This document shows positions 1-64,000 of a DNA stretch of 64,000 bases, piece by piece; the stretch's first letter is position 1, and each line of letters begins with the position of its first letter. Position numbers and translations under genes: made by a program. Under the pieces are notes generated by a model. It did not search any database. It was not told the DNA's origin and saw only the letters and a program-made list of their open reading frames with translations. This stretch comes from Gymnodinialimonas ceratoperidinii (lineage in GTDB: Bacteria; Pseudomonadota; Alphaproteobacteria; Rhodobacterales; Rhodobacteraceae), in NCBI RefSeq assembly GCF_019297855.1, contig NZ_CP079194.1:2839501-2903500 (forward strand), written 5' to 3'.

Positions 1-587
1 AGGTAGACGAAGGTGGGCAGGGTCTGCATCAGGTCCAGCACCGGCCGCATCCATGCGTAGAGCCTCGGGCGGTGGGCGACCGCGATGCCGATGGGGACGC
101 CCACGGCCATGCAGACCACACAGGCCGAGAGCACGAGGGTCAGGCTCTCGGTCGTTTCCTCCCAGTAGCCCTGATTGACGATGAAGAGGAAACCGATCGC
201 GACCAGCGCGGGGACTTTCCAGCCTCGGTGCATCCACCACGCGAGCGCGGTGAAGATCGCGATGATCAGGAAGGGATGCAGCTCGGGCGGGTAAAGGAAG
301 CTCGCGTCGCGCAGGCGGATGTCCTGAAACCACGAGGTGTTGGGCGGCTCCTGCAGGATCGCGAGAAAGACCTCGATCATCGCCTCCAGCGCCACTGCGA
401 GAGCGTCGAAAAGGAACGCGCCATTGGATTGCAGCCAGTCGAACATGGCCTCGGCCCCGTCACCGATGCGCAGCTTGCATTCGCTCAGGAAACTGATCGG
501 CCCGGTGATCTCGGGGTCGTAAGGGAAGGAGCAATCGGCGATGCCGTCTTCTCGCCACCATGTCTGGAAATCACTGAACCACGTCAT
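1..587 (-). CDS. choW: Choline ABC transporter permease ChoW (partial, C-terminus beyond left edge)
   Basis: Inner-membrane permease of a ProW/ChoW-type quaternary-amine ABC importer. About 195 N-terminal residues are visible, starting MTWFSDFQTWW at the ATG read at 587-585. An N-terminal soluble stretch is followed by hydrophobic segments (around ELHPFLIIAIFTALAWW and the next one). The permease core then begins near residue 155 (SLTLVLSACVVCMAVGVP), leading to the LMQTLPTFVY stretch typical of the BPD_transp_1 domain, where the window ends. It lies about 130 bp downstream of the choline-binding protein gene on the same strand, so it should be in one operon with it; choV is expected further left. 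The assignment rests on the permease motif plus the choX/bet context. Confidence 0.85.
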   Translation of the reverse strand, partial: MTWFSDFQTWWREDGIADCSFPYDPEITGPISFLSECKLRIGDGAEAMFDWLQSNGAFLFDALAVALEAMIEVFLAILQEPPNTSWFQDIRLRDASFLYPPELHPFLIIAIFTALAWWMHRGWKVPALVAIGFLFIVNQGYWEETTESLTLVLSACVVCMAVGVPIGIAVAHRPRLYAWMRPVLDLMQTLPTFVY

Positions 588-669
588 GTCAGGGTCGTCC
601 TGTCCGTAGAGAGAAGCCAGTCATCGCGAGACTTCTAAATGTCGTTAACCAATTGCGGCTAGGTTTGCC

Positions 670-697
670 AAAGGGCCCGCCACAGGGCAGGCCCTTT
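670..697 (-). terminator. Stem-loop between choX and choW (attenuator or 3'-stabilising hairpin)
   Basis: The arms AAAGGGCC (670-677) and GGCCCTTT (690-697) are perfectly complementary. An inner GCC/GGC pair (679-681 with 686-688) extends the stem. It sits just after the choX stop on the coding strand and is not followed by a clear U-run in that direction. It may therefore lower permease expression relative to the binding protein rather than stop transcription fully. Confidence 0.55.
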
Positions 698-718
698 TCC
701 GTTTTGATCAAACGCGGC

Positions 719-1663
719 TCAGAGGCCGAGAGCTTCCGACACGGCGGCCTCGGCATCGCCACCGTCGAAGGTGGTCACGCCGTCCAGCCACGCCATGACG
801 GCGTCGGGGTTGGCGGCCATCCATGCGGTCGCGGCGTCTGCGGGCTCTTCCCCGTCATCGAGGATCGCGCCCATGATCTCGTTCTCCATCGCGAGGCTGA
901 AGGACAGGTTGTTCAGCAACGCGCCGACGTTCGGGCAAGCCTCCACGTAGCCGGCAGAGGTGTTGGTGTAGACCGTCGCGCCGCCCAGATCCGGACCGAA
1001 CCAATCGTCGCCGCCTTCCAGATAGGTCAGGTCGAAGTTGGCGTTCATCGGGTGCGGCTCCCACCCAAGGAAGACGACCGGCTCATCGCGCTCGGAGGCA
1101 CGGGCCACCTGCGCCAGCATCCCCTGCTCGGAGGATTCGACGACCTCGAATTCGGACAGGCCAAAGGCGTCGGCCTCGATCATCTCGATGATCAGGCGGT
1201 TGCCGTCGTTGCCGGGCTCGATGCCGTAGATCTCGCCGTCGAGCTCGTCCATTGCCCCGGCGATGGAGGCGAAATCGGTGATCCCGAGCGCCGCGCCGGC
1301 CGCGTTGGTGGCCAGCGTGTATTTCGCGCCTTCAAGGTTGGCGCGCACGGTGTCGACGGTGCCTGCCTCGCGGTAGGGGGCGATGTCCGCTTCCATGGTG
1401 GGCATCCAGTTGCCGAGGAATACGTCCACGTCACCCTCGGCCAGCGAGGTGTAGGTCACCGGGACGGACAGGACGAGGATCTCGGTCTCGTAGCCGAGCG
1501 CCTCGAGAACCACGGTCGTGGCCGCTGTCGTCGCGGTGATGTCGGTCCAGCCGACGTCCGAGAAGGTGACAGTGCCGCAGTCAGCGTGGCCATCGGCCAT
1601 CGCGGCTCCGGCGGTCAGAGCGAGCGCGAGGGCGCTGGTCGCAGTTGCGCGAAAAAGGGTCAT
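719..1663 (-). CDS. choX: Choline ABC transporter substrate-binding protein ChoX
   Basis: Periplasmic binding protein (314 aa) that captures choline for the ChoXWV importer. The N-terminus MTLFRATATSALALALTAG...MADGH is a Sec signal peptide cleaved near residue 22. The mature part (CGTVTFSDVGWTDITATTA, FLGNWMPTM, VVFLGWEPHPMN) has the OpuAC-domain features of the ProX/ChoX family, including Trp residues suited to a quaternary-amine cage. The start at 1663 was chosen because the signal peptide begins there and a GGGAGACC ribosome site lies just upstream; a longer frame to 1867 has no signal-peptide sense. It is divergent from betI with a BetI-like operator between them, which predicts choline-inducible expression. 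Confidence 0.92.
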   Translation of the reverse strand: MTLFRATATSALALALTAGAAMADGHADCGTVTFSDVGWTDITATTAATTVVLEALGYETEILVLSVPVTYTSLAEGDVDVFLGNWMPTMEADIAPYREAGTVDTVRANLEGAKYTLATNAAGAALGITDFASIAGAMDELDGEIYGIEPGNDGNRLIIEMIEADAFGLSEFEVVESSEQGMLAQVARASERDEPVVFLGWEPHPMNANFDLTYLEGGDDWFGPDLGGATVYTNTSAGYVEACPNVGALLNNLSFSLAMENEIMGAILDDGEEPADAATAWMAANPDAVMAWLDGVTTFDGGDAEAAVSEALGL

Positions 1664-1697
1664 TACTTTGGTCTCCCGTTGGTGTCTGGTCTTTTTG

Positions 1698-1717
1698 TTG
1701 ATTGACCAGTCAATTAA
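1698..1717. promoter_or_regulatory. BetI-type operator in the choX/betI divergent promoter
   Basis: The core ATTGACCAGTCAAT (1701-1714) is a near-perfect inverted repeat, with flanking TT/AA pairs at 1698-1699 and 1716-1717. It resembles the ATTGA...TCAAT boxes known for BetI repressors. It lies midway between the divergent choX and betI starts, so one site could control both transcripts. Confidence 0.75.
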
Positions 1718-1757
1718 AAACATATTTCTGGTACATGGCAACAAGGAAGGTGTCGCG

Positions 1758-2330
1758 ATGCCCCGTGTAGGTATGATGGCTATCCGTAAAGATGCACTTG
1801 TCAACGCAACGATCAGTGAGATCGGGCGACGGGGCTCGCTTGACGTGACCATGGGGCAGATTGCCAAGGCGGCGGGTGTCTCTTCGGCTTTGGCGCATCA
1901 CTACTTCGGCTCGAAAGACCATCTTTTGTTGGCCGCGATGCGCGCGATCCTCGTGGAATTCGGCGCGGCCGCCCGGGCCGAGCTTGCCCGCGCGAGCACC
2001 CCGATGGAGCGGTTGACGGCGATTGCGACGGCCTCTTTCGGGGGGCGGAATTTCTGCCCGGACGTGATCTCGGCGTGGCTCACTTTCTACGTCATGGCGC
2101 AGCGTGATCCGCAGGCCGCACGGCTGTTGCGGGTCTACCAGCAGCGCCTCGTGTCGAATCTGATCCACTCCTTAAGGCCGTTAACGAATGACGCCCCGCG
2201 CATCGCAGCCACCGCGGCCGCGCTGATTGACGGTCTTTATATCCGCCATGCACTTGCCGATGCCGGCCCCCCTGATGCGGAGGCCGCAACCCGCCGCGTG
2301 ACCGACTATCTGGAGCTTGCGATCCGATGA
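1758..2330 (+). CDS. betI: TetR-family choline-responsive repressor BetI
   Basis: Transcriptional repressor (190 aa) of the choline-to-betaine genes. The N-terminal helix-turn-helix (residues about 8-55) includes TMGQIAKAAGVSSALAHHYF and GSKDHLLLAAM, characteristic of BetI among TetR proteins. The rest is an all-helical ligand domain. Start 1758 has an AAGGAAGG ribosome site; the reading frame extends upstream but that part would lie inside the operator region. The stop overlaps the betC start (ATGA at 2327), so they are translationally coupled. The order betI-betC-betB-betA is that known from Sinorhizobium. Confidence 0.92.
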   Translation: MPRVGMMAIRKDALVNATISEIGRRGSLDVTMGQIAKAAGVSSALAHHYFGSKDHLLLAAMRAILVEFGAAARAELARASTPMERLTAIATASFGGRNFCPDVISAWLTFYVMAQRDPQAARLLRVYQQRLVSNLIHSLRPLTNDAPRIAATAAALIDGLYIRHALADAGPPDAEAATRRVTDYLELAIR

Positions 2331-3847
2331 GCCACGCCGCCGAACATCCCAACATATTGATCCTGATGGTGGATCAGCTGAACGGCACCCTCTTCCCCGA
2401 TGGTCCGGCCGACTGGCTGCACACGCCCAATCTCGACCGCCTCGCCGCGCGTTCGACACGCTTTGCCAATGCCTACACCGCCTCGCCGCTCTGCGCGCCG
2501 GCGCGGGCCTCCTTCATGTCGGGGCAATTGCCCTCGCGCACCGGGGTCTACGACAATGCGGCCGAGTTTGCGTCCTCGATCCCGACCTATGCCCACCACC
2601 TGCGCCGCGCGGGCTATTTCACCGCGCTGTCGGGCAAGATGCATTTCGTGGGCCCCGATCAGCTGCACGGATTCGAGCAGCGCCTGACCACCGATATCTA
2701 CCCCGCCGATTTCGGCTGGACCCCCGATTACCGCAAGCCCGGCGAGCGGATCGACTGGTGGTATCACAACATGGGGTCGGTCACCGGTGCGGGCGTGGCC
2801 GAGATCTCCAACCAGATGGAGTACGACGACGCGGTGGCCTTTGAGGCGGAGCAGAAGCTCTATGACCTCTCGCGCGGCCATGACGCCCGTCCCTGGTGCC
2901 TGACCGTCAGCTTCACTCACCCCCACGATCCCTATGTCGCGCGGCGCGAGTATTGGGATTTGTACAATGAGTGCGAGCATTTGGCTCCACGGGTGGGGCC
3001 GATCCCGCTGGAGGATCAGGACCCCCATTCACGCCGCATTCTGGAGGCCAACGACCTCGAGAACTTCGACATTACCGAAGCCGATGTCGCGCGCTCGCGG
3101 CAGGCCTATTTCGCCAATATCTCCTACCTCGACGCCAAGATCGGCGGCATCCTCGACGTGTTGGAACGGACCCGGCAGGAGGCCCACATCGTCTTCGTCT
3201 CGGACCACGGCGACATGTTGGGCGAGCGCGGATTGTGGTTCAAGATGTCCTTCCTCGAAGGCTCGGCCCGGGTGCCGCTGATGATCTCGGCGCCCGACAT
3301 GGCGCCGGGCCGGATCGATGCGCCGGTCTCCACCATCGATCTCTGTCCTACCCTTTGCGACCTCGCGGGCGTGTCGATGGCAGAGGTGATGCCCTGGACC
3401 GATGGCGAATCGTTAACGTCGTTAGGAAAAGGCGGCACGCGGGTCAGCCCGGTGGCGATGGAATATGCCGCGGAGGCCTCGTTCTCACCCCTGGTGGGAC
3501 TGGTGGAGGGCCGCTGGAAATACACCAACTGCGCGCTCGACCCCGAGCAATTGTTCGACCTCGAAGCCGACCCGGACGAGCTGACCAACCTGGCCGAAGA
3601 TCCCGCCCACGCCGCGACGCTGGAGCGTTTTCGCATCGCCGCCGCCGCCCGGTGGGACCTCGAAACCTTCGACGCCGAGGTGCGGCAATCCCAAGCCCGG
3701 CGTTGGGTCGTCTACGACGCCCTGCGCAATGGCGCCTATTACCCGTGGGATTTTCAACCCCTCCGAGACGCCTCCGAGCGCTACATGCGCAATCACATGG
3801 ACCTCAATGTTGTTGAGGAAAATCAACGATTTCCCCGGGGCGAATGA
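2327..3847 (+). CDS. betC: Choline sulfatase BetC
   Basis: Hydrolyses choline-O-sulfate to choline and sulfate (506 aa, normal length). A type I sulfatase fold begins near residue 8 (PNILILMVDQLNG). The sulfatase signature is C56-A-P-A-R60 followed by ASFMSG, where C56 would be converted to formylglycine. FVSDHGDMLGERGLW (near residue 290) supplies metal-binding Asp/His. The C-terminal choline-sulfatase-specific region ends in MRNHMDLNVVEENQRFPRG. It overlaps betI by 4 bp and precedes betB by 23 bp. It links algal choline sulfate to betaine synthesis. Confidence 0.95.
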   Translation: MSHAAEHPNILILMVDQLNGTLFPDGPADWLHTPNLDRLAARSTRFANAYTASPLCAPARASFMSGQLPSRTGVYDNAAEFASSIPTYAHHLRRAGYFTALSGKMHFVGPDQLHGFEQRLTTDIYPADFGWTPDYRKPGERIDWWYHNMGSVTGAGVAEISNQMEYDDAVAFEAEQKLYDLSRGHDARPWCLTVSFTHPHDPYVARREYWDLYNECEHLAPRVGPIPLEDQDPHSRRILEANDLENFDITEADVARSRQAYFANISYLDAKIGGILDVLERTRQEAHIVFVSDHGDMLGERGLWFKMSFLEGSARVPLMISAPDMAPGRIDAPVSTIDLCPTLCDLAGVSMAEVMPWTDGESLTSLGKGGTRVSPVAMEYAAEASFSPLVGLVEGRWKYTNCALDPEQLFDLEADPDELTNLAEDPAHAATLERFRIAAAARWDLETFDAEVRQSQARRWVVYDALRNGAYYPWDFQPLRDASERYMRNHMDLNVVEENQRFPRGE

Positions 3848-3870
3848 CCCCAACACCCGATAGGTGACCG

Positions 3871-5316
3871 ATGCAACCGACCGCTTCTCATTTCGTTAAC
3901 GGCAAGTACCTCGAAGATACCGATGGCACGCCGATGCCCGTGATCTTCCCCGCGACCGGCGAGGAAATCGCCATGGTCCACGCGGCAACCCCCGCCGTGG
4001 TCGAGGCAGCACTTGCCGCGGCCACGGCGGCGCAAGCGGAATGGGCCGCGATGATGGGGGTCGAACGCGGCCGCGTGCTGCGCCGGGCGGCAGACATCAT
4101 GCGCGAGCGCAATCAGGAGCTTAGCGAGCTGGAAACGCTCGACACGGGCAAGCCCATTCAGGAAACGCTGGTCGCCGACGCCACATCGGCCGCCGATGCG
4201 TTGGAGTATTTCGGCGGCATCGCGGCGAGCTTGGGCGGCGAGCATATGCAACTTGGCGGCGACTGGGCCTACACGATGCGCGTGCCTCTTGGGGTCTGCG
4301 TCGGGATCGGCGCGTGGAACTATCCCACGCAGATCGCCGCATGGAAGGGCGCGCCGGCGCTGGCCTGCGGCAACACGATGATTTTCAAACCGTCCGAGCA
4401 AACGCCGCTTTGCGCGTTGAAAGTCGCCGAAATTCTGGTCGAGGCCGGGGCGCCGGCCGGCGTCTACAACGTGATCCAAGGTGCCGGAGAGGTCGGCCGC
4501 GCCTTGGTCGAGGATCCGCGCACCGACAAGGTCTCCCTCACCGGATCGGCCGCGACCGGCAAGAAGGTCTATGCCTCCGCCGCCGCTCGGATGAAGCACG
4601 CGACGATGGAGTTGGGCGGCAAATCGCCCCTCGTCATCTTCGACGACGCCGACCTCGAAAGCGCGGTATCCGGCGCGATCAACGCCAACTTCTACGCCTC
4701 GGGCCAGGTCTGCTCCAACGGCACGCGGGTCTTCGTGCAGAAGGGGATCAAGGAGGATTTTCTTGCGCAGCTGAAGGAACGGACTGCCAAGGCAGTGATC
4801 GGCGACCCGCGCGACGAGGCCACGAATTTTGGCCCGATGGTGAGTGAAGAACAGCTCGCGATCACTTGTTCTTACATCGAAAAAGGCCTCGAAGAACGAG
4901 CGCGGCTGGTCCACGGCGGTAAGCGGATCGACCGACCCGGCGCCTACGTGGAGCCGACCATTTTCGCCGATGTTACCGACGACATGACCATCGCGCGCGA
5001 AGAGATCTTCGGCCCCGTCATGTCGGTGCTGGATTTCGAGACCGAGGAAGAAGTTGTCGAGCGCGCCAATGCCACCGACTTGGGGCTCTCCGGCGCGGTC
5101 TTTACCGCCGACCTGACCCGCGCACACCGCGTCGTGCATGCCATCGACGCGGGCAGCCTCTGGATTAACCAATACAACCTGACCCCTGTCGAAGTGCCTT
5201 TCGGCGGCATGAAGGGCTCGGGCGTGGGCCGCGAGAACTCGCGCGCCGCGATCGAGCATTACTCACAACTCAAGACTGTCTATGTCGGCATGTCCCCGGT
5301 GGAGGCGGCATTCTAG
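3871..5316 (+). CDS. betB: Betaine aldehyde dehydrogenase BetB
   Basis: NAD(P)+-dependent oxidation of betaine aldehyde to glycine betaine (481 aa, ALDH superfamily). The general-base Glu is in MELGGKSP (about residue 247) and the catalytic Cys in ASGQVCSNG (about residue 281). The nucleotide-binding stretch [12 protein letters not shown] and the oligomerisation/C-terminal motif [15 protein letters not shown] are present. The start follows an AGGTGACCG ribosome site. The gene is directly abutted by betA (stop at 5316, start at 5317), consistent with one betICBA transcript. Confidence 0.95.
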
Positions 5317-6987
5317 ATGGAAGCGGATTACGTCGTTATCGGTGCAGGATCAGCAGGTTGCGCGGTGACCTACCGGCTGGTCGAGGCGGGCAAATCGGTG
5401 CTGGTGATCGAGCATGGCGGCTCGGACTGGGGGCCGTTCATCAACATGCCCGCGGCGCTCAGCTATCCCATGGGCATGAAGCGCTATGATTGGGGTTACG
5501 TGACGGAGCCCGAGCCGCATATGAATAATCGCGTCATGGCGTGTCCGCGTGGTAAAGTCGTGGGCGGCTCCTCCTCGATCAACGGCATGATCTACGTGCG
5601 CGGCCACGCGAAGGACTTCGACACATGGGCCGAAATGGGGGCGGACGGCTGGTCCTACGCGGACGTCCTGCCCTACTTCAAGCGTGCCGAGACATGGCAC
5701 GGAGACGCCGGTGACCCCGCCTACCGCGGCAGCAGCGGCCCCGTCCACATCACCCGTGGTGCGCGAAAGAATCCACTGTATCAGGCCTTTATCGAGGCCG
5801 GAGCCGAGGCAGGCTACGGCAAGACCGACGACTACAACGGCCACCGGCAAGAGGGTTTCGGCGCGTTCGAGATGACCGTCTGGAAAGGTAAACGCTGGTC
5901 TGCGGCGAGTGCTTACCTCAAGCCCGCGCTAAAGAAACCGAACTGCGACATGGTCCGCGGAATGGTTGAAAAGATCGAGATCGAAGAGGGCCGCGCCACG
6001 GGCGTGCGGTTGACGGACGGTCGCCTGATCCGCGCGCGCGCAGAGGTCGTTCTCTGTGCCGGGGCGATCAACTCGCCCAAGATCCTCATGCTCAGCGGAA
6101 TCGGACCTGCGAAGCACCTGACGGACAAAGATATTCCCGTGGTGGCAGATCGCCCCGGCGTCGGACAGAACCTGCAGGATCACTTGGAGATGTACATTCA
6201 GTACTCCGCCTCCAAGCCCGTCTCCATCGCGCCCTATTGGTCGCTGTGGGGCAAGGCCCTTGTCGGGGCGCAGTGGCTGTTCACGAAGACAGGTCTGGGG
6301 GCGACGAACAACTTCGAGTCTTGCGGCTTCATCCGCTCCAAGGCGGGTGTCCAATACCCTGATATTCAATATCATTTCCTGCCGATCGCCGTGCGCTACG
6401 ACGGCAAGACACCGCCCGGCGGCCACGGCTTTCAGGCCCATACCGGCCCGATGCGTTCCCCGTCGCGGGGCGAGGTCACCCTGCGCAGCAAGGACGCGAC
6501 CGAAGCGCCGCGGATCCAGTTCAACTACATGTCCCACGAGCAGGATTGGCAGGACTTCCGCCGTGCGATCCGTTTGACCCGAGAGATCTTTGCAACCGGT
6601 CCGATGTCCGAGTTCGTCGACCACGAAATCCAGCCCGGTGACGACGCTCAAACGGACGAAGCGCTGGACGCGGCCATCCGCGAGCACGCGGAATCGGCCT
6701 ACCATCCCTGTGGTACGGCCCGGATGGGGCGCCGCGACGATCCCATGGCCGTCGTTGATCCTGACACGCGGGTCATCGGCGTGGAAGGGCTTCGACTGGC
6801 TGACAGCTCGATCTTCCCGCTCATTCCCAACGGGAACCTGAATGCGCCGTCAATCATGGTCGGTGAGAAGGCTGCCGACGCGATCCTCGACCGAAAGCTG
6901 CCGGCAGAGAACCTGGAGCCCTGGATCGCGCCGCAATGGGAGACCGCGCAGCGTGAAAGCGAAGCGGAAACGCTCGCGGCAGAGTGA
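5317..6987 (+). CDS. betA: Choline dehydrogenase BetA
   Basis: FAD-dependent GMC oxidoreductase (556 aa) that oxidises choline to betaine aldehyde at the membrane. The N-terminal Rossmann motif is [15 protein letters not shown]. The GMC signature 1 region is [20 protein letters not shown] and signature 2 is [16 protein letters not shown]. The catalytic His lies in [13 protein letters not shown] (near residue 465) and the C-terminal [20 protein letters not shown] segment is intact. It is the last gene of betICBA. The following 291 bp to the next start contain no gene I can support. Confidence 0.95.
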
Positions 6988-7278
6988 ACTGCGCTGCGCT
7001 GTGAATAAACATTGAGAATGTGATACTGTCTGTCGGATTCCCTTGGCGACGTCTGTTAGAATTTATCGGAAATGTCCTTGCTGCACATTCCCGGACCTCC
7101 CCGGTTTTGCGCACCCACGGCCGTGGGCCTGCCGCGTATTCCCCAATTAATCGGGCGCTGTTGAAGGCAACTGCCTCGGCACTAGAGTTACGCGTCCCGG
7201 CGAATTATTAATCGCCCCTTCCGGCAAGTCGTAAATAAGCATAAACCAAACCGATGCCGCCCCTCGAGGAACGCCAGG

Positions 7279-8031
7279 ATGACCACCCCCCGGTTCGCGA
7301 TTGCGATCCCCATGTTGAACGAAGCCGATGCGGTGCCGCTTCTGCTTGGCGGCTGTGTCGCCGCTGTTGAACCGCTCGGCACGTTCGAGATCTGCGTGAC
7401 CGACGACGGCTCGACAGATGGTACCGGGGCGGCTCTGGAGGCCTTCGGCGCGGCGCATCCGGTGGCCAATCTCACGATCATCACGCACCCCACGCCCGCC
7501 GGCCAATCCGCTGCGGTTCATGCGGCGGTGCGCGCGGCCCGGGCGCCGATCATCGCGACCCTTGACGGCGACGGCCAAAACCCGCCGGAAGAGCTTCCGA
7601 AACTTTTGCAGGCCCTCCTTGACGGGCCGCCGTCCCTCGGCCTCGTTGCCGGCCAGCGCGTGAAGCGGGACGACCCTCTCCACAAGCGGCTCGCCTCGCG
7701 GGCGGCAAACACGATCCGCGGGATCCTCCTCAAGGACGGCACCCGCGATACGGGCTGCGGGCTGAAAGCCTATCGCCGCGATGCCTACCTCGCCCTGCCG
7801 TACTTCAACCACATGCACCGCTATTTACCTGCGCTTTTCCAACGGGATGGGTGGGATATCGCCCATGTCGACGTGACCCACCGACCGCGCGTTTCCGGTG
7901 CCTCGAAATACACGAACCTCGGTCGCGCCATTGTCGGCGTGTCGGACCTCTTCGGCGTCGCCTGGCTGATCCGGCGCAAGCGCAAAGTTCAGCTGACTGA
8001 CACGGTCATCTCACGACCGGAGGACCGTTAA
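7279..8031 (+). CDS. Family 2 glycosyltransferase, polyprenyl/dolichyl-phosphate sugar synthase type
   Basis: GT-A fold transferase (250 aa), predicted to load a sugar onto a polyprenyl phosphate. IAIPMLNEADAVPLLL is the N-terminal nucleotide-binding strand. VTDDGSTDGTGAALEAF holds the first Asp motif, and TLDGDGQNPPEELPKL the second (DxD-like) metal site. TGCGLKAYRRDAY and RVSGASKYTNLGRA are typical of DPM1/ArnC-like enzymes. The C-terminus has at most one hydrophobic helix (VGVSDLFGVAWLI). The next gene starts 2 bp after the stop and the one after encodes an ArnT-like transferase, so the pair probably supplies and uses a lipid-linked sugar donor. Confidence 0.85.
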   Translation: MTTPRFAIAIPMLNEADAVPLLLGGCVAAVEPLGTFEICVTDDGSTDGTGAALEAFGAAHPVANLTIITHPTPAGQSAAVHAAVRAARAPIIATLDGDGQNPPEELPKLLQALLDGPPSLGLVAGQRVKRDDPLHKRLASRAANTIRGILLKDGTRDTGCGLKAYRRDAYLALPYFNHMHRYLPALFQRDGWDIAHVDVTHRPRVSGASKYTNLGRAIVGVSDLFGVAWLIRRKRKVQLTDTVISRPEDR

Positions 8032-8033
8032 CC

Positions 8034-8351
8034 ATGGAAAACTGGATCTTCGATCTCTTCAATATCGACACCTGGCTCGAGTTCTGGTGGGTGACCTTGG
8101 GCTTTCTCGCGCAGGCGGTCTTCGCCTCGCGTTTCATCGTCCAATGGATCGCGTCCGAGCGTGAGGGCCGCTCCTATGTGCCGGTCTCGTTCTGGTATCT
8201 CTCGATGTTCGGTGGGGTCCTGATGCTGGCCTACGCGGTGTATCGGCAGGACCCGGTCTTCATCCTCGGACAGGCCACGGGTGTCATCGTCTACGCCCGC
8301 AACATCGTTCTGATCCGGCGAGCCGACCGCGCGGACAATCCGACGGCATGA
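8034..8351 (+). CDS. Lipid A biosynthesis N-terminal (LABN) domain membrane protein
   Basis: Small inner-membrane protein (105 aa) of the LABN domain family (lipid-A-disaccharide synthase N-terminal domain). Three hydrophobic stretches are visible: WVTLGFLAQAVFASRFIVQW, the SFWYLSMFGGVLMLAYAVY segment, and FILGQATGVIVYARNIVLI. The family signature F-RFIVQW--SE--G-S-VP--FWYLS is clear. It is stand-alone here, not fused to LpxB. It sits between a GT2 and an ArnT-like gene, overlapping the latter by 4 bp, a recurrent arrangement for lipid A or undecaprenyl-linked sugar modification. Its biochemical role is not established; a small-multidrug-resistance-like flippase function is an inference. Confidence 0.85.
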   Translation: MENWIFDLFNIDTWLEFWWVTLGFLAQAVFASRFIVQWIASEREGRSYVPVSFWYLSMFGGVLMLAYAVYRQDPVFILGQATGVIVYARNIVLIRRADRADNPTA

Positions 8352-9973
8352 GCTTTCTGACGGCCCGCGCAGCGCCACTCTGCGTGTTGTTTCTGGCGCT
8401 CCTTAGCTTCGGGATCGGCTTGGCGGAACTGCCGGTTCAGGATCGGGACGAAGCGCGTTTTGCGCAGGCCGCGCGACAGATGGCGGCGAGCGGAGACCTG
8501 ATCGACATTAGGCTGCAGGATGCGCCGCGTCACAACAAACCCGCTCTGATCTATTGGGCGCAAGCGGCTGCGGTTGCATTGATCGGGGTCTCGGGTGAGA
8601 CGCCAATCTGGGTGCACCGGCTGCCGTCCTATTTGGCCGGCGCCTTGAGCGCGTTGGCCCTGATCTGGGCCGGCACGCCGCTCATCGGACGGCGCGCGGC
8701 GATCATCGCCGGGATCATCTGCGCCACGGTCTATATGCTCCATGCCGAGGCGCGGACGGCGAAAACCGATGCCGCGCTGCTGTTGTCGGTCGTTCTGGCC
8801 ATGGGGGCCTTGGCGCGGCTCTGGCTCGATCCTCTCCGACAATGGTTAACGCCATTGATCTTCTGGACCGCGCTCGCGGCCGGCTTCCTGTTGAAAGGCC
8901 CGGTGATCCTCCTGCCGGTCACGGGCGCGATCATCTGGACCTCTGTTCAGTTCAAGGATGCCGCATGGCTCCGGCGCCTCCGCCCCCTGCCCGGCTTTGT
9001 CTGGTTCTGCCTCCTCGTCGCGCCGTGGTTCATCGCGATCAGCCTCGTGACCGATGGCGCCTTCTGGTCCGCCTCCGTCGGGAGCGACTTGAGCAACAAG
9101 ATCACCGCGGAGGGAGAGCACGCAGGCTCCCCCATGGGCTTCTACCTGCTGACCGTTTGGCTCACCTTCTTTCCGTGGAGCATCATGATCCCACCGGCCC
9201 TCATGCTCGCATGGCAGACCCGGCGCGACCCAAAGACGGCATTCATGCTCGGTTGGCTGATCCCCGGCTGGATCGTTTTCGAAGCCGTACCGGTGAAGCT
9301 CATCCATTACACGCTGCCGCTTTTCCCGGCGCTCATGTTACTCACCGCCGCGATGCTCTCCCGCGCAATGGAGGGCGACACGTCATTGCGTCGTTGGACC
9401 CTGGGCGTAGGCACCTTGGGTTGGTTAACTGCGTTAATCTTCTTCGCGAGCGTCGCCTTCATGGCCCCCGTCAGCTACGGCGACGGTATCGATGCATGGG
9501 CCAGCATCGGCACAGCGTTTTTCACCATCGCAGGTCTTGCGGGACTGTTCTGGATATGGCGCGGCGCTATCCCGAGGGCGATTGCCGCGCTCGCGCTCAG
9601 CGGCCTGGCCCTCGGCTGGTCGCTCACCGCGGCCTCCCTCCCCGCGGCCCGATCTTTCTGGATTGCCGATCAGCTGGTCGACGTCACCGCGAGCTTCCCG
9701 TGCTTGCAGGGACCCGTCGCATTGGCAGGCTACGCCGAGCCTTCCGCCGTCTTCCGGCTCGGGACCGACACGATCCTGACCGATGCCGAGGGGGCACTGG
9801 CCTACCTCGAAGGCGGAGAGAACCGCGCGGCATGGATCGACCCGGCGCTCACGGAAACTTCGGAGGATCGCATCCTTGTCGAAGGTATCTCGATCGGGAA
9901 CTTCCGGCCCGTCGCCTTGCAGCTCTTCGTCTCGCCGGGCGTGCCCGCCACCTCCGATCTTTGTGCCGACTAG
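8348..9973 (+). CDS. ArnT/PMT-family membrane glycosyltransferase
   Basis: Multi-spanning GT-C glycosyltransferase (541 aa) of the ArnT-like PMT_2 group. After the first membrane helix the catalytic-loop motif is PVQDRDEARFAQAARQM, with the conserved D-E pair. Next come RHNKPALIYWAQAAAVAL, LPSYLAGALSALALIW and ARTAKTDAALLL. About ten further hydrophobic segments follow, then a soluble C-terminus. The family transfers a sugar from a polyprenyl phosphate to lipid A or another envelope acceptor. It is third in the operon with the GT2 and LABN genes. Its end is only 14 bp from the convergent dehydrogenase gene. Substrate is unknown. Confidence 0.85.
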   Translation: MSFLTARAAPLCVLFLALLSFGIGLAELPVQDRDEARFAQAARQMAASGDLIDIRLQDAPRHNKPALIYWAQAAAVALIGVSGETPIWVHRLPSYLAGALSALALIWAGTPLIGRRAAIIAGIICATVYMLHAEARTAKTDAALLLSVVLAMGALARLWLDPLRQWLTPLIFWTALAAGFLLKGPVILLPVTGAIIWTSVQFKDAAWLRRLRPLPGFVWFCLLVAPWFIAISLVTDGAFWSASVGSDLSNKITAEGEHAGSPMGFYLLTVWLTFFPWSIMIPPALMLAWQTRRDPKTAFMLGWLIPGWIVFEAVPVKLIHYTLPLFPALMLLTAAMLSRAMEGDTSLRRWTLGVGTLGWLTALIFFASVAFMAPVSYGDGIDAWASIGTAFFTIAGLAGLFWIWRGAIPRAIAALALSGLALGWSLTAASLPAARSFWIADQLVDVTASFPCLQGPVALAGYAEPSAVFRLGTDTILTDAEGALAYLEGGENRAAWIDPALTETSEDRILVEGISIGNFRPVALQLFVSPGVPATSDLCAD

Positions 9974-9987
9974 CGAATGTTGTCGCG

Positions 9988-11013
9988 TTAGATCGCGACC
10001 CTCTGGCCGCTCCGGATACTCTCGTCCGCCGCAAGAACGATCGCCAGCGACCGCACCGCGTCGTCCATATGACGCGTGAGGTCGAGATCCTCGGCGATGG
10101 CGCGGCGCATGAAGGCCTGCTCCGCATCGCAGAGCTCCTGATGGCCGGGCTCCCCCTCGAAAGCGATCAACTCATCACCGGTCGGACGGTGCACCAGAAC
10201 ACCGCCAACCTTCGTATGCCCGTCGATATCTGCGCTCTCCGCCTTGTCGGCTTCGGTGATCGAAACTGACCCCTTCGGGCTGATCACATCCTTCACGAAG
10301 AACGCGGTTTCCGACATCATCGGGCCCCACCCGGCCTCGTACCAGCCGACCGAGCCGTCCTCGAATAAGACCTGTAACTGCCCGTAATTGTACATGTCCT
10401 CGGCGATCTCGTCGCTGAGGCGCAGCCCCATGCCATGCACCGCCACGGGTTTCGCGTCGGTGATCTGGCACCAGACATCGACGTAGTGAACGCCGCAATC
10501 GACGATGGGTGAGGTGGTTTGCATGAGCGCCTTATGCGTCTCCCACTCTGCCCCCGTGGATTGCTGGTTCAGGTTCATGCGGAACACGTAGGGGCCGCCG
10601 AGGACGCGCGCTTCTTCGATCAACCGCATCCAACTGGGGTGGTGCCGCAGGATGTAGCCAACGGCGAGCTTGCGGCCCGTCCGGCGGGCCGTCGCAACGA
10701 CCCGTTCGGCATCCTCAACGGTGGTCGCGAGGGGTTTTTCAACGAACACATGGGCGCCCGCCTCCATCGCGCGGCACGCCAGATCGGCGTGGCTGTCGGA
10801 GTAGGTCGCGATCACCACGAGGTCGGGGCCAAGCGCCATCCCTTCCTCGAAGGTCTTGATCAACGGGTAGCCCTGCAGCGCCTCGGGCAAGTCGCGGGCG
10901 GAGCGGTTGACGAGTCCCACGATCTCCACCCCATCGGCCGCGTGATGGGCAAGGGCATGGCTCTGCCCCATGTTGCCGAGGCCCACGATAAGTACCCGCA
11001 TCCTTGCCGCCAT
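9988..11013 (-). CDS. Gfo/Idh/MocA-family oxidoreductase (last gene of sugar/cyclitol operon)
   Basis: NAD(P)-dependent dehydrogenase (341 aa). The N-terminal Rossmann motif is VLIVGLGNMGQSHALAHH. The family EKP motif is in HVFVEKPLATTVEDAE (around residue 95). The C-terminal alpha/beta substrate domain includes SPIVDCGVHYVDVWCQI, with a candidate catalytic Asp/His pair. Two in-frame ATGs exist (11013 and 11001); 11013 leaves 3 bp after the preceding gene and is used here. It is the distal gene of a ten-gene operon that contains four proteins of this family, so each likely handles a different oxidation or reduction of one substrate. Confidence 0.85.
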   Translation of the reverse strand: MAARMRVLIVGLGNMGQSHALAHHAADGVEIVGLVNRSARDLPEALQGYPLIKTFEEGMALGPDLVVIATYSDSHADLACRAMEAGAHVFVEKPLATTVEDAERVVATARRTGRKLAVGYILRHHPSWMRLIEEARVLGGPYVFRMNLNQQSTGAEWETHKALMQTTSPIVDCGVHYVDVWCQITDAKPVAVHGMGLRLSDEIAEDMYNYGQLQVLFEDGSVGWYEAGWGPMMSETAFFVKDVISPKGSVSITEADKAESADIDGHTKVGGVLVHRPTGDELIAFEGEPGHQELCDAEQAFMRRAIAEDLDLTRHMDDAVRSLAIVLAADESIRSGQRVAI

Positions 11014-11016
11014 TTT

Positions 11017-12141
11017 CTAGCTGTCCAACCGGCTTGCTTCGCCGATCTCGACCTCGCGTCCGGTCATGCGGGAGCGTACGGCCGCGAAGGCCATGGCGAG
11101 GCTGCGCAGGTTTTCAGCCGCGCCGTTCGATGGCTCGCGGTCCTCTTCGATGGCGCAGAGAAGCTCTCCCATCGTGCCCTTGAACCCATCGTTGAACCAT
11201 TGCCCTTCCAGCTTCGGGCGCGCGATGCCTTCAGCTGTCGTCAGCGTCACCACCTGCCGGCTCAGGTCCGGCCCGTCCGACACCAGCGAACCTTTGGTGC
11301 CGCCGACGAAGGCCGTGTCCCGCGGCCCTTGGGGCATACCGCCGTCGAACACGACCGATGCCTGCCCGCCCTGCACGCGCACCATTGCCTGCGCCAGAAG
11401 CGGCACCTTGTTGGCCTGTCCTGCGCCGTGGGTCGCCTGCGCGAACACCGCCTCCGCCCGTTCGCCGACGACGGAGTTCACGAAGTCGAACCAATGGACG
11501 CCGAAATCATAGAGGATCAGGTCTTCGATCGCGTCAAACGGCGTGCCGGCCGTCCAGCCATGGTTCCAATGGACCGCCAGATGGACCGAGAGGATATCGC
11601 CAATATGCCCGGCCCGCGCGGCCTCCCGCATGTAGGAGAAATGCGGCGCCCACCGGCCGTTTTGGTTAACGGCGAGCTTCACGTCCCGGTCCTGCGCCAG
11701 CTTCACGAGGCCGATGCCCTCGTCGAGGTCGGTCACGAAGGGCTTCTGGCTCAACACATGCTTGCCGGCCTTCAGGGCGGCCCGGATGATCTCGGTCCGA
11801 TGTTCCGGGTGCAGCGTGATGTCCACCACATCGATGTCGGAGGACTCGAGGATCGATTTCCAGTCGTCCTCGATCCGCGCGCCCGGGCAGAATTCCGCGG
11901 CCTTAGCCTCGCATTTCGAGGGCGTGCGGTTCCACATCGCCGCAACTTCCCAACCGGCATCGCGATAGGCGTCGAGGTGCGAGCCGGAGATGCCGCCGGT
12001 CCCGATCATCCCGATGCGGGGCCGGTAGTTTTTCGGCATGGGCGGGCGGTAGGCCACGTCAGGCGCGTCGATCACTGGCAGATCGGCAGCTTTCAGGGCG
12101 TAGCTTTCGAGATCGCCTGCGTCTTGGGTGGCATCGCTCAT
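11017..12141 (-). CDS. Gfo/Idh/MocA-family oxidoreductase
   Basis: Putative NAD(P)-dependent sugar or cyclitol dehydrogenase (374 aa). A 40-residue N-terminal extension precedes the Rossmann motif IGMIGTGGISGSHLDAYRDA. The EKP motif is modified to LSQKPFVTDLDEG (Gln replaces Glu, as in some family branches). VNQNGRWAPHFSYM and DLILYDFGVHWFDFVN belong to the substrate domain. The start at 12141 overlaps the stop of the preceding gene by 4 bp (ATGA); longer frames upstream lie inside that gene. It differs clearly from its three paralogues, which argues for a distinct step rather than a recent duplication. Confidence 0.85.
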   Translation of the reverse strand: MSDATQDAGDLESYALKAADLPVIDAPDVAYRPPMPKNYRPRIGMIGTGGISGSHLDAYRDAGWEVAAMWNRTPSKCEAKAAEFCPGARIEDDWKSILESSDIDVVDITLHPEHRTEIIRAALKAGKHVLSQKPFVTDLDEGIGLVKLAQDRDVKLAVNQNGRWAPHFSYMREAARAGHIGDILSVHLAVHWNHGWTAGTPFDAIEDLILYDFGVHWFDFVNSVVGERAEAVFAQATHGAGQANKVPLLAQAMVRVQGGQASVVFDGGMPQGPRDTAFVGGTKGSLVSDGPDLSRQVVTLTTAEGIARPKLEGQWFNDGFKGTMGELLCAIEEDREPSNGAAENLRSLAMAFAAVRSRMTGREVEIGEASRLDS

Positions 12142-13211
12142 GGCAAGAGCTCCAATGTCCGTTTTTGCGCGGCCGCGGCAGCGGCGGTGTCCACAATCCG
12201 TTGCGCCGTAAGGCAAAGCGCCGGATCGAACGGCCCCTCGGGCGCTTCGCCATTCTCGATCAAATCGATGATATAGGCAATCGCGTCGGCGCGCCCCTCG
12301 GGCAAGGGATCGACCGCGATCTCGTGCTTTTCAGGCCGCGCGCGGGTCTGAACGGTGACGGTCTGCGCGTAGTCCGGGCTGCTGATGGTGCCATCGCTGC
12401 CGACAAAGACAAAGCCGCAGGTGGGTTGCGGGTTCTCCGTCCATGGATCGGTGAACGTGCCCCACCGCGTCTCCATCTTGCTGAGACCTCTGGCGTATCG
12501 AACCACCGCGATGGCGTGCTGATCAACCTCGATGCCCGGCGTGTCATCAACGCTGCACGTGACCTCCAGCGGCGCTTCGCCACCCATGTACCAGGTGCCG
12601 AGAGTCGCGCCGTAGCCCATGTAATCCAGAAGGCTGCCCCCGCCTGACGCGGCCTTGTACCACCAGCTGTCGGGCTTCTGGGCCTCTACCTCCTCGGGCG
12701 AGACTTCGACCTTGTCGGCAAGGTGGAACAGCGGGCCGCGGTTGCCGTCGTAGAAATGCACCTCGCGCAGCTCGCCGATCATGCCCTCATCGATCAAGCG
12801 CTTGGCGGTCAGATGCGATTCCACCCAAGCCAGCGGCCAGTTGATCGACATGATCTTGCCGGTCCCCTCCATCGCCGCGATCATCCGGCGCGCGTTGTCG
12901 GCGCTGTCGGCGAAGGGCTTCTCCACGTGGATGTGCAGCCCATGCGGGGCCAACCGCTCGGTCATCTCGGCATGGTCCGCCGTGGCGCAGCAGAGGATGG
13001 CGAGGTCGTAGGGTCCGGCGGCCATGCAGGCGTCAAAATCGGTGAAAAGCGCCTCCTCGGGGACGTTGAACGTCTCGGCCGCGCTCTGCATCTTGGCGCG
13101 ATCCGGGTCGTAGAGTGCCGCAATCTCCGCGTTGGGATGATTGTCCACCAACCGCAGCAAATCGCCCATGTGCATATGGTCGAAGCTGATACCGACAACC
13201 TTGTAAACCAT
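12138..13211 (-). CDS. Gfo/Idh/MocA-family oxidoreductase
   Basis: Dehydrogenase-like protein (357 aa). The N-terminus VVGISFDHMHMGDLLRLV lacks the usual GxGxxG, which is replaced by SFDHMHM. IHVEKPFADSADNAR keeps the EKP motif, and GGSLLDYMGYGATLGTWYM lies in the substrate-binding half. The degenerate dinucleotide loop is seen in some lineages of the family, and with the histidines there it could serve another role such as elimination or hydration; that is inference. The start at 13211 lies 2 bp after the permease stop. A frame extends upstream to 13766 but lies antisense-free inside the permease gene and is rejected. Confidence 0.82.
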   Translation of the reverse strand: MVYKVVGISFDHMHMGDLLRLVDNHPNAEIAALYDPDRAKMQSAAETFNVPEEALFTDFDACMAAGPYDLAILCCATADHAEMTERLAPHGLHIHVEKPFADSADNARRMIAAMEGTGKIMSINWPLAWVESHLTAKRLIDEGMIGELREVHFYDGNRGPLFHLADKVEVSPEEVEAQKPDSWWYKAASGGGSLLDYMGYGATLGTWYMGGEAPLEVTCSVDDTPGIEVDQHAIAVVRYARGLSKMETRWGTFTDPWTENPQPTCGFVFVGSDGTISSPDYAQTVTVQTRARPEKHEIAVDPLPEGRADAIAYIIDLIENGEAPEGPFDPALCLTAQRIVDTAAAAAAQKRTLELLP

Positions 13212-13213
13212 GG

Positions 13214-14242
13214 TTAACGAGCCCCCGTGATACGTACGTATAATGCTGTGACAAGCAGGATGATCAGGCCGAAGAACGCGATCCGTGCGCCTTCGGGCAT
13301 TTGCAGAAGGGTCAGCATCGTGTCGATCACCCGCAGGATCAAGGCCCCGACGATTGCGCCCGCAAAGCTGCCGCGCCCGCCGAAGATCGACGTGCCGCCG
13401 ATCACCGCCGCGGCGACGCTCGGCAGGAGCAGCGGGTTGGCCAAGGAGAGGGAGGGCGTGCGGATCATGCCAAGGTAGAGCAGGCCCGCCAGCGCCGCGA
13501 TCAGCCCCGAGAGGGCGTAGAGCGCGAGGTAGACCTGCCAGCCGCGCACCCCGCTGAGCTTGGCCGCCGCCTCGTTGGAGCCGAGCGCAAACAAGAGCCG
13601 CCCGAAGCCGGTGAACCGCATCAGGTAGAGCACCGCCGCCGCGAAGGGCACAAAGACAAAGAGCCCGTTGGGCATGCCCGCCGTGCGCCCGGTGCCGAGC
13701 CAGACCAGCGTCTCGGGGATCAGCGTCCCAGTGGAGATCACGAAGCGCTGGTAGACCTGAAGGCATCCCGTGGCGATCAGCCCGGTGCCAAGCGTCATGA
13801 TCAGCGGATGCACCCGGACGATGCCGACACCGAAGCCGTTGACCAACCCCGCGACGACGCCAGTGCCGAGCGCGATCATTACCGCCGGCGTCACGCCGAT
13901 CAGGGGCGCCAACGTCGCACAGACGAAGGCGGAAACCGTCGCGAGGATGCCCGCGCTCATATCGATGCCGGCGGTTAACATCGTTAACACCTGGCAGGCA
14001 GCCAGCATCGCAAGGGGGATGGCGAACTTGATCAGGTTGCCGACCCAGAAGGTGGAGATGATGCCGTCCCGGCCTGCGCGAAACGGCGTGACGATGCCGG
14101 GGCGCATGATCTCGAGCACGACGACGAGAAGCAGCAGGAAGGCGATCAGGGGAATGACCGGATTGTCCGCGAGATAACGCCCGAAGCGCTTGAAGCCCGT
14201 CTCGACAGCCGCGTCGGCGTGGATGCGTGGTTGCTCGCTCAT
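13214..14242 (-). CDS. Ribose-type (CUT2) sugar ABC transporter permease
   Basis: Inner-membrane permease (342 aa) of the RbsC/BPD_transp_2 family. Eight to ten hydrophobic segments are visible. The family stretches LTAGIDMSAGILATVSAF and GSNEAAAKLSGVRG are present, together with IGGTSIFGGRGSFAGAIVG near the C-terminus. It overlaps the second permease gene by 4 bp. Having two different permeases plus one tandem ATPase matches importers that use a heterodimeric channel. It belongs to the operon running from 20640 to 9988. Confidence 0.9.
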   Translation of the reverse strand: MSEQPRIHADAAVETGFKRFGRYLADNPVIPLIAFLLLLVVVLEIMRPGIVTPFRAGRDGIISTFWVGNLIKFAIPLAMLAACQVLTMLTAGIDMSAGILATVSAFVCATLAPLIGVTPAVMIALGTGVVAGLVNGFGVGIVRVHPLIMTLGTGLIATGCLQVYQRFVISTGTLIPETLVWLGTGRTAGMPNGLFVFVPFAAAVLYLMRFTGFGRLLFALGSNEAAAKLSGVRGWQVYLALYALSGLIAALAGLLYLGMIRTPSLSLANPLLLPSVAAAVIGGTSIFGGRGSFAGAIVGALILRVIDTMLTLLQMPEGARIAFFGLIILLVTALYVRITGAR

Positions 14243-15177
14243 CCGCGCGCCCCCCTGTAGGTTAGAACTGCGCCGAGCATCACGACCGCGACCATGATGA
14301 CGCCCTCGACGATGGTGGTCACGTTGGGATCAACGGCTGCGAGCGTCAGGATCGTGCGGATGATCCGAAGCACGAAGACGGCGATGATTGGCCCGAGCAA
14401 TCCGCCCCGCCCGCCGCCAAGCACGACACCGCCAAGCACGACCGCCGCGACGGAAGCCAGAAGGTAGGGGCCGGGCACAGGCTCGCCGATGCCGGTTAAC
14501 ATGATTAACGAAAGCCCGCCCATGGCCGAGAGAAGCCCCGCGAGCCCATAGGCGGTGATCTTGGTCCAAGCCACGTTGATGCCGGATCGGAAGGCGGCCA
14601 GTTCGTCCGAGCCCACGGCGTAGATCGACAGCCCCAGTTTCGAGCGCCGGATCGGCAGCCAGACCAGCGCGACAGCTGCCGCCATGAAGATCAGCGCATT
14701 CGGCACACCGGGGATCATCGCGCCAGAGATCAGTGACCGCAGACCCGGCGCAACCGTGCCGCCCGGTGACGTGAGGATGAGGAGCGCCACCCCTTCCCAC
14801 ACGAAAAGCATCGCCAGCGTCACGACGATATCTGGCACCCTCGTGACCACAATCAGCGTGCCGTTGATCGCCCCCATGACCAGACCCACGACGAGGGTGA
14901 TGGCGACGGCAGGCACGACGCCCATGCTCTGCATCAGCACCGCCGCCGTCACCCCGCAGACCGCCATCATCGAGGCGATGGAGAGGTCAATGCCGCCCAC
15001 GATCACGACAATTGCCATGGCGACCGTGGCGAAGGCAAAGGGCAGAGCGGCGCGGGCGAGGCTTTCCAACCCCGTCGCCCCGAAGCTCGGCTGGATCAGC
15101 TTGGTGACGATCATCAGGACCGCCAGCAACAGGACCAACCCGAGGGTCCAGGCGTGTTTTTGCAATCGACGGTTCAT
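14239..15177 (-). CDS. Ribose-type (CUT2) sugar ABC transporter permease
   Basis: Second RbsC-like permease (312 aa). Family motifs are VGGIDLSIASMMAVCGV, VTRVPDIVVTLAMLF, GSDELAAFRSGINV and VLGGVVLGGGRGGLLG, between hydrophobic helices. The start overlaps the ATPase stop by 4 bp and its own stop overlaps the next permease by 4 bp, so translation of the three transport genes is coupled. Substrate cannot be read from the sequence; the neighbouring dehydrogenases point to a sugar, sugar acid or cyclitol. Confidence 0.9.
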   Translation of the reverse strand: MNRRLQKHAWTLGLVLLLAVLMIVTKLIQPSFGATGLESLARAALPFAFATVAMAIVVIVGGIDLSIASMMAVCGVTAAVLMQSMGVVPAVAITLVVGLVMGAINGTLIVVTRVPDIVVTLAMLFVWEGVALLILTSPGGTVAPGLRSLISGAMIPGVPNALIFMAAAVALVWLPIRRSKLGLSIYAVGSDELAAFRSGINVAWTKITAYGLAGLLSAMGGLSLIMLTGIGEPVPGPYLLASVAAVVLGGVVLGGGRGGLLGPIIAVFVLRIIRTILTLAAVDPNVTTIVEGVIMVAVVMLGAVLTYRGARG

Positions 15178-16664
15178 GACGCGGCACTCTCTTCGGTCAA
15201 GCCGTAGGCGGCACGCATCAGCGCCTCTTCCGAGGCATCTGCGGCGTCGATGACGTCCACGACGCGACCGTTGAATATGACGATGGCGCGGTCACAGGCC
15301 AAGGGGACCTCCTCCAATTCCGAGGTGTAGAACAGCACCGCTGCACCCTGCTCGGCGAGCTCGCGCACCAGCGGATAGATTTGCCGCTTGGTGCGAACGT
15401 CGATGCCTCGCGTCGGGTCGAACAACAACAGTGTCTCGACCCCGTGAGCCAGCCAGCGGCCGATGGTGACCTTCTGCTGATTGCCCCCGGAAAGGCGCTG
15501 AACCTCGCCTTGGGCACGGGTGTCAATCTGAAGCTTTTCAATGGCATGGTCCACGCGCTGCTTCTCGTGACGGCCCTTCAGCGGGCCCCAATCCCTGATG
15601 CGGGCCGAGAACGGCAAAGCGATATTCTCCCGCACCGAGCGTTCGCGCAGCAGCGCATGGGCGCGGTCGCCGGGCACGAAGCTCAGCCCCGCGGCGATGG
15701 CGTCGGCAGGGTGGCCGAAGTGCATCGGCGTGCCGTCCACCTCCAGCGTGCCCCCGGTGGGTTTCACATGGCCGGAAAGGACGTCGAAGACCTCGTCCTG
15801 CCCCTGCCCCTCCAGCGCGACGACGCCGAGGACTTCGCCGGGATAAAGCTCGAAAGAGACATTGCTGACCTTGGGTGCGATGGCGATATCGCGCGCCCGC
15901 AGGCGCGGCACGCCGGTGTTGACCCGCGCCGCGCCGGCCTCGCGGCGGTCGAGGCTCAATTTTGCGCCCAACATCAGCTCGACGCAGCGATCCTCCACCC
16001 CGGGCTCGATCTTAAGCGCGCCCACGGTCTTGCCGTCGCGCAGCACCGTGGCGCTGTCACAAAGCTCGGCTATTTCGGTAAAGCGGTGCGAGATGTAGAT
16101 CACCCCGCGCCCCTCATCGGCCTGCGTCCGCACCACGCGCAGCACGTTTTCCACGAGGTCCGTGGGCAGCGCGGCGGTCAATTCGTCCAGCAGAAGCACG
16201 TCCGGCTCGCTTGCCAGCGCCCGCGCCAGATCGAGAATGCGCAAGGTCGCCAGCGGCAGATCGGCGATCATGTCATCCATCCGCACGCCCTTGATGCCAA
16301 GCTCGTGCACCCAGTGCAGGAAAGCCTCTCTGGGCGTGTCACCAAGGCGCAGATTGTCCGCCACGTCGAGATCCGGGATCAGCGAGGGCTCTTGGTAGAC
16401 CGGCACGAGGCCCGAGCGACGGGCCTGCGCGGGAGAGCCCACATGCGCCTCCTCGCCGCGGATCAGGACCCGTCCGGCGTCCGGCTTCAACGCGCCGGTC
16501 AGGATTTTCACGAAGGTCGATTTGCCCGCGCCGTTGGCCCCCATGAGGGCCACGACTTCGCCCGGCGCGACATGCAGGCTCGCGTCGGTCAACGCCCGCA
16601 CCGCTCCGAAACTCTTGGCGACACCTGTTGCATCCAACAACGTCGCTTGCTCTGTCCCGCCCAT
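15174..16664 (-). CDS. Sugar ABC transporter ATP-binding protein (RbsA/MglA type)
   Basis: Tandem ATPase (496 aa, two ABC domains) driving the CUT2 importer. Domain 1 has the Walker A MGANGAGKSTFVKIL (near residue 40) and Walker B DVLLLDELTAALP. Domain 2 has the usual degenerate P-loop (VVALEGQGQDEVFDVL) and an intact signature LSGGNQQKVTIGRWL, as in RbsA. The start at 16664 was chosen because the family begins with a short leader before LLDATGVAKSFGAVRA; an AGAGGC ribosome site precedes it. About 100 bp holding two stem-loops separate it from the binding-protein gene. Confidence 0.92.
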   Translation of the reverse strand: MGGTEQATLLDATGVAKSFGAVRALTDASLHVAPGEVVALMGANGAGKSTFVKILTGALKPDAGRVLIRGEEAHVGSPAQARRSGLVPVYQEPSLIPDLDVADNLRLGDTPREAFLHWVHELGIKGVRMDDMIADLPLATLRILDLARALASEPDVLLLDELTAALPTDLVENVLRVVRTQADEGRGVIYISHRFTEIAELCDSATVLRDGKTVGALKIEPGVEDRCVELMLGAKLSLDRREAGAARVNTGVPRLRARDIAIAPKVSNVSFELYPGEVLGVVALEGQGQDEVFDVLSGHVKPTGGTLEVDGTPMHFGHPADAIAAGLSFVPGDRAHALLRERSVRENIALPFSARIRDWGPLKGRHEKQRVDHAIEKLQIDTRAQGEVQRLSGGNQQKVTIGRWLAHGVETLLLFDPTRGIDVRTKRQIYPLVRELAEQGAAVLFYTSELEEVPLACDRAIVIFNGRVVDVIDAADASEEALMRAAYGLTEESAAS

Positions 16665-16694
16665 GAAGCCTCTGATCTTGTTCGTTTCTTTGCA

Positions 16695-16721
16695 GCTCAC
16701 CGAAGTTGCCCCCCGGTGAGC
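16695..16721 (-). other. Perfect 8-bp stem-loop upstream of the ABC ATPase start
   Basis: GCTCACCG (16695-16702) and CGGTGAGC (16714-16721) form an 8-bp stem with an 11-nt loop. It lies in the leader between the binding-protein stop and the ATPase start, read in the operon's direction. It is a plausible processing or protection site that would keep the binding-protein message more abundant. Confidence 0.5.
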
Positions 16722-16733
16722 CGCGTTCTGACA

Positions 16734-16750
16734 CGGCCGCTTGCGGGCCG
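16734..16750 (-). terminator. Stem-loop just downstream of the sugar-binding-protein stop
   Basis: CGGCC (16734-16738) pairs with GGCCG (16746-16750) around a 7-nt loop, 12 bp after the stop of the binding-protein gene. No U-run follows, so at most partial termination is expected. Together with the neighbouring 8-bp stem it separates the binding protein from the membrane components. Confidence 0.4.
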
Positions 16751-16762
16751 ACTGTTTTCGGA

Positions 16763-17779
16763 TCAGCCCTCGCAGGCGATGATCTCTTCCATCGAGTAAT
16801 CGGTCCAGCCGGGGATCGAGACGGAGACCGGCCATTCGGGGTCCAGATCGGGGTTCAGAGCCCCGGCAATGGTCTCCTGACCTTCAGGCGTGGCGTTCTC
16901 CCACAGCACCGGATCGACCAGCACCGTGGTCTCTTCGGGTGCGTTGCCGTTCAGGATGTCCACCGCCAGCGCGATGCCCGCACCGCCGACAGAGCCGGGG
17001 TTGGTCACTGCCGCGCCGGTGAAGCCTTCGATGTCGTTGAGGTATTGCACGAAGCCCGCGTTATCCGCGCCGACGATCGGCACAAGCGGCGCGCCGGATT
17101 CGACGAAGGCATCCACGATCACGTTGTCGATGCCGGAGGTCCAGACGCCGTCGAAGGGAATGCCGGTGGCGAGGAAGTCAAACATCTGCTGCTTGCCCTG
17201 ATCCTGTTGCCAACCGGTAAAGACCTCATGGACGACGTTAACGTTCGGATACTCCTCAAGGGCCCGGCGGAAGCCGTTGTCGCGGTCCGTATCCGCCGAC
17301 ACACCCGCGATGCCGCGCATGTAGACAACGTCCCCTTCGCCGCCGATTTGCTCGAACAACCAACGCGCGCCGAGGTAGGCGTATTCTTCCTGGTTGTTGG
17401 ACAGGATGTAGGCACCTTCCGCCGAGACGCCTGCATCAACGGCCACCACGACGATGCCGGCCTCGATGGCGGCGTCGAGCGCCGAGTTCAGCGCGTCGGG
17501 GTTCGCAGGGTTGAGCACGATGGCATCGACTCCCGCTTCGATCAGGTTGTTGAGGTCTTCGAGCTGGCCTGCCGCATCCGTGTTGCGGTGTGCCACGATG
17601 AGGCTTTCCACGTCACCTTCGGCGGCCGCCTGCGCGCGCATGGCGCAAATCATCTGCTCGCGCCAACCGTTGCCCTGGACGGTGTTCGAGACGCCGATGG
17701 TGTAATTGCCATGGCCGTCCGCGTAGGCTGCCGGGGCCATCATGGCGAGCGCTGCGGCTGTTGTCAGAAGTTTCTTCAT
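16763..17779 (-). CDS. Sugar ABC transporter substrate-binding protein (periplasmic, RbsB-like)
   Basis: Periplasmic receptor (338 aa) of the CUT2 importer. The signal peptide MKKLLTTAAALAMMAPAAYA is followed by DGHGNYTIGVSNTVQGNGWREQM. The two-lobed peripla_BP_4 fold is recognisable from DLNNLIEAGVDAIVLNPAN, VVAVDAGVS, ARWLFEQIGGEGDVV and WTSGIDNVIVDAFVESG. It lies 48 bp after the isomerase gene. Rhizopine-binding MocB belongs to the same superfamily, which is compatible with a cyclitol-like ligand but does not prove it. Confidence 0.9.
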   Translation of the reverse strand: MKKLLTTAAALAMMAPAAYADGHGNYTIGVSNTVQGNGWREQMICAMRAQAAAEGDVESLIVAHRNTDAAGQLEDLNNLIEAGVDAIVLNPANPDALNSALDAAIEAGIVVVAVDAGVSAEGAYILSNNQEEYAYLGARWLFEQIGGEGDVVYMRGIAGVSADTDRDNGFRRALEEYPNVNVVHEVFTGWQQDQGKQQMFDFLATGIPFDGVWTSGIDNVIVDAFVESGAPLVPIVGADNAGFVQYLNDIEGFTGAAVTNPGSVGGAGIALAVDILNGNAPEETTVLVDPVLWENATPEGQETIAGALNPDLDPEWPVSVSIPGWTDYSMEEIIACEG

Positions 17780-17827
17780 TGGTCTCTTCTCCCTTTGGTA
17801 CTTAGTAATTACAAATACTTACGGCGA

Positions 17828-18742
17828 CTACTTGATGTATGGCGCCAGCACGTCGCGGGCGAGCAGGAAGCCGCGCTTCACGCGGTCCTCCGTGCCCTCG
17901 AAATCCCGATCCTCATGCTCGATGATGACAGGTCCGTCATAACCGGCACGGTAGAGGCCCGAGAAAAACCCGCTCCAATCCACGTCTCCCAAGCCGCAAA
18001 GGCGTGGTATCTGCCACCCCATGCCCGTGGACATCGTTCCGTTTTCATACAGCCCGTCGTGGTCGATCATCACGTCCTTGGCGTGAACATGGGCCATCTG
18101 CCCCCCGAACTCCTTGATGAACCGGGTCTGATCGATGAACTGCCAAATCAGGTGTGACGGGTCGAAATTCATGCCGACCGCCTCTCCCCATTGTTCGAAA
18201 ATGCGGCGCCAGATCTTTGGGCTGTAAGCGATGTTATGCCCGCCGGGCCATTCGTCATAGCTGAAAATCATCGGGCAATTTTCAAAGCAGAGGCGCACGC
18301 CGGACGCTTGGGCGTGGGCGACGATCGGGTTGAAGATTTCGATCGCGCGGGCCCAGTTATCATCGACGTTCAGGCTGCGATCGCCGCCGATGAAAGTGTT
18401 AACAACCGGCACCCCCATTGTGCCTGCCGCCGTGATGACCTTCATCAGGTGGCCGATGACCTCTTCACGATGCGCCGCCTCTGCGTGGAGAGGATTGGGG
18501 TAATATCCGAGGCCAGAGATGCTGACGCCCCGCTCGGCGAGCCCCGACTTGATCTCGTCACCCCGGCTTTGCGACAGGCCGTCCACATCGATATGCGAGG
18601 TGCCCGCGTAGCGTCGTTTCTCGCCCCCGGACGCGGGCCAGCACGCGACTTCCAGCGCAGAGAAACCGTTGTCGCCCGCCCATTGGCCTACGTCGAGCAG
18701 GTCCATGTCTTCCAGTGGCGCGGTAAGAATTCCAAGTTCCAT
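17828..18742 (-). CDS. Sugar phosphate isomerase/epimerase family TIM-barrel protein
   Basis: AP_endonuc_2-type TIM barrel (304 aa), related to IolE/IolI/MocC and to the lyase-like enzymes of 3-keto-sugar pathways. Metal-ligand-like positions are seen in RLCFENCPMIF (Glu), MNFDPSHLIWQF (Asp/His), HVHAKDVMID (His) and VIIEHEDRDFEGTEDRVKRG (Glu/His). The start at 18742 (MELGILTAPLEDMDLL) is the first that gives the conserved beta-1 strand; an earlier in-frame ATG lies in the preceding gene. It is spaced 2 bp from the dehydrogenase upstream. Predicted to isomerise, dehydrate or beta-eliminate the oxidised sugar made by the dehydrogenases. Confidence 0.85.
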   Translation of the reverse strand: MELGILTAPLEDMDLLDVGQWAGDNGFSALEVACWPASGGEKRRYAGTSHIDVDGLSQSRGDEIKSGLAERGVSISGLGYYPNPLHAEAAHREEVIGHLMKVITAAGTMGVPVVNTFIGGDRSLNVDDNWARAIEIFNPIVAHAQASGVRLCFENCPMIFSYDEWPGGHNIAYSPKIWRRIFEQWGEAVGMNFDPSHLIWQFIDQTRFIKEFGGQMAHVHAKDVMIDHDGLYENGTMSTGMGWQIPRLCGLGDVDWSGFFSGLYRAGYDGPVIIEHEDRDFEGTEDRVKRGFLLARDVLAPYIK

Positions 18743-18744
18743 GT

Positions 18745-19905
18745 TTATCCCTCGACCTCGTCCAGACGCACCCACCGCTCTTCCCGCGCGGACATGACGA
18801 CCGCATCGCAGAAGCGCATCTCGTAATGGCCATCCTCGAAGGTGGCCCAGGTGCTGTTTTCCTGCCGCTCTCCCACTTCAACGTCGGCATATACCGCGCG
18901 GAAAAAGTTGAAGAAACTGTCGGCAAAGCCTTCCACGTGACCGGGCGGCAGAGCCGCCGCCGCGACGCCTGCCTCGTTCATCAGCGTGAAGTCCCGCATC
19001 AGGGTTTCGTTGGCGCGGTCGCGGTGGCCGATGAACAGGTGGTCCGGCGTCTCACTGTCCCATGCGGCCGAGGCCTTGGCCCCCGCCACGTCCCATTGAA
19101 GCGAGTTCTTGCGGCCCATGTTGATCTGCGAGGTCGACATCACCCCCCGCGCGCCGTTCGGGTAGCGGATGACGATCATCGCAGCATCGTCGGTGGCGAT
19201 TTCGACGGTCTCTGTCGTACCGGCGGCGCTCGAAAAGGTCTCGACGGGGCCGGTCGGCTTCTCGCGCTCGGGGATGAAGGTCGCGAGCTCGGCCATCACG
19301 GCCTCCGCCTTCAGGCCCGTCACGAAGCTGGTGAGGTCGACCCAATGGGTGCCGATATCCCCGACCGAGCGCAGCGCACCCCCCTCGTCCGCGTCCAGGC
19401 GCCAGTTCCAATCCGTCGGTTTGGCCAACCAATCCTGATGGTAGTGGCCTGAAACGAAACGGATATCGCCAAGCTCCCCCGCAGCCACCATGCCGTGGGC
19501 CTGTTGGTTCAGGGGGTAGAACCGAATGTTATAGCAAACCGCCGCGACCTTGCCCGAGGCGCGCGCGACCTCGACCATTTCGGCGCTCTCGGCCGAGGTC
19601 ATCGCGAGGGGCTTTTCGCAGATCACGTGCTTGCCGGCCCGCAGAATGGCCAGAACCTGCGCGTAATGGGCGTGGTTCGGCGACGTCACATGAACGACGT
19701 CGACGGTGTCGTCGGCCAACAGCTCGTCAAGATCAGCGTAGGCCTTGGGCACCCCCATCTCGGTCGCGCGTTGCGCGCCGCGGGCGGCAGATGATCCCAA
19801 GACACCACGGACCTGCACGCCCAGACGGCGCAGCGCCTGCGTGTGGACGGTTCCGATGAAGCCGGTGCCCACGACCGCGGCGCCTATGGCTGCGAAATTC
19901 GTCAT
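18745..19905 (-). CDS. Gfo/Idh/MocA-family oxidoreductase
   Basis: NAD(P)-dependent dehydrogenase (386 aa). The Rossmann motif is AAVVGTGFIGTVHTQALRRLGV, the EKP motif HVICEKPLAMTSAESAE, and YNIRFYPLNQQAHGMV and DIGTHWVDLTSFVTG fall in the substrate domain with the expected Asp/His. This is the most canonical of the four family members in the operon and the likeliest initiating dehydrogenase. It is second in the operon, 9 bp after the SDR gene. Confidence 0.88.
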   Translation of the reverse strand: MTNFAAIGAAVVGTGFIGTVHTQALRRLGVQVRGVLGSSAARGAQRATEMGVPKAYADLDELLADDTVDVVHVTSPNHAHYAQVLAILRAGKHVICEKPLAMTSAESAEMVEVARASGKVAAVCYNIRFYPLNQQAHGMVAAGELGDIRFVSGHYHQDWLAKPTDWNWRLDADEGGALRSVGDIGTHWVDLTSFVTGLKAEAVMAELATFIPEREKPTGPVETFSSAAGTTETVEIATDDAAMIVIRYPNGARGVMSTSQINMGRKNSLQWDVAGAKASAAWDSETPDHLFIGHRDRANETLMRDFTLMNEAGVAAAALPPGHVEGFADSFFNFFRAVYADVEVGERQENSTWATFEDGHYEMRFCDAVVMSAREERWVRLDEVEG

Positions 19906-19914
19906 AAGGTCCTC

Positions 19915-20640
19915 TCAAGCAACAGAATATCCTCCATCAACCGGGATGGTGACCCCGGTGACAAACCGCGCCGCGTCGCTGGCCAGAAACAGCGCGACGC
20001 CTGAAACATCGTCGGGCTGCCCCCACCGCTTCATCGGGGTCCGCGCCTCGACCCGTGCGGTGAACTCCGGGTCTGTCCGGGCGCGCGCCGATTGCTCGGT
20101 CACGATAAATCCCGGCGCGATGGCGTTGACGCGGATGTCATCATCGGCCCAGGCAATCGCGAGCGATTTCGTCATTTGCTCCACCCCCGCCTTGGAGGCG
20201 CCATAGGCGGGGTTGAGGGGCGAGCCGAAGCGCGCGTACATCGACGCGACGTTGATCACGCAGCCCCCCTTCAGCGCCGCGTGCAACGCATCTGCACAGC
20301 GCAGCGAGCCCGTCAGGTTCACGTCCAGCACATGGGCGAAAAACGCCGCGTCCATCTCGGCCCCGCGCTTGGTGATCGCGGCGCAATTAACCAAGACGTC
20401 CAGCTTATCGACACCCTCTGCGAAAGCTTGCACCGCGTCCGTGTCCGTCACATCGAGCTGCGTGTATTCGAAGCCCTCGTCCGCCAGCGGCTGATCTTCC
20501 ACACCGGTCACGCGCACGCGGGCGCCCGCGTCGCGAAAGGCACGTGCGATCGACGCGCCGATGCCGCCACGGCTGGCACCGACGACAACCACGTCGCGCT
20601 CGCGCGGCTCCGCGCTCATGTGGACAACCGGGCTTGTCAC
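19915..20640 (-). CDS. SDR-family oxidoreductase (first gene of the sugar/cyclitol operon)
   Basis: Short-chain dehydrogenase/reductase (241 aa). The cofactor loop is VVGASRGGIGASIARAF (TGxxxGIG variant). LVNCAAITKRG matches the NAG strand, and the catalytic Ser/Tyr/Lys are in VINVASMY and NPAYGASKAGVEQM. The C-terminus VTGVTIPVDGGYSVA is typical. Two starts are possible (20640 and 20619, the latter beginning MSAEPRERD); 20640 is used. It heads a ten-gene operon and is divergent from the LacI gene, with candidate operators between. Confidence 0.88.
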   Translation of the reverse strand: MTSPVVHMSAEPRERDVVVVGASRGGIGASIARAFRDAGARVRVTGVEDQPLADEGFEYTQLDVTDTDAVQAFAEGVDKLDVLVNCAAITKRGAEMDAAFFAHVLDVNLTGSLRCADALHAALKGGCVINVASMYARFGSPLNPAYGASKAGVEQMTKSLAIAWADDDIRVNAIAPGFIVTEQSARARTDPEFTARVEARTPMKRWGQPDDVSGVALFLASDAARFVTGVTIPVDGGYSVA

Positions 20641-20706
20641 AGCCTCTCCCCTCCGCTCCCTGATCCCGCCGACGCCGCTTTCGCGAACTTTTCCCTTTGT
20701 CGGCGA

Positions 20707-20720
20707 TGAAATCGATTACA
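20707..20720. promoter_or_regulatory. LacI-type operator between the SDR gene and the LacI gene
   Basis: TGAAATCGATTACA is a near-perfect palindrome centred on CG, with a perfect AATCGATT core. This is the usual form of a LacI/GalR-family operator. It lies 67 bp upstream of the SDR start and 59 bp upstream of the regulator start, so it can serve both directions. Confidence 0.7.
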
Positions 20721-20721
20721 T

Positions 20722-20746
20722 ACTCGAACCACGCGGGGATTCGAGT
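20722..20746. repeat. Inverted repeat ACTCGAA-N11-TTCGAGT in the same intergenic region
   Basis: Seven-base arms (20722-20728 and 20740-20746) are perfectly complementary around an 11-nt spacer. It starts 2 bp after the LacI-type operator. It could be a second protein site or a 5'-leader hairpin of the regulator transcript; the sequence does not decide between these. Confidence 0.5.
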
Positions 20747-20778
20747 CAAGACACAATCCCTCATTTTGGCGGAGACTT

Positions 20779-21804
20779 ATGGCTTCCAGAAACGCGACAA
20801 TTCAGGACGTGGCTCGCGCGGCCAAGGTCTCTACGGCGACGGTGAGCCGGACGCTGTCGAACCCGGCCGTCGTCTCCGAGGCGACGCGCAAGGCGGTGTT
20901 GGAGGCGGTTCGAAGCACTGGTTACCAGGTAAATCAGGCCGCGCGTAACCTGCGGATGCGCCGTGCGGGCGCTGTGTTGATCCTCGTCCCGAACCTTGGA
21001 AAACCCTTCTATTCCGAGATCTTGCAGGGCATCTCGGACGGCATCGCGGGAAGCGATTATGCGGTTCTCATCGCCGATACGGAAAGCCGGCCCCTTGATG
21101 ACGGAGAGCTTGCGGGCAACTTCACCTCCGGCCGCATTGACGGCGTGGTTTCGCTCGATGGAGGGCTGAGCCCCGCCACCCTCGATGCCTGTCGTACTGC
21201 CGGCGTCGACGAACGCATCGTCTTTGCGTGCGAATGGGTCGATGGCTACGCATTCCCGTCGATCCAGTCCGACAACGCCGAAGGCGCGAGATTGGCGATC
21301 CAGCATCTCTATGCTCTGGGCCACCGCAAGATCGCGCATATCACCGGACCCGAGGGCAATGTTCTGACCGGCGTGCGGCGCAGGGGAATGCTGGAAGAGC
21401 GCAGCCGGTTGGGGCTGCCGGCGCGAGAGGATTGGATTATCCGGGGCGACTTCTCGCTTGAATCGGGGCGAGGGGCCGCGCAACGGATCATCGCGATGGA
21501 GGACCGTCCCACCGCCGTTTTCTGCGCGGCGGACATGGTGGCATTCGGCCTGATCGCCGGGCTGAAAGCAGGCGGTTTGCGGGTGCCCGAGGACATCTCG
21601 GTTGTGGGCTTCGACGACATCGACATGTCGGCCTTCTACGTGCCGGCGTTAACCACGATCCGGCAAGACCGGGTGCGCTTGGGACGCACCGCTGCCGCAC
21701 GTCTGTTGCAATGCCTCTCTGCCACTGAGACGCCGGTGCCCCCCGTGGAAGAGCTGCTGCCGGTCGAACTGGTGGTCCGCGACTCCACGGCGCCGGTGGC
21801 CTAA
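20779..21804 (+). CDS. LacI-family transcriptional regulator
   Basis: DNA-binding repressor (341 aa). The N-terminal HTH is NATIQDVARAAKVSTATVSR (residues 5-24), with the hinge region VNQAARNLRMRRAGAV. A periplasmic-binding-like effector domain follows (LGHRKIAHITGP, VVGFDDIDMSAFYVPALTT). The ATG at 20779 follows a GGAG ribosome site. It is divergent from the SDR-to-dehydrogenase operon, whose expression it probably controls in response to a sugar-like effector. Its stop codon overlaps by 3-4 bp the stop of the convergent SDR gene. Confidence 0.92.
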   Translation: MASRNATIQDVARAAKVSTATVSRTLSNPAVVSEATRKAVLEAVRSTGYQVNQAARNLRMRRAGAVLILVPNLGKPFYSEILQGISDGIAGSDYAVLIADTESRPLDDGELAGNFTSGRIDGVVSLDGGLSPATLDACRTAGVDERIVFACEWVDGYAFPSIQSDNAEGARLAIQHLYALGHRKIAHITGPEGNVLTGVRRRGMLEERSRLGLPAREDWIIRGDFSLESGRGAAQRIIAMEDRPTAVFCAADMVAFGLIAGLKAGGLRVPEDISVVGFDDIDMSAFYVPALTTIRQDRVRLGRTAAARLLQCLSATETPVPPVEELLPVELVVRDSTAPVA

Positions 21805-22538
21805 GGAGCGGCGCCCGGCACCCATTGTTCGAGGTCGATACTTACACCGCTCATCGGGGCCGAGGCGTCGGACAGCATCCACACCGCCTGCGCCGCGCAT
21901 TCTTCCGCCCTGATGAACCGCCCCAAGGGCTGTGCCTGTCCCTGCCTCTCCAGCCACTCCGCGCCCTTGTCCGCGTGAATGGCGCGCTCCGTCTCTGTCG
22001 CGACCCAACCGAGGTTAATGCCGTTAACCCTTATGCGATCGGCCATATGTGCTTGCCCCGCGTTCTTGGTGAGGGTCTGCAACCCACCCTTGCTCGCCGC
22101 ATAAATCGCCAGCTCCTCGATCCCGCAATGGGCGTTGACGGACTGAATATTGACCACCGCGCCCGGCGCCTCGCGCTTGCGCAGATGCGCAATCAATGCC
22201 GCCATGAGGAAGAAGGGCGCGCGGAGGTTAACAGCGATGATCGCGTCGAAACGCTGCACATCTGCATCCGTGAAAGACGCCCGCGTGGTGAGCCCGGCGG
22301 CATTGACCAGCCCGTCGACCTGCCCCCACCGGCCAATGGCTTCGGAGAAGATCATTTCCGGCGCGTCCGGCAAGCCAAGATCTGCCACGATGCCGCCGGG
22401 CACGGGGTCGCGGTCCACACCGATCACCTCGGCGCCGGCTTTCACGCAGGCCTCCGCTATCGCCGCGCCGATGCCGCGCGCGGCGCCGGTGACCAGCAGG
22501 TGTTTTCCCGTCAGATCCGCCACGACAGGTTCGCTCAT
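21801..22538 (-). CDS. SDR-family oxidoreductase paired with a desaturase
   Basis: Short-chain dehydrogenase (245 aa). VTGAARGIGAAIAEACVKAG is the cofactor loop with a following VIGVDRDP that favours NAD. VNAAGLTTRAS matches the NAG motif, VVNIQSVNAH carries the catalytic Ser, and LAIYAASKGGLQTL the Tyr/Lys. It overlaps the upstream desaturase gene by 4 bp, so the two are translationally coupled. Next to the LacI gene and the sugar/cyclitol operon it may act on a hydroxylated or ring-opened product, which is inference from position. Confidence 0.87.
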   Translation of the reverse strand: MSEPVVADLTGKHLLVTGAARGIGAAIAEACVKAGAEVIGVDRDPVPGGIVADLGLPDAPEMIFSEAIGRWGQVDGLVNAAGLTTRASFTDADVQRFDAIIAVNLRAPFFLMAALIAHLRKREAPGAVVNIQSVNAHCGIEELAIYAASKGGLQTLTKNAGQAHMADRIRVNGINLGWVATETERAIHADKGAEWLERQGQAQPLGRFIRAEECAAQAVWMLSDASAPMSGVSIDLEQWVPGAAP

Positions 22539-23608
22539 CCCGCTTCGGGCAAGGCATCCTCGCCGTGCAGCTCTTCACGGTAGGGCCGCGCGCCGGGCGG
22601 CAGTTCCTTGCGATGGAAATGCCCCGGCTCCTTGCGCTGTCGCCACAGCGCGCCGAGCATCTCTCGGTAGGCGGCGGCGATGGAAGGATTGGCGGGCGGC
22701 AGATCATCCTTGATCAATTCGTGGAGCTTGGGCAGCGCATGATAGGGCACCATCGGAAACATGTGATGTTCGACGTGGTAGTTCATGTTCCAGTAAATCC
22801 ACTGGCTGACCGGGTTCATCAGAACGCTGCGGGAGTTCAGACGATGGTCGAGCACGTCTTCCGCCAAGCCCCCGTGCTGAAGCAACCCGGTCATGACCAT
22901 GTGCCACGCGCCGTAAATGCGCGGCCCGCCGATCAGGACGAGAGGCAGCAGCGACCAGCTTACCAGCGCGGCCAGCACAGCCGCCAGATGGATGCCGACG
23001 AAGATCCGCGCCCAGAAGGCGACCTTCGGCACCTCGCTCTCGGGAATGTAATCCGCCTCGTCTCCATTCACCTGCCCGAGTGCCTGCCGCACAAGAATGG
23101 CGAAGTGCTGGAACACGTCGGGGATGCCAATGAAGGCCAGCGCCTTTCGCGCGATGTCGGGCGGACGCATCATCGCAATCTCGGGATCGCGCCCGACGAT
23201 GATCGTATCCGTGTGATGGCGCGCGTGGCTCCAGCGCCAGGCGACGGGATTGCGCATGACCATGAAGCTGGCGAGGATATAAACCCAGTCGTTCTTCCAC
23301 TGCGTCTTGAATGCCGTGCCATGACCACACTCGTGCCAGCGACTGTCGCAGGCGGAGCCATAGAGCACGCCATAGACGGCGAAAAACGGCACGCACCACC
23401 ATGTGCCCCATGTCAGGACACCGGCAAGAGCCGTCACCACCATCAGGCCGATCCATAATACCGTGTCACGGGTCGCGGGCGCGTCGCTGCGGCGCATCAA
23501 TCCTTTCATGACCTTGCGCGGCACCTCTGAATGGTACCATTCGGCCGAGGCCAATCCCAATTCCACCGCCCGCGCGCTCTCGGTTCCGTTAAGTGAGTAA
23601 TCGCGCAT
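22535..23608 (-). CDS. Membrane fatty-acid-desaturase-fold di-iron enzyme (possible MocD-like oxygenase)
   Basis: Integral-membrane di-iron desaturase/hydroxylase (357 aa). The three His boxes are present: HECGHGTAF, HARHHTDT and NYHVEHHMFPMVPYHALPKLH. Hydrophobic segments lie at VLWIGLMVVTALAGVLTW, FFAVYGVLYG, the VAFWARIFVGIHLAAVLAAL segment and LLPLVLIGG. The start at 23608 follows a GGAGG ribosome site. The family includes lipid desaturases and the rhizopine oxygenase MocD. Coupling to an SDR and nearness to a MocA/MocB/MocC-like operon favour a catabolic oxygenase, but a Rieske partner (MocE) is not in the window. Confidence 0.8.
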   Translation of the reverse strand: MRDYSLNGTESARAVELGLASAEWYHSEVPRKVMKGLMRRSDAPATRDTVLWIGLMVVTALAGVLTWGTWWCVPFFAVYGVLYGSACDSRWHECGHGTAFKTQWKNDWVYILASFMVMRNPVAWRWSHARHHTDTIIVGRDPEIAMMRPPDIARKALAFIGIPDVFQHFAILVRQALGQVNGDEADYIPESEVPKVAFWARIFVGIHLAAVLAALVSWSLLPLVLIGGPRIYGAWHMVMTGLLQHGGLAEDVLDHRLNSRSVLMNPVSQWIYWNMNYHVEHHMFPMVPYHALPKLHELIKDDLPPANPSIAAAYREMLGALWRQRKEPGHFHRKELPPGARPYREELHGEDALPEAG

Positions 23609-24052
23609 GAAAATCCTCCCAGAATGCTCGCAAAGTGTGAGCCTTCGCGCGGGGTGTCAATCTCAAGGAAATGACGCTCACGACTAAATCGCGGATACCT
23701 GTACACAACCACACATGTATATTTTTTTCTCTCGAGGGTATTGCCTTCTGATTAAACGATAAATAACTTTGAAGGAGACTTGGAATCTTGGTCAGCGGCA
23801 AATTCTAGAGGCGCCGTTGATCTTTTTCTCAGTCCATGCGGGCGCAGCGCGTCCATACGGCAAGACGCAGGACGCGTCCCTGAAGCTTCGGCTTTTGACG
23901 CATCTCTCTTTAGCTGCCGATCCCTATTCGGTGCGACGACATAACTCCGTTGGCGACGCCTCGCCTGCGGATGCTGACCTGACGCCGACTATACGGCGCA
24001 AGGCGCCCGACACGCGCGTAGAAAGCGCCAGAGAAGAAGGAGGAAGAGCCCC
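23609..24052. other. 444-bp intergenic region, AT-richer, no supported gene
   Basis: Between the desaturase start and a small plus-strand gene. The half next to the desaturase is AT-rich (TATATTTTTTT around 23719-23729) and probably carries the desaturase promoter. Short frames exist on the plus strand, one with a GAAGGAGA site at 23771, but none shows coding character or a recognisable product. Confidence 0.5.
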
Positions 24053-24358
24053 GTGTCGTCAATGGAATTCAACGGCCGTTCTACCTCTGCAAGGCTGGCA
24101 GACCTCATCGACAAACCGGACTCCACGCCGTTCGAGCGTCGGACCGCGCGCAGCGTGGCCCATGCAAAGAACATGGCTCGGGCGCTGAACGTCGATCTCT
24201 TCGACGAACGCTATCGCGGGCGGTTCAAGGAGATCGTTCAGAATTGCCTGATCTGCGCGCATCATGCGGATTGCGGCAACCGGGTCACGATTGCCTCCGT
24301 CACCGATACCCCCCCGGCCCTTTGCCGGAACAAGGGGGTCTTCGGGCGCAAGGCCTAG
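24053..24358 (+). CDS. Small Cys-containing protein, DUF6455-like
   Basis: Protein of 101 aa with a GTG start at 24053, chosen because a strong AGGAGG site lies about 9 bp upstream; ATG at 24062 is the alternative. The N-terminal half is charged and helical. The C-terminal half has NCLICAHHADCGNR and then PPALCRNKG, i.e. C-x2-C-x5-C plus a later Cys, resembling the Cys pattern of DUF6455 proteins common in Rhodobacteraceae. Such a set could bind a metal or an iron-sulfur cluster, but no function is known. It ends 2 bp from the convergent aldolase-family gene. Confidence 0.7.
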   Translation: MSSMEFNGRSTSARLADLIDKPDSTPFERRTARSVAHAKNMARALNVDLFDERYRGRFKEIVQNCLICAHHADCGNRVTIASVTDTPPALCRNKGVFGRKA

Positions 24359-24360
24359 GC

Positions 24361-25314
24361 TCAGACCTTCAACCCGCTCGCGGCAAAGGCCGCCCGCGTT
24401 GCCGCTTTTTCGGCCTCAGTCAGGTTCAACATCGGCGCCCGCACGCCACCCCCGACTTGGCCCAGAAGCTCCTGCCAGTATTTGCCATGGGCCTGTGGCT
24501 TGTCCGCCGGTTTCGTCTGCTTGAAGGCGGTGCGGACCGGGTCGAGGCTATCGCGCACGCGCCGCGCCTCGGCGAAGTTCCCCTCGAAGGCCAGTCGTGT
24601 GTATTCGTTCATCCGCTGATCCACCTTAGACTGGATCTGGTAGGGCGGTGAGGAACAGAGGTAGAGCTTCCAGTTCAGCTCTTCGATGTTGTCGAGCCAC
24701 GCGCTTTCATCGGCGGTTGATACGTGGATCTTGTCTCCGGCGAGTTGCGTCAATTCAACATACAAAGGCCGCGGGACGGAATATTTGATCGCGACGATGT
24801 TCGGCAGCTCTGCAATCCGGGCGCAGAGTTGCGGTGACATCAGGTAGCCGCTGTCGGGATGGCTCCACATCGCGATGCCGATGTCGACCCGCTCGCACAG
24901 TGCCTTGTAATACTGGTACAGGATCTCGTCCTGATTGCTGACGAAATGCAGCACCGGCGCGTGGACCACGACGTAGTCGGCGCCGCAGTTCTGAGCATGC
25001 AGGGCCAGCTCCACCACCGTCTCGAAGTTCTGGTCGGAGGCCGAGAAGATCGTGCCGGCCTTCGCGCCGCATTCGTCGACGGCGATCTCGATGTTCTGTT
25101 TGCGCTCCTCCAGGGTCATGGAGAAGAATTCACCCTGCTTGCCGGCAATGAAAAACCCCGCGATCGACAGATCATCGATCCAGTGCCGGATGTTCGAGCG
25201 GAAGCCTTCCTCGTTGAATGAGCCGTCCTCCCGCCATGGGTTGAGGCAGGCGGCCCAGATGCCCTTGAAGTGTTCCTGCGCGTGATCTTTCGCGTCCATG
25301 CGGCTGTATTTCAT
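24361..25314 (-). CDS. Dihydrodipicolinate-synthase-family aldolase/lyase
   Basis: DapA-superfamily TIM barrel (317 aa). The Schiff-base Lys is in NIVAIKYSVPRPLY (near residue 172). FIAGKQGEFFSMTLEERK corresponds to the GTTGE...L region, with Thr pair changed. The catalytic YNxP tyrosine motif is replaced by MWSHPDSGY (Tyr to Trp). The protein is therefore not DapA; it is likely a keto-acid aldolase or dehydratase of unknown substrate. The start at 25314 overlaps the stop of the upstream molybdenum-hydroxylase gene (ATGA), so they form one operon. Confidence 0.83.
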   Translation of the reverse strand: MKYSRMDAKDHAQEHFKGIWAACLNPWREDGSFNEEGFRSNIRHWIDDLSIAGFFIAGKQGEFFSMTLEERKQNIEIAVDECGAKAGTIFSASDQNFETVVELALHAQNCGADYVVVHAPVLHFVSNQDEILYQYYKALCERVDIGIAMWSHPDSGYLMSPQLCARIAELPNIVAIKYSVPRPLYVELTQLAGDKIHVSTADESAWLDNIEELNWKLYLCSSPPYQIQSKVDQRMNEYTRLAFEGNFAEARRVRDSLDPVRTAFKQTKPADKPQAHGKYWQELLGQVGGGVRAPMLNLTEAEKAATRAAFAASGLKV

Positions 25315-27437
25315 GTGTTTTTCCCTTCGGCGTCGCGGATAGCGGACCAGATTTTGCAAGGTGTGAGCGGCATGTCGAGGTCGGTCACGCCGATTGGTGA
25401 AAGCGCGTCCAGCGCTGCGTTGAGAAGTGCGGCGGGCGCCCCGATGGTGCCGGCCTCCCCCACCCCCTTGGCGCCCAGAGCGTTGAAGGGCGAGGGATGA
25501 TGCGTCGTGTTGATATCGAGGTTGGGCATGTCGGCGGCACGCGGCAGGGCGTAGTCCATCAGGCTGCCGGTCAGAAGCTGGCCGTCGTCATCGTAGTGAA
25601 CCGCCTCCATCATCGCCTCGCCGAAGCCCTGAGCGAAGCCGCCACGGATCTGACCTTCGACGAACGCCGGGTTGAGGATGCGGCCCGCATCATCGAGGCA
25701 GGTGGCCTGCGTGATCTCGATCGCACCGGTATCGCGGGCGATGTCGAGCGCCACGATATAGACGCCATAGCCCCAAGCCTGACCTTCGTTCTCGTAGCGT
25801 ACGTCCTCCTCCAGCGGCAGGGGTTCCCCCGCCAGACGCCGCGCGCGGAGACGCTCGCAGGCCACGAAGACCGCGCTGCCGCCGATGGCCGTGCTGCGAG
25901 AGGCGACCGCGCCGATCCCTTCGGGACAGCTCCCGGTATCACCCTGCAAGACCGCGACCGCCTCCATCGGCACATCAAGGAGCTCCGCGGCGATCTGCGC
26001 ATAGCCGGTCTCGCGTCCCTGCCCCTGGCTGGACGAGCCGCTGGCGACCGTCACCCCCGCCTCGGTCCAAGTCACGCGCGCCGTCTCGAACCCTTCGCCC
26101 GAAGGCTCCAGATAAAAGGCGACGCCGATGCCCGAAAGCTGCCCTTCGGCACGCTTGCGGTCACGTTCCGCGCGCAGGGCGTCGTAGCCAGCGGCTGCGG
26201 CACATTTCGACAGCACCTGAGGATAATCCCCTGAATCCAGCAGGTTGCCTGTTGCCGTACGCAGAGGCAGCGCGCCCGGCGCTGCGAGGTTGCGCGCGCG
26301 GATCGCAATGGGGTCAAGACCCGTGGCACGCGCGGCTTCGTCGACGAGGCGCTCCATCAGGCAGGCCGCCTCGGGCCGTCCGGCCCCGCGATAGATGCTC
26401 ATCGGCGCGCGGGCATCATGGACCGCGCGGGTCTCGATATCGACGCTTTCGATCTCGTAGCCGCAAGGCAGGACACGGGCCGCGTTCCAAGCCGGGATCA
26501 GGGCTGAATTCGCGAGCCAAGGCCCAACCGGCGCCGTCACCCGGGCGTCCAGCGCAAGGAAATCGCCCTCTGTCGAGACGGCGAGCCTGCCCGCTGTCGC
26601 CAAGCCGCGCCCTTGGGTGGCCGAGAGAAACTCCTCGCTCCGTGTCGCGCACCAGCGCACCGAGCGCCGGTGTTTGAGCGCGGCCCAGACGGCGAAGACC
26701 TCCTCGGGATAGAGCGAGGCCTTCATCCCGAACGCACCGCCCACGTCCGGCGCGATCACGCGGAGTGTCTCGACCTCCACATCCAGAATTTTCGCCAGCT
26801 CCAATCGCGCGCGGTGCGGCGTCTGCGAGGAAAGCCAGATCGTCAGCCCCTCTTCGGCCCACTCCACCGCGATTGCGCGCGGCTCCAGCGAGGATGGCGC
26901 GAGCCTTGGGTGGCGCACCTCGACCTCCACCACATGGGCTGCCTGCGCGAAGGCCGCTTCGGGGTCGCCCGTTCGCCACGTCCGCTCGGCGACCGTGTCA
27001 TCGGCCGGCGCCTTGGACGGCTCGATATCGACCCACAGCGCCTCCGCCCCGTCCAGCGCCGCGTGGGGCGTTTCTGCCAGCACCGCGGCTACCGGCTGTC
27101 CCAGGCCGCTCACACGCTCATGGGCAAGGATCGGGTAGTTGGCCGCCTTGCGCATCGTCAGCACGGGATTGACCGACAGCGCGCCCAAGCCCGCCACGTC
27201 CTCGCCCACATGCACGGCCACCACACCGGGCACCTCCAACGCATCCGCCGTGTCGATGCTGGCGAGATCTCCCCGCGGTTCCGTCGCCCGCGCAAAGCTG
27301 AGGTGCAGGGGATTGGTCAACGCGACGTCGCCTACGTAAAGCCCCTCGCCCCTCAGCCGAAGAGCGGCGCGACGATCCACCGGCGATGTGCCGATCAGGG
27401 AGGCAGGACGATCAAACATGTTGCCGAAATTAACCAC
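25311..27437 (-). CDS. Xanthine dehydrogenase/CoxL-family molybdopterin-binding subunit
   Basis: Large subunit (708 aa) of an aerobic molybdenum hydroxylase. Key motifs are SSQTPHRARLELA, PDVGGAFGMKAS, the form-II-type IYRGAGRPEA (not the AYRCSFR of true CO dehydrogenase), SSSQGQGRETGYAQ and LGAKGVGEAGTIGAP with the catalytic Glu. The protein is about 70-90 residues shorter than usual. The missing part is between ACERLRARRLAGEP and YENEGQAWGYGVYIV. No FAD-binding or [2Fe-2S] subunit gene is next to it. Starts are possible at 27437 and 27419. It is coupled to the DapA-like gene and divergent from a LysR regulator. Confidence 0.88.
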   Translation of the reverse strand: MVNFGNMFDRPASLIGTSPVDRRAALRLRGEGLYVGDVALTNPLHLSFARATEPRGDLASIDTADALEVPGVVAVHVGEDVAGLGALSVNPVLTMRKAANYPILAHERVSGLGQPVAAVLAETPHAALDGAEALWVDIEPSKAPADDTVAERTWRTGDPEAAFAQAAHVVEVEVRHPRLAPSSLEPRAIAVEWAEEGLTIWLSSQTPHRARLELAKILDVEVETLRVIAPDVGGAFGMKASLYPEEVFAVWAALKHRRSVRWCATRSEEFLSATQGRGLATAGRLAVSTEGDFLALDARVTAPVGPWLANSALIPAWNAARVLPCGYEIESVDIETRAVHDARAPMSIYRGAGRPEAACLMERLVDEAARATGLDPIAIRARNLAAPGALPLRTATGNLLDSGDYPQVLSKCAAAAGYDALRAERDRKRAEGQLSGIGVAFYLEPSGEGFETARVTWTEAGVTVASGSSSQGQGRETGYAQIAAELLDVPMEAVAVLQGDTGSCPEGIGAVASRSTAIGGSAVFVACERLRARRLAGEPLPLEEDVRYENEGQAWGYGVYIVALDIARDTGAIEITQATCLDDAGRILNPAFVEGQIRGGFAQGFGEAMMEAVHYDDDGQLLTGSLMDYALPRAADMPNLDINTTHHPSPFNALGAKGVGEAGTIGAPAALLNAALDALSPIGVTDLDMPLTPCKIWSAIRDAEGKNT

Positions 27438-27473
27438 GCGCGCGCGCGATTGCGAAATTGTATTAGGAGGGGG

Positions 27474-27498
27474 TAGATATAACCTAAATGGGTATCTA
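27474..27498. promoter_or_regulatory. Candidate LysR box TAGATA-N13-TATCTA
   Basis: Perfect 6-bp arms (27474-27479 and 27493-27498) contain the T-N11-A spacing typical of LysR-type sites. It lies 37 bp upstream of the molybdenum-hydroxylase start and 92 bp upstream of the LysR start, in the only gap between the divergent genes. Confidence 0.6.
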
Positions 27499-27589
27499 GG
27501 ACTTCTGCTAACAAGTTTTCAGCATATCAGCGAGGGAGCCATGCGAATGACGAACGCCCAGACATGCAGACCTGCGACGGCCCTCTGAC

Positions 27590-28582
27590 ATGGCCAGCAA
27601 CCCCACCCTTTTCGAGCGCGCGGTCAGCCGCTTGAAGCTCCGCCAACTGCGCCTGATCGTGGCTGCGGGCCAGCATCAGAACATCCTCTACGCGGCACAG
27701 TCCCTGAACATCTCGCAACCCGCCGCGACCAAGCTGATCAAGGATCTGGAGGCGGATTTTGACGTGCGCCTGTTCGACCGCACCAATCGCGGCGTCATCC
27801 CGACGGCCCATGGTGCTGCCTTGATCCGCCACGCACAGCTTATTTTCGCGCAGCTCGGCACCGCCGCGCAGGAGATGGAGGATCTGACCGAGGGCGCCAT
27901 CGGACGGGTCACCATCGGGACCCTCGTGGCCGGCGCCGCACACCTTGTGCCTGCCGCCATCGGCCGGGTGCTGGAGACGCGCCCCAACGTGGCTTTCAAG
28001 GTTGTCGAGGGCACGAACGAGGTGCTCATGCCCATGGTCCGCACGGGGGAGCTCGACATGGTGGTCGGGCGGCTGCCGACGCACCGCCACCGGCGTGACC
28101 TGCACCAAGTGCCGCTGGTGGAGGAGAATATCAGCCTGATTGTCGGCCGAACCCACCCGCTCGCCGGGTCGAAAACCCTTCAGTTCGACGATCTGCGCCC
28201 CTTCGGCTGGATCCTCCCGCCCGCTGAAACAACCCTGCGGCGCCAGATTGATGAGGTCTTCATGGACGCGGATCAATACCACCCTCCGCTCGTGGTCGAG
28301 AGCGTGAATTACCTCACCAACCGCGCGCTTCTGGGGCAAGGCAAGCTCATCGGCGTGGTGCCAAAGCAAGTGGCCGTCGCGGACATTGCCTCGGACCTGC
28401 TGGTGGAGTTGGACTACCAGCTGCCGTTCAGTTTCGGCCCCGTCGGCGTGACCCATCGGGGCGATGCGCAGCTCTCTCCGGCGGCGGCCCTGTTTCTTGG
28501 CGCCCTGAAGGAGACGGCGGCGGACGGCGCCGCCGCCGAGATCAGTCGATCAACGCCGTCGACAGCGCCGGGAAATAGCTGA
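27590..28582 (+). CDS. LysR-family transcriptional regulator
   Basis: LTTR (330 aa). The HTH is in LKLRQLRLIVAAGQHQNILYAAQSLNISQPAATKLIKDLE (residues about 15-55), resembling the PcaQ/GbpR branch in wording (NISQPAATK, LFDRTNRGVIPTAHG). A periplasmic-binding-like effector domain follows. It is divergent from the molybdenum-hydroxylase/aldolase pair and should regulate it. Its last 41 bp overlap the 3' end of the convergent TRAP large-permease gene, so the C-terminal tail (SRSTPSTAPGNS) is encoded antisense to it. Confidence 0.9.
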   Translation: MASNPTLFERAVSRLKLRQLRLIVAAGQHQNILYAAQSLNISQPAATKLIKDLEADFDVRLFDRTNRGVIPTAHGAALIRHAQLIFAQLGTAAQEMEDLTEGAIGRVTIGTLVAGAAHLVPAAIGRVLETRPNVAFKVVEGTNEVLMPMVRTGELDMVVGRLPTHRHRRDLHQVPLVEENISLIVGRTHPLAGSKTLQFDDLRPFGWILPPAETTLRRQIDEVFMDADQYHPPLVVESVNYLTNRALLGQGKLIGVVPKQVAVADIASDLLVELDYQLPFSFGPVGVTHRGDAQLSPAAALFLGALKETAADGAAAEISRSTPSTAPGNS

Positions 28583-29804
28583 GCAGGATCAGTACCGCCG
28601 TCACCGCCAGCAGGAACGGCCAGAGCGCCTTCAGGATGCGGCCGGTCGCCGTCTCGGACATTGCCGACGCGATGTAGAGCCCGACGCCCACGGGCGGTGT
28701 CAGCAGGCCGAGCACGAGGTTCAGCGAGATCACGACGCCAAACTGGTACGGGCTGATGCCGTAGCTTTGGATGGCGATTGGCAGAAGGATCGGCGTCACG
28801 AGGATGATTGCGGCGATGCCGTCGATCAGCATGCCGACGAAGAGCAGGACGATGTTGACGATCAACAGGAACACGAAGGGGTTTTGCGTGATCGTGGTGA
28901 TGAACTCGGCCAGCCGCTGCGGCAGCGCCTCGTAGATGATGACCCATCCGAAGACGTTCGCGGCGGCGATCATGAAGATGATCAGGGAGGCGTTCAGCGC
29001 CGTGCGCTTGAACATTTCGAACAGCTTTTCAGGCTTCAACTCGCCATAGAGCAGCCAACCAAGCAGAAATGCCACAACGCTTGCCACGGCGGCGGATTCC
29101 GTCGGGGTGGCGATGCCGCCGATGATGCCGCCGATGATCGCGGCCGGGATCAGCATCGCGGGCAACGCATAGACCAGCGCGCCCCACGCGTCTTTCGCGC
29201 TCATCCAGTCGCCCTTCGGAAACTGCTGTCGCAGGCCGATGAGGGCGATGACCAGGGCGAAGCAGACCGAAAGGATCAGGCCCGGAATGATGCCTGCGAG
29301 GAACATGTTGCCGATGGGGATCTGCGCCAGCACGCCGTAGATCACGAAGAGCATCGACGGCGGGATCACCGGTGCCAGCAGACCACCTGCGGCAGTGGTC
29401 GCGGCCGCGAAACCCCGGTCGTAGCCCTCTTTTTCCATCGCCGGCACCATGGCGCGGGACATGACGGCGATCTGCGCCGCCGCGGAGCCTACGATAGCGG
29501 CCATGAACATGTTTGCCAGCAGGTTGATATAGGCCAACCCGCCCCGAAAGCCGCCAACGAACACGCGTGCGGCATTGATCAGGCGGCGCGTCATTCCGCC
29601 CTCGTTCATCAACTCGCCGGTCAGCATGAACAGCGGAATGGCAAGCAGACCGTAGGATTCGATGCCCGAGAACATGCGTTGCGCAAAGCTCTCGTACAGG
29701 ATCACGTTGTCGCTTTCCCAGATGTACCAGATCGCCGTTAACGAAAGCACAATGGCAACGGGTACTGCGAGGAGGAGCTTGGCGAAAAAGACGAAGGGGG
29801 TCAT
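28542..29804 (-). CDS. dctM: TRAP transporter large permease (DctM)
   Basis: Inner-membrane TRAP permease (420 aa), ion-coupled. There are about twelve hydrophobic segments. Family motifs are AIPLFMLTGELMNEGGMTRR, AAAQIAVMSRAMVPAM, GGLLAPVIPPSMLFVIYG and ATPTESAAVASVVAFLLG. The start at 29804 (MTPFVFFAKL) overlaps the small-permease stop by 4 bp; a longer frame runs back into that gene. It is the last gene of the dctPQM-type operon and its 3' end overlaps the LysR gene. Confidence 0.93.
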   Translation of the reverse strand: MTPFVFFAKLLLAVPVAIVLSLTAIWYIWESDNVILYESFAQRMFSGIESYGLLAIPLFMLTGELMNEGGMTRRLINAARVFVGGFRGGLAYINLLANMFMAAIVGSAAAQIAVMSRAMVPAMEKEGYDRGFAAATTAAGGLLAPVIPPSMLFVIYGVLAQIPIGNMFLAGIIPGLILSVCFALVIALIGLRQQFPKGDWMSAKDAWGALVYALPAMLIPAAIIGGIIGGIATPTESAAVASVVAFLLGWLLYGELKPEKLFEMFKRTALNASLIIFMIAAANVFGWVIIYEALPQRLAEFITTITQNPFVFLLIVNIVLLFVGMLIDGIAAIILVTPILLPIAIQSYGISPYQFGVVISLNLVLGLLTPPVGVGLYIASAMSETATGRILKALWPFLLAVTAVLILLSYFPALSTALID

Positions 29805-30349
29805 GTGGCCACCGCCGATTTCTCGGCGCCGGGGGCGTCGAAATTCAGTAGATGCGCGAGGGCGTGCACGAAAACCCCGAAGGAAAACAGGGGCATGACC
29901 AGCCAGATGATCCATTTCTGGATGCCGATGGTCGAGGTGGGTTCGGCATAGATGAAGTTGAAGGTCGCGCCCTGGAAGGCCATCGTATCAAAGCCCGCCC
30001 CGGCAAGCTCGAGCGGCAGGTACCAACGCCAGCAGAAGTAGAGCATGGCGCAGGCGAAGATGAAGATCGCAAGGTCCACCAGCTTCGCGGCGACCCGCTG
30101 CGCGCCGAGGGGCAACATGTCCGTCACGATCGTGATCGCGACCTGCTGGCGATAGTGAATGGCGGCGGAGGCTCCCAGGAACGTCATCCAGACCATCGCG
30201 TAGATGGCGGATTCGTCGACCCAGAACAGCGCGTTGTTGAGCGACCGCGTGACTACGTTCAACAGGATCAGAAGCGTCACACCAACCGCAAGCGCGGCGG
30301 ACGCGGCCATTTCGATCCGCGCCCAGACGGCGGAGATCCGGTTCAGCAT
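29801..30349 (-). CDS. dctQ: TRAP transporter small permease (DctQ)
   Basis: Four-helix inner-membrane subunit (182 aa). Hydrophobic helices are AASAALAVGVTLLILLNVV, VWMTFLGASAAIHYRQQVAI, LAIFIFACAMLYFCWRWY and WIIWLVMPLFSFGVFVHAL. WVDESAIYAMVW and RQQVAITIVTDMLP match the DctQ consensus. It sits 74 bp after the binding-protein gene and overlaps dctM. Confidence 0.9.
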   Translation of the reverse strand: MLNRISAVWARIEMAASAALAVGVTLLILLNVVTRSLNNALFWVDESAIYAMVWMTFLGASAAIHYRQQVAITIVTDMLPLGAQRVAAKLVDLAIFIFACAMLYFCWRWYLPLELAGAGFDTMAFQGATFNFIYAEPTSTIGIQKWIIWLVMPLFSFGVFVHALAHLLNFDAPGAEKSAVAT

Positions 30350-30423
30350 ATGTTTGCCCTACCCCAATAAAGCGGGCGCGCAGGGATGCCCCGCGCGCCT
30401 CTCATGTCGTTGAGCGCGAACGC

Positions 30424-31416
<993 letters not shown>

Positions 31417-31556
31417 CTAGTTGATGCCCGGTACTTCGTTGGTCCGAGCTATATTTTCGGTCACATTTTCAGGTGAAATGGCCGACTTTCCAAGCGCACC
31501 CTGCCGCAAGAGCGGCCACCACGCAAGATATTTTAAGCCTAAAGCAAATTCCTCCG

Positions 31557-32174
<618 letters not shown>

Positions 32175-32199
32175 CTATCCAATATCTGGATACCGCACC

Positions 32200-33570
32200 C
32201 TAGAGCGCGTTGAAGTACTCCGCCTGCTCCCAATCGGAAATATGCGACAGGTAGCGCTCCCACTCCGCCCGTTTCAGGGTCAGGAGCCAATCGGCGACCT
32301 CCGGGGTCAGTGCCTCGCGCAGCGCCGAGGCCTCCGCGAAGGCGTCGAGCGCCGCACCGAGGTTCGAAGGCAGCGCCGGTGCGTCGGCGCCGTAGGGATC
32401 GGCCATCGCGGGCGGGGGCGCCTTCTGCGCCGTGAGGCCCGACAGACCCGAGAAGAGCTGACCGGCGAAGGCGAAATAGGGGTTGATCGCGCTATCGGGC
32501 ACCCGGTTTTCGACCCGGCTGGCCGGATCGCCCGGTGCCGTGATCGTGCGGATCATCGCGCCGCGGTTGTCATCGGCCCATCCGATGCGGTTGGGGGCCA
32601 GCTGATGCGGCACGAAGCGCTTGTAGCTGTTCACGGCGGGGTTGGTAAGAAGGCAGCAGCCCCGCGCGTGCTCCAGCAGACCCGCGGTCCAGAACCCCGC
32701 CGCCTCACTCAGACCCGGCGTGTCAGACGCGAAGATATTACGCCCCGCGCCATCGCTCACGCTTTGATGAATGTGCCAGCCGTTGGCCACGGCATTGGGC
32801 AGCGCGGGCTTCGGCATGAAGCTGGCGAGCATGCCGTGGCGGGCGCAGAGCTCTTTTGCAAGGGTGCGGAAATTGACCGTCGTCTCGGCAGTCTGCATGG
32901 GGCTCGCGGGGGCGAAGGTGACCTCGAATTGCGACGGCCCCATCTCGACCTCGACCGAGCGGACATCCATGCCCATTTCCTCCGCCGCACGGCGCAGGCG
33001 ATCCAGGATCGGCTCCACCTCCGCGTAGCGGGTCTCGGTCAGGTATTGATAGCCTTGCGTGGTATTTTCGACCTGCGGCGCGCGCCCCGGCATCGTTGCA
33101 TCACCGGGCGCGAGATGGGCGTCGACGACGCGGTAGATCTGAAACTCGATCTCCAGCCCGAAGGTCGCGGTCAGCCCCTCCTCTGCCAATGCATCCTCGG
33201 CGCGGCGCAGGAGCGTGCGAGAGGCGAAAGGGATCGGTGTCCCGTCCAGCGTCGTGACATCGCAATGGATCAGCGCGGAATGCGGCGCGTAGGGCAGCCG
33301 CCGGAAACTCGCCGGATCGAGGCGCAGGAGGACATCGGACGCGCCCTGCATCGGCGCGCCCTCCCCGCCCCACACCGGGAACACCGTCCGGTGCGAGAGG
33401 TCTTTCAAAAGCAGCGTGGAGGGCACGCGGATGCCGTTCTTCAGCGCGCCCGGAAGGGCTGACGCGGTCAGGACCTTGCCGCGCAGGATGCCGTGCGGAT
33501 CGGTGAAGACGGTGCGGATCGTCTCGATCCCCTCCGCCTCCACGAACTTCAGAATATCTTGAGGTGTCAA
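32200..33570 (-). CDS. Glutamine-synthetase-family ligase (GlnT/gamma-glutamylation type)
   Basis: ATP-dependent GS-like ligase (456 aa). The catalytic-domain motifs are GLEIEFQIYRV, GWHIHQSVSDGAG (ATP-binding H-x-H-x-S), NSYKRFVPHQLAPNRIGWADDNRGA and SRVENRVPDSAINPYFAFA. The beta-Grasp N-terminus (FTDPHGILRGKV) is present. The start used is a TTG at 33570 that overlaps the upstream stop (TTGA), giving MTPQDILKFVEAEGIE; no ATG fits. Coupling to a Rieske oxygenase recalls TdnQ/AtdA1-like enzymes that gamma-glutamylate anilines before dioxygenation. It is unlikely to be housekeeping glutamine synthetase. Confidence 0.83.
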   Translation of the reverse strand: MTPQDILKFVEAEGIETIRTVFTDPHGILRGKVLTASALPGALKNGIRVPSTLLLKDLSHRTVFPVWGGEGAPMQGASDVLLRLDPASFRRLPYAPHSALIHCDVTTLDGTPIPFASRTLLRRAEDALAEEGLTATFGLEIEFQIYRVVDAHLAPGDATMPGRAPQVENTTQGYQYLTETRYAEVEPILDRLRRAAEEMGMDVRSVEVEMGPSQFEVTFAPASPMQTAETTVNFRTLAKELCARHGMLASFMPKPALPNAVANGWHIHQSVSDGAGRNIFASDTPGLSEAAGFWTAGLLEHARGCCLLTNPAVNSYKRFVPHQLAPNRIGWADDNRGAMIRTITAPGDPASRVENRVPDSAINPYFAFAGQLFSGLSGLTAQKAPPPAMADPYGADAPALPSNLGAALDAFAEASALREALTPEVADWLLTLKRAEWERYLSHISDWEQAEYFNAL

Positions 33571-34880
33571 ACGCTTGCGTCCCAGTTGCACTGTCCACGA
33601 CGCTCGAGGTCCGCTGCCTCGCTGGCGGCAACCCAATTGTCGTCCGGCGCGATGGCATCATTGGAGAGCGGACCGCGAATGGCCTCGGTCCCGCCGTTCT
33701 GCATCTTCAGCGCCTCGCGCTCGCCAGCCTCCATCGCGGCGATCGCAGAACGCAGCATCCGGCGATACTTGATGATGCCCACGTCGGTCTTGCCGAGGTG
33801 CTCCTGCGTCCGGTCCTGGATGCGTCCCATGGATTCCACCGCCCATTGATCGTGCACGTTGATGTCGAGCCCCATGCCCGTGTAGGTCAGCTTGCCCTGT
33901 TCTTCTACATCATAGCCATAGTTGTTTCGCGCGTTCTTGAGCGGCGCGTAATCCGGCAGCCGGTGCTCTTCCAGCCGCTGGTCGCGCATCTTCACCTTGT
34001 CGACTGGCGCGCCGAAGCTGGTGAACATGGAGAACCAGTAGCAGGTCTCGTCATCCACGGGCACGTGCCATTGGGTGATGGTCATCTCGCGGCTCATCGG
34101 AATGCAGATCGCCTGCGGGAAGATCTGGTTGGTGACGCGCACATGGGTGCGGCCGTCATCGAGGTGGCGCAGCGCAGTGAGCTTGAGGCCGTAATCTGTC
34201 TCGTCCACCGTGATCTCGGGGCGCGGGTAATCGCGCAGGAGCTTGGTCATCGGGATCTCGGTGTTGCCCGCCTTGTCGCGGAACTGCTTGCCGTAGCTGT
34301 CAGCCGGGTCCTCGTCCTGCAGGAAGCGGTGCAGGAAAGAGGCATGGGCCGGGTCGATGCCGACTTCCATCGCCTGCAGCCAGTTGCATTCCCACAGCCC
34401 CTTGAAGGCGAAAACATGGGTGTCCGGCGCGCGGAAGCAGTCGAACTGGGCGAAGGGGGGCGGATCGCCCGCGCCCATGTAGGCCCAGATGATGCCGTTC
34501 ACTTCGCGAACCGGGTAGGAGACCGCCTTGATCTTCTCGTGCATCCGCGAGCCTTCGGGCTCGCCGGGTTGCTCCACGCATTGACCCGAGCAGTCGAAGT
34601 GCCAGCCGTGGAAGGGACAGCGCAGCCCGTTGTCCTCCAGCCGGCCGTAGGCGAGGTCGGCACCGCGGTGCGGGCAGTGGCGGCCGATGAGGCCAAGGTT
34701 GCCAGTCTCGTCACGGAACAGCACCAGCTCTTCACCGAGGAGCTTCACCGGCACCACCGGACGCACGCCCATCAACTCATCTGAGAGCGCCGCCGGCTGC
34801 CAGTACTGGCGCAGCACTTTCCCCGCTGGAGCCTCCGGCCCGACGCGGGTGATCTGGTCGTTCATTTCCTGGCTCATCAT
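33567..34880 (-). CDS. Rieske aromatic-ring oxygenase, single alpha subunit (phthalate-oxygenase type)
   Basis: Terminal oxygenase (437 aa). The Rieske [2Fe-2S] ligands are C69-x-H71 (CPHRGAD) and C88-x2-H91 (CPFHGWH). The mononuclear iron site is in GIDPAHASFLHRF (D-x2-H-x4-H). No beta subunit gene is adjacent, as expected for the phthalate/vanillate-type alpha-only enzymes; a reductase gene is also absent nearby. The start is the first of two consecutive ATGs, preceded by GAGGGAG. It is divergent from the IclR regulator, whose probable operator lies just upstream, and coupled to the GS-like gene by a 4-bp overlap. Confidence 0.9.
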   Translation of the reverse strand: MMSQEMNDQITRVGPEAPAGKVLRQYWQPAALSDELMGVRPVVPVKLLGEELVLFRDETGNLGLIGRHCPHRGADLAYGRLEDNGLRCPFHGWHFDCSGQCVEQPGEPEGSRMHEKIKAVSYPVREVNGIIWAYMGAGDPPPFAQFDCFRAPDTHVFAFKGLWECNWLQAMEVGIDPAHASFLHRFLQDEDPADSYGKQFRDKAGNTEIPMTKLLRDYPRPEITVDETDYGLKLTALRHLDDGRTHVRVTNQIFPQAICIPMSREMTITQWHVPVDDETCYWFSMFTSFGAPVDKVKMRDQRLEEHRLPDYAPLKNARNNYGYDVEEQGKLTYTGMGLDINVHDQWAVESMGRIQDRTQEHLGKTDVGIIKYRRMLRSAIAAMEAGEREALKMQNGGTEAIRGPLSNDAIAPDDNWVAASEAADLERRGQCNWDASV

Positions 34881-34901
34881 GGCTTGGGCTCCCTCACGGT
34901 T

Positions 34902-34918
34902 TGTGCGATAATCGCACA
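34902..34918. promoter_or_regulatory. Perfect 17-bp palindromic operator (probable IclR site)
   Basis: TGTGCGATAATCGCACA has 8-bp perfect arms around a central A. It lies 22 bp upstream of the Rieske oxygenase ATG and 60 bp upstream of the IclR start, immediately beside a TTGACA hexamer. The form is like other IclR-family operators. Binding here would affect both divergent promoters. Confidence 0.8.
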
Positions 34919-34922
34919 TTAG

Positions 34923-34950
34923 TTGACATTCCAATGTTATGCGCGCTAAG
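34923..34950 (+). promoter_or_regulatory. Candidate sigma-70 promoter for the IclR gene
   Basis: TTGACA at 34923-34928 is a consensus -35 hexamer. GCTAAG at 34945-34950, 16 bp away, is a weak -10. The -35 begins 5 bp from the end of the palindromic operator, so the regulator could repress its own gene. Confidence 0.4.
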
Positions 34951-34977
34951 CTCACCCTGTCAATCACCGGAGCGCCC

Positions 34978-35643
34978 ATGTCCAAAACCCTGTCCACAAC
35001 CCTCCTGAAGGGACTGAGCGTGTTGGACGCTTTCGAGGAAGCCTCCTCCCTTACCCTCGTGGAGATCGCCGAACGCGCCGGGCTCGATCGCTCGACAGCG
35101 CGGCGGCTGACCCTCACCCTCGTCGAGGCCGGCTGGATCGTGCAGAACGGCCGCTCCTTCGCGCTCTCCGCCCGCGTTTTGCGCCCCGCCGGCCTGTTCC
35201 TGCAAGCGGGCGGCTTCGGACGTACCGTCCAACCCATCCTCAACGCCCACGCCGAGACCCTCGGCGGTGATGTCAGCCTGGCCGTACGCGACGGGGACCG
35301 CGCGATTTACGTCGCCCACTCCGCCCGGCCCGGCGCGCGGGTGTCCCTCGGGCTGACCGTCGGCTCCGCCCTGCCGCTGGAGACCACCGCCATCGGGCAG
35401 GTGTTGTTGACCGGCAGCGCGCCTTATCAGGTCGTGCGCGGCGCATATGAGCACGGCGTCTGCGGCTTCGCCGTCCCCGTCGGCCCTCCGGATGCACCGG
35501 TCGCGGCGATCGGATCGACCCTGCCGCTGGCATTGCCGAATCTTGAAACGCGGTTAGAAAGTTCCCTGGCGGAACTGCAGATGGCCGCGGCCGATCTGCG
35601 CAACGTCGCGGGATTGCAGTTGATTGCCACTCCAAACAAATGA
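34978..35643 (+). CDS. IclR-family transcriptional regulator
   Basis: Regulator of 221 aa. The winged-helix HTH is LLKGLSVLDAFEEASSLTLVEIAERAGLDRSTARRLTLTL (residues 8-50). The effector domain contains GGDVSLAVRDGDRAIYVAH, LGLTVGSALPLETTAIGQVLL and GVCGFAVPVGPPDAPVAAIG. It is slightly shorter than usual (about 250 aa). The start at 34978 follows GGAG and gives the standard N-terminus; an in-frame ATG at 34939 would lie in the promoter. It is divergent from the Rieske/GS-like pair, which it likely controls in response to an aromatic ligand. Confidence 0.9.
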   Translation: MSKTLSTTLLKGLSVLDAFEEASSLTLVEIAERAGLDRSTARRLTLTLVEAGWIVQNGRSFALSARVLRPAGLFLQAGGFGRTVQPILNAHAETLGGDVSLAVRDGDRAIYVAHSARPGARVSLGLTVGSALPLETTAIGQVLLTGSAPYQVVRGAYEHGVCGFAVPVGPPDAPVAAIGSTLPLALPNLETRLESSLAELQMAAADLRNVAGLQLIATPNK

Positions 35644-35657
35644 GTATACGATCCTTG

Positions 35658-35676
35658 TTGAGACTATTGGTCTCAA
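35658..35676. repeat. Perfect inverted repeat TTGAGAC-N5-GTCTCAA downstream of the IclR gene
   Basis: Seven-base arms at 35658-35664 and 35670-35676 with a 5-nt centre, starting 14 bp after the IclR stop. A perfect 10-bp palindrome AGTGCGCACT follows at 35682-35691. No U-run follows, so an operator for soeABC is as likely as a terminator. Confidence 0.5.
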
Positions 35677-35781
35677 TACTTAGTGCGCACTGGCCCTATC
35701 GCCCGACGTTTGTGGCCTTATGGTGCGCCAAATAGATGCTCGGACAAACCGGCAACCAGCGCCTTTGAAGGGGACACACAC

Positions 35782-38589
35782 ATGGCACAACCTGACCTGA
35801 ACCTGTCCCCGAAGGTGTCCGACGAAATTCGCAAGACCACCTGCTACATGTGCGCCTGCCGCTGCGGCATCAACGTGCACATGAAAGAGGGCGACGACGG
35901 CAAGAAACGCGTGGCCTACATTGAGGGCAACCGCGACCACCCGGTCAACAAGGGCGTGCTCTGCGCCAAGGGCAGCGCCGGCATCATGCAGGTCAACGCC
36001 CCCGCACGCCTGCGCGCGCCGCTGAAACGGGTGGGCCCGCGCGGCTCCGGCGAGTTCGAGGAGATTTCCTGGGAAGAGGCCTACGGCATCGCCGAAAGCT
36101 GGCTGCGCCCGATCCGTGAGGAAGCCCCCGAAAAGCTCGCTTTCTTCACCGGCCGCGACCAGTCGCAGAGCTTCACGTCCTTCTGGGCGCAGAACTTCGG
36201 CACGCCGAACTACGCGGCCCACGGCGGCTTCTGCTCGGTCAACATGGCCGCCGCCGGCATCTACACCATGGGCGGCGCCTTCTGGGAATTCGGCCAGCCC
36301 GACTGGGACCACACCAAGCTCTTCATGCTCTTCGGCGTGGCCGAGGATCACGACAGCAATCCGATCAAGATGGGTCTGGGCAAGATCAAGGCGCGTGGCG
36401 CCAAGGTCATCGGCGTGAACCCGATCCGCTCGGGCTACAACGCCGTCGCCGACGAATGGGTCGGCATCACGCCCGGCACCGACGGGCTGTTCATCCTCTC
36501 GCTCGTCCATTGCCTGATGAAGGCCGGCAAGATCGACGTCGAATACCTCTCGCGCTGGACCAACGCGCCAGTGCTGGTCGACAAGGACACCGGCCTCCTG
36601 CTGCGCGACAGCGATGGCAAGGAAGTCGTGATCGACCGCACCACCGGCGAGCTTGCCGCCTACGACAAGCCCGGCGTGCGCCCGGACCTTTCGGCCACCC
36701 ACCCCGACGGCCATAAGCCGGTGCTGCACCACATGGCCGAGCGCTACATGTCCGACGACTACGCCCCCGAGGCCGTGGCCGAGCGCACCGGCATCGAGGC
36801 CTCCCGCATCCGCGCCATCGCCGCCGAACTCGCCCGCGTGGCCTTCGAGGAGAGCTTCGAGCTGCCCATCGAATGGACCGACTTCCGCGGCGAGAAGCAT
36901 ACCTCTATGACCGCGCGCCCTGTCTCCATGCACTCGATGCGCGGCATCTCCGCCCATGCCAACGGCTTCCAGACCTGCCGCGCCTTGCACGTGCTGCAGA
37001 TCATGCTCGGCACCGTCGAGGCGCCCGGCGGCTTCCGCTTCAAGCCGCCCTACCCCAAGCCTTCGAAGATCCATCCCAAGCCGCATTGCAAGGTGACCCC
37101 CGGCGCGCCGCTCGACGGCCCGCACCTGGGCTTCGTGCACGGCCCCGAAGACCTCGCCCTGAAGGACGACGGCAGCCCCGCGCGCATTGACAAGGCCTAT
37201 ACGTGGGAGAACCCGATGTCGGCCCACGGGCTGATGCATATGGTGATCTCCAACGCTTATGCGGGCGATCCCTACAAGATCGACACGCTCTTCATGTACA
37301 TGGCCAACATGTCGTGGAACTCCTCGATGAACACCGGCGGCGTGATGGAAATGCTGACCGACAAGGACGCGGAAACCGGCGAATACGTCATCCCCCGGAT
37401 CATCTATTCCGACGCCTATTCCTCCGAGATGGTGGCCTTCGCCGACCTGATCCTGCCCGACACCACCTACCTTGAGCGACACGACTGCATCTCGCTGCTC
37501 GACCGGCCGATCTGCGAGGCAGACGGGCTCGCCGACGCGATCCGTTGGCCAGTGGTGGAGCCCGACCGCGACGTGAAGGGTTTCCAGTCGGCGCTCTGCG
37601 ACCTCGGAGCGCGGCTCGGCCTGCCGGGGTTCGTGAACGAGGACGGCAGCCAGAAATACGCCGACTACGGTGACTACATCGTCAACCACGTCCGCCGCCC
37701 CGGCATCGGCCCGCTTGCCGGCTGGCGCGGCGAGGACGGCGACAAGCATGGCCGTGGGGAGCCGAACCCCGACCAGCTCAACCAGTACATCGAGAATGGC
37801 GGCTTCTTCGTCAGCCACATCCCCGACGGTGCGCAATACATGAAGCCGTGGAACGCCGACTACCAGGACTGGGCGGTGGAGATGGGCCTCTACGACACGC
37901 CGCAACCCTATATCTTCTCCCTCTACGTGGAGCCGATGCAGAAGTTCCGCCGCGCGGCGCAGGGCCATGGCGAAATCCAGCCCCCCGAGCACCTGCGCGA
38001 GCGCGTGGCCGAGAACATGGACCCGCTGCCCTTCTGGTCGGACCCGGCGCCGGCCAACCGCGGCGACGAATATTCGATCACGGCGCTCACTCAACGGCCC
38101 ATGGCGATGTATCACTCCTGGGGCTCCCAGAACGCCTGGCTGCGCCAGATCCACGGCCGCAACCCCCTCTACCTGCCGCCGAAACTGATGCGCGAGAACG
38201 GCCTCGTGGACGGCGACTGGGCCCGCGTCACCTCCCCCCACGGCGAGATCATCGTCCCGGTGATGGAGATGGCCGCCCTGAACGAGAACACCGTCTGGAC
38301 CTGGAACGCCATCGGCAAACGCAAGGGTGCCTGGGCGCTCGACAAGGATGCGCCCGAGGCCACGAAAGGTTACCTGCTCAACCACCTGATCCACGAGCTG
38401 CTGCCCCCCAAAGGCGACGGGCTGCGCTGGACCAATTCCGACCCGATCACCGGCCAGGCCGCCTGGTTCGACCTCAAGGTCCGCATCGAGAAGGCGCCCG
38501 CCCAGGCGGAATCCAAACCCGTCACCCCGCCGATGGAATCCCCCGTGGGTCAAGGCCCCGACGAGCTGGCCTGGAAGGTGGGCGAATGA
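35782..38589 (+). CDS. soeA: Sulfite dehydrogenase (quinone) molybdopterin subunit SoeA
   Basis: Catalytic subunit (935 aa) of the DMSO-reductase superfamily, predicted to oxidise sulfite to sulfate on the cytoplasmic side. The N-terminal [4Fe-4S] ligands are C21-x2-C24-x3-C28 and C61 (GVLCAKG). There is no Tat signal, as in known SoeA. The molybdopterin domains run to a C-terminal dinucleotide-binding domain around NPLYLPPKLMRENGLVDGDW. The start at 35782 was chosen over an upstream ATG because it begins at the conserved N-terminus. SoeB- and DmsC/NrfD-type SoeC genes follow. Other molybdoenzymes with the same subunit plan exist, so the substrate is inferred. Confidence 0.82.
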   Translation: MAQPDLNLSPKVSDEIRKTTCYMCACRCGINVHMKEGDDGKKRVAYIEGNRDHPVNKGVLCAKGSAGIMQVNAPARLRAPLKRVGPRGSGEFEEISWEEAYGIAESWLRPIREEAPEKLAFFTGRDQSQSFTSFWAQNFGTPNYAAHGGFCSVNMAAAGIYTMGGAFWEFGQPDWDHTKLFMLFGVAEDHDSNPIKMGLGKIKARGAKVIGVNPIRSGYNAVADEWVGITPGTDGLFILSLVHCLMKAGKIDVEYLSRWTNAPVLVDKDTGLLLRDSDGKEVVIDRTTGELAAYDKPGVRPDLSATHPDGHKPVLHHMAERYMSDDYAPEAVAERTGIEASRIRAIAAELARVAFEESFELPIEWTDFRGEKHTSMTARPVSMHSMRGISAHANGFQTCRALHVLQIMLGTVEAPGGFRFKPPYPKPSKIHPKPHCKVTPGAPLDGPHLGFVHGPEDLALKDDGSPARIDKAYTWENPMSAHGLMHMVISNAYAGDPYKIDTLFMYMANMSWNSSMNTGGVMEMLTDKDAETGEYVIPRIIYSDAYSSEMVAFADLILPDTTYLERHDCISLLDRPICEADGLADAIRWPVVEPDRDVKGFQSALCDLGARLGLPGFVNEDGSQKYADYGDYIVNHVRRPGIGPLAGWRGEDGDKHGRGEPNPDQLNQYIENGGFFVSHIPDGAQYMKPWNADYQDWAVEMGLYDTPQPYIFSLYVEPMQKFRRAAQGHGEIQPPEHLRERVAENMDPLPFWSDPAPANRGDEYSITALTQRPMAMYHSWGSQNAWLRQIHGRNPLYLPPKLMRENGLVDGDWARVTSPHGEIIVPVMEMAALNENTVWTWNAIGKRKGAWALDKDAPEATKGYLLNHLIHELLPPKGDGLRWTNSDPITGQAAWFDLKVRIEKAPAQAESKPVTPPMESPVGQGPDELAWKVGE

Positions 38590-38603
38590 CCCGAGCCCCC
38601 GGC

Positions 38604-38658
38604 CCCCTCGTTCATCTTGGCCAAGAAACTCCGGGGAGCGCGAGGGGCTGGTCCCTCG
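38604..38658 (+). repeat. Interspersed TTCATCTTGG repeat, copy 1, with GC-rich stem-loop
   Basis: The core TTCATCTTGGCCAAGAAACT (38611-38630) is followed by CCGGGGAG. CCCCTCG (38604-38610) can pair with CGAGGGG (38641-38647). A second hairpin is CGAGGG-GCTGGT-CCCTCG (38641-38658). It lies between soeA and soeB, downstream of a stop codon like the other copies at 43204, 44529 and 54361. Confidence 0.75.
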
Positions 38659-38686
38659 CTCCCACGCCAGCAAAGAGAGCCAGCGC

Positions 38687-39451
38687 ATGACCCAGCTTCC
38701 CGCCAGCACCGCCAAGAAACTCGGCCTCGTGATCGACCTCGACACCTGCGTCGGCTGCCATGCCTGCGTGATCTCCTGCAAGGGTTGGAACACCGAGAAC
38801 TACGGCGCACCGCTCTCCGATCAGGAGCCCTACGGCGCCGATCCCTCGGGCACCTTCCTCAACCGCGTCCATTCCTACGAGGTGCAACCGCTCGCCACCT
38901 CCTCCAAGCCGCATCCGGCGGCCCAGACCATCCACTTCCCGAAATCCTGCCTGCACTGCGAGGACGCGCCCTGCGTCACCGTCTGTCCCACCGGCGCGTC
39001 CTACAAGCGGGTCGAGGACGGCATCGTGCTGGTCAACGAGAAGGACTGCATCGGCTGCGGCCTCTGCGCCTGGGCCTGCCCATATGGCGCGCGCGAGATG
39101 GACGAGCACGAGGGGGTGATGAAGAAATGCACCCTCTGCGTCGACCGCATCTATAACGAGAACCTGCCCGAGATCGACCGCACCCCCTCCTGCGTGCGCA
39201 CCTGCCCCGCCGGCGCGCGCCACTTCGGAGACCTCGGCGACCCCGACAGCGCCGTCAGCCAACTGGTGGCCGAGCGCGGCGGTATCGACCTGATGCCCGA
39301 GCAGGGCACCAAACCCGTCAACCAGTATCTGCCGCCGCGTCCCAAGGACGACCTGCCCGAGTTTGACGTCCTGGCCCCTTACCTGGAGCCAGTCGCCGAG
39401 AACCCCGGCGGGTTCATCGGCTGGCTCGACAAAGCGCTCGAGAGGATCTGA
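38687..39451 (+). CDS. soeB: Sulfite dehydrogenase iron-sulfur subunit SoeB
   Basis: Electron-transfer subunit (254 aa) with four [4Fe-4S] cluster motifs: CVGCHACVISCKGWN, CLHCEDAPCVTVCPTGASY, CIGCGLCAWACPYGA, and CTLCVDRIYN plus SCVRTCPAGARHF. This is the DmsB/PsrB pattern. It passes electrons from SoeA to the membrane subunit. The start at 38687 follows an AGAGAG site. It is 97 bp after soeA, a gap filled by the interspersed repeat, and 3 bp before soeC. Confidence 0.87.
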   Translation: MTQLPASTAKKLGLVIDLDTCVGCHACVISCKGWNTENYGAPLSDQEPYGADPSGTFLNRVHSYEVQPLATSSKPHPAAQTIHFPKSCLHCEDAPCVTVCPTGASYKRVEDGIVLVNEKDCIGCGLCAWACPYGAREMDEHEGVMKKCTLCVDRIYNENLPEIDRTPSCVRTCPAGARHFGDLGDPDSAVSQLVAERGGIDLMPEQGTKPVNQYLPPRPKDDLPEFDVLAPYLEPVAENPGGFIGWLDKALERI

Positions 39452-39454
39452 GCC

Positions 39455-40327
39455 ATGCATCCCGCCCCCTCGGTCATCATCTTCACCACCCTCTCGGGCC
39501 TGGGCTTCGGCCTGCTGGTCTTCCTCGGCCTCGGCATGCCCGCCGTCACTGGCTGGACCGCTTTCGCCTTCTTCACCATCGCCTACCTGCTGGCGGTGGT
39601 TGGCCTCTCGGCCTCCACCTTCCACCTCGGCCACCCCGAGCGTGCCCTCAAGGCCTTCACCCAGTGGCGCTCCAGCTGGCTCTCGCGCGAGGGCGTCTGC
39701 TCGGTCGCGGCGCTCATCGTCATGGCGATCTACGGCGCGGGTCTCGTGTTCTTCGACACGGTGCTGGCGCCCATCGGCTGGCTCGGTGCGGCGCTCTCGC
39801 TCGGCACCGTCTACACGACCTCGATGATCTACACGCAAATGAAGACCGTACCGCGCTGGAACATGCCCTGGACCCCGGCGAAGTTCCTCACGCTGTCGCT
39901 CGCAGGCGGCGCGCTCATGGCCGGCCAGGTGGCCGTGGCCATCGTTCTTCTGACACTCGCGGGCGGCATCACGCTGGCCACCTGGGCGATCGGCGACACC
40001 GCTTTCGCCCGCTCGGGCACCGACATGGAGACCGCCACCGGTCTCGGCCGCATCGGCCGCGTCCGCGCCTTCGAGCCGCCGCACACTGGCACCAACTACC
40101 TGACGCGCGAGTTCATCTACGTCGTCGGCCGCAAGCACGTCCAAAAGCTGCGCGTCATCGCGACCCTGCTGGCCTTCGTCCTGCCAGTCCTGCTGCTGCT
40201 CCTGCCCTTCAGCCACGCGCTGGCCGTGCTCGCAATCCTCAGCCACGTCGCGGGCGTCGCCGTCATGCGCTGGCTCTTCTTCGCCGAAGCCGAGCATGTC
40301 GTGGGCCTCTACTACGGCAAGCGCTGA
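39455..40327 (+). CDS. soeC: Sulfite dehydrogenase membrane anchor SoeC (DmsC family)
   Basis: Quinone-interacting membrane subunit (290 aa) with about eight helices, e.g. FTTLSGLGFGLLVFLGLG, WTAFAFFTIAYLLAVVGL and LATLLAFVLPVLLLLLPF-like stretches. The DmsC-family signature is STFHLGHPERALKAFTQWRS followed by SWLSREGV. It reduces the quinone pool with electrons from sulfite. The operon appears to end here; a GC-rich hairpin follows 7 bp after the stop. Confidence 0.85.
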   Translation: MHPAPSVIIFTTLSGLGFGLLVFLGLGMPAVTGWTAFAFFTIAYLLAVVGLSASTFHLGHPERALKAFTQWRSSWLSREGVCSVAALIVMAIYGAGLVFFDTVLAPIGWLGAALSLGTVYTTSMIYTQMKTVPRWNMPWTPAKFLTLSLAGGALMAGQVAVAIVLLTLAGGITLATWAIGDTAFARSGTDMETATGLGRIGRVRAFEPPHTGTNYLTREFIYVVGRKHVQKLRVIATLLAFVLPVLLLLLPFSHALAVLAILSHVAGVAVMRWLFFAEAEHVVGLYYGKR

Positions 40328-40334
40328 GCCAAGG

Positions 40335-40356
40335 CCGCGCGCCCCTCGGCGCGCGG
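40335..40356 (+). terminator. GC-rich hairpin after soeC
   Basis: CCGCGCGCC (40335-40343) and GGCGCGCGG (40348-40356) form a perfect 9-bp stem with a CCTC loop. No U-run follows, so termination may need Rho or be partial. Confidence 0.6.
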
Positions 40357-40500
40357 TTCCTCATCGCGCACTCAGGCCCGCGTCGCTGCATGACGTACCA
40401 ACCGCGCAAGGTCTCCCACGACCACCCGTCGCAGGACACGTCTCGCGCCCCTCCCGAGGCACGACCCAACTCGTCTCGATTTCCAATCACATTGCTTGTT

Positions 40501-40516
40501 AGTTACAAAAGTAACT
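40501..40516. promoter_or_regulatory. Palindrome AGTTAC-AAAA-GTAACT upstream of hmgA
   Basis: Perfect 6-bp arms around AAAA, 36 bp before the hmgA ATG. The shape and spacing resemble MarR-family operators, which often control aromatic catabolism. No MarR gene lies in the window, so the regulator must be elsewhere. Confidence 0.6.
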
Positions 40517-40552
40517 GTTATCCCCTCCCCAACCGCTGCCCGGAGGTCTCCC

Positions 40553-41908
40553 ATGAACGAACAAGCCACGCCCCGCCCGATGATCCAGGCCCCGAGCCAC
40601 CCCGGCGCCCACGAAGGCTACATGCCCGGCTTCGGCAACGATTTCGAAACCGAGGCCCTGCCCGGCGCCCTGCCTCAAGGCATGAACTCGCCCCAGAAGG
40701 TGAACTACGGCCTCTACGGAGAGCAACTCTCTGGCACCGCCTTCACCGACGTCCGCCCCGAGCGGACCTGGTGCTACCGCATCCGCCCCTCGGTGAAGCA
40801 CTCGCATTGCTACGAAAAGATCGACCTGCCCTACTGGCGCTCCGCCCCCCATGTGGACCCCGACGTCGTCTCGCTCGGCCAGTACCGGTGGAATCCCGTG
40901 CCCCATTCCGAAGAGAAGCTCACCTGGCTGACCGGCATGCGCACGATGACCACGGCGGGCGACGTCAACACCCAGATCGGCATGGCGAGCCACATCTACC
41001 TCGTGACCGAGAGCATGGTGGACGACTACTTCTACTCCGCCGACAGCGAGCTTCTCGTCGTGCCCCAGGAAGGCCGCCTGCGCTTCTGCACCGAACTGGG
41101 CATCATCGATATCGCCCCGCAGGAGATCGCCATCATCCCTCGCGGTCTCGTCTATAGGGTCGAGGTGCTTGAAGGCCCCGCCCGCGGTTTCGTCTGCGAG
41201 AACTACGGCGCCAAGTTCGAACTGCCCGGTCGCGGCCCGATCGGCGCCAACTGCCTGGCCAACCCGCGCGACTTCAAGGCCCCCGTCGCCGCCTACGAGG
41301 ACCGCGAGGTGCCCTCCACCATCACCATCAAGTGGTGCGGCCAGTTCCACACCTCGAAGATTGGCCAGAGCCCGCTGGACGTCGTCGCTTGGCACGGCAA
41401 CTACGCGCCAATGAAATACGACCTGAAGACCTATTGCCCCGTCGGCGCGATCCTCTTCGATCACCCCGATCCGTCGATCTTTACCGTGCTCACGGCCCCC
41501 TCGGGCCAGCCCGGCGTCGCCAATATCGACTTCGTCCTCTTCCGCGAGCGCTGGATGGTGGCGGAAGACACGTTCCGGCCGCCGTGGTATCACAAGAACA
41601 TCATGTCGGAGCTGATGGGCAACATTTACGGCCAATACGACGCGAAACCGAAAGGGTTCATTCCCGGTGGCGTCTCGCTGCACAACATGATGCTCCCCCA
41701 CGGCCCCGACAAGAACGCCTTCGAGGGCGCGTCCAACGCCGATCTCAAGGCCGAGAAACTCGACAACACCATGTCGTTCATGTTCGAAACCCGCTTCCCC
41801 CAGCACCTCACCGCCTTCGCCGCGAAAGAGGCCCCCCTGCAGGACGATTACATCGACTGCTGGACCAGCCTGGAGAAGAAGTTCGACGGCACCCCGGGCA
41901 AGAAATGA
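40553..41908 (+). CDS. hmgA: Homogentisate 1,2-dioxygenase
   Basis: Fe(II) ring-cleavage enzyme (451 aa, normal length) converting homogentisate to maleylacetoacetate. The N-terminal signature [18 protein letters not shown] and the conserved [14 protein letters not shown] are present. Iron-site residues fall in the C-terminal cupin around [18 protein letters not shown] (His, Glu) and [11 protein letters not shown] (His). The start at 40553 follows CGGAGG; a longer frame to 40496 would run through the operator palindrome. It heads the catabolic cluster and is followed by small accessory genes, maiA and fahA. Confidence 0.96.
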
Positions 41909-41972
41909 GGCAACAGGGCGACATCGCAGTCACCATGTCCGCTGCAAATGGCGGCGGTAGATCGGAGAGCCG

Positions 41973-42098
41973 ATGAGCCTCGCTTTTTGGACATTGCTCG
42001 CCCTCGGCCTCGCCATCGCCATCATCTTCCCGGTGGTTCTGGTGGCCATCGTCAGGACCCTGAACAAGTCGCCCGACAACAACATCGATCCGAACTGA
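41973..42098 (+). CDS. 41-residue single-pass membrane protein in the hmg operon
   Basis: Small ORF MSLAFWTLLALGLAIAIIFP... ending NKSPDNNIDPN, with a GGAG ribosome site 6 bp before the ATG. Residues 4-28 form one hydrophobic helix; the tail is short, polar and probably cytoplasmic. It does not match a family I recognise. Position between hmgA and the DUF1428 gene, on the same strand and with a good ribosome site, supports it being real. It could be a small membrane partner for a transporter or enzyme. Confidence 0.6.
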   Translation: MSLAFWTLLALGLAIAIIFPVVLVAIVRTLNKSPDNNIDPN

Positions 42099-42217
42099 AC
42101 CCGCGACCACGGAGCCATACCACCGAAACCAAGCCGCTCAAGCCCGCGGGACAACCCCGCCGCACCGCCGCCGGAACTGCCATTGGCCCCGGTCGCATCC
42201 CGGAACTGGAGAAGCCC

Positions 42218-42571
42218 ATGCATATCGACGGATTTGTCATCCCGGTGAAAGCCTCCCGCAAGGATGAATACGCAAGCAGCGCCAAGCGCATTCTCGACAT
42301 CTACCGCAAGCACGGCGCCACCCGCTGCGTGGAATGCTGGGGCGAAGGCATGGACCAAGGCGACATCACCTCCTTCCCGCGCGCCGTGCGGGCTGCCGAG
42401 GATGAAGCGATCGTGTTCTCTTGGATGGAATTTCCCGACAAGGCGACGGCTGAGGCAGCCCACAAGGCGGTCTGGGAAGACCCCGCGATGGCCGAGATCA
42501 TGTCCGACGACCTCGTCGATGGAAAACGGATGATCATGGGCAGCTTTGACCTGCTGCTGGACGTCCAATGA
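42218..42571 (+). CDS. DUF1428 family protein
   Basis: Protein of 117 aa. MHIDGFVIPVKASRKDEY and GATRCVECWGEGMDQGDITSF, with FSWMEFPDKATAEAAHKAVWEDP, match the DUF1428 (dimeric ferredoxin-like alpha/beta barrel) family. Function is unknown. The start at 42218 gives the family N-terminus; a longer upstream frame is not conserved in character. It overlaps maiA by 4 bp, so it is coupled to homogentisate degradation and may be an accessory to the isomerase step or a detoxifying protein; this is inference. Confidence 0.82.
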   Translation: MHIDGFVIPVKASRKDEYASSAKRILDIYRKHGATRCVECWGEGMDQGDITSFPRAVRAAEDEAIVFSWMEFPDKATAEAAHKAVWEDPAMAEIMSDDLVDGKRMIMGSFDLLLDVQ

Positions 42572-43200
42572 TCCTTTATTCCTACTGGCGCTCCACCACC
42601 TCCTACCGCGTGCGCGCGGCGCTCAACCTCAAGGGTATCGCCTACGAGCAACGCGCCGTCGACCTCGTGGCGGGTGACCAGCGCACGCCCGACTACATGG
42701 CGGTCAACCCCGCCAAGGGCGTCCCGGCGCTGGAACTCGAAGACGGCACCCTGCTCACCCAGAGCCTCGCGATCCTCGACTACCTCGACGCCCGCCAGCC
42801 CGAGCCACCGCTGCTCCCCGCGGAGCCGCTCCTGCGCGCCCGCGTCCTTGCGGTGGCCCACAGCATCGCCCTAGACATCCACCCGGTGAACAACCTGCGC
42901 GTACTCGGCCACCTGATGGGCCACTTCGATGCCACCTCCGAAGACGCGCGCGCCTGGATGTGCCACTGGATGACCGAAGGCCTCACCGCCGTCGAAGCCC
43001 TCCTGCCCACGCGCGCCGACTTCGCGTTCACCGAGGCGCCGGGCCTCGCCGATCTCTGCATCACCGCGCAATGCTACAACGCGCACCGATGGGGTCTCTC
43101 CCTTGATCCCTTCCCGAAAATCGCCCGGGTCGAGGCCGCCTGCCTCGCCCTCCCCGAAATCCGCGCCGCCGCCCCCGAGGCGCAACCCGACGCCCCCTGA
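42568..43200 (+). CDS. maiA: Maleylacetoacetate isomerase
   Basis: Zeta-class glutathione S-transferase (210 aa) that isomerises maleylacetoacetate to fumarylacetoacetate using glutathione. The N-terminal thioredoxin-like domain has YSYWRSTTSYRVRAALNLKG (the usual SSCS active-site loop is RSTTS here) and NPAKGVPALELEDGTLLTQS for glutathione binding. The C-terminal helical domain follows. It overlaps the DUF1428 gene and is followed by repeat copy 2 and then fahA. Confidence 0.92.
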   Translation: MILYSYWRSTTSYRVRAALNLKGIAYEQRAVDLVAGDQRTPDYMAVNPAKGVPALELEDGTLLTQSLAILDYLDARQPEPPLLPAEPLLRARVLAVAHSIALDIHPVNNLRVLGHLMGHFDATSEDARAWMCHWMTEGLTAVEALLPTRADFAFTEAPGLADLCITAQCYNAHRWGLSLDPFPKIARVEAACLALPEIRAAAPEAQPDAP

Positions 43201-43203
43201 CCC

Positions 43204-43240
43204 GCTCCTTCATCTTGGCCGAACCAACTCCCCCCGGAGG
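43204..43240 (+). repeat. Interspersed TTCATCTTGG repeat, copy 2
   Basis: GCTCCTTCATCTTGGCCGAA (43204-43223) is followed by CCAACTC and a CCCCCCGGAGGG stretch. It starts 4 bp after the maiA stop, in the 75-bp gap before fahA. Confidence 0.7.
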
Positions 43241-43275
43241 GTCGGCCGGCGACGCACCGACACGAAAGAGATAGA

Positions 43276-44526
43276 ATGTCCGACCTGAAACGCTCCTGGA
43301 TCACCTCCGCGAATTCCGAGTCCACCGACTTCCCCCTCAACAACCTGCCCTACGGCGTCTTCTCCGTCGACGACGGCGACCTGCGCTGCGGCGTGGCCAT
43401 CGGCGACCGGATCATCGACGCCACCGGGCTGGAACAGGCCGGCCACCTGCGCGCCGACCCCGAGGCCGATGTGCTCGATGCGCCCTACTGGAACGACTTC
43501 ATGGAACTGGGCGCCCGGGCCTGGTCCGCCTACCGCGCCGCGCTGACCGAGATGCTCGCCGAGGGCGCCGACGAGGCCACGCAGGACATCATCACCACCT
43601 TCTCCGTGCCGATGGCCGAGGCCACCCTGCACCTGCCGTTCCGCGTCGCGGAATACACCGACTTCTACGCCGGCCGTCACCACGCCACGAACGTCGGCAC
43701 CATGTTTCGCGGCGCCGAGAACGCCCTGCCGCCGAACTGGCTGCACATCCCCATCGGCTACAACGGCCGCGCCTCCTCCGTGGTGGTCTCCGGCACCGAG
43801 ATCCGCCGCCCCTGGGGCCAGCTGAAGTCCCCCGATCACGACACGCCGATCTTCGCCCCCTCGCGCCGCTTCGACATCGAGCTGGAATTGGGCGCCATCG
43901 TCGGCACCCCTTCGGAAGGCCCGCTGACCGTCGACCAGGCCGATGCGAACATCTTCGGCTACGTCCTGCTCAACGACTGGTCGGCCCGAGACATCCAGGC
44001 CTGGGAATACCAGCCCCTCGGCCCCTTCCAGGCCAAGGCCACCGCCACCACCATCAGCCCCTGGATCGTCACCGCCGAGGCCCTGCGCCCCTTCCGCGTC
44101 TCGACGCCCGAGCGCGAGGTGCCGCTCTTGCCGCACCTGGCCGACACCACGCCGATGAACCACGACATCGCCCTCGCGGTGAGCCTGAATGGCGAGGAAA
44201 TTGCCCGCACCAACGCCGATGAGCTCTACTACTCCGCCGCGCAGCAACTGGCCCACCACGCCTCTGCCGGCAGCCCGATGCGCGCGGGCGACCTGCTTGG
44301 CTCCGGCACCATCTCCGGCCCCGAGAAAGAGAACCGCGGCTCGCTGCTGGAACTCTCCTGGGGCGGCAAGGAGCCGCTCGAGACGGCCTCCGGTCCCCGC
44401 TCCTTCATCGAGGACAACGACACCCTCGCCCTGCACGGCGCCTCCCACGGCAACGGCTACCGCATCGGCTTCGGCCCCTGCGAGGGCGAGGTCATCCCCG
44501 CCGCCGAGGATCCCTTCACCGGCTGA
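43276..44526 (+). CDS. fahA: Fumarylacetoacetase
   Basis: Hydrolyses fumarylacetoacetate to fumarate and acetoacetate (416 aa, the length of the eukaryote-like two-domain enzyme). The N-terminal SH3-like domain includes NLPYGVFSVDDGDLRCGVAIG. The catalytic domain has YTDFYAGRHHATNVGTMFRG (His/Asp metal site), PNWLHIPIGYNGRASSVVVS and LELGAIVG (Glu ligands), and LNDWSARDIQAWEY. It is the final enzyme of the homogentisate route. Repeat copy 3 follows the stop. Confidence 0.96.
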   Translation: MSDLKRSWITSANSESTDFPLNNLPYGVFSVDDGDLRCGVAIGDRIIDATGLEQAGHLRADPEADVLDAPYWNDFMELGARAWSAYRAALTEMLAEGADEATQDIITTFSVPMAEATLHLPFRVAEYTDFYAGRHHATNVGTMFRGAENALPPNWLHIPIGYNGRASSVVVSGTEIRRPWGQLKSPDHDTPIFAPSRRFDIELELGAIVGTPSEGPLTVDQADANIFGYVLLNDWSARDIQAWEYQPLGPFQAKATATTISPWIVTAEALRPFRVSTPEREVPLLPHLADTTPMNHDIALAVSLNGEEIARTNADELYYSAAQQLAHHASAGSPMRAGDLLGSGTISGPEKENRGSLLELSWGGKEPLETASGPRSFIEDNDTLALHGASHGNGYRIGFGPCEGEVIPAAEDPFTG

Positions 44527-44528
44527 CG

Positions 44529-44557
44529 CTCCTTCATCTTGGTAAATACAACTCAAT
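44529..44557 (+). repeat. Interspersed TTCATCTTGG repeat, copy 3
   Basis: GCTCCTTCATCTTGGTAAAT (44529-44548) continues ACAACTCAA. It begins 2 bp after the fahA stop. This copy lacks the strong GC hairpin of copy 1. Confidence 0.7.
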
Positions 44558-44629
44558 CCCGCCGCCAACCGCGGGCGCTCCGCAGATAGTGAAGCCCCCC
44601 GGCACCGGCCCAAAAAACGGAAACACACC

Positions 44630-45580
44630 ATGGCCAAAGCATTCGCGTCGCAAGGCGACATGACAGAAAAGAAAATCACCTTCGACGAGATCGGCGAGGG
44701 GCTCTATGCCTTCACCGCCGAGGGGGACCCCAACTCCGGCGTCATCATTGGCGACGACAGCGTGATGATCATTGAGGCCCAGGCCACGCCGCGCCTTGCC
44801 AACAAGGTGATCGACTGCGTGCGCTCGGTCACCGACAAGCCGATTTCGCACCTTGTACTGACTCATTACCACGCCGTCCGCGTGCTCGGCGCCTCGGCCT
44901 ATGACGCGCCGCAGATCATCATGTCGGACACGGCCCGTTCCATGGTCGTGGAACGCGGGCAGGAGGACTGGGACAGCGAGTTCCAGCGCTTCCCCCGCCT
45001 GTTCGAGGGCCACGAGAGCATCCCCGGCCTCACATGGCCCACCACCACGTTCTCCGACGCGATGACCGTCTATCTCGGCTCGCGCCGGGTCGACATCTCC
45101 CACGTCGGCCGGGCCCATACGGCAGGCGACGCGGTGATCCACGTGCCTGACGCCAACGTGCTCTTCACCGGTGACATCGTCGAGGATCACTCCGCCTGCT
45201 ATTGCGGCGACGGCCATTTCGCCGATTGGGGCAATACGCTCGACAACATCGCGGCCTTCCAGCCTGACGCCATTGCGCCGGGGCGCGGCGGCGCGCTGAT
45301 CGGTGACGAAGCGGTGGACCGCGCCATCGCCTCCACCCGCGATTTCGTCAATTCCACCTATGCCCCCGCCGCCCGGGTCGCCGCGAAGAACGGCACCCTC
45401 AAGGACGCCTGGGACGCGGTGCGCGCCGAATGCGATCCGAAGTTCGCAGACTACGCGATCTATGAGCATTGCCTGCCCTTCAACGTCGCCCGCGCCTATG
45501 ACGAGGCCCGCGGCATCGACCACCCGCGCATCTGGACCGACAAGCGCGACATCGAGATGTGGGAGCAGCTGCAAGGCTGA
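44630..45580 (+). CDS. Metallo-beta-lactamase-fold hydrolase with altered metal motif
   Basis: MBL-fold protein (316 aa). NSGVIIGDDSVMIIEAQATP and THYHAVRVLGASAY mark the first strand and the metal motif. Later metal-ligand positions are in GRAHTAGDAVIHVPDANVLF, TGDIVEDHSACY and APGRGG. The canonical HxHxDH is changed to H-Y-H-A-V-R, so the second zinc site ligands Asp and His are absent; one metal may still bind. The alternative start at 44660 (MTEKKITFDE) is possible. It lies between fahA and a flavin monooxygenase and probably acts on an aromatic or thioester intermediate; substrate is unknown. Confidence 0.83.
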   Translation: MAKAFASQGDMTEKKITFDEIGEGLYAFTAEGDPNSGVIIGDDSVMIIEAQATPRLANKVIDCVRSVTDKPISHLVLTHYHAVRVLGASAYDAPQIIMSDTARSMVVERGQEDWDSEFQRFPRLFEGHESIPGLTWPTTTFSDAMTVYLGSRRVDISHVGRAHTAGDAVIHVPDANVLFTGDIVEDHSACYCGDGHFADWGNTLDNIAAFQPDAIAPGRGGALIGDEAVDRAIASTRDFVNSTYAPAARVAAKNGTLKDAWDAVRAECDPKFADYAIYEHCLPFNVARAYDEARGIDHPRIWTDKRDIEMWEQLQG

Positions 45581-45656
45581 GCCCGCGCGGCGGGCTGCCA
45601 TTCGAGCCGCCCGCCCGCATCCCGGCCCCTCACGGGGCAGAACGACGGAGATACAA

Positions 45657-47267
45657 ATGGTCGGCGCCACCTACGCCCTCGCCCACGAACTCTACCCCTA
45701 CGCGCGTGTTCCCGATCAGGATGCGCCGGCCCTGCGACATCATCCGGTGATCATCATCGGCGGCGGTCCCATTGGCGTGGCGACCGGCCTCGACCTCGCG
45801 CAGAAGGGCACGCCAGCGCTGATCCTCGATGATCACGACGGCGTGGGCCAAGGCTCACGCGCGATCTGCTTCGCCAAACGCACGCTGGAGATTGCCGACC
45901 GCCTGGGCGCGGGCGCGCCGATGCGCGAGAAGGGCGTGGTCTGGAATACAGGCCGCGTCTTCCATGGCGACGGTGAGGTTTTCAACTTCAATCTTCTACC
46001 AGAAGACGGCCATCGCAACCCCGCCTTCATCAACCTGCAGCAGCCTTACTTCGAGAAGTTTCTCGTCGATGCCCTCCGCCGCGCCGAGGCCGAGGGCCGC
46101 CCGATCGAGATCCGCGGCCGCAATGTCGTTACCGGCATCACCCAGGACGCGGACAAGGTCACGCTGAGCATCGAAACCCCCGACGGCCCCTACCAAGCCA
46201 CCGCCGATTACGTCATCGCCTGCGACGGCGCGCGCTCGCCCACCCGCGAGGCGATGGGTCTCACCTTCGACGGCCGCGTGTTCGAGGACAACTTCCTGAT
46301 CGCCGACGTGAAGATGACCGCCCCGTTCCCCACTGAGCGCTGGTTCTGGTTCGAGCCGCCCCTCTCCGCCGCGCCGCAGTCCGCGCTGCTGCACAAGCAG
46401 CCCGACGACGTCTGGCGCATCGACTTCCAGCTTGGGTGGGACATCGACCGCAAAGCAGAGCTCGCCGAGGATCGCATCCGCCAGCGCATCGACGAATTCC
46501 TGCCCGAGGGCACCGAGTACGAGCTGGTCTGGACCTCGATCTACACCTTCCAGTGCCGCCGGATGGAGCGCTTCCGCCACCAGCGGGTGATCTTCGCGGG
46601 CGATAGCGCGCATCAGGTCTCGCCCTTCGGCGCGCGGGGGGCCAACTCGGGCATACAGGACGCCGACAACCTCGCCTGGAAACTTGACCTCGTGCTCAAG
46701 GGCCACGCCCCCGACAGCCTGCTCGACAGCTACCACGAGGAACGTGCCCACGGCGCCGATGAGAACATCCTCAATTCCACCCGCGCCACTGACTTCCTGA
46801 CGCCCAAGTCCGAGATCTCGAAAATCTTCCGCAATGCCGTCCTCACGCTCGCCAAGGATCATCCCTTCGCGCGGCCAATGGTCAACTCCGGCAGGCTTTC
46901 GGTGCCCTGCAGCTACGCGGGCCTCTCGCTGACCGGGGAGGACGCCCTGCCCGGCGGGCCCGCGCGCACCGCCCCCGGCGCGCCCTGCTGCGATGCGCCG
47001 CTGGAGGCGGGCTTCCTGCTCGATCACTTGCCGGGGCAGTTCACCCTACTGGCGCTCGGCTGCGCCGCGCCGGAGGTGTCGCACCCGCTGCAGGTGAAGC
47101 TGCTGACCATTGCGGATCCCACCCCGGCGCTGCGGGAGCGTTACCTCGGCGATGCGCCGTCCGCGCTCTACCTAATCCGGCCCGACCAGCATGTCGTGGC
47201 CCGATGGAACAACGCCTCGCCCGACCAGATCATCCACGCAATCAACGCCGCGACAGGCCAGCCATGA
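45657..47267 (+). CDS. FAD-dependent aromatic-ring monooxygenase (MhpA/TfdB/PheA-like)
   Basis: Class A flavoprotein hydroxylase (536 aa). The FAD motif VIIIGGGPIGVATGLDLAQKG (about residue 30), DYVIACDGARSPTREAMG (DG motif) and VIFAGDSAHQVSPFGARGAN (GD motif) are all present. The C-terminal thioredoxin-like domain ends SALYLIRPDQHVVARWN. The start at 45657 follows CGGAG. It lies beside hmgA/maiA/fahA and could ortho-hydroxylate a hydroxyphenylacetate to homogentisate, but that substrate is inferred. It overlaps the DUF2783 gene by 4 bp. Confidence 0.87.
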   Translation: MVGATYALAHELYPYARVPDQDAPALRHHPVIIIGGGPIGVATGLDLAQKGTPALILDDHDGVGQGSRAICFAKRTLEIADRLGAGAPMREKGVVWNTGRVFHGDGEVFNFNLLPEDGHRNPAFINLQQPYFEKFLVDALRRAEAEGRPIEIRGRNVVTGITQDADKVTLSIETPDGPYQATADYVIACDGARSPTREAMGLTFDGRVFEDNFLIADVKMTAPFPTERWFWFEPPLSAAPQSALLHKQPDDVWRIDFQLGWDIDRKAELAEDRIRQRIDEFLPEGTEYELVWTSIYTFQCRRMERFRHQRVIFAGDSAHQVSPFGARGANSGIQDADNLAWKLDLVLKGHAPDSLLDSYHEERAHGADENILNSTRATDFLTPKSEISKIFRNAVLTLAKDHPFARPMVNSGRLSVPCSYAGLSLTGEDALPGGPARTAPGAPCCDAPLEAGFLLDHLPGQFTLLALGCAAPEVSHPLQVKLLTIADPTPALRERYLGDAPSALYLIRPDQHVVARWNNASPDQIIHAINAATGQP

Positions 47268-47458
47268 CCCTGAACACCGACCTGAACATCCCCGACCCCG
47301 ACGGCTTCTACGACGAGCTTCTCCGCGCTCACGAGGGGCTCGACAAGGCGCAGTCCGACGCGCTGAACGCGCGGCTGATCCTGATCCTTGCCAATCACAT
47401 CGGAGACCGGGAGACCCTCCGAGACGCCTTGGCAGCGGCGAGGGGCGAGGACGGCTAA
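47264..47458 (+). CDS. DUF2783 family protein
   Basis: Small protein of 64 aa, MTLNTDLNIPDPDGFYDELL and then ANHIGDRETLRDALAAARGE. The pattern fits DUF2783, which I know mainly as a small partner encoded just after FAD-dependent hydroxylases. The ATG overlaps the monooxygenase stop. No membrane segment or Cys motif. It may be an accessory of the hydroxylase. Confidence 0.78.
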   Translation: MTLNTDLNIPDPDGFYDELLRAHEGLDKAQSDALNARLILILANHIGDRETLRDALAAARGEDG

Positions 47459-47530
47459 GGCCCCTCCTGCGAGAGTGTCCTGCTTTGATCCGGGCGCGCT
47501 CGCGCGCAACCGCGACCTTCAGGCCATTGT

Positions 47531-47722
47531 TTAGTCTTCTGGTTTCGGCCAAGTCAGGATCAGGTTGTAGACCAAAATCCCGCCGATCGCGGCCGAGAGG
47601 TAGGCCCAGACGTCATTGCCATTCGACGTCTCGAAGAAGGCCCACGCAAAAGGGATGAGGATGAGCACCCACCGCCGCCACGCCGGTTGGAAGAAGGGGT
47701 TTTCGGGGTCGATCAATTTCAT
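47531..47722 (-). CDS. Small two-helix membrane protein, DUF3329-like
   Basis: Protein of 63 aa. MKLIDPENPFFQPAWRRW is followed by two hydrophobic segments (VLILIPFAWAFFETSNG and VWAYLSAAIGGILVYNLIL) and a short tail. The DPENPFF-x-P-W-R start is one I recognise from small Rhodobacteraceae membrane proteins (DUF3329-like). The start at 47722 has GGAGACG upstream. It lies 46 bp after the FMN oxidase gene on the same strand. Function unknown. Confidence 0.75.
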   Translation of the reverse strand: MKLIDPENPFFQPAWRRWVLILIPFAWAFFETSNGNDVWAYLSAAIGGILVYNLILTWPKPED

Positions 47723-47768
47723 GACGTCTCCTAGCGCGCCGAGGCAGCGTGCCGCAAGACGACGCCTC

Positions 47769-48887
47769 TCACACGTTGGCCCCTCTGGCGATCGCGCCTT
47801 GGCCCAGATCGAGAGATGTCGCGCCGATCTGGGCAAGGGTGATGCTGGTCTCGTCCTTCAGCACCTGCCAAAGCGCCTGCAAGCCCTCCTCGCCGCCAGC
47901 TGCGATGGCGAATTGCAGGACACGGCCCAGGAACGTGAAATTCGCGCCCATGGCGTAGGCCTTCACCACGTCCTCGCCGCCACGCAGACCACTGTCGAAG
48001 AACAGCGGGAAGTCCGGGCCGACCGCCTCACGGATCGTGGGCAACGCGCGGATCGGAACCGGCGCGCTCTCCAACTGTCGCGCGCCATGGCTGGAGACCT
48101 GGATCGCATCGACTCCCGCCGCCTTCAGCGCGCCCGCGTCCTCGGCGTCGAGCACGCCTTTGACGACCAGCTTGCCGGGCCAGAGATCCCGCAGCTTGGC
48201 GAGGGTCGAGAAATCCGCCCGCGCGCGAGAGGCTTTTCGGTCGAAGTCGAAACCCTCCATCTGGAAGTTCGCCATATCGGGTTTTCCGGCGAGCAGCGAG
48301 GCAATGGACCAGCGCGGATGCAAGGCGAAATCGAGAAACTGCCGCGGCCCGATGCGGAACGGCATGGTGAACCCGCGGCGCAGCTCGCGCGGGCGGCGAC
48401 CCACTTCGGGCACGTCGACCGTCAGCACAAGGGTCTGATATCCTGCGGCTTTCGCCCGCTCAACCAGCTTGAAGGTGCCCGAGCCATCGCCGGTGAAATA
48501 GAGCTGGAACCACGCGTTGCCCTGAGCCTCTTCGATCAGCGGCTCCATCGCGGTGGAGGCGACGGTCGAAACCCCGAGCGGCACGCCCTCGCGCGCGGCG
48601 AGCCGGGCCAGCATCATGTCGGCGCCGGGGCCGGAGAGGTTGCACATGCCCATCGGGCTGATCCCGAACGGCGCGGCGGTGCGCTGCCCGAAGAGGTCCA
48701 CGCCGAGGTCGCGGCTGCTCACATCGCGCAACACCCGGGGACGCAGTTCCAGCGCGTCGAAGGCCGCACGGGCGCGCGCGGCACCGGCCTCTCCCCCGGC
48801 GGCGCCATCGATGTAATCGAAGACCATCCACGGCAGGCGTTTGCGGGCAAGGCGTCGGGCGTCCTGACTGGAGTGGATCTGGGGCAT
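47769..48887 (-). CDS. FMN-dependent alpha-hydroxy-acid oxidase/dehydrogenase (candidate sulfolactate dehydrogenase)
   Basis: LldD/glycolate-oxidase-family TIM barrel (372 aa). RLPWMVFDYIDGAAGGE begins the fold; AAPFGISPMGMCNL is the FMN loop. WFQLYFTGDG, TLVLTVDVPEVGRRPRELRRG and LVVKGVLDAEDA (Lys) follow, then VSSHGARQLESAPVPI, with the catalytic His in a HGxRQ variant, and LFFDSGLRGGEDVVKAYAMGA. The start at 48887 gives the family N-terminus. It lies 98 bp after comE in the hps/com operon direction. In that setting it could oxidise 3-sulfolactate to sulfopyruvate, the step joining HpsN to ComDE; this is inference. Confidence 0.85.
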   Translation of the reverse strand: MPQIHSSQDARRLARKRLPWMVFDYIDGAAGGEAGAARARAAFDALELRPRVLRDVSSRDLGVDLFGQRTAAPFGISPMGMCNLSGPGADMMLARLAAREGVPLGVSTVASTAMEPLIEEAQGNAWFQLYFTGDGSGTFKLVERAKAAGYQTLVLTVDVPEVGRRPRELRRGFTMPFRIGPRQFLDFALHPRWSIASLLAGKPDMANFQMEGFDFDRKASRARADFSTLAKLRDLWPGKLVVKGVLDAEDAGALKAAGVDAIQVSSHGARQLESAPVPIRALPTIREAVGPDFPLFFDSGLRGGEDVVKAYAMGANFTFLGRVLQFAIAAGGEEGLQALWQVLKDETSITLAQIGATSLDLGQGAIARGANV

Positions 48888-48985
48888 TCTCGCGCGCCGT
48901 GATTGAGGAGGGTTCCCGGCGGCACCGGGTAGGCGCCGCAGGGAGTGGGCAGCAGGCGGACACATACGGCCCGCCCGCGCCGCGA

Positions 48986-49540
48986 TCAGCTTGCCACGGC
49001 CGTCATGAAGCGGTCGCGGATCACCACCGGATCCTTGGTGATGACCGGCAGCTTGATGTTGCCGCTGTCGCATTTCGACACGATGATCGTCATCTGCTTG
49101 GAATCGATCGCCGCCTGAAGGGCCGCGCCGGTGTCCTTGTCCTCGCAGACCACGACGTTCTCGCAGCCGCAGGCCTCGGCCACTTTCTCCAGCTTCGTCT
49201 TCTTGCCCGCATAGGTCGGCTGGTCCCCGGTCGAACCGTAGGAGCCGTTGTCGATGATCAGCAGGATGTAATTGTCGGCGACGTTGTTGGCGATCGTCGG
49301 CAAGGTGCCGAGGTTGGTCAGGACCGAGCCATCACCATCGATGGAGATGACGGTCTTGTCCTGTGCCAACGCCAGACCGAGGCCGATGGAAGACGACAGC
49401 CCCATGGTGCCGAGCATGTAGAAGTTGCGCTCGTTGTCGTCGATCATGTGCAGCTCCTGCGAGGGCAGGCCGATGTTGCAGACGACAAGGTGCGGGTTCA
49501 GGATGGGCGCGATCTCGCGCAGGATTTCGGAACGGATCAT
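48986..49540 (-). CDS. comE: Sulfopyruvate/phosphonopyruvate decarboxylase, beta (TPP-binding) subunit
   Basis: TPP-dependent subunit (184 aa) of a split decarboxylase. MIRSEILREIAPILN starts the family; LVVCNIGLPSQELH, MLGTMGLSSSIGLGLAL and the TPP/Mg motif SIDGDGSVLTNLGTLPTIAN are present. With ComD it would turn sulfopyruvate into sulfoacetaldehyde and CO2. The start overlaps the comD stop by 4 bp. The hpsN context favours a sulfonate over a phosphonate substrate. Confidence 0.87.
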   Translation of the reverse strand: MIRSEILREIAPILNPHLVVCNIGLPSQELHMIDDNERNFYMLGTMGLSSSIGLGLALAQDKTVISIDGDGSVLTNLGTLPTIANNVADNYILLIIDNGSYGSTGDQPTYAGKKTKLEKVAEACGCENVVVCEDKDTGAALQAAIDSKQMTIIVSKCDSGNIKLPVITKDPVVIRDRFMTAVAS

Positions 49541-50052
49541 TGGTCGCCGTAGCCTCCCCAGAAGGACGCATCGGTAAGGATGGCCACAGGTTTGTTGCAC
49601 ATGAAGGTGTATTTCAGGATCGCGTCCAGCTCGTCCGCGTCACTCTCCTTGTGGAAGTGATAGGTCGGGATGTTCAGCTGGTTCAGGAGCGCCTTGGTAT
49701 GGACCGCCATCTCGACCTGGCAGGCCACCGGCTCGCGCAGTTCGCCCCGGTAGGAGATCAGCATCGGCAGAGGCATCCGGTAGTACTGCGTCAGCGTGGC
49801 CAGCGTGTTGATCGTCACGCCGATCGCGGTGTTCTGCATGATGATCGCCGGGCGCTTGCCGCCCATGAACGCACCGGCGCAGAGACCCATGCCCTCGTCT
49901 TCCTTGTTGGCAGGGATGTGAAAGATCTCGGGCCGGGTCTCGACCTCGTCGATCACGCCGGCCAGCTGCTTGCAGGGAACGGTGGTGATGAAGGACACGT
50001 CGTTGGCGACGAAATCGTCAACGATCTTCTTTGAAATACTCACGGGCGTCAC
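49537..50052 (-). CDS. comD: Sulfopyruvate/phosphonopyruvate decarboxylase, alpha (PYR-domain) subunit
   Basis: Pyrimidine-binding subunit (171 aa) of the decarboxylase. FVANDVSFITTVPCKQLAGV, IPANKEDEGMGLCAGAFMGG (with the activating Glu) and IIMQNTAIGVTINTLATLTQ are typical. The start is a GTG at 50052 that overlaps the upstream dehydrogenase stop (GTGA); a second GTG at 50043 is possible. It is fourth in the hpsN operon. Both halves being present and coupled implies an obligate heteromer. Confidence 0.87.
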   Translation of the reverse strand: MTPVSISKKIVDDFVANDVSFITTVPCKQLAGVIDEVETRPEIFHIPANKEDEGMGLCAGAFMGGKRPAIIMQNTAIGVTINTLATLTQYYRMPLPMLISYRGELREPVACQVEMAVHTKALLNQLNIPTYHFHKESDADELDAILKYTFMCNKPVAILTDASFWGGYGDQ

Positions 50053-51062
50053 AAGCTCCTGTTGCTTGGGGTGGATTGATCATGGGGCCGCAGCACGATC
50101 TTGGGTGCGGCGACGCGGCCGGCGCGGATGTCGGCGAAGGCGTCAGCGCCTTCGGCCAGCGGGCGGGGCTGCGTCCAATCGAGAGGGCCGAGACGACCAT
50201 CGAAAATCGCCGCTGCCGTGTCCCGGAAGTCCTGCGCCGTATAGGTGTAAGTGCCTGTAAAGGTTATCTCTTGCAAGGTCATTCGACGAATGTCGAGGCC
50301 GCCCTCGCCCTCCCCCAGACCGATGTGGGCAATCACCCCGCCGGGGCGCGCATGGGCCGAGGCGGTGGCCCGGGTTGCGGCGTAGCCCACGCCGTCGATC
50401 ACCACGTCGAACATCGCGTCGGCGGGGAGGTCGTCGGGGGCTACGGCGACCTGTCGGCAAAGACCGTTCAGCACCTCGCGGCGAAGCGCGTTGGGCTCGA
50501 GGATCGTGACCTCGGTGATGCCTTGCGCCGCCAGCGACAGCGCCGCGCCGAGGCCGATGGCCCCGCCGCCGATCACCAGCGCTCGGTTCGCGTCCGGCAC
50601 TGTCGCGCGGGCCAGCCGCACGGCGTGCCAGCCACAAGCGATAGGCTCGGCCAGACAGGCAGCGTCGAGGGAAACATGATCCGGCACGGTGACAAGGTTT
50701 TCGTCCCGCATCGCCACCAGCTCGGCAAAGGCCCCTTCGGTGGGCGGCATGGAGATGATCTGCCGCGTCGGGCAGAGGTTGTCGCGCCCCGAGAGGCAGG
50801 CCGGACAGGTGCCGCAGGTGACCAGCGGATTGAGCGTCACCCGTTCGCCCGCGCGGGGGCCGCCGACGATCTCTCCGGCGGCCTCGTGACCGAGGATCAG
50901 TGGCGCGGGGCGGCGGTCGTCATGGCCAAGGTAGGCATGCATGTCCGAGCCGCAGATGCCAACGGAAAAGACGCGGACAAGTTGTTGACCGGGACCGGCA
51001 ACCGCGTCCTCGACCTCGCGATACGCGAGCGTTTCAGGGCCATCATACACAAGCGCCTTCAT
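50049..51062 (-). CDS. Zinc-dependent alcohol dehydrogenase of the hps cluster
   Basis: Medium-chain dehydrogenase (337 aa). The catalytic zinc site is in VGICGSDMHAYLGH and LILGHEAAGEIVG (Cys, His/Glu). The structural zinc Cys set is CGTCPACLSGRDNLC. The nucleotide-binding motif is ALVIGGGAIGLGAALSLAAQG. It overlaps the SDR gene by 4 bp. In known dihydroxypropanesulfonate (DHPS) clusters two extra dehydrogenases (HpsO, HpsP) interconvert DHPS enantiomers via a 2-keto intermediate; this protein and the SDR are the likely pair, but I do not assign which is which. Confidence 0.85.
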   Translation of the reverse strand: MKALVYDGPETLAYREVEDAVAGPGQQLVRVFSVGICGSDMHAYLGHDDRRPAPLILGHEAAGEIVGGPRAGERVTLNPLVTCGTCPACLSGRDNLCPTRQIISMPPTEGAFAELVAMRDENLVTVPDHVSLDAACLAEPIACGWHAVRLARATVPDANRALVIGGGAIGLGAALSLAAQGITEVTILEPNALRREVLNGLCRQVAVAPDDLPADAMFDVVIDGVGYAATRATASAHARPGGVIAHIGLGEGEGGLDIRRMTLQEITFTGTYTYTAQDFRDTAAAIFDGRLGPLDWTQPRPLAEGADAFADIRAGRVAAPKIVLRPHDQSTPSNRSL

Positions 51063-51820
51063 TTCGCGGTGTACCCCCCGTCGACCATCAGGACCTGCCC
51101 GGTGACGTAGGCCGAGGCCTCGGAGCAGAGGAACAGAAGCGGGCCGTCGATATCCTCCAGCGCGCCGTTGCGGCCCACGCAGGTCTGCGCGGCATTGCGC
51201 GCGGCGCGCTCGGGATCGGCGAAGACCGGCCCGGTGAGTTCGGTCGGGAAGAAGCCCGGCCCGATGGCATTGGCGTTGATGCCGTCGCACGACCACGCCT
51301 CGGCCATGGCACGGGTAAGCTGCGCAACGCCGGCCTTGGTGGCGCCGTAGGCCACGCCGCCCGGAAAGGCGCGCGTGGTCTGGAGCGAGGCGAAGTTGAC
51401 CACCCTGCCCCATCCCTTCGCCCTCATCGCCGGAACCAGCGCCTGCGTCAGGAAGAACGGCGCGGCGAGGTTGAGGTTCATGGTGATGTCCCACCCCTCG
51501 GGCGTCACCTCGTCGGCGGTTTCGCGGGTGTTAATGCCGGCGGCATGCACAATGATGTCCGGCGGACCGAAAGGTGCAGAGATCCGCTGCGCGATCTGGT
51601 CAAGCGCCGCGCGGTCCGAGAGGTCGGCGGCGACGGCAGCGGCGGGGGGGCCGATGCGCTCGACCCAGTCGTTCAGCGCTTCGGCGCGCCGCGCCACGCC
51701 CACCACCCGCGCGCCCGCATCGGCCAGCACGTCGGCCGTGCGTTGCCCCAGACCGGAGGAGGCCCCGGTGACACATGCCACCCGGCCCCGCAGGTCGAAA
51801 AGGGCGCCCGCATCACGCAT
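51059..51820 (-). CDS. SDR-family dehydrogenase of the hps cluster
   Basis: Short-chain dehydrogenase (253 aa). VTGASSGLGQRTADVLADAG is the cofactor loop with VVGVARRAE suggesting NADP or NAD with a basic residue. IIVHAAGINTRE replaces the NAG strand; VVNFASLQTTRAFPGG and VAYGATKAGVAQL give Ser and Tyr-Lys. The C-terminus YVTGQVLMVDGGYTAK is standard. The start at 51820 overlaps the end of hpsN by 8 bp; longer frames lie inside hpsN. With the zinc dehydrogenase it probably makes the DHPS enantiomer HpsN uses. Confidence 0.86.
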   Translation of the reverse strand: MRDAGALFDLRGRVACVTGASSGLGQRTADVLADAGARVVGVARRAEALNDWVERIGPPAAAVAADLSDRAALDQIAQRISAPFGPPDIIVHAAGINTRETADEVTPEGWDITMNLNLAAPFFLTQALVPAMRAKGWGRVVNFASLQTTRAFPGGVAYGATKAGVAQLTRAMAEAWSCDGINANAIGPGFFPTELTGPVFADPERAARNAAQTCVGRNGALEDIDGPLLFLCSEASAYVTGQVLMVDGGYTAK

Positions 51821-53120
51821 TGGCTGAGAGGTCGAAGTTTTCGTCGGGGAAGTATTTTGCCAGCCGCACATCGGCGGAACGGGCGTGGCCTTCCATCCCT
51901 TCAAGACGCGAGATCCGGGCCGTGGCAATTGCCACATCGCGCGAGCCTTCACGCGTCGCCTGCTGCCATGTGACGATTTTCATGTATTTGTGCACCGACA
52001 GGCCGCCGGTGTAGCTCGCCGCGCCCGAGGTGGGCAGCACGTGGTTGGTGCCTGATGCCTTGTCGCCGTAGGAAACGGTCGTCTCCTCGCCCAGGAAGAG
52101 CGAGCCGTAGCAGGAGAGACGCTCCTTCCACCATGGCAGATCCTCGGCCTGAACGGTCAGGTGCTCGGGCGCATATTCGTCGGAACAGGCGGCCATGTCC
52201 TCGCGGTCGGCGCAGACGATGACCTCGGCGTAGTCGCGCCACGCGGCGCGGGCGTTGTCGCGGTTCACCTCCGGGAGGTCGTCGATCAGCGCGGGGATGC
52301 GGTCCATGACATCTTCAGCCAGCGCGCGGCTGTCGGTGACGAGCCAGACGGGCGAGTTGTAACCATGCTCGGCCTGACTCACCAGATCGGTGGCGACCAC
52401 GTGAGGGTCGGCGGTCGCATCGGCGAGGATCAGGCTGTCGGTCGGGCCCGCGATCATGTCGATGCCGACGCGGCCGAACAGATGGCGCTTGGCTTCGGCC
52501 ACGAACTGGTTGCCGGGGCCGACGAGGATATTGGCCTTGGGCAGGCCGAAAAGGCCGAAGGTCATCGCCGCGATGCCCTGCACGCCGCCCATCGCCATGA
52601 TCGTGTCGGCGCCGCAGATGTGGGCCGCGTAGACGATGGCAGGCGCCACGCCCACGCCGGGACGCGGCGGCGAGGTGGCGATGATGTGATTGCAACCGGC
52701 GACCTTGGCGGTGGTCACCGTCATGATGGCGCTGGCGATGTGGCTGTAGCGCCCACCCGGCACGTAGCAGCCCGCCGCATCGACCGGGATCGCCTTCTGC
52801 CCGGCGATGAGGCCCGGAACGACCTCCACCTCCACGTCGGAGACGGTGGCCTTCTGCGCCTCGGCGAAGCGGCGCACGTTGGCGTGGGCGAACTGGATGT
52901 CGGCCTTCAGCTTCTCGGGCACCAGGGCGGCGGCGGCCTCGATCTCTTCGGGCGTGAGGATGATGTTGCCCTCGTAATTGTCGAACTTCGCCGCGTATTC
53001 GCGGGCCTTGTCGTCGCCGCCGGCCTCGATGTCCGCCAGGATCGTGCGCACGGTCTCCTGTACGTCGGAGGCGTCGGAAGCCGAGGTCAGCGGCGCTTTC
53101 TTGAGATACTCTCTTGTCAT
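51813..53120 (-). CDS. hpsN: Sulfopropanediol (DHPS) 3-dehydrogenase HpsN
   Basis: Histidinol-dehydrogenase-fold enzyme (435 aa) oxidising 2,3-dihydroxypropane-1-sulfonate to 3-sulfolactate with two NAD+. AIPVDAAGCYVPGGRYSHIA, LVGPGNQFVAEAKRHLFG, VSQAEHGYNSP (zinc Gln/His) and GTNHVLPTSGAASYTGGL with SVHKYMKIVTWQ are as I know them from Roseobacter HpsN. It is not HisD, whose sequence and context differ. First gene of the operon, 169 bp from the divergent LacI gene with two operators between. A GGTAGG-poor leader gives no unusual start choice. Confidence 0.9.
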   Translation of the reverse strand: MTREYLKKAPLTSASDASDVQETVRTILADIEAGGDDKAREYAAKFDNYEGNIILTPEEIEAAAALVPEKLKADIQFAHANVRRFAEAQKATVSDVEVEVVPGLIAGQKAIPVDAAGCYVPGGRYSHIASAIMTVTTAKVAGCNHIIATSPPRPGVGVAPAIVYAAHICGADTIMAMGGVQGIAAMTFGLFGLPKANILVGPGNQFVAEAKRHLFGRVGIDMIAGPTDSLILADATADPHVVATDLVSQAEHGYNSPVWLVTDSRALAEDVMDRIPALIDDLPEVNRDNARAAWRDYAEVIVCADREDMAACSDEYAPEHLTVQAEDLPWWKERLSCYGSLFLGEETTVSYGDKASGTNHVLPTSGAASYTGGLSVHKYMKIVTWQQATREGSRDVAIATARISRLEGMEGHARSADVRLAKYFPDENFDLSANA

Positions 53121-53211
53121 CTGGCGAAGTCCTATCGGTGGCTCAAATCACGGTGGGAAGGCCTTGGCGCGTGACACTCTCGACGCGACGTGGCGATTCC
53201 GTCAGTAGCGT

Positions 53212-53225
53212 TGTAAGCCTTTACA
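53212..53225. promoter_or_regulatory. LacI-type operator 1 between hpsN and the LacI gene
   Basis: TGTAAGCCTTTACA is an imperfect palindrome (TGTAA...TTACA). It is repeated 23 bp further right, putting the two sites about two helical turns apart. It lies 91 bp from the hpsN start. Confidence 0.75.
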
Positions 53226-53234
53226 TCGCCACAA

Positions 53235-53248
53235 TGCAAGCCTTTACA
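53235..53248. promoter_or_regulatory. LacI-type operator 2 between hpsN and the LacI gene
   Basis: TGCAAGCCTTTACA differs from operator 1 at one base. It lies 41 bp upstream of the regulator ATG, so it may mediate autoregulation as well as control of hpsN. Confidence 0.75.
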
Positions 53249-53289
53249 TTTTGCACCCAAAAGCGAAAGCCGATAGGACGAATGACAAG

Positions 53290-54312
53290 ATGACCGCGCC
53301 GCGCCCCACTCCAACCCTGCATGATGTTGCGAAGCTCTCGGGCTATTCGACGGCGACGGTCTCGCGCTGTCTGAATTTCCCGAAACAGGTCTCGGAGAAG
53401 ACCCGCGCCAAGGTGATGGCGGCAATCGCGGAACTTGGCTATTCGCCCAACTTCGGCGCCCGGGCGATGGCGGCGCAGCGGACCAACACCATCGGCGCGA
53501 TCATCCCGACGATGGAAAACGCGATCTTTGCGCGCGGGCTGCAGGCATTTCAGGAAGAGCTGAACGCCCACGGCTACACCCTGCTGGTCGCGAGCTCCTC
53601 CTACCGCGGCGATCTGGAAGAGAGCCAGATCCGCTCCTTGGTGGCACGCGGCGCCGACGCGCTCTTGCTGGTGGGCCACCAGCGCGCGCCGGAGATTTAT
53701 CAGTTTCTGGAGGCGCAGCAGGTGCCGGCCGTGGTCACCTGGGCCTATGCCCCCGACGGCCCCCGCCCCTGCATCGGCTTCGACAACCGCGCCTCGATGC
53801 GGAAAATGGCTGAAGAGGTCCTGCGTCACGGCCATCGGCGGCTCGCGATGATTTCAGCCGCTTTCGCCAGCAACGACCGCGCGGTGGCACGGCGCGACGG
53901 AATCCTTCAGGCGCTGGAAGCCGCAGGTATGGCGCCGGAGGCGCTGCAGGTGATCGAGACGCCCTACGGCATCGAAACCGGAGCGGAGGCCTTCGCGGAC
54001 CTGATGCAGGGCGAGGCACCGCCGACCGCAGTGCTCTGCGGCAACGACGTGCTGGCCGTCGGCGCGCTGAACCGCGCCCGTGAGATGGGTCTGTCGGTGC
54101 CCCGCGACGTGTCGATCGTGGGCTTTGATGATATCGAATTGGCGCAGGTGGCCTATCCGGCGCTTACCACCGTGCATGTGCCCCATCGCGAAATGGGACA
54201 AAAGGCGGCGGCGGCGCTGATCCGGCGGCTTGGCGGTGGCGGCGAGATCGCGGGGGAAGAACTGTTCACCGAATTGCGTCTGCGCGACAGTTTGGGGCCC
54301 GTGCCGGTTTGA
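53290..54312 (+). CDS. LacI-family regulator of the hps/com operon
   Basis: Regulator of 340 aa. The HTH is TPTLHDVAKLSGYSTATVSR near the N-terminus, then YSPNFGARAMAAQRTNTIGAI. The effector domain ends with SIVGFDDIELAQVAYPALTTV. The start at 53290 fits the ordinary N-terminus; the frame extends to 53251 without a good ribosome site. It is divergent from hpsN and has two tandem candidate operators in the gap. Expected effector: DHPS or sulfolactate. Repeat copy 4 lies after its stop. Confidence 0.92.
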   Translation: MTAPRPTPTLHDVAKLSGYSTATVSRCLNFPKQVSEKTRAKVMAAIAELGYSPNFGARAMAAQRTNTIGAIIPTMENAIFARGLQAFQEELNAHGYTLLVASSSYRGDLEESQIRSLVARGADALLLVGHQRAPEIYQFLEAQQVPAVVTWAYAPDGPRPCIGFDNRASMRKMAEEVLRHGHRRLAMISAAFASNDRAVARRDGILQALEAAGMAPEALQVIETPYGIETGAEAFADLMQGEAPPTAVLCGNDVLAVGALNRAREMGLSVPRDVSIVGFDDIELAQVAYPALTTVHVPHREMGQKAAAALIRRLGGGGEIAGEELFTELRLRDSLGPVPV

Positions 54313-54360
54313 CCGCTCGGGAAGGAGCCGCCGGCGGCGTGACGCAGGCTGGCCGGGCTT

Positions 54361-54394
54361 TTGAGTTGTATTGGCCAAGATGAAGGAGGGAGCG
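54361..54394 (-). repeat. Interspersed TTCATCTTGG repeat, copy 4
   Basis: Read on the minus strand, GCTCCCTCCTTCATCTTGGC (54394-54375) continues CAATACAACTCAA. It lies 72 bp after the livF stop in livF's own direction and 49 bp beyond the convergent LacI stop, again in a gene-end position. Confidence 0.7.
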
Positions 54395-54465
54395 GCGCAC
54401 TCCAGCGACCGAGGCGTGCGGTGTGACGCGGGAAGCCTCCTTGTTGGCGTGCGGTGCGCCACGGC

Positions 54466-55221
<756 letters not shown>

Positions 55222-55286
55222 CTGTAATCTCCGATCAGCGCGGGAGCGCAGGGGGCGGCGGCGATGTGGGCGGCGGCGGTGGCGGG

Positions 55287-56045
55287 TCAGACCTGCGCGT
55301 CGCCGAGGTAGGCTTCGCGGACCTTGGGATGGCCCTTGATGTTCTCGGGAATGTCCTCGACCAGTGGCGTGCCCTGGGCAAGTACGGTGATCCGGTCCGC
55401 AAGGCTGAAGACCACGTGCATGTCGTGCTCGATGATCGCCATCGTGATGTTGCGGGACTGGCGGATCTCTTTCAGCAGTTCGATCGTGTTGTTGGTGTCG
55501 GCCCGCGCCATGCCTGCCGTCGGCTCATCAAGCAGCAACAGACGCGGGTTCTGGACCAGCGACATCGCCATCTCCAGCCGCCGCTTGTCGCCGCGCGAAA
55601 GTGAGCCTGCGAGCATCTCGGTCTTCTTCTCCATGCCGACTTCGCGCAGCATCTCCATCGCCTGGGAGAGCACATCCGTCTCTTGCCCGATGGATTCGTA
55701 GGCGTGCAGCCGGAACGAGCCGTCGCGCCCGGCGAAGCAGGGGATCAGCACGTTTTCCAGCACCGTCTGATCGGCGAAGATCTCGGGCGTCTGGAAGACG
55801 CGGCTGATGCCCATCTGGTTGATCTGGTGCGGCTTGCGCCCGAGCACGTTCTGGCCGTCGAAGAGCACCGTCCCGCTGTCGGGGATCAGCTTGCCCACCA
55901 GCACGTTGAGCAGCGTCGACTTGCCGGCACCGTTCGGCCCGATGATGGCGTGGCAGCCGCCCTCCTGCACGTCGAGGTTCACGTCGCCCAGAGCCTGCAG
56001 GCCGCCGAAGCGTTTGTTCACGCCACTTACTTCAAGGATACCCAT
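55287..56045 (-). CDS. livG: HAAT-family (Liv-type) ABC transporter ATPase LivG
   Basis: Second ATPase (252 aa). Walker A is AIIGPNGAGKSTLLNVL, the signature is modified to GSLSRGDKRRLEMAMSL, Walker B is RLLLLDEPTAGMA, and the H-loop is TMAIIEHDMHVV. GISRVFQTPEIFADQTVLEN is the LivG-type Q-loop region. It lies 12 bp after livM and 65 bp before livF. Confidence 0.92.
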   Translation of the reverse strand: MGILEVSGVNKRFGGLQALGDVNLDVQEGGCHAIIGPNGAGKSTLLNVLVGKLIPDSGTVLFDGQNVLGRKPHQINQMGISRVFQTPEIFADQTVLENVLIPCFAGRDGSFRLHAYESIGQETDVLSQAMEMLREVGMEKKTEMLAGSLSRGDKRRLEMAMSLVQNPRLLLLDEPTAGMARADTNNTIELLKEIRQSRNITMAIIEHDMHVVFSLADRITVLAQGTPLVEDIPENIKGHPKVREAYLGDAQV

Positions 56046-56057
56046 GGTCGTCGTCTC

Positions 56058-57281
56058 CTATTCGCCCGGCTTGGTGGCGGTTGTCGTATCGGCAGCCTCG
56101 CCCGTGACGGTGGTGTCGCCCTCGGTCTTGCGGCCGAAGAGCCCCGAGATACGCTTGCCGCCCTCCACGATGCCACCGGGCAGGAAGATCACCACCAGCA
56201 TGAACACGAGACCCAGTGTCAGGTGCCAGCCGGAGCCCACGAAGGGGTAGATGATGTTCACCAGCGTGTTCTCCAGCCATTCCGGAAGGCCTGCGAACCA
56301 GTTGTGCAGAACGGTGGAGCCGATGGTCGAGATGATCGATTCAAGGTAGGCGATGACGCCGGCGCCGAGGATCGGGCCGATCAACGTCCCTGCCCCGCCG
56401 AGGATGGTCATCAGCACCACCTCGCCCGACGCGGTCCAGAGCATCCGCTCGGCCCCGGCCAGCGGGTCCATCGCGACCATCAGGCCACCGGCGAGGCCCG
56501 CATACATGCCCGAGATCACGAAGGCCGCCAGCGCATAGGGGCGCGGGTTGAGACCGGTGTAACTCATCCGGGTCTGGTTGGATTTGATCGCCCGCAGCAT
56601 CAGGCCGAAGGGTGAGCGGAACAGCCGGACCGAGAGGTAGAAGGCCACCAGCATGACGAAACCGCAAAGGTAGTAGCCGACGTTGAAGGTGAAGTTCCAA
56701 CCGGCGAGCGCCAGCTCGAAGCTCGACCCCATTTCCAGCCCGAAGAGGTGTGGCGCGGGGATGTTGCCGTCTGCTGCCTGCGTCGCGCCGATCACGCGCG
56801 GGTCGTTGAGCGAGAGCGTCAGGCCGGTTTCACCGCCCGTCACCGGGGTCAGCACCGAATAGGCCAGCGAGTAGCACATCTGTGCGAAGGCCAGCGTCAG
56901 GATCGAGAAGTAGATGCCCGTGCGCCGTAGCGAGACGAAGCCGATCAGCAGCGAGAACAGCCCCGCCACGATGACCGAGACGATCAGCGCCGGGATGACG
57001 TTCATCGTCAGCAGCTTCATCATCCAGACCCCGGCGTAGGACCCCACGCCCAGGAAGGCCGCGTGGCCGAAGGAGAGGTAGCCCGTGAGCCCGAAGAGGA
57101 TGTTGTAGCCCACCGCGAAGATGCCGAAGATCACCAGCTTCTGCATCAGGTCCGGGTAGCCTGCGTTGAACTGCGCCATGCCGACGCCGTCAGGGAACGG
57201 GTTCAGGATGAATGGTGCGAATACCACCAGCGCCACGACGATCAGGAAGAGCCGGGTGTCTTTGCCGTTAAGTCCGAGCAT
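56058..57281 (-). CDS. livM: HAAT-family ABC transporter permease LivM
   Basis: Inner-membrane permease (407 aa) with about ten hydrophobic helices. Motifs are [41 protein letters not shown] and [16 protein letters not shown]. It carries a longer than usual hydrophilic C-terminal tail ([20 protein letters not shown] and onwards). It starts 3 bp after livH. With livH it forms the channel of the importer. Confidence 0.92.
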
Positions 57282-57284
57282 TGC

Positions 57285-58316
57285 TCAATCCTCCATCACG
57301 CCCTTGCGGCCAAGCAGGCCACGGGGACGGGTCAATAGTACGATTACGGCGACGAGGTAGATGATCACCTGGTTGATGCCGGGAACGAGTTCGATGATCG
57401 CGGACATGGAGGCAAAGCTCTGCAGGATGCCGAGCAGGAAGCCCGCCAGCACCGCGCCGCCAAGGCTGCCCATGCCGCCGACAACCACCACCACGAAGCT
57501 GAGCACGAGGAAGTCCATCCCCATGTGGTAATTGGGCGAGAGGATCGGCGTGTACATGACCCCCGCGAGCCCCGCGACGACAGCCGCGATGGCGAAGACG
57601 ATGACGAAGCGCCGGTCGATGTCGATGCCCAGAAGGCCCACCGTCTCGCGGTCGGCCATGCCGGCGCGCACGACCATGCCGAAGGTGGTGAACTGGAGGA
57701 AGGCGAAGACCGCGGCGATGATGATTGCCGAGAAGCCGAAGTATACGAGGCGCCAGTACGGATACATGATCGCGAAGGGATCGAAGCCGAAGAGCTGACC
57801 GATGTCGAAGGACCCGGTGAAGGCAGAGGGCGCGGGCGTCGGGATCGGGTTGGCGCCGTAGAAGGCCTTGATGATCTCCTGCAGGACGATGGCGAGGCCG
57901 AAGGTCACAAGGATCTGGTCGGCGTGGGGGCGCTTGTAAAAATGCTTGATCAGCCCGCGCTCGATGGCGACGCCGATGACCGCCATGATCGGGATCGCGA
58001 TCAGCACCGAGAGCGGCACCGCCCAGTCGACCATCGCGTTGCCCACGCTCTCGCCGAACCACGACACCACGTAGGGCGTGTCGATGGTCATCGGGTTGCC
58101 GAGGAAGTCGGTCCGCGTCTCGTCCACGACCTCGTAGGAGGTGCCGAGCAGACGCTTGACGGTGACGGCGACGAAGGCGCCCATCATGAACAGGGCGCCG
58201 TGGGCGAAGTTCACCACCCCAAGGGTCCCGAAGATCAGCGTCAGCCCCAGCGCGATCAGCGCGTAGGCCGAGCCTTTGTCGAGGCCGTTGAGAACTTGAA
58301 GGATGATCGCTTCCAT
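57285..58316 (-). CDS. livH: HAAT-family ABC transporter permease LivH
   Basis: Inner-membrane permease (343 aa). GLDKGSAYALIALGLTLIFG, VVNFAHGALFMMGAFVA, RPHADQILVTFGLAIVLQEI and VVVVGGMGSLGGAVLAGFLLG are LivH motifs between hydrophobic helices. A periplasmic loop of about 40 residues follows the second helix (YEVVDETRTDFLGNP region). It lies 154 bp after the binding-protein gene, separated by a strong stem-loop. Confidence 0.92.
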   Translation of the reverse strand: MEAIILQVLNGLDKGSAYALIALGLTLIFGTLGVVNFAHGALFMMGAFVAVTVKRLLGTSYEVVDETRTDFLGNPMTIDTPYVVSWFGESVGNAMVDWAVPLSVLIAIPIMAVIGVAIERGLIKHFYKRPHADQILVTFGLAIVLQEIIKAFYGANPIPTPAPSAFTGSFDIGQLFGFDPFAIMYPYWRLVYFGFSAIIIAAVFAFLQFTTFGMVVRAGMADRETVGLLGIDIDRRFVIVFAIAAVVAGLAGVMYTPILSPNYHMGMDFLVLSFVVVVVGGMGSLGGAVLAGFLLGILQSFASMSAIIELVPGINQVIIYLVAVIVLLTRPRGLLGRKGVMED

Positions 58317-58427
58317 GGCTTTCCCCGTTCAGAAGGCAGAATTCATTCGGTCCGCGCCTGTCGATGCGCGGTTGCAACAATGGCCCACGTTGCGGCGGGC
58401 AATCGGTCGAGAGTGAAGAGAGAGGCA

Positions 58428-58456
58428 TCGGGCCCCTGCGCGTGGCAGGGACCCGA
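58428..58456 (-). terminator. Strong stem-loop between the HAAT binding protein and livH
   Basis: TCGGGCCCCTGC (58428-58439) pairs with GCAGGGACCCGA (58445-58456): twelve positions with one mismatch and a 5-nt loop. It lies 14 bp after the binding-protein stop in its direction of transcription. A short pyrimidine-rich stretch follows. It probably causes partial termination or protects the binding-protein message. Confidence 0.65.
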
Positions 58457-58470
58457 CGATTTGCTCACGA

Positions 58471-59847
58471 TCAGGCGCCCGGGTTGCAGGTGCCCAGATC
58501 GCCGCCGGCGAAGTCCGGGTGATCGGTGGCGTAGGTCGCATCTTCGCGCGAGGTGATGTCGACGATTTCCACGAGATCGAATTCGTTCTCGGGGTTCTCC
58601 TTGCCGCGCACCACGACCACGTCCTTGAAGCACTGGTGATCGTCGGCACGGTAGAGGGTCGGGCCGTTGCCCAGACCGTCGAATTCGAAGCCTTCCAGCG
58701 CCTCGACCACGGAGCAGGGGTTGAAGCTGCCGCCCCGCGACACCGCGTCTGCGTAGAGCATGGTCTGAGCGTAGCAGGTCTGCGCGGCCTGCGACGGCGG
58801 GAAGCCGTATTCCTGACCGAAGGACTGAACGAAGGCATTGGTGCCCGCGTAGCGGTCGCCGCGCTCGTTCTCGATCTTCCAGTCCCAGTTCTGCGAGCCG
58901 AGGATGCCGGCGATGTTGCTGCCCGCACCACGTGCCATCAGCTCGGAGTAGAGCGGCACGACGATCTCGAAGTTGACGCCGTCCACCTGCAGGTCGCGCA
59001 GGCCGAACTGCACCGCTTGCGTCAGCGAGTTGACCATGTCGCCACCGTAGTGGTTCAGGATCAGCAGGTCGGCGCCGGAGTTGGCGACCGGGGTGATGTA
59101 GGACGAGAAGTCGCCCGCGCCCACCGGGGTCAGAACGGCGTTGGTGGTCTCCCAACCCATGTCCTCGGTGTAGGTCTGCATCGAGCGCTGCTGCGACCAG
59201 CCCCAGGTGTAGTCGGCAGTCAGGTGATAGGCGCGGCGGTCGGTGCCGTAAGCGGCCTCGAGGATCGGCGCCAGCGCACGGCCGGACTGCTCGGTGTTGA
59301 AGAAGTGGCGGAAGCCGTTGGCCCGGCGGTCCTTGCCGGTCGTGTCGTTGGAGTGGGTCAGGCCGGCCATGAAGATCACGCCGGCGTCCTGGCAGAGACC
59401 CTGCACGGCGATCGCCACACCGGAAGACGAGCCGCCGGAGATCATGATCGCCCCGTCGCGCTCGATCATCGAACGGGCCGAGGAGCGTGCGGCGTCGGAC
59501 GACGTCTGCGTGTCACCGGTGACATATTCGACGCGGCGACCAAGGATACCCGTGCCGTCGAGCGCGCTGGACGAGAAGGTGTTGAGCATCCCGCCGTCGC
59601 CTTCACCGTTCAGGTGCTTGACCGCCAGCTGGAACGCGCGCAGCTCGTCCGCGCCCTCATCGGCGTAGGCGCCGGTCTGCGGCACGTTGAAGCCGAGCGT
59701 GACAGAGCTGTCGCCGGGCGCGTTGGTGAAGCCCGTATGTGCATCGGCCCAGACGCGGCCGGTGAAAATCGTGGGTACTGCAAGGGCGGCGCCCGTGACG
59801 GCACCTGACTTGAGCATGTTGCGACGGGTAAAGTTACCTTTCGACAT
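58471..59847 (-). CDS. HAAT-family ABC transporter substrate-binding protein, Tat-exported
   Basis: Periplasmic receptor (458 aa). The N-terminus MSKGNFTRRNMLKSGAVTGA carries a twin-arginine motif (TRRNMLK) and hydrophobic core, then AVPTIFTGRVWA-D as cleavage region, so it is likely exported folded. The Peripla_BP_6 fold is seen from SVTLGFNVPQTGAYADEGAD, ISGGSSSGVAIAVQGLCQDA and ADLLILNHYGGDMVNSL. It starts the five-gene operon; an AT-rich 240-bp region upstream holds its promoter. Ligand unknown; nearness to the hps genes makes a sulfonate possible, but urea, amides and amino acids are the common ligands. Confidence 0.9.
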   Translation of the reverse strand: MSKGNFTRRNMLKSGAVTGAALAVPTIFTGRVWADAHTGFTNAPGDSSVTLGFNVPQTGAYADEGADELRAFQLAVKHLNGEGDGGMLNTFSSSALDGTGILGRRVEYVTGDTQTSSDAARSSARSMIERDGAIMISGGSSSGVAIAVQGLCQDAGVIFMAGLTHSNDTTGKDRRANGFRHFFNTEQSGRALAPILEAAYGTDRRAYHLTADYTWGWSQQRSMQTYTEDMGWETTNAVLTPVGAGDFSSYITPVANSGADLLILNHYGGDMVNSLTQAVQFGLRDLQVDGVNFEIVVPLYSELMARGAGSNIAGILGSQNWDWKIENERGDRYAGTNAFVQSFGQEYGFPPSQAAQTCYAQTMLYADAVSRGGSFNPCSVVEALEGFEFDGLGNGPTLYRADDHQCFKDVVVVRGKENPENEFDLVEIVDITSREDATYATDHPDFAGGDLGTCNPGA

Positions 59848-60087
59848 GTCTTCCTCCTAACTGTGGAAAGACCCGGACCTCCCAATCCGGGCGAGGGTAA
59901 TTACTACCCACGCCGAAGGTTGCAGCCCCCTTGAAAATTATCAACGAAGCCCTTTGGGCGAAATTTTATTCTGTTATTTTTTTTACAGGTGAGGGAAAAG
60001 TCGGATAAGTTTTCAGCCTACGTGGCTGATTTTACTTTGTAAAAAATTGAACCATACGGTTGTTCTCGCGGTCTTCTCTCTCGGCGT

Positions 60088-60762
60088 TCACCGCGCGCGG
60101 GCGATCCAGATCATGTGGCGGCTCCCCCGCCGGGCGCGGCTGGCGCGCACCTTGTGCTCGGTGGCATCAAAGCCGCACTGACCCAGACGCCGCGTGAAAG
60201 CCGCGTCGGGATGGGCGGACCAGACCGCGAGGATACCCCCCGGCACCAGCGCGCGCCGCGCGGCGTTCAGACCGGCGACCGAGTAGAGCCCATCATTGCC
60301 CGCACGCGTCAGCCCGTCCGGACCGTTATCGACATCGAGAAGGATCGCGGCAAAGCCTGCCCGCTCGGCCCGGATCATCGCACCCACGTCTCCGACAGCG
60401 ATCCGCACCCTCGGGTCGTCGAGGCACTCGCCAAAGACCGGCGCCATGTGGCTCCGCGCCCAGTCGACGAGTTCCGGCACGATCTCGGCCACGATCAACT
60501 CGGCCTCAGGCGGCGCGACGTCTTGGGCCGCGCGCAGGGTAAATCCCATGCCAAGACCGCCGATCAGCACGCGCGGCGCGGAGGACTTGGGCAGCGCCTC
60601 GAGCGCGAGGGTCGCGAGCGCCTCTTCCGAGCCGCCGAGCCGCGAATTCATCAGCTCGTTGCCCCCCTCCAGCCGGATCGAGAACTCGTCGCCGCGCCGC
60701 GACAGGCGAAGTCGGTCACCTTCAGGCGCGGTGGCATCGGCCAGATGTATCCATGGCTGCAT
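60088..60762 (-). CDS. Spermidine-synthase-like SAM-dependent methyltransferase-fold protein
   Basis: SpeE-like Rossmann protein (224 aa). RVLIGGLGMGFTLRAAQDVA is the nucleotide-binding loop, ELIVAEIVPELVDWAR the second acidic motif, and AAILLDVDNGPDGL the third. The N-terminus MQPWIHLADATAPEGDRLRL precedes a SpeE-like beta region. Start 60762 was chosen for the conserved N-terminus; the longer frame lacks a ribosome site. Proteins of this kind are often annotated as spermidine synthase, but the short length leaves the reaction open. It is divergent from the reductive dehalogenase gene. Confidence 0.75.
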   Translation of the reverse strand: MQPWIHLADATAPEGDRLRLSRRGDEFSIRLEGGNELMNSRLGGSEEALATLALEALPKSSAPRVLIGGLGMGFTLRAAQDVAPPEAELIVAEIVPELVDWARSHMAPVFGECLDDPRVRIAVGDVGAMIRAERAGFAAILLDVDNGPDGLTRAGNDGLYSVAGLNAARRALVPGGILAVWSAHPDAAFTRRLGQCGFDATEHKVRASRARRGSRHMIWIARAR

Positions 60763-60831
60763 GGCAATGTCCCCTCTTTGTGCAGCACATGAAGCCCCGG
60801 CGCGAGAAATGCAACGCGAGGCGCGCAGCCG

Positions 60832-60847
60832 CTTCTTGCACAAGAAG
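60832..60847. promoter_or_regulatory. Inverted repeat CTTCTTG-CA-CAAGAAG upstream of the dehalogenase gene
   Basis: Seven-base perfect arms with a CA centre, in the 233-bp gap between the SpeE-like gene and the dehalogenase gene. It is 148 bp from the latter's ATG and 69 bp from the former's. It may be a regulator site for either gene; no regulator is in the window to the right. Confidence 0.5.
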
Positions 60848-60995
60848 AGACCGCGAGGACCGCCCGTCAGGGGTTGCCTTCCCGCCAGCGCGAGGCCAAT
60901 TTCACCGCCGATCACCCCAGTGACGGACAAGTTCCACTCCGGCTACCGCCCCGCGCGGCCCCCGCTGCCGACCCAGATGATACCAAGGATGGCCG

Positions 60996-63900
60996 ATGAC
61001 CCTGCGCTTCTTCTCTGACAAAAAGCGCCCCGTGCACATGGGCCCCTTCCCTTGCGAACGCCTTGCGCGACTGACCGGAATGCCGGACCTCTCCATGGTG
61101 CCGCCTGCGCGGCAGTTGTCCTTCGAGGCCGAAGATTCTCGCTCCATCATCAACGCGATGCGCGAGCATCAGGCGATGCTGGACGCCATCCGCGACGGGC
61201 TGGTGAACAGGAAGGTGGCCGAGGCCCCCACCGATCCGCAAGAGCGCGCCCGGCACCTGAAGGCCTTCGGATATTTCTCGGACGCGGCCGTGGTGGGCAT
61301 CTGCGATTTGCCCCGCGCCGCGTTGCTGGAGAAGCCGCATGTGAACCCCGACGTCGGCCGCCTCGCCCAGGATTTGCGCACCCGACAGACCAAGACGCTG
61401 GCCGCCGGGATCGACATGATCATGGCGGACCTCAAGGAGAGCATGGAGGCGCCGCCCTCGGGCATCGAGGGGCACACCCATGCGCTGGTCGTCCTGTTCG
61501 AGAACCCGCGCGCGCCCGAGGCTGACGAACCCGGCACCGGCTGGATCGCCGACGCGCAGGCCCACCGCGCCGGGCTGCTGGCCTCGGAAGCCGCCGTGGT
61601 CCTTGCCAACTACCTGCGGGTTCTGGGACACCCCGCGCGCGGACATACGGCGTCGAGCGCCGATGTAGACCTGCACAAGCTGGCCGTCGCGGCGGGCCTT
61701 GCGACCGTTGAAGACGGGGAGTTGACCCACCCCTACATCGGCACGCGCTTCGGTCTCGCCGCCGTGACCACCAGCTTCGAGATGGCCCCCGACAGCCCCC
61801 TCGCGCCGCTGGACGCGCAGCCGAAATCCGCCTTCGGGCTCGGCTGGAAACTCGGCACGGCCTCAGCCCGGAATGCGCTCAACGCCCTGCCCTACGCCAA
61901 GCGCCGCTTCGTCGACGGCGCCCATCCCTTCGAGACGCTCAAACGCGTGGAGGAGCCGACCACCTACATCGACGAGCCAAACGTGGCGCGGGTGCCCAAG
62001 CGCACGGACATGTTCGCGCGCGGCCAGTTCGGCGACATGGGCAAGAAGATGCAGGAGGCCGCGAAGGGCGGACATTACGTGCGCAAGGCCGCGCCCTCCA
62101 TGGCGCAGCGCCGTGCGCTCGGGGCCTTCGTGCTGCTGCAGGACGGCACTCCCGCTCCTGAGAAAATCCACCTCGACCCGCAAGAGGCCGCCGAGTTGGT
62201 CAAGGCCACGAGCTACTGGCTCGGCGCCGACGCCATCGGCATCTCGCGCTGCCCCGACTGGACGTGGTACAGCCACGACGCGCGCGGCGAGGCGATCGAC
62301 CCGCCCCACGATCAGGCGATCAACATGATCATCGACCAGGGCTACGAGACGATGGAGGGCTCCAGCGGCGACGACTGGATCGCCGTGGCGCAATCGATGC
62401 GCGCCTACCTCCGCTTCTCGCTGATCGGCGGGGTCATCGCGCGGCAAATCCGCAACCTCGGCTATAGCGCCAAGGCCCATACCGTGATGGATGGCGAGGT
62501 GCTGCAACCGCCGCTCCTGCTCCTGTCTGGCCTCGGTGAGGTCAGCCGTATCGGCGAGGTCATCCTCAACCCCTTCCTCGGCCCGCGCCTGAAGTCCGGC
62601 ACGGTGACGACGGACCTGCCCCTCGCGCACGACAAGCCCATCGACTTCGGCCTGCAGCGCTTCTGCGAAAGCTGCAACAAATGTGCGCGCGAATGCCCCT
62701 CCGGCGCGATCACGGCGGGGCCAAAGCTGATGTTCAACGGCTACGAAATCTGGAAAAGCGACAGCCAGAAATGCGCCACTTACCGGGTAACGACGCCGGG
62801 CGGGGCCATGTGCGGGCGCTGCATGAAGACCTGCCCGTGGAACCTCGAAGGGATCTTCAAGGAAAAGCCGTTCCAATGGGCCGCGATGAAGGTGCCGCAG
62901 CTTGCACCGGCGCTGGCGAAGCTGGACGACGTGGTGGAGAACGGGACCCTCAACCCCGTGAAGAAATGGTGGTGGGACCTCGAGATCGACGAGGACGGCG
63001 GCTATCGCCCGACACCCCATCCGGTGAACGCGCGGGCGCTGCAGAAAGACCTCGACCTGCGCTACGAGGACCAGACCCTCGCCGTCTACCCCGCACCGCT
63101 GGCCCCGCATCCCTACCCCTATCCCTTCCCGATGGACCGCGAGGCCGGGATCGCCGCCTACCAGGCGATGATCACCGCCGAGGAATACAAGGCCCTGCTG
63201 GAACGGGACGAGCGCGGCCACCTGCATGTCTACACCGCCGAAGGCGAAAGCCCTGTGATACAGGTGGAGATCACCCGCGCCGAGGTGAGCGCCGAGGGCG
63301 TGACGCTCTACGACTTCGCCCCGGTGAATGGCGGACTGCTGCCGAAATGGCGCGCGGGCGCGCATCTCGATATCGTCGTGGCGCCCGAGTTCCTGCGCCA
63401 ATACTCCATGTGCGGCGACCCGGCCGATCGCAGCCGCTACCAGATTGCAGTGCTGCGCGAAGAGGCGGGACGCGGCGGCTCCAAGCTGATGCACCGCATT
63501 TTCACCGAGGGGCGGCGGGTCTTTATTTCCCGCCCGATCAATCACTTCCCCCTCGACGCTCATGCAACGAAGTCCTTCCTGATGGGGGGTGGCATCGGCA
63601 TCACGCCAATGATCGCCATGGCCCATGAGCTCCACGCCGCGGGCCGTGATTTCGAGATGCATTACTCCGGCCGCTCCCGCGCCACGATGGGCCTCCTCCC
63701 CGAGATCGCCGCCGCCCCCTGGGCCGACCGCGTGCGCCTCCACGTCACCGACGAAGGCTCCCGCGCCGATTTCGCCGCGATCCTCGAAGGCTACCGTCCC
63801 GGCTGGCACCTCTACACCTGCGGGGCAGAGCGCTACATGGCGAGCGTCATGGAAGCCGCCGAGGCCGCCGGCTTCCCCGAAGAGGCGCGGCATCTGGAGT

Positions 63901-64000
63901 ATTTCTCGGTCCCCGAGGTGCCCGATTACGTGAACCACCCCTTCCACCTGAAGCTCGCCCGCTCGGGCCGCACCCTGGAAGTGCCCGCCGACAAAAGCGC
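60996..64000 (+). CDS. Reductive dehalogenase fused to an NAD(P)H flavin/[2Fe-2S] reductase (partial, runs off right edge)
   Basis: Open frame of at least 1001 codons from ATG 60996 (MTLRFFSDKKRPVHMG). Residues about 1-690 are a corrinoid reductive dehalogenase: GLGEVSRIGEVILNPFLGPR near residue 515, TTDLPLAHDKPIDFG, then two [4Fe-4S] sets, C557-x2-C560-x2-C563-x3-C567-P and C593-x12-C606-x2-C609-x3-C613-P. From about 750 comes a phthalate-dioxygenase-reductase-like module: RQYSMCGDPAD (flavin), LMGGGIGITPMIAM (NAD(P)H) and LYTCGAERYM. A [2Fe-2S] ferredoxin domain begins near 982 (HPFHLKLARSGRTLEVPAD) and is cut by the edge. There is no Tat signal and no rdhB nearby, matching cytoplasmic, non-respiratory BhbA-type enzymes that dehalogenate halophenols. 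Confidence 0.9.
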   Translation, partial: MTLRFFSDKKRPVHMGPFPCERLARLTGMPDLSMVPPARQLSFEAEDSRSIINAMREHQAMLDAIRDGLVNRKVAEAPTDPQERARHLKAFGYFSDAAVVGICDLPRAALLEKPHVNPDVGRLAQDLRTRQTKTLAAGIDMIMADLKESMEAPPSGIEGHTHALVVLFENPRAPEADEPGTGWIADAQAHRAGLLASEAAVVLANYLRVLGHPARGHTASSADVDLHKLAVAAGLATVEDGELTHPYIGTRFGLAAVTTSFEMAPDSPLAPLDAQPKSAFGLGWKLGTASARNALNALPYAKRRFVDGAHPFETLKRVEEPTTYIDEPNVARVPKRTDMFARGQFGDMGKKMQEAAKGGHYVRKAAPSMAQRRALGAFVLLQDGTPAPEKIHLDPQEAAELVKATSYWLGADAIGISRCPDWTWYSHDARGEAIDPPHDQAINMIIDQGYETMEGSSGDDWIAVAQSMRAYLRFSLIGGVIARQIRNLGYSAKAHTVMDGEVLQPPLLLLSGLGEVSRIGEVILNPFLGPRLKSGTVTTDLPLAHDKPIDFGLQRFCESCNKCARECPSGAITAGPKLMFNGYEIWKSDSQKCATYRVTTPGGAMCGRCMKTCPWNLEGIFKEKPFQWAAMKVPQLAPALAKLDDVVENGTLNPVKKWWWDLEIDEDGGYRPTPHPVNARALQKDLDLRYEDQTLAVYPAPLAPHPYPYPFPMDREAGIAAYQAMITAEEYKALLERDERGHLHVYTAEGESPVIQVEITRAEVSAEGVTLYDFAPVNGGLLPKWRAGAHLDIVVAPEFLRQYSMCGDPADRSRYQIAVLREEAGRGGSKLMHRIFTEGRRVFISRPINHFPLDAHATKSFLMGGGIGITPMIAMAHELHAAGRDFEMHYSGRSRATMGLLPEIAAAPWADRVRLHVTDEGSRADFAAILEGYRPGWHLYTCGAERYMASVMEAAEAAGFPEEARHLEYFSVPEVPDYVNHPFHLKLARSGRTLEVPADKS

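Follow-up and report, generated by a model that had tools for sequence, protein, structure and literature searches.

A probable self-sufficient reductive dehalogenase in Gymnodinialimonas ceratoperidinii and its possible place in the catabolism of halogenated hydroxyphenylacetates

Marine algae and invertebrates make brominated aromatics in large amounts, yet little is known of the bacteria that recycle these compounds in oxygenated water or of the routes involved. What, then, are we to make of a gene for a reductive dehalogenase (RdhA) joined to its own reductase at the right-hand end of a 64,000-nucleotide stretch of the Gymnodinialimonas ceratoperidinii genome (contig NZ_CP079194.1, positions 2,839,501 to 2,903,500, here called the window), and on which molecules might its product work? 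We are confident about the kind of enzyme and the way it works, namely a cytoplasmic catabolic reductive dehalogenase with its own electron supply, and far more tentative about its natural substrates.

The fused protein and its relatives

The rdhA frame runs on the + strand from an ATG at 60996, across the window edge, to a stop ending at 64202 (window numbering), and its 1068 codons hold no internal stop (Table 1). From N to C terminus the product comprises a vestigial RdhA-like domain, a B12 core, two [4Fe-4S] motifs, a flavin/NAD(P)H domain and a complete [2Fe-2S] domain. The core matches the TIGR02486 (RDH) profile above its cut-off (E 2.6e-60), which no other gene in the genome passes; a second, weak match (E 2e-8, below cut-off, contig positions 2900730-2901302) marks the vestigial copy and is mostly covered by the alignment with NpRdhA. 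The reductase part, with a flavin motif (R801-Q-Y-S) and an NAD(P) motif (GGGIGITP at 864), aligns over residues 752-1001 with phthalate dioxygenase reductase (2pia, 35% in Foldseek), and the intact core fused to a flavin/NAD(P)H reductase, as originally described, is borne out. It also matches the reductase halves of the self-sufficient CYP116B P450s (PDB 6kbh, 6laa), which have the same kind of flavin/NAD(P)H/[2Fe-2S] module but carry a heme P450 where this protein carries RdhA.

Table 1. Features of rdhA and of the homogentisate-type cluster, in window numbering
Feature	Position	Strand	Basis
rdhA, probable self-sufficient catabolic reductive dehalogenase	60996..64000	+	1001/1068 codons inside window
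Vestigial N-terminal copy of RdhA (cobalamin-binding) domain	61230..61802	+	second TIGR02486 match
Residues 106-158 stretch	61311..61469	+	gap in NpRdhA alignment
Catalytic RdhA core with Y471, K533, R597	62307..62933	+	TIGR02486 above cut-off
Two [4Fe-4S] binding motifs	62664..62834	+	Cys positions; Fer4 families
Phthalate-dioxygenase-reductase-like part: flavin, NAD(P), start of [2Fe-2S] domain	63249..64000	+	2pia E 2.6e-40
hmgA, homogentisate 1,2-dioxygenase	40553..41905	+	TIGR01015 above cut-off
maiA, maleylacetoacetate isomerase	42568..43197	+	TIGR01262 above cut-off
fah, fumarylacetoacetase	43276..44523	+	TIGR01266 above cut-off
MBL-fold hydrolase of cluster	44630..45577	+	Lactamase_B; recurring neighbour
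MhaA-like FAD monooxygenase	45657..47264	+	NF006002/PRK08132 above cut-off; FAD_binding_3
DUF2783 protein, 64 aa	47264..47455	+	PF10932

The cofactor sites are well kept. The two [4Fe-4S] motifs fall exactly where they had been placed (C557-C567 and C593-C613), and all eight cysteines (C557, C560, C563, C567, C593, C606, C609 and C613) are invariant in the 103 aligned rows, the query counted. Extension to the right supplies the [2Fe-2S] cysteines that had been expected beyond the edge, C1017, C1022, C1025 and C1053, which are C in 102, 102, 102 and 101 of the 103 rows; the remaining rows have gaps there. NpRdhA residues F291, S422, M423, Y426, K488 and R552 correspond, counted by hand on the alignment, to F340, S467, M468, Y471, K533 and R597, each again invariant in 103 of 103 rows, and the active-site Tyr and Lys/Arg are therefore intact. 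The existence of a related B12/Fe-S enzyme, the epoxyqueuosine reductase QueG (a weak match), might prompt the idea of an RdhA-like protein that has moved past dehalogenation to another cobalamin- or Fe-S-dependent reduction; against the invariance of the six active-site residues and the eight [4Fe-4S] cysteines and the activity of a homologue of the same architecture, JtRdhA, we think this extremely improbable.

Might the fusion itself be a sequencing artefact? It is not, because in 30 of 101 relatives (own genome counted) the match spans the full length without an internal stop. A frameshift between the halves is rejected as well, for the other 102 rows of our tree all come from relatives whose proteins are fused in the same way (contig ends cut L060 and L106 short). 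Nor is this a respiratory enzyme of the PceA/CprA type: a pattern test for a Tat signal found no RRxF in the first 60 residues, and no membrane-anchor gene adjoins rdhA, since no gene is called between it and either neighbour. Both absences had been noted at the outset, and the self-sufficient cytoplasmic enzyme then proposed is supported, with NAD(P)H as its probable driver. A truncated catabolic RdhA of the NpRdhA type is likewise ruled out by the presence of the reductase. What we find are the features of the BhbA/JtRdhA type: a B12 core with two [4Fe-4S] motifs, a vestigial duplicate, a C-terminal reductase and the active-site Tyr/Lys/Arg, with neither Tat pattern nor adjoining anchor gene.

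The fusion is not new, since JtRdhA from Jhaorihella thermophila has already been characterised with the same architecture (PMC10463259). Compared by its published description, JtRdhA is likewise self-sufficient, has a fused phthalate-dioxygenase-reductase-like module, lacks a Tat signal and shares the six active-site residues (PMC10463259), although it is biochemically proven whereas our protein is known from its sequence. BhbA, from plasmid pBHB of Comamonas sp. 7D-2, shares the whole domain layout and aligns across 100% of the length at 51.4% identity. The best solved relative is Nitratireductor pacificus NpRdhA (PDB 4ras, 6zxu), aligned over residues 3-105 and 159-744 (E 3e-163; 39% identity in Foldseek), which shares the core, the vestigial duplicate and the Tyr/Lys/Arg set but lacks the fused reductase and most of the stretch at residues 106-158. 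That stretch is about 40 residues longer here than in NpRdhA, at least 52 of its 53 positions are filled across the 103 rows, and it is possibly the insertion described for RdhA-reductase fusions in the JtRdhA paper (PMC10463259). An AF2 model (pLDDT 65, from a shallow alignment of 30 rows at 69-83% identity) served fold recognition only, being mediocre and no proof of cofactor geometry.

Proposed chemistry

How would such an enzyme work? NAD(P)H would reduce the flavin in the C-terminal reductase by hydride transfer, and single electrons would then move by way of the [2Fe-2S] domain and both [4Fe-4S] clusters to cobalamin. Once reduced, the cobalamin would remove a bromine or iodine substituent from the position ortho to a phenolic hydroxyl; Tyr471, with Lys533 and Arg597, would give the proton, and the phenolic product would be burnt aerobically. 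The electron route, the use of NADPH, the preference for bromine and iodine and the tolerance of oxygen we infer by homology to JtRdhA and NpRdhA. JtRdhA is driven by NADPH, is active aerobically and removes bromine and iodine, while the tested chlorinated compounds were not turned over and chloro-analogues only inhibit (PMC10463259). By this analogy our protein very likely takes bromine or iodine off molecules of the phenol type; the bromophenolic half of the original prediction thus stands, and the chlorophenolic half becomes doubtful because JtRdhA did not turn over such compounds (PMC10463259). The best JtRdhA substrate is 3,5-dibromo-4-hydroxybenzoate (100%), and 3-bromo-4-hydroxyphenylacetate, at 99.3% of the top rate, is debrominated faster than 3-bromo-4-hydroxybenzoate at 49.7% (PMC10463259).

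Gene neighbourhoods and the choice of substrate

Which phenols are meant is much harder to say. No catabolic or aromatic gene is among the neighbours at the locus: on the upstream side stand a divergent gene with weak, below-cut-off similarity to spermidine synthase and a branched-chain-type ABC transporter, on the downstream side manC and a phosphomannomutase-like gene. The 19,501 bases searched near rdhA gave no Rfam RNA, B12 riboswitch included, at gathering score, and no sigma-70-like promoter was found in L002 5200-8900, where shuffled sequences averaged 0.5; cobQ, for late B12 synthesis, is present in the genome above its cut-off. An hmgA-maiA-fah-MBL-mhaA-mhaB-like (homogentisate) cluster does lie 13.5 kb upstream, with an organosulfonate-like module in between. 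In the MhaAB-HmgABC cluster of Pseudomonas putida U and Burkholderia xenovorans LB400 (PMC3053370), a large FAD hydroxylase and its partner of about 60 aa are encoded next to hmg genes, MhaB having 60 aa. The window has a similar arrangement, with a large FAD_binding_3 flavoprotein and a partner of that size beside its hmg genes at 45657-47455, and adds the MBL hydrolase, while the clusters of relatives also add rdhA. Family and context make the flavoprotein a candidate large component of 3-hydroxyphenylacetate 6-hydroxylase and the DUF2783 protein a candidate MhaB-like coupling protein, MhaB itself presumably belonging to DUF2783.

The expectation that products feed the aromatic pathways of the window proved a good guess, though the pathway concerned had not been named: the cluster is there and recurs beside rdhA in relatives, but it is 13.5 kb away here. 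Among 103 distinct loci (106 less the near-identical duplicates L127, L128 and L133), 14 have mhaA no farther than 10 kb from rdhA, in four main arrangements; in five loci an operon-like 81-107 bases separate mhaB and rdhA (aligned ends), and four relatives carry hpaE-D-G-H genes directly upstream of rdhA. The contig loci, which are the best 80 of 587 matches and thus favour the clade of the query to which they are similar, include 10 with mhaA near rdhA.

Could the gene instead be a mobile one, serving a general debrominating and deiodinating detoxification of marine halophenols with no single catabolic route, and set beside mha/hmg genes by opportunism or an insertion hotspot? JtRdhA has a broad substrate range, a Roseobacter RDase debrominates 2,6-dibromophenol, RdhAs of several branches and gene contexts occur within the same genus, and in 77 of the 103 distinct loci the flanks (up to 8 or 10 kb, some loci ending at contig edges) lack every aromatic gene that was looked for. 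We nevertheless consider this unlikely, for the three commonest neighbour families of rdhA after a generic ABC ATPase all belong to the mha/hmg cluster, and the operon-like gaps point the same way. In a wide sample, 78 genomes have both genes among the matches listed (which cover 147 of 244 mhaA-positive genomes), and in 4 of them mhaA and rdhA are no more than 10 kb apart; for the control paaA the count is 0 of 77, again among the matches listed. Within 30 kb the counts are 5 of 78 and 2 of 77. The binomial p values for mhaA in these 78 genomes, which presuppose 4 Mb genomes and independence, are 7e-4 within 10 kb and 6.5e-3 within 30 kb, and 6.7e-3 within 10 kb when the window's genus is left out (3 of 76 genomes among the matches listed).

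In the RdhA tree, within the enzyme's own clade of 56 rows, 14 of 15 aromatic-linked loci carry hydroxyphenylacetate/homogentisate genes, the exceptions to a clean pattern being L097, with pobA and no hydroxyphenylacetate genes, and L054, with both; outside it, 10 of 11 carry hydroxybenzoate/protocatechuate genes (pobA/lig), an association with a Fisher p of 2e-5 that ignores kinship. This quick tree leaves 26 of its 100 inner forks open and carries a warning of long branches at L116/L117. When mha-linked states were counted on it, the three loci at 13-26 kb were also scored as linked, and L054 did not enter the pob/lig state. Thirteen alignment columns tell 14 hydroxyphenylacetate-linked RdhAs apart from 10 hydroxybenzoate-linked ones; as kinship confounds these columns and they are not mapped to the active site, we give them no weight.

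A physiology like that of BhbA, in which bromo- or iodo-4-hydroxybenzoate is dehalogenated and passed to PobA and the protocatechuate pathway, fits those outside loci, the position of the BhbA gene with pobA and ligAB on pBHB and the top substrate of JtRdhA, and the genome does encode a PobA above cut-off. BhbA sits on an outlying branch of the tree, and rdhA here is without such neighbours. Against this physiology, pobA is 2.28 Mb away by linear position, and in the own clade pobA is linked without hydroxyphenylacetate genes at L097 only, so that we judge it somewhat unlikely.

What we tentatively prefer, at a little under even confidence, is halogenated hydroxyphenylacetates as the natural substrates, with homogentisate as the end point reached by way of the window's MhaAB/HmgA-type cluster, a route that we infer from gene neighbourhoods and the JtRdhA substrate range only. 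Bromotyrosine breakdown products, or bromo-3-hydroxyphenylacetate and bromo-homogentisate, would be examples, debrominated at the expense of NAD(P)H either ahead of MhaAB-type hydroxylation or following it, to give homogentisate, or homoprotocatechuate in relatives with hpaEDGH. In this genome the homoprotocatechuate branch is unsupported: HpaD, alone sought, gave no clear candidate (best match to one HpaD 28%), and with PobA present 4-hydroxybenzoate is also an available sink. Against the hydroxyphenylacetate route also stand the lack of an adjoining catabolic gene, the distance of the cluster and the count of 4 in 78. Titles and abstract openings in the literature searched gave no published link between RdhA and halogenated hydroxyphenylacetates or homogentisate.

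What the locus may mean

Among 394 sampled genomes from the Rhodobacteraceae, the family of the source organism, 149 carry a fusion of RdhA to a reductase, and the trait is therefore widespread. The kind of enzyme was already known, and what is new is the genomic hint of a pathway from halogenated hydroxyphenylacetate to homogentisate. At somewhat less than even odds, an aerobic pathway for halogenated hydroxyphenylacetates starts, in this marine Rhodobacterales clade, with the self-sufficient RdhA as its entry enzyme, with sister RdhAs serving hydroxybenzoates, and that rdhA and aromatic genes were brought together repeatedly, in differing orientations. If this is true, compounds of the bromotyrosine type would have a concrete carbon route by way of hydroxyphenylacetates to homogentisate or homoprotocatechuate, and neighbourhood and RdhA clade would together predict substrate, furnishing a rule for picking enzymes.

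An intact dehalogenase with its own reductase

The rdhA frame is whole in the genome (3.62 Mb, one contig), where it encodes 1068 residues and runs 202 bases past the window's edge. The original prediction, which saw an intact dehalogenase core joined to a flavin/NAD(P)H reductase, reached only the start of a [2Fe-2S] domain, and indeed the [2Fe-2S] cysteines C1017, C1022, C1025 and C1053 are all present beyond that first view. In a profile search the protein matches TIGR02486 above its cut-off, and a further weak hit within the first third of the chain agrees with the vestigial duplicate domain described for NpRdhA of Nitratireductor pacificus. NpRdhA is also the closest PDB relative of the dehalogenase part (E 3e-163, residues 3-105 and 159-744), and the C-terminus matches 2pia, a phthalate dioxygenase reductase, as well as the reductase portions of CYP116B P450s; Foldseek, run with a predicted model of moderate quality (mean pLDDT 65), returned NpRdhA at 39% and 2pia at 35%. 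When residues are paired by hand count on the PDB-relative alignment, F340, S467, M468, Y471, K533 and R597 correspond to NpRdhA F291, S422, M423, Y426, K488 and R552, the active-site residues listed in excerpts of PMC10463259. These six, like the eight [4Fe-4S] cysteines, are invariant in 103/103 aligned rows. With the frame unbroken between its two halves, the core residues conserved and the ferredoxin cysteines in place, the prediction withstood each check that could be made.

The architecture is identical in kind to that of JtRdhA from Jhaorihella thermophila, which excerpts of PMC10463259 describe as active in air, tightly coupled to NADPH, turning over with a kcat of 600 per min per cobalamin, and acting on brominated and iodinated substrates but not on chlorinated ones. 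By homology with this enzyme, electrons would pass from NAD(P)H through flavin, the [2Fe-2S] cluster and two [4Fe-4S] clusters to cobalamin, and hydrogen would take the place of a halogen ortho to the phenolic OH. The cofactor is probably made by the organism's own genome, since cobQ, the one cobalamin-pathway gene sought, is found above its cut-off.

This is an enzyme of an already known kind, to which the window adds another member, as its broad occurrence makes clear: a match is found in 13/13 sampled genomes of the genus (its own counted), in 149/394 genomes (393 genera) of the family sample at E up to 1e-200, a few of them partial, in at least 587 confirmed loci on genome contigs, and in eight plasmid records, including pBHB, which carries BhbA of Comamonas sp. 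7D-2, at 51.4%. Excerpts of PMC13101508 likewise call bhbA homologues widely spread in the Roseobacter clade. The rdhA genes of loci L111, L127 and L128 form one cluster at 97% or more. Within the window's genus (L118-L121, L124, L125-L131) the proteins come from at least three separate tree branches, which points to repeated horizontal exchange of rdhA.

Gene neighbourhoods in the window and in relatives

Features of the window
Feature	Position	Strand	Remarks
DMSO-reductase-like set	35782-40324		molybdopterin oxidoreductase (935 aa), 4Fe-4S ferredoxin-type subunit, DmsC-type anchor
mha/hmg cluster (homogentisate; mhaA and mhaB candidates)	40553-47455	+	13.5 kb upstream of rdhA
DUF1428 protein	42218-42568		also in the hmg cluster
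MBL-fold hydrolase	44630-45577		hmg cluster member
Organosulfonate-like module	47772-59847		between mha/hmg cluster and rdhA
rdhA	60996-64202	+	

The organosulfonate-like module holds an FMN dehydrogenase, a Zn alcohol dehydrogenase, an SDR, a HisD-like protein, a LacI regulator, both subunits of sulfopyruvate decarboxylase ComDE (above cut-off) and, from a reading of the translations, a branched-chain-type ABC transporter; we infer that it may serve dihydroxypropanesulfonate or sulfolactate metabolism. Neither the molybdopterin oxidoreductase nor the 4Fe-4S subunit reached an NCBIfam cut-off among the matches listed.

In two sister genomes mhaA lies 24 and 26 kb from rdhA, and the sisters (L118, L120) share the window's transporter genes 5' of rdhA. 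In the nearest tree row outside the genus, Sulfitobacter L062, rdhA is followed by a MarR gene and, after it, the run from hmgA to mhaA. Both genes occur in 26/101 relatives, and by hand count they are at most 30 kb apart in 9 of the 26, seven of these from the same genus. Among listed two-gene genomes of the family sample, mhaA is within 10 kb of rdhA in 4/78 (0.39 expected; 3/76 once the window's genus is removed) and within 30 kb in 5/78 (1.17 expected), and the control gene paaA falls within these distances in 0/77 and 2/77. The mha-rdhA link looks real, yet sparse across the family at large.

Genes were called in 106 loci (103 distinct; the 80 contig loci being the best of at least 587 matches) by a codon-usage script, and neighbours within six genes of rdhA were clustered, then mapped. 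A generic ABC ATPase is commonest (14/103), followed by the MBL hydrolase, among the commonest specific neighbours, and an FAD monooxygenase (12 each), HmgA and an aldehyde dehydrogenase family including HpaE (11 each), genes of TRAP transporters (10 and 9), MaiA and Fah (9 each), and regulators of the MarR type (8 and 7). A tblastn search of each locus placed mhaA no more than 10 kb from rdhA in 14 distinct loci, with hmgA that close in 13. Linked loci show four main arrangements: mhaB immediately 5' of rdhA on the same strand, with 81-107 bases between aligned ends (L039, L125, L126, L129, L130); convergent (L035, L037, L041, L054, L061); divergent (L033); and co-oriented, with rdhA before hmgA (L044, L062). 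In L074, mhaA stands 7.8 kb upstream of rdhA without hmgA. Genes for HpaE, HpaD, an HpaG-like protein and HpaH sit immediately 5' of rdhA in L037, L041, L054 and L064; in one representative each, all exceed family cut-offs save the HpaG-like protein, which falls below.

The TRAP large permease, found near rdhA in 10/103 distinct loci, is directly 5' of it in L034, L046, L051, L053, L079 and L105, plus L145, and a few genes off, behind a MarR gene, in L088, L112 and L116; it is possibly an uptake system for the halogenated acid. One relative's genome (G039) has an mhaA copy, 64% identical to the window's, 1.7 kb from rdhA on one contig (C47) and a second, at 50%, 2.7 kb from hmgA on another (C39), as if one hydroxylase copy were paired with the dehalogenase.

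Clade pattern and likely substrates

The tree of 103 rows places the window's RdhA in a 56-row clade with 15 loci near aromatic genes, 14 of which have hydroxyphenylacetate/homogentisate genes (L054 with pobA as well, L064 with hpa genes only) and one pobA alone. The other 47 rows include 11 aromatic-linked loci, ten with pobA/lig and one with mhaA. In L110, from that other branch, pobA and rdhA share a strand and about 3 bases separate their aligned ends, pobA coming first; this operon-like pairing speaks for a hydroxybenzoate role of RdhA there. The examined flanks of 77/103 rows, the window's rdhA included, hold no sought aromatic gene. Neighbour state changes at least ten times on the tree for mha and at least seven for pob/lig, so the neighbourhood is not one inherited block.

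Excerpts of PMC3053370 report MhaAB of P. putida U as specific for 3-hydroxyphenylacetate, and conversion of 4-hydroxyphenylacetate to homogentisate as possible in other bacteria. A sequence search of the window's genome found PobA and no clear HpaD. Titles and abstract openings of mainly open-access literature gave no report linking RdhA to homogentisate, and none that brought bromotyrosine and homogentisate together. As for JtRdhA, excerpts of PMC10463259 give a near-best rate on 3-bromo-4-hydroxyphenylacetate, twice the rate on 3-bromo-4-hydroxybenzoate and equalled by that on 3,5-dibromo-4-hydroxybenzoate, and state that the enzyme supports growth of E. coli W on 3-bromo-4-hydroxyphenylacetate. 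Taking these rates and this growth together with the clade pattern, we tentatively favour halogenated hydroxyphenylacetates as the single likeliest class of physiological substrate, at a probability a little short of even.
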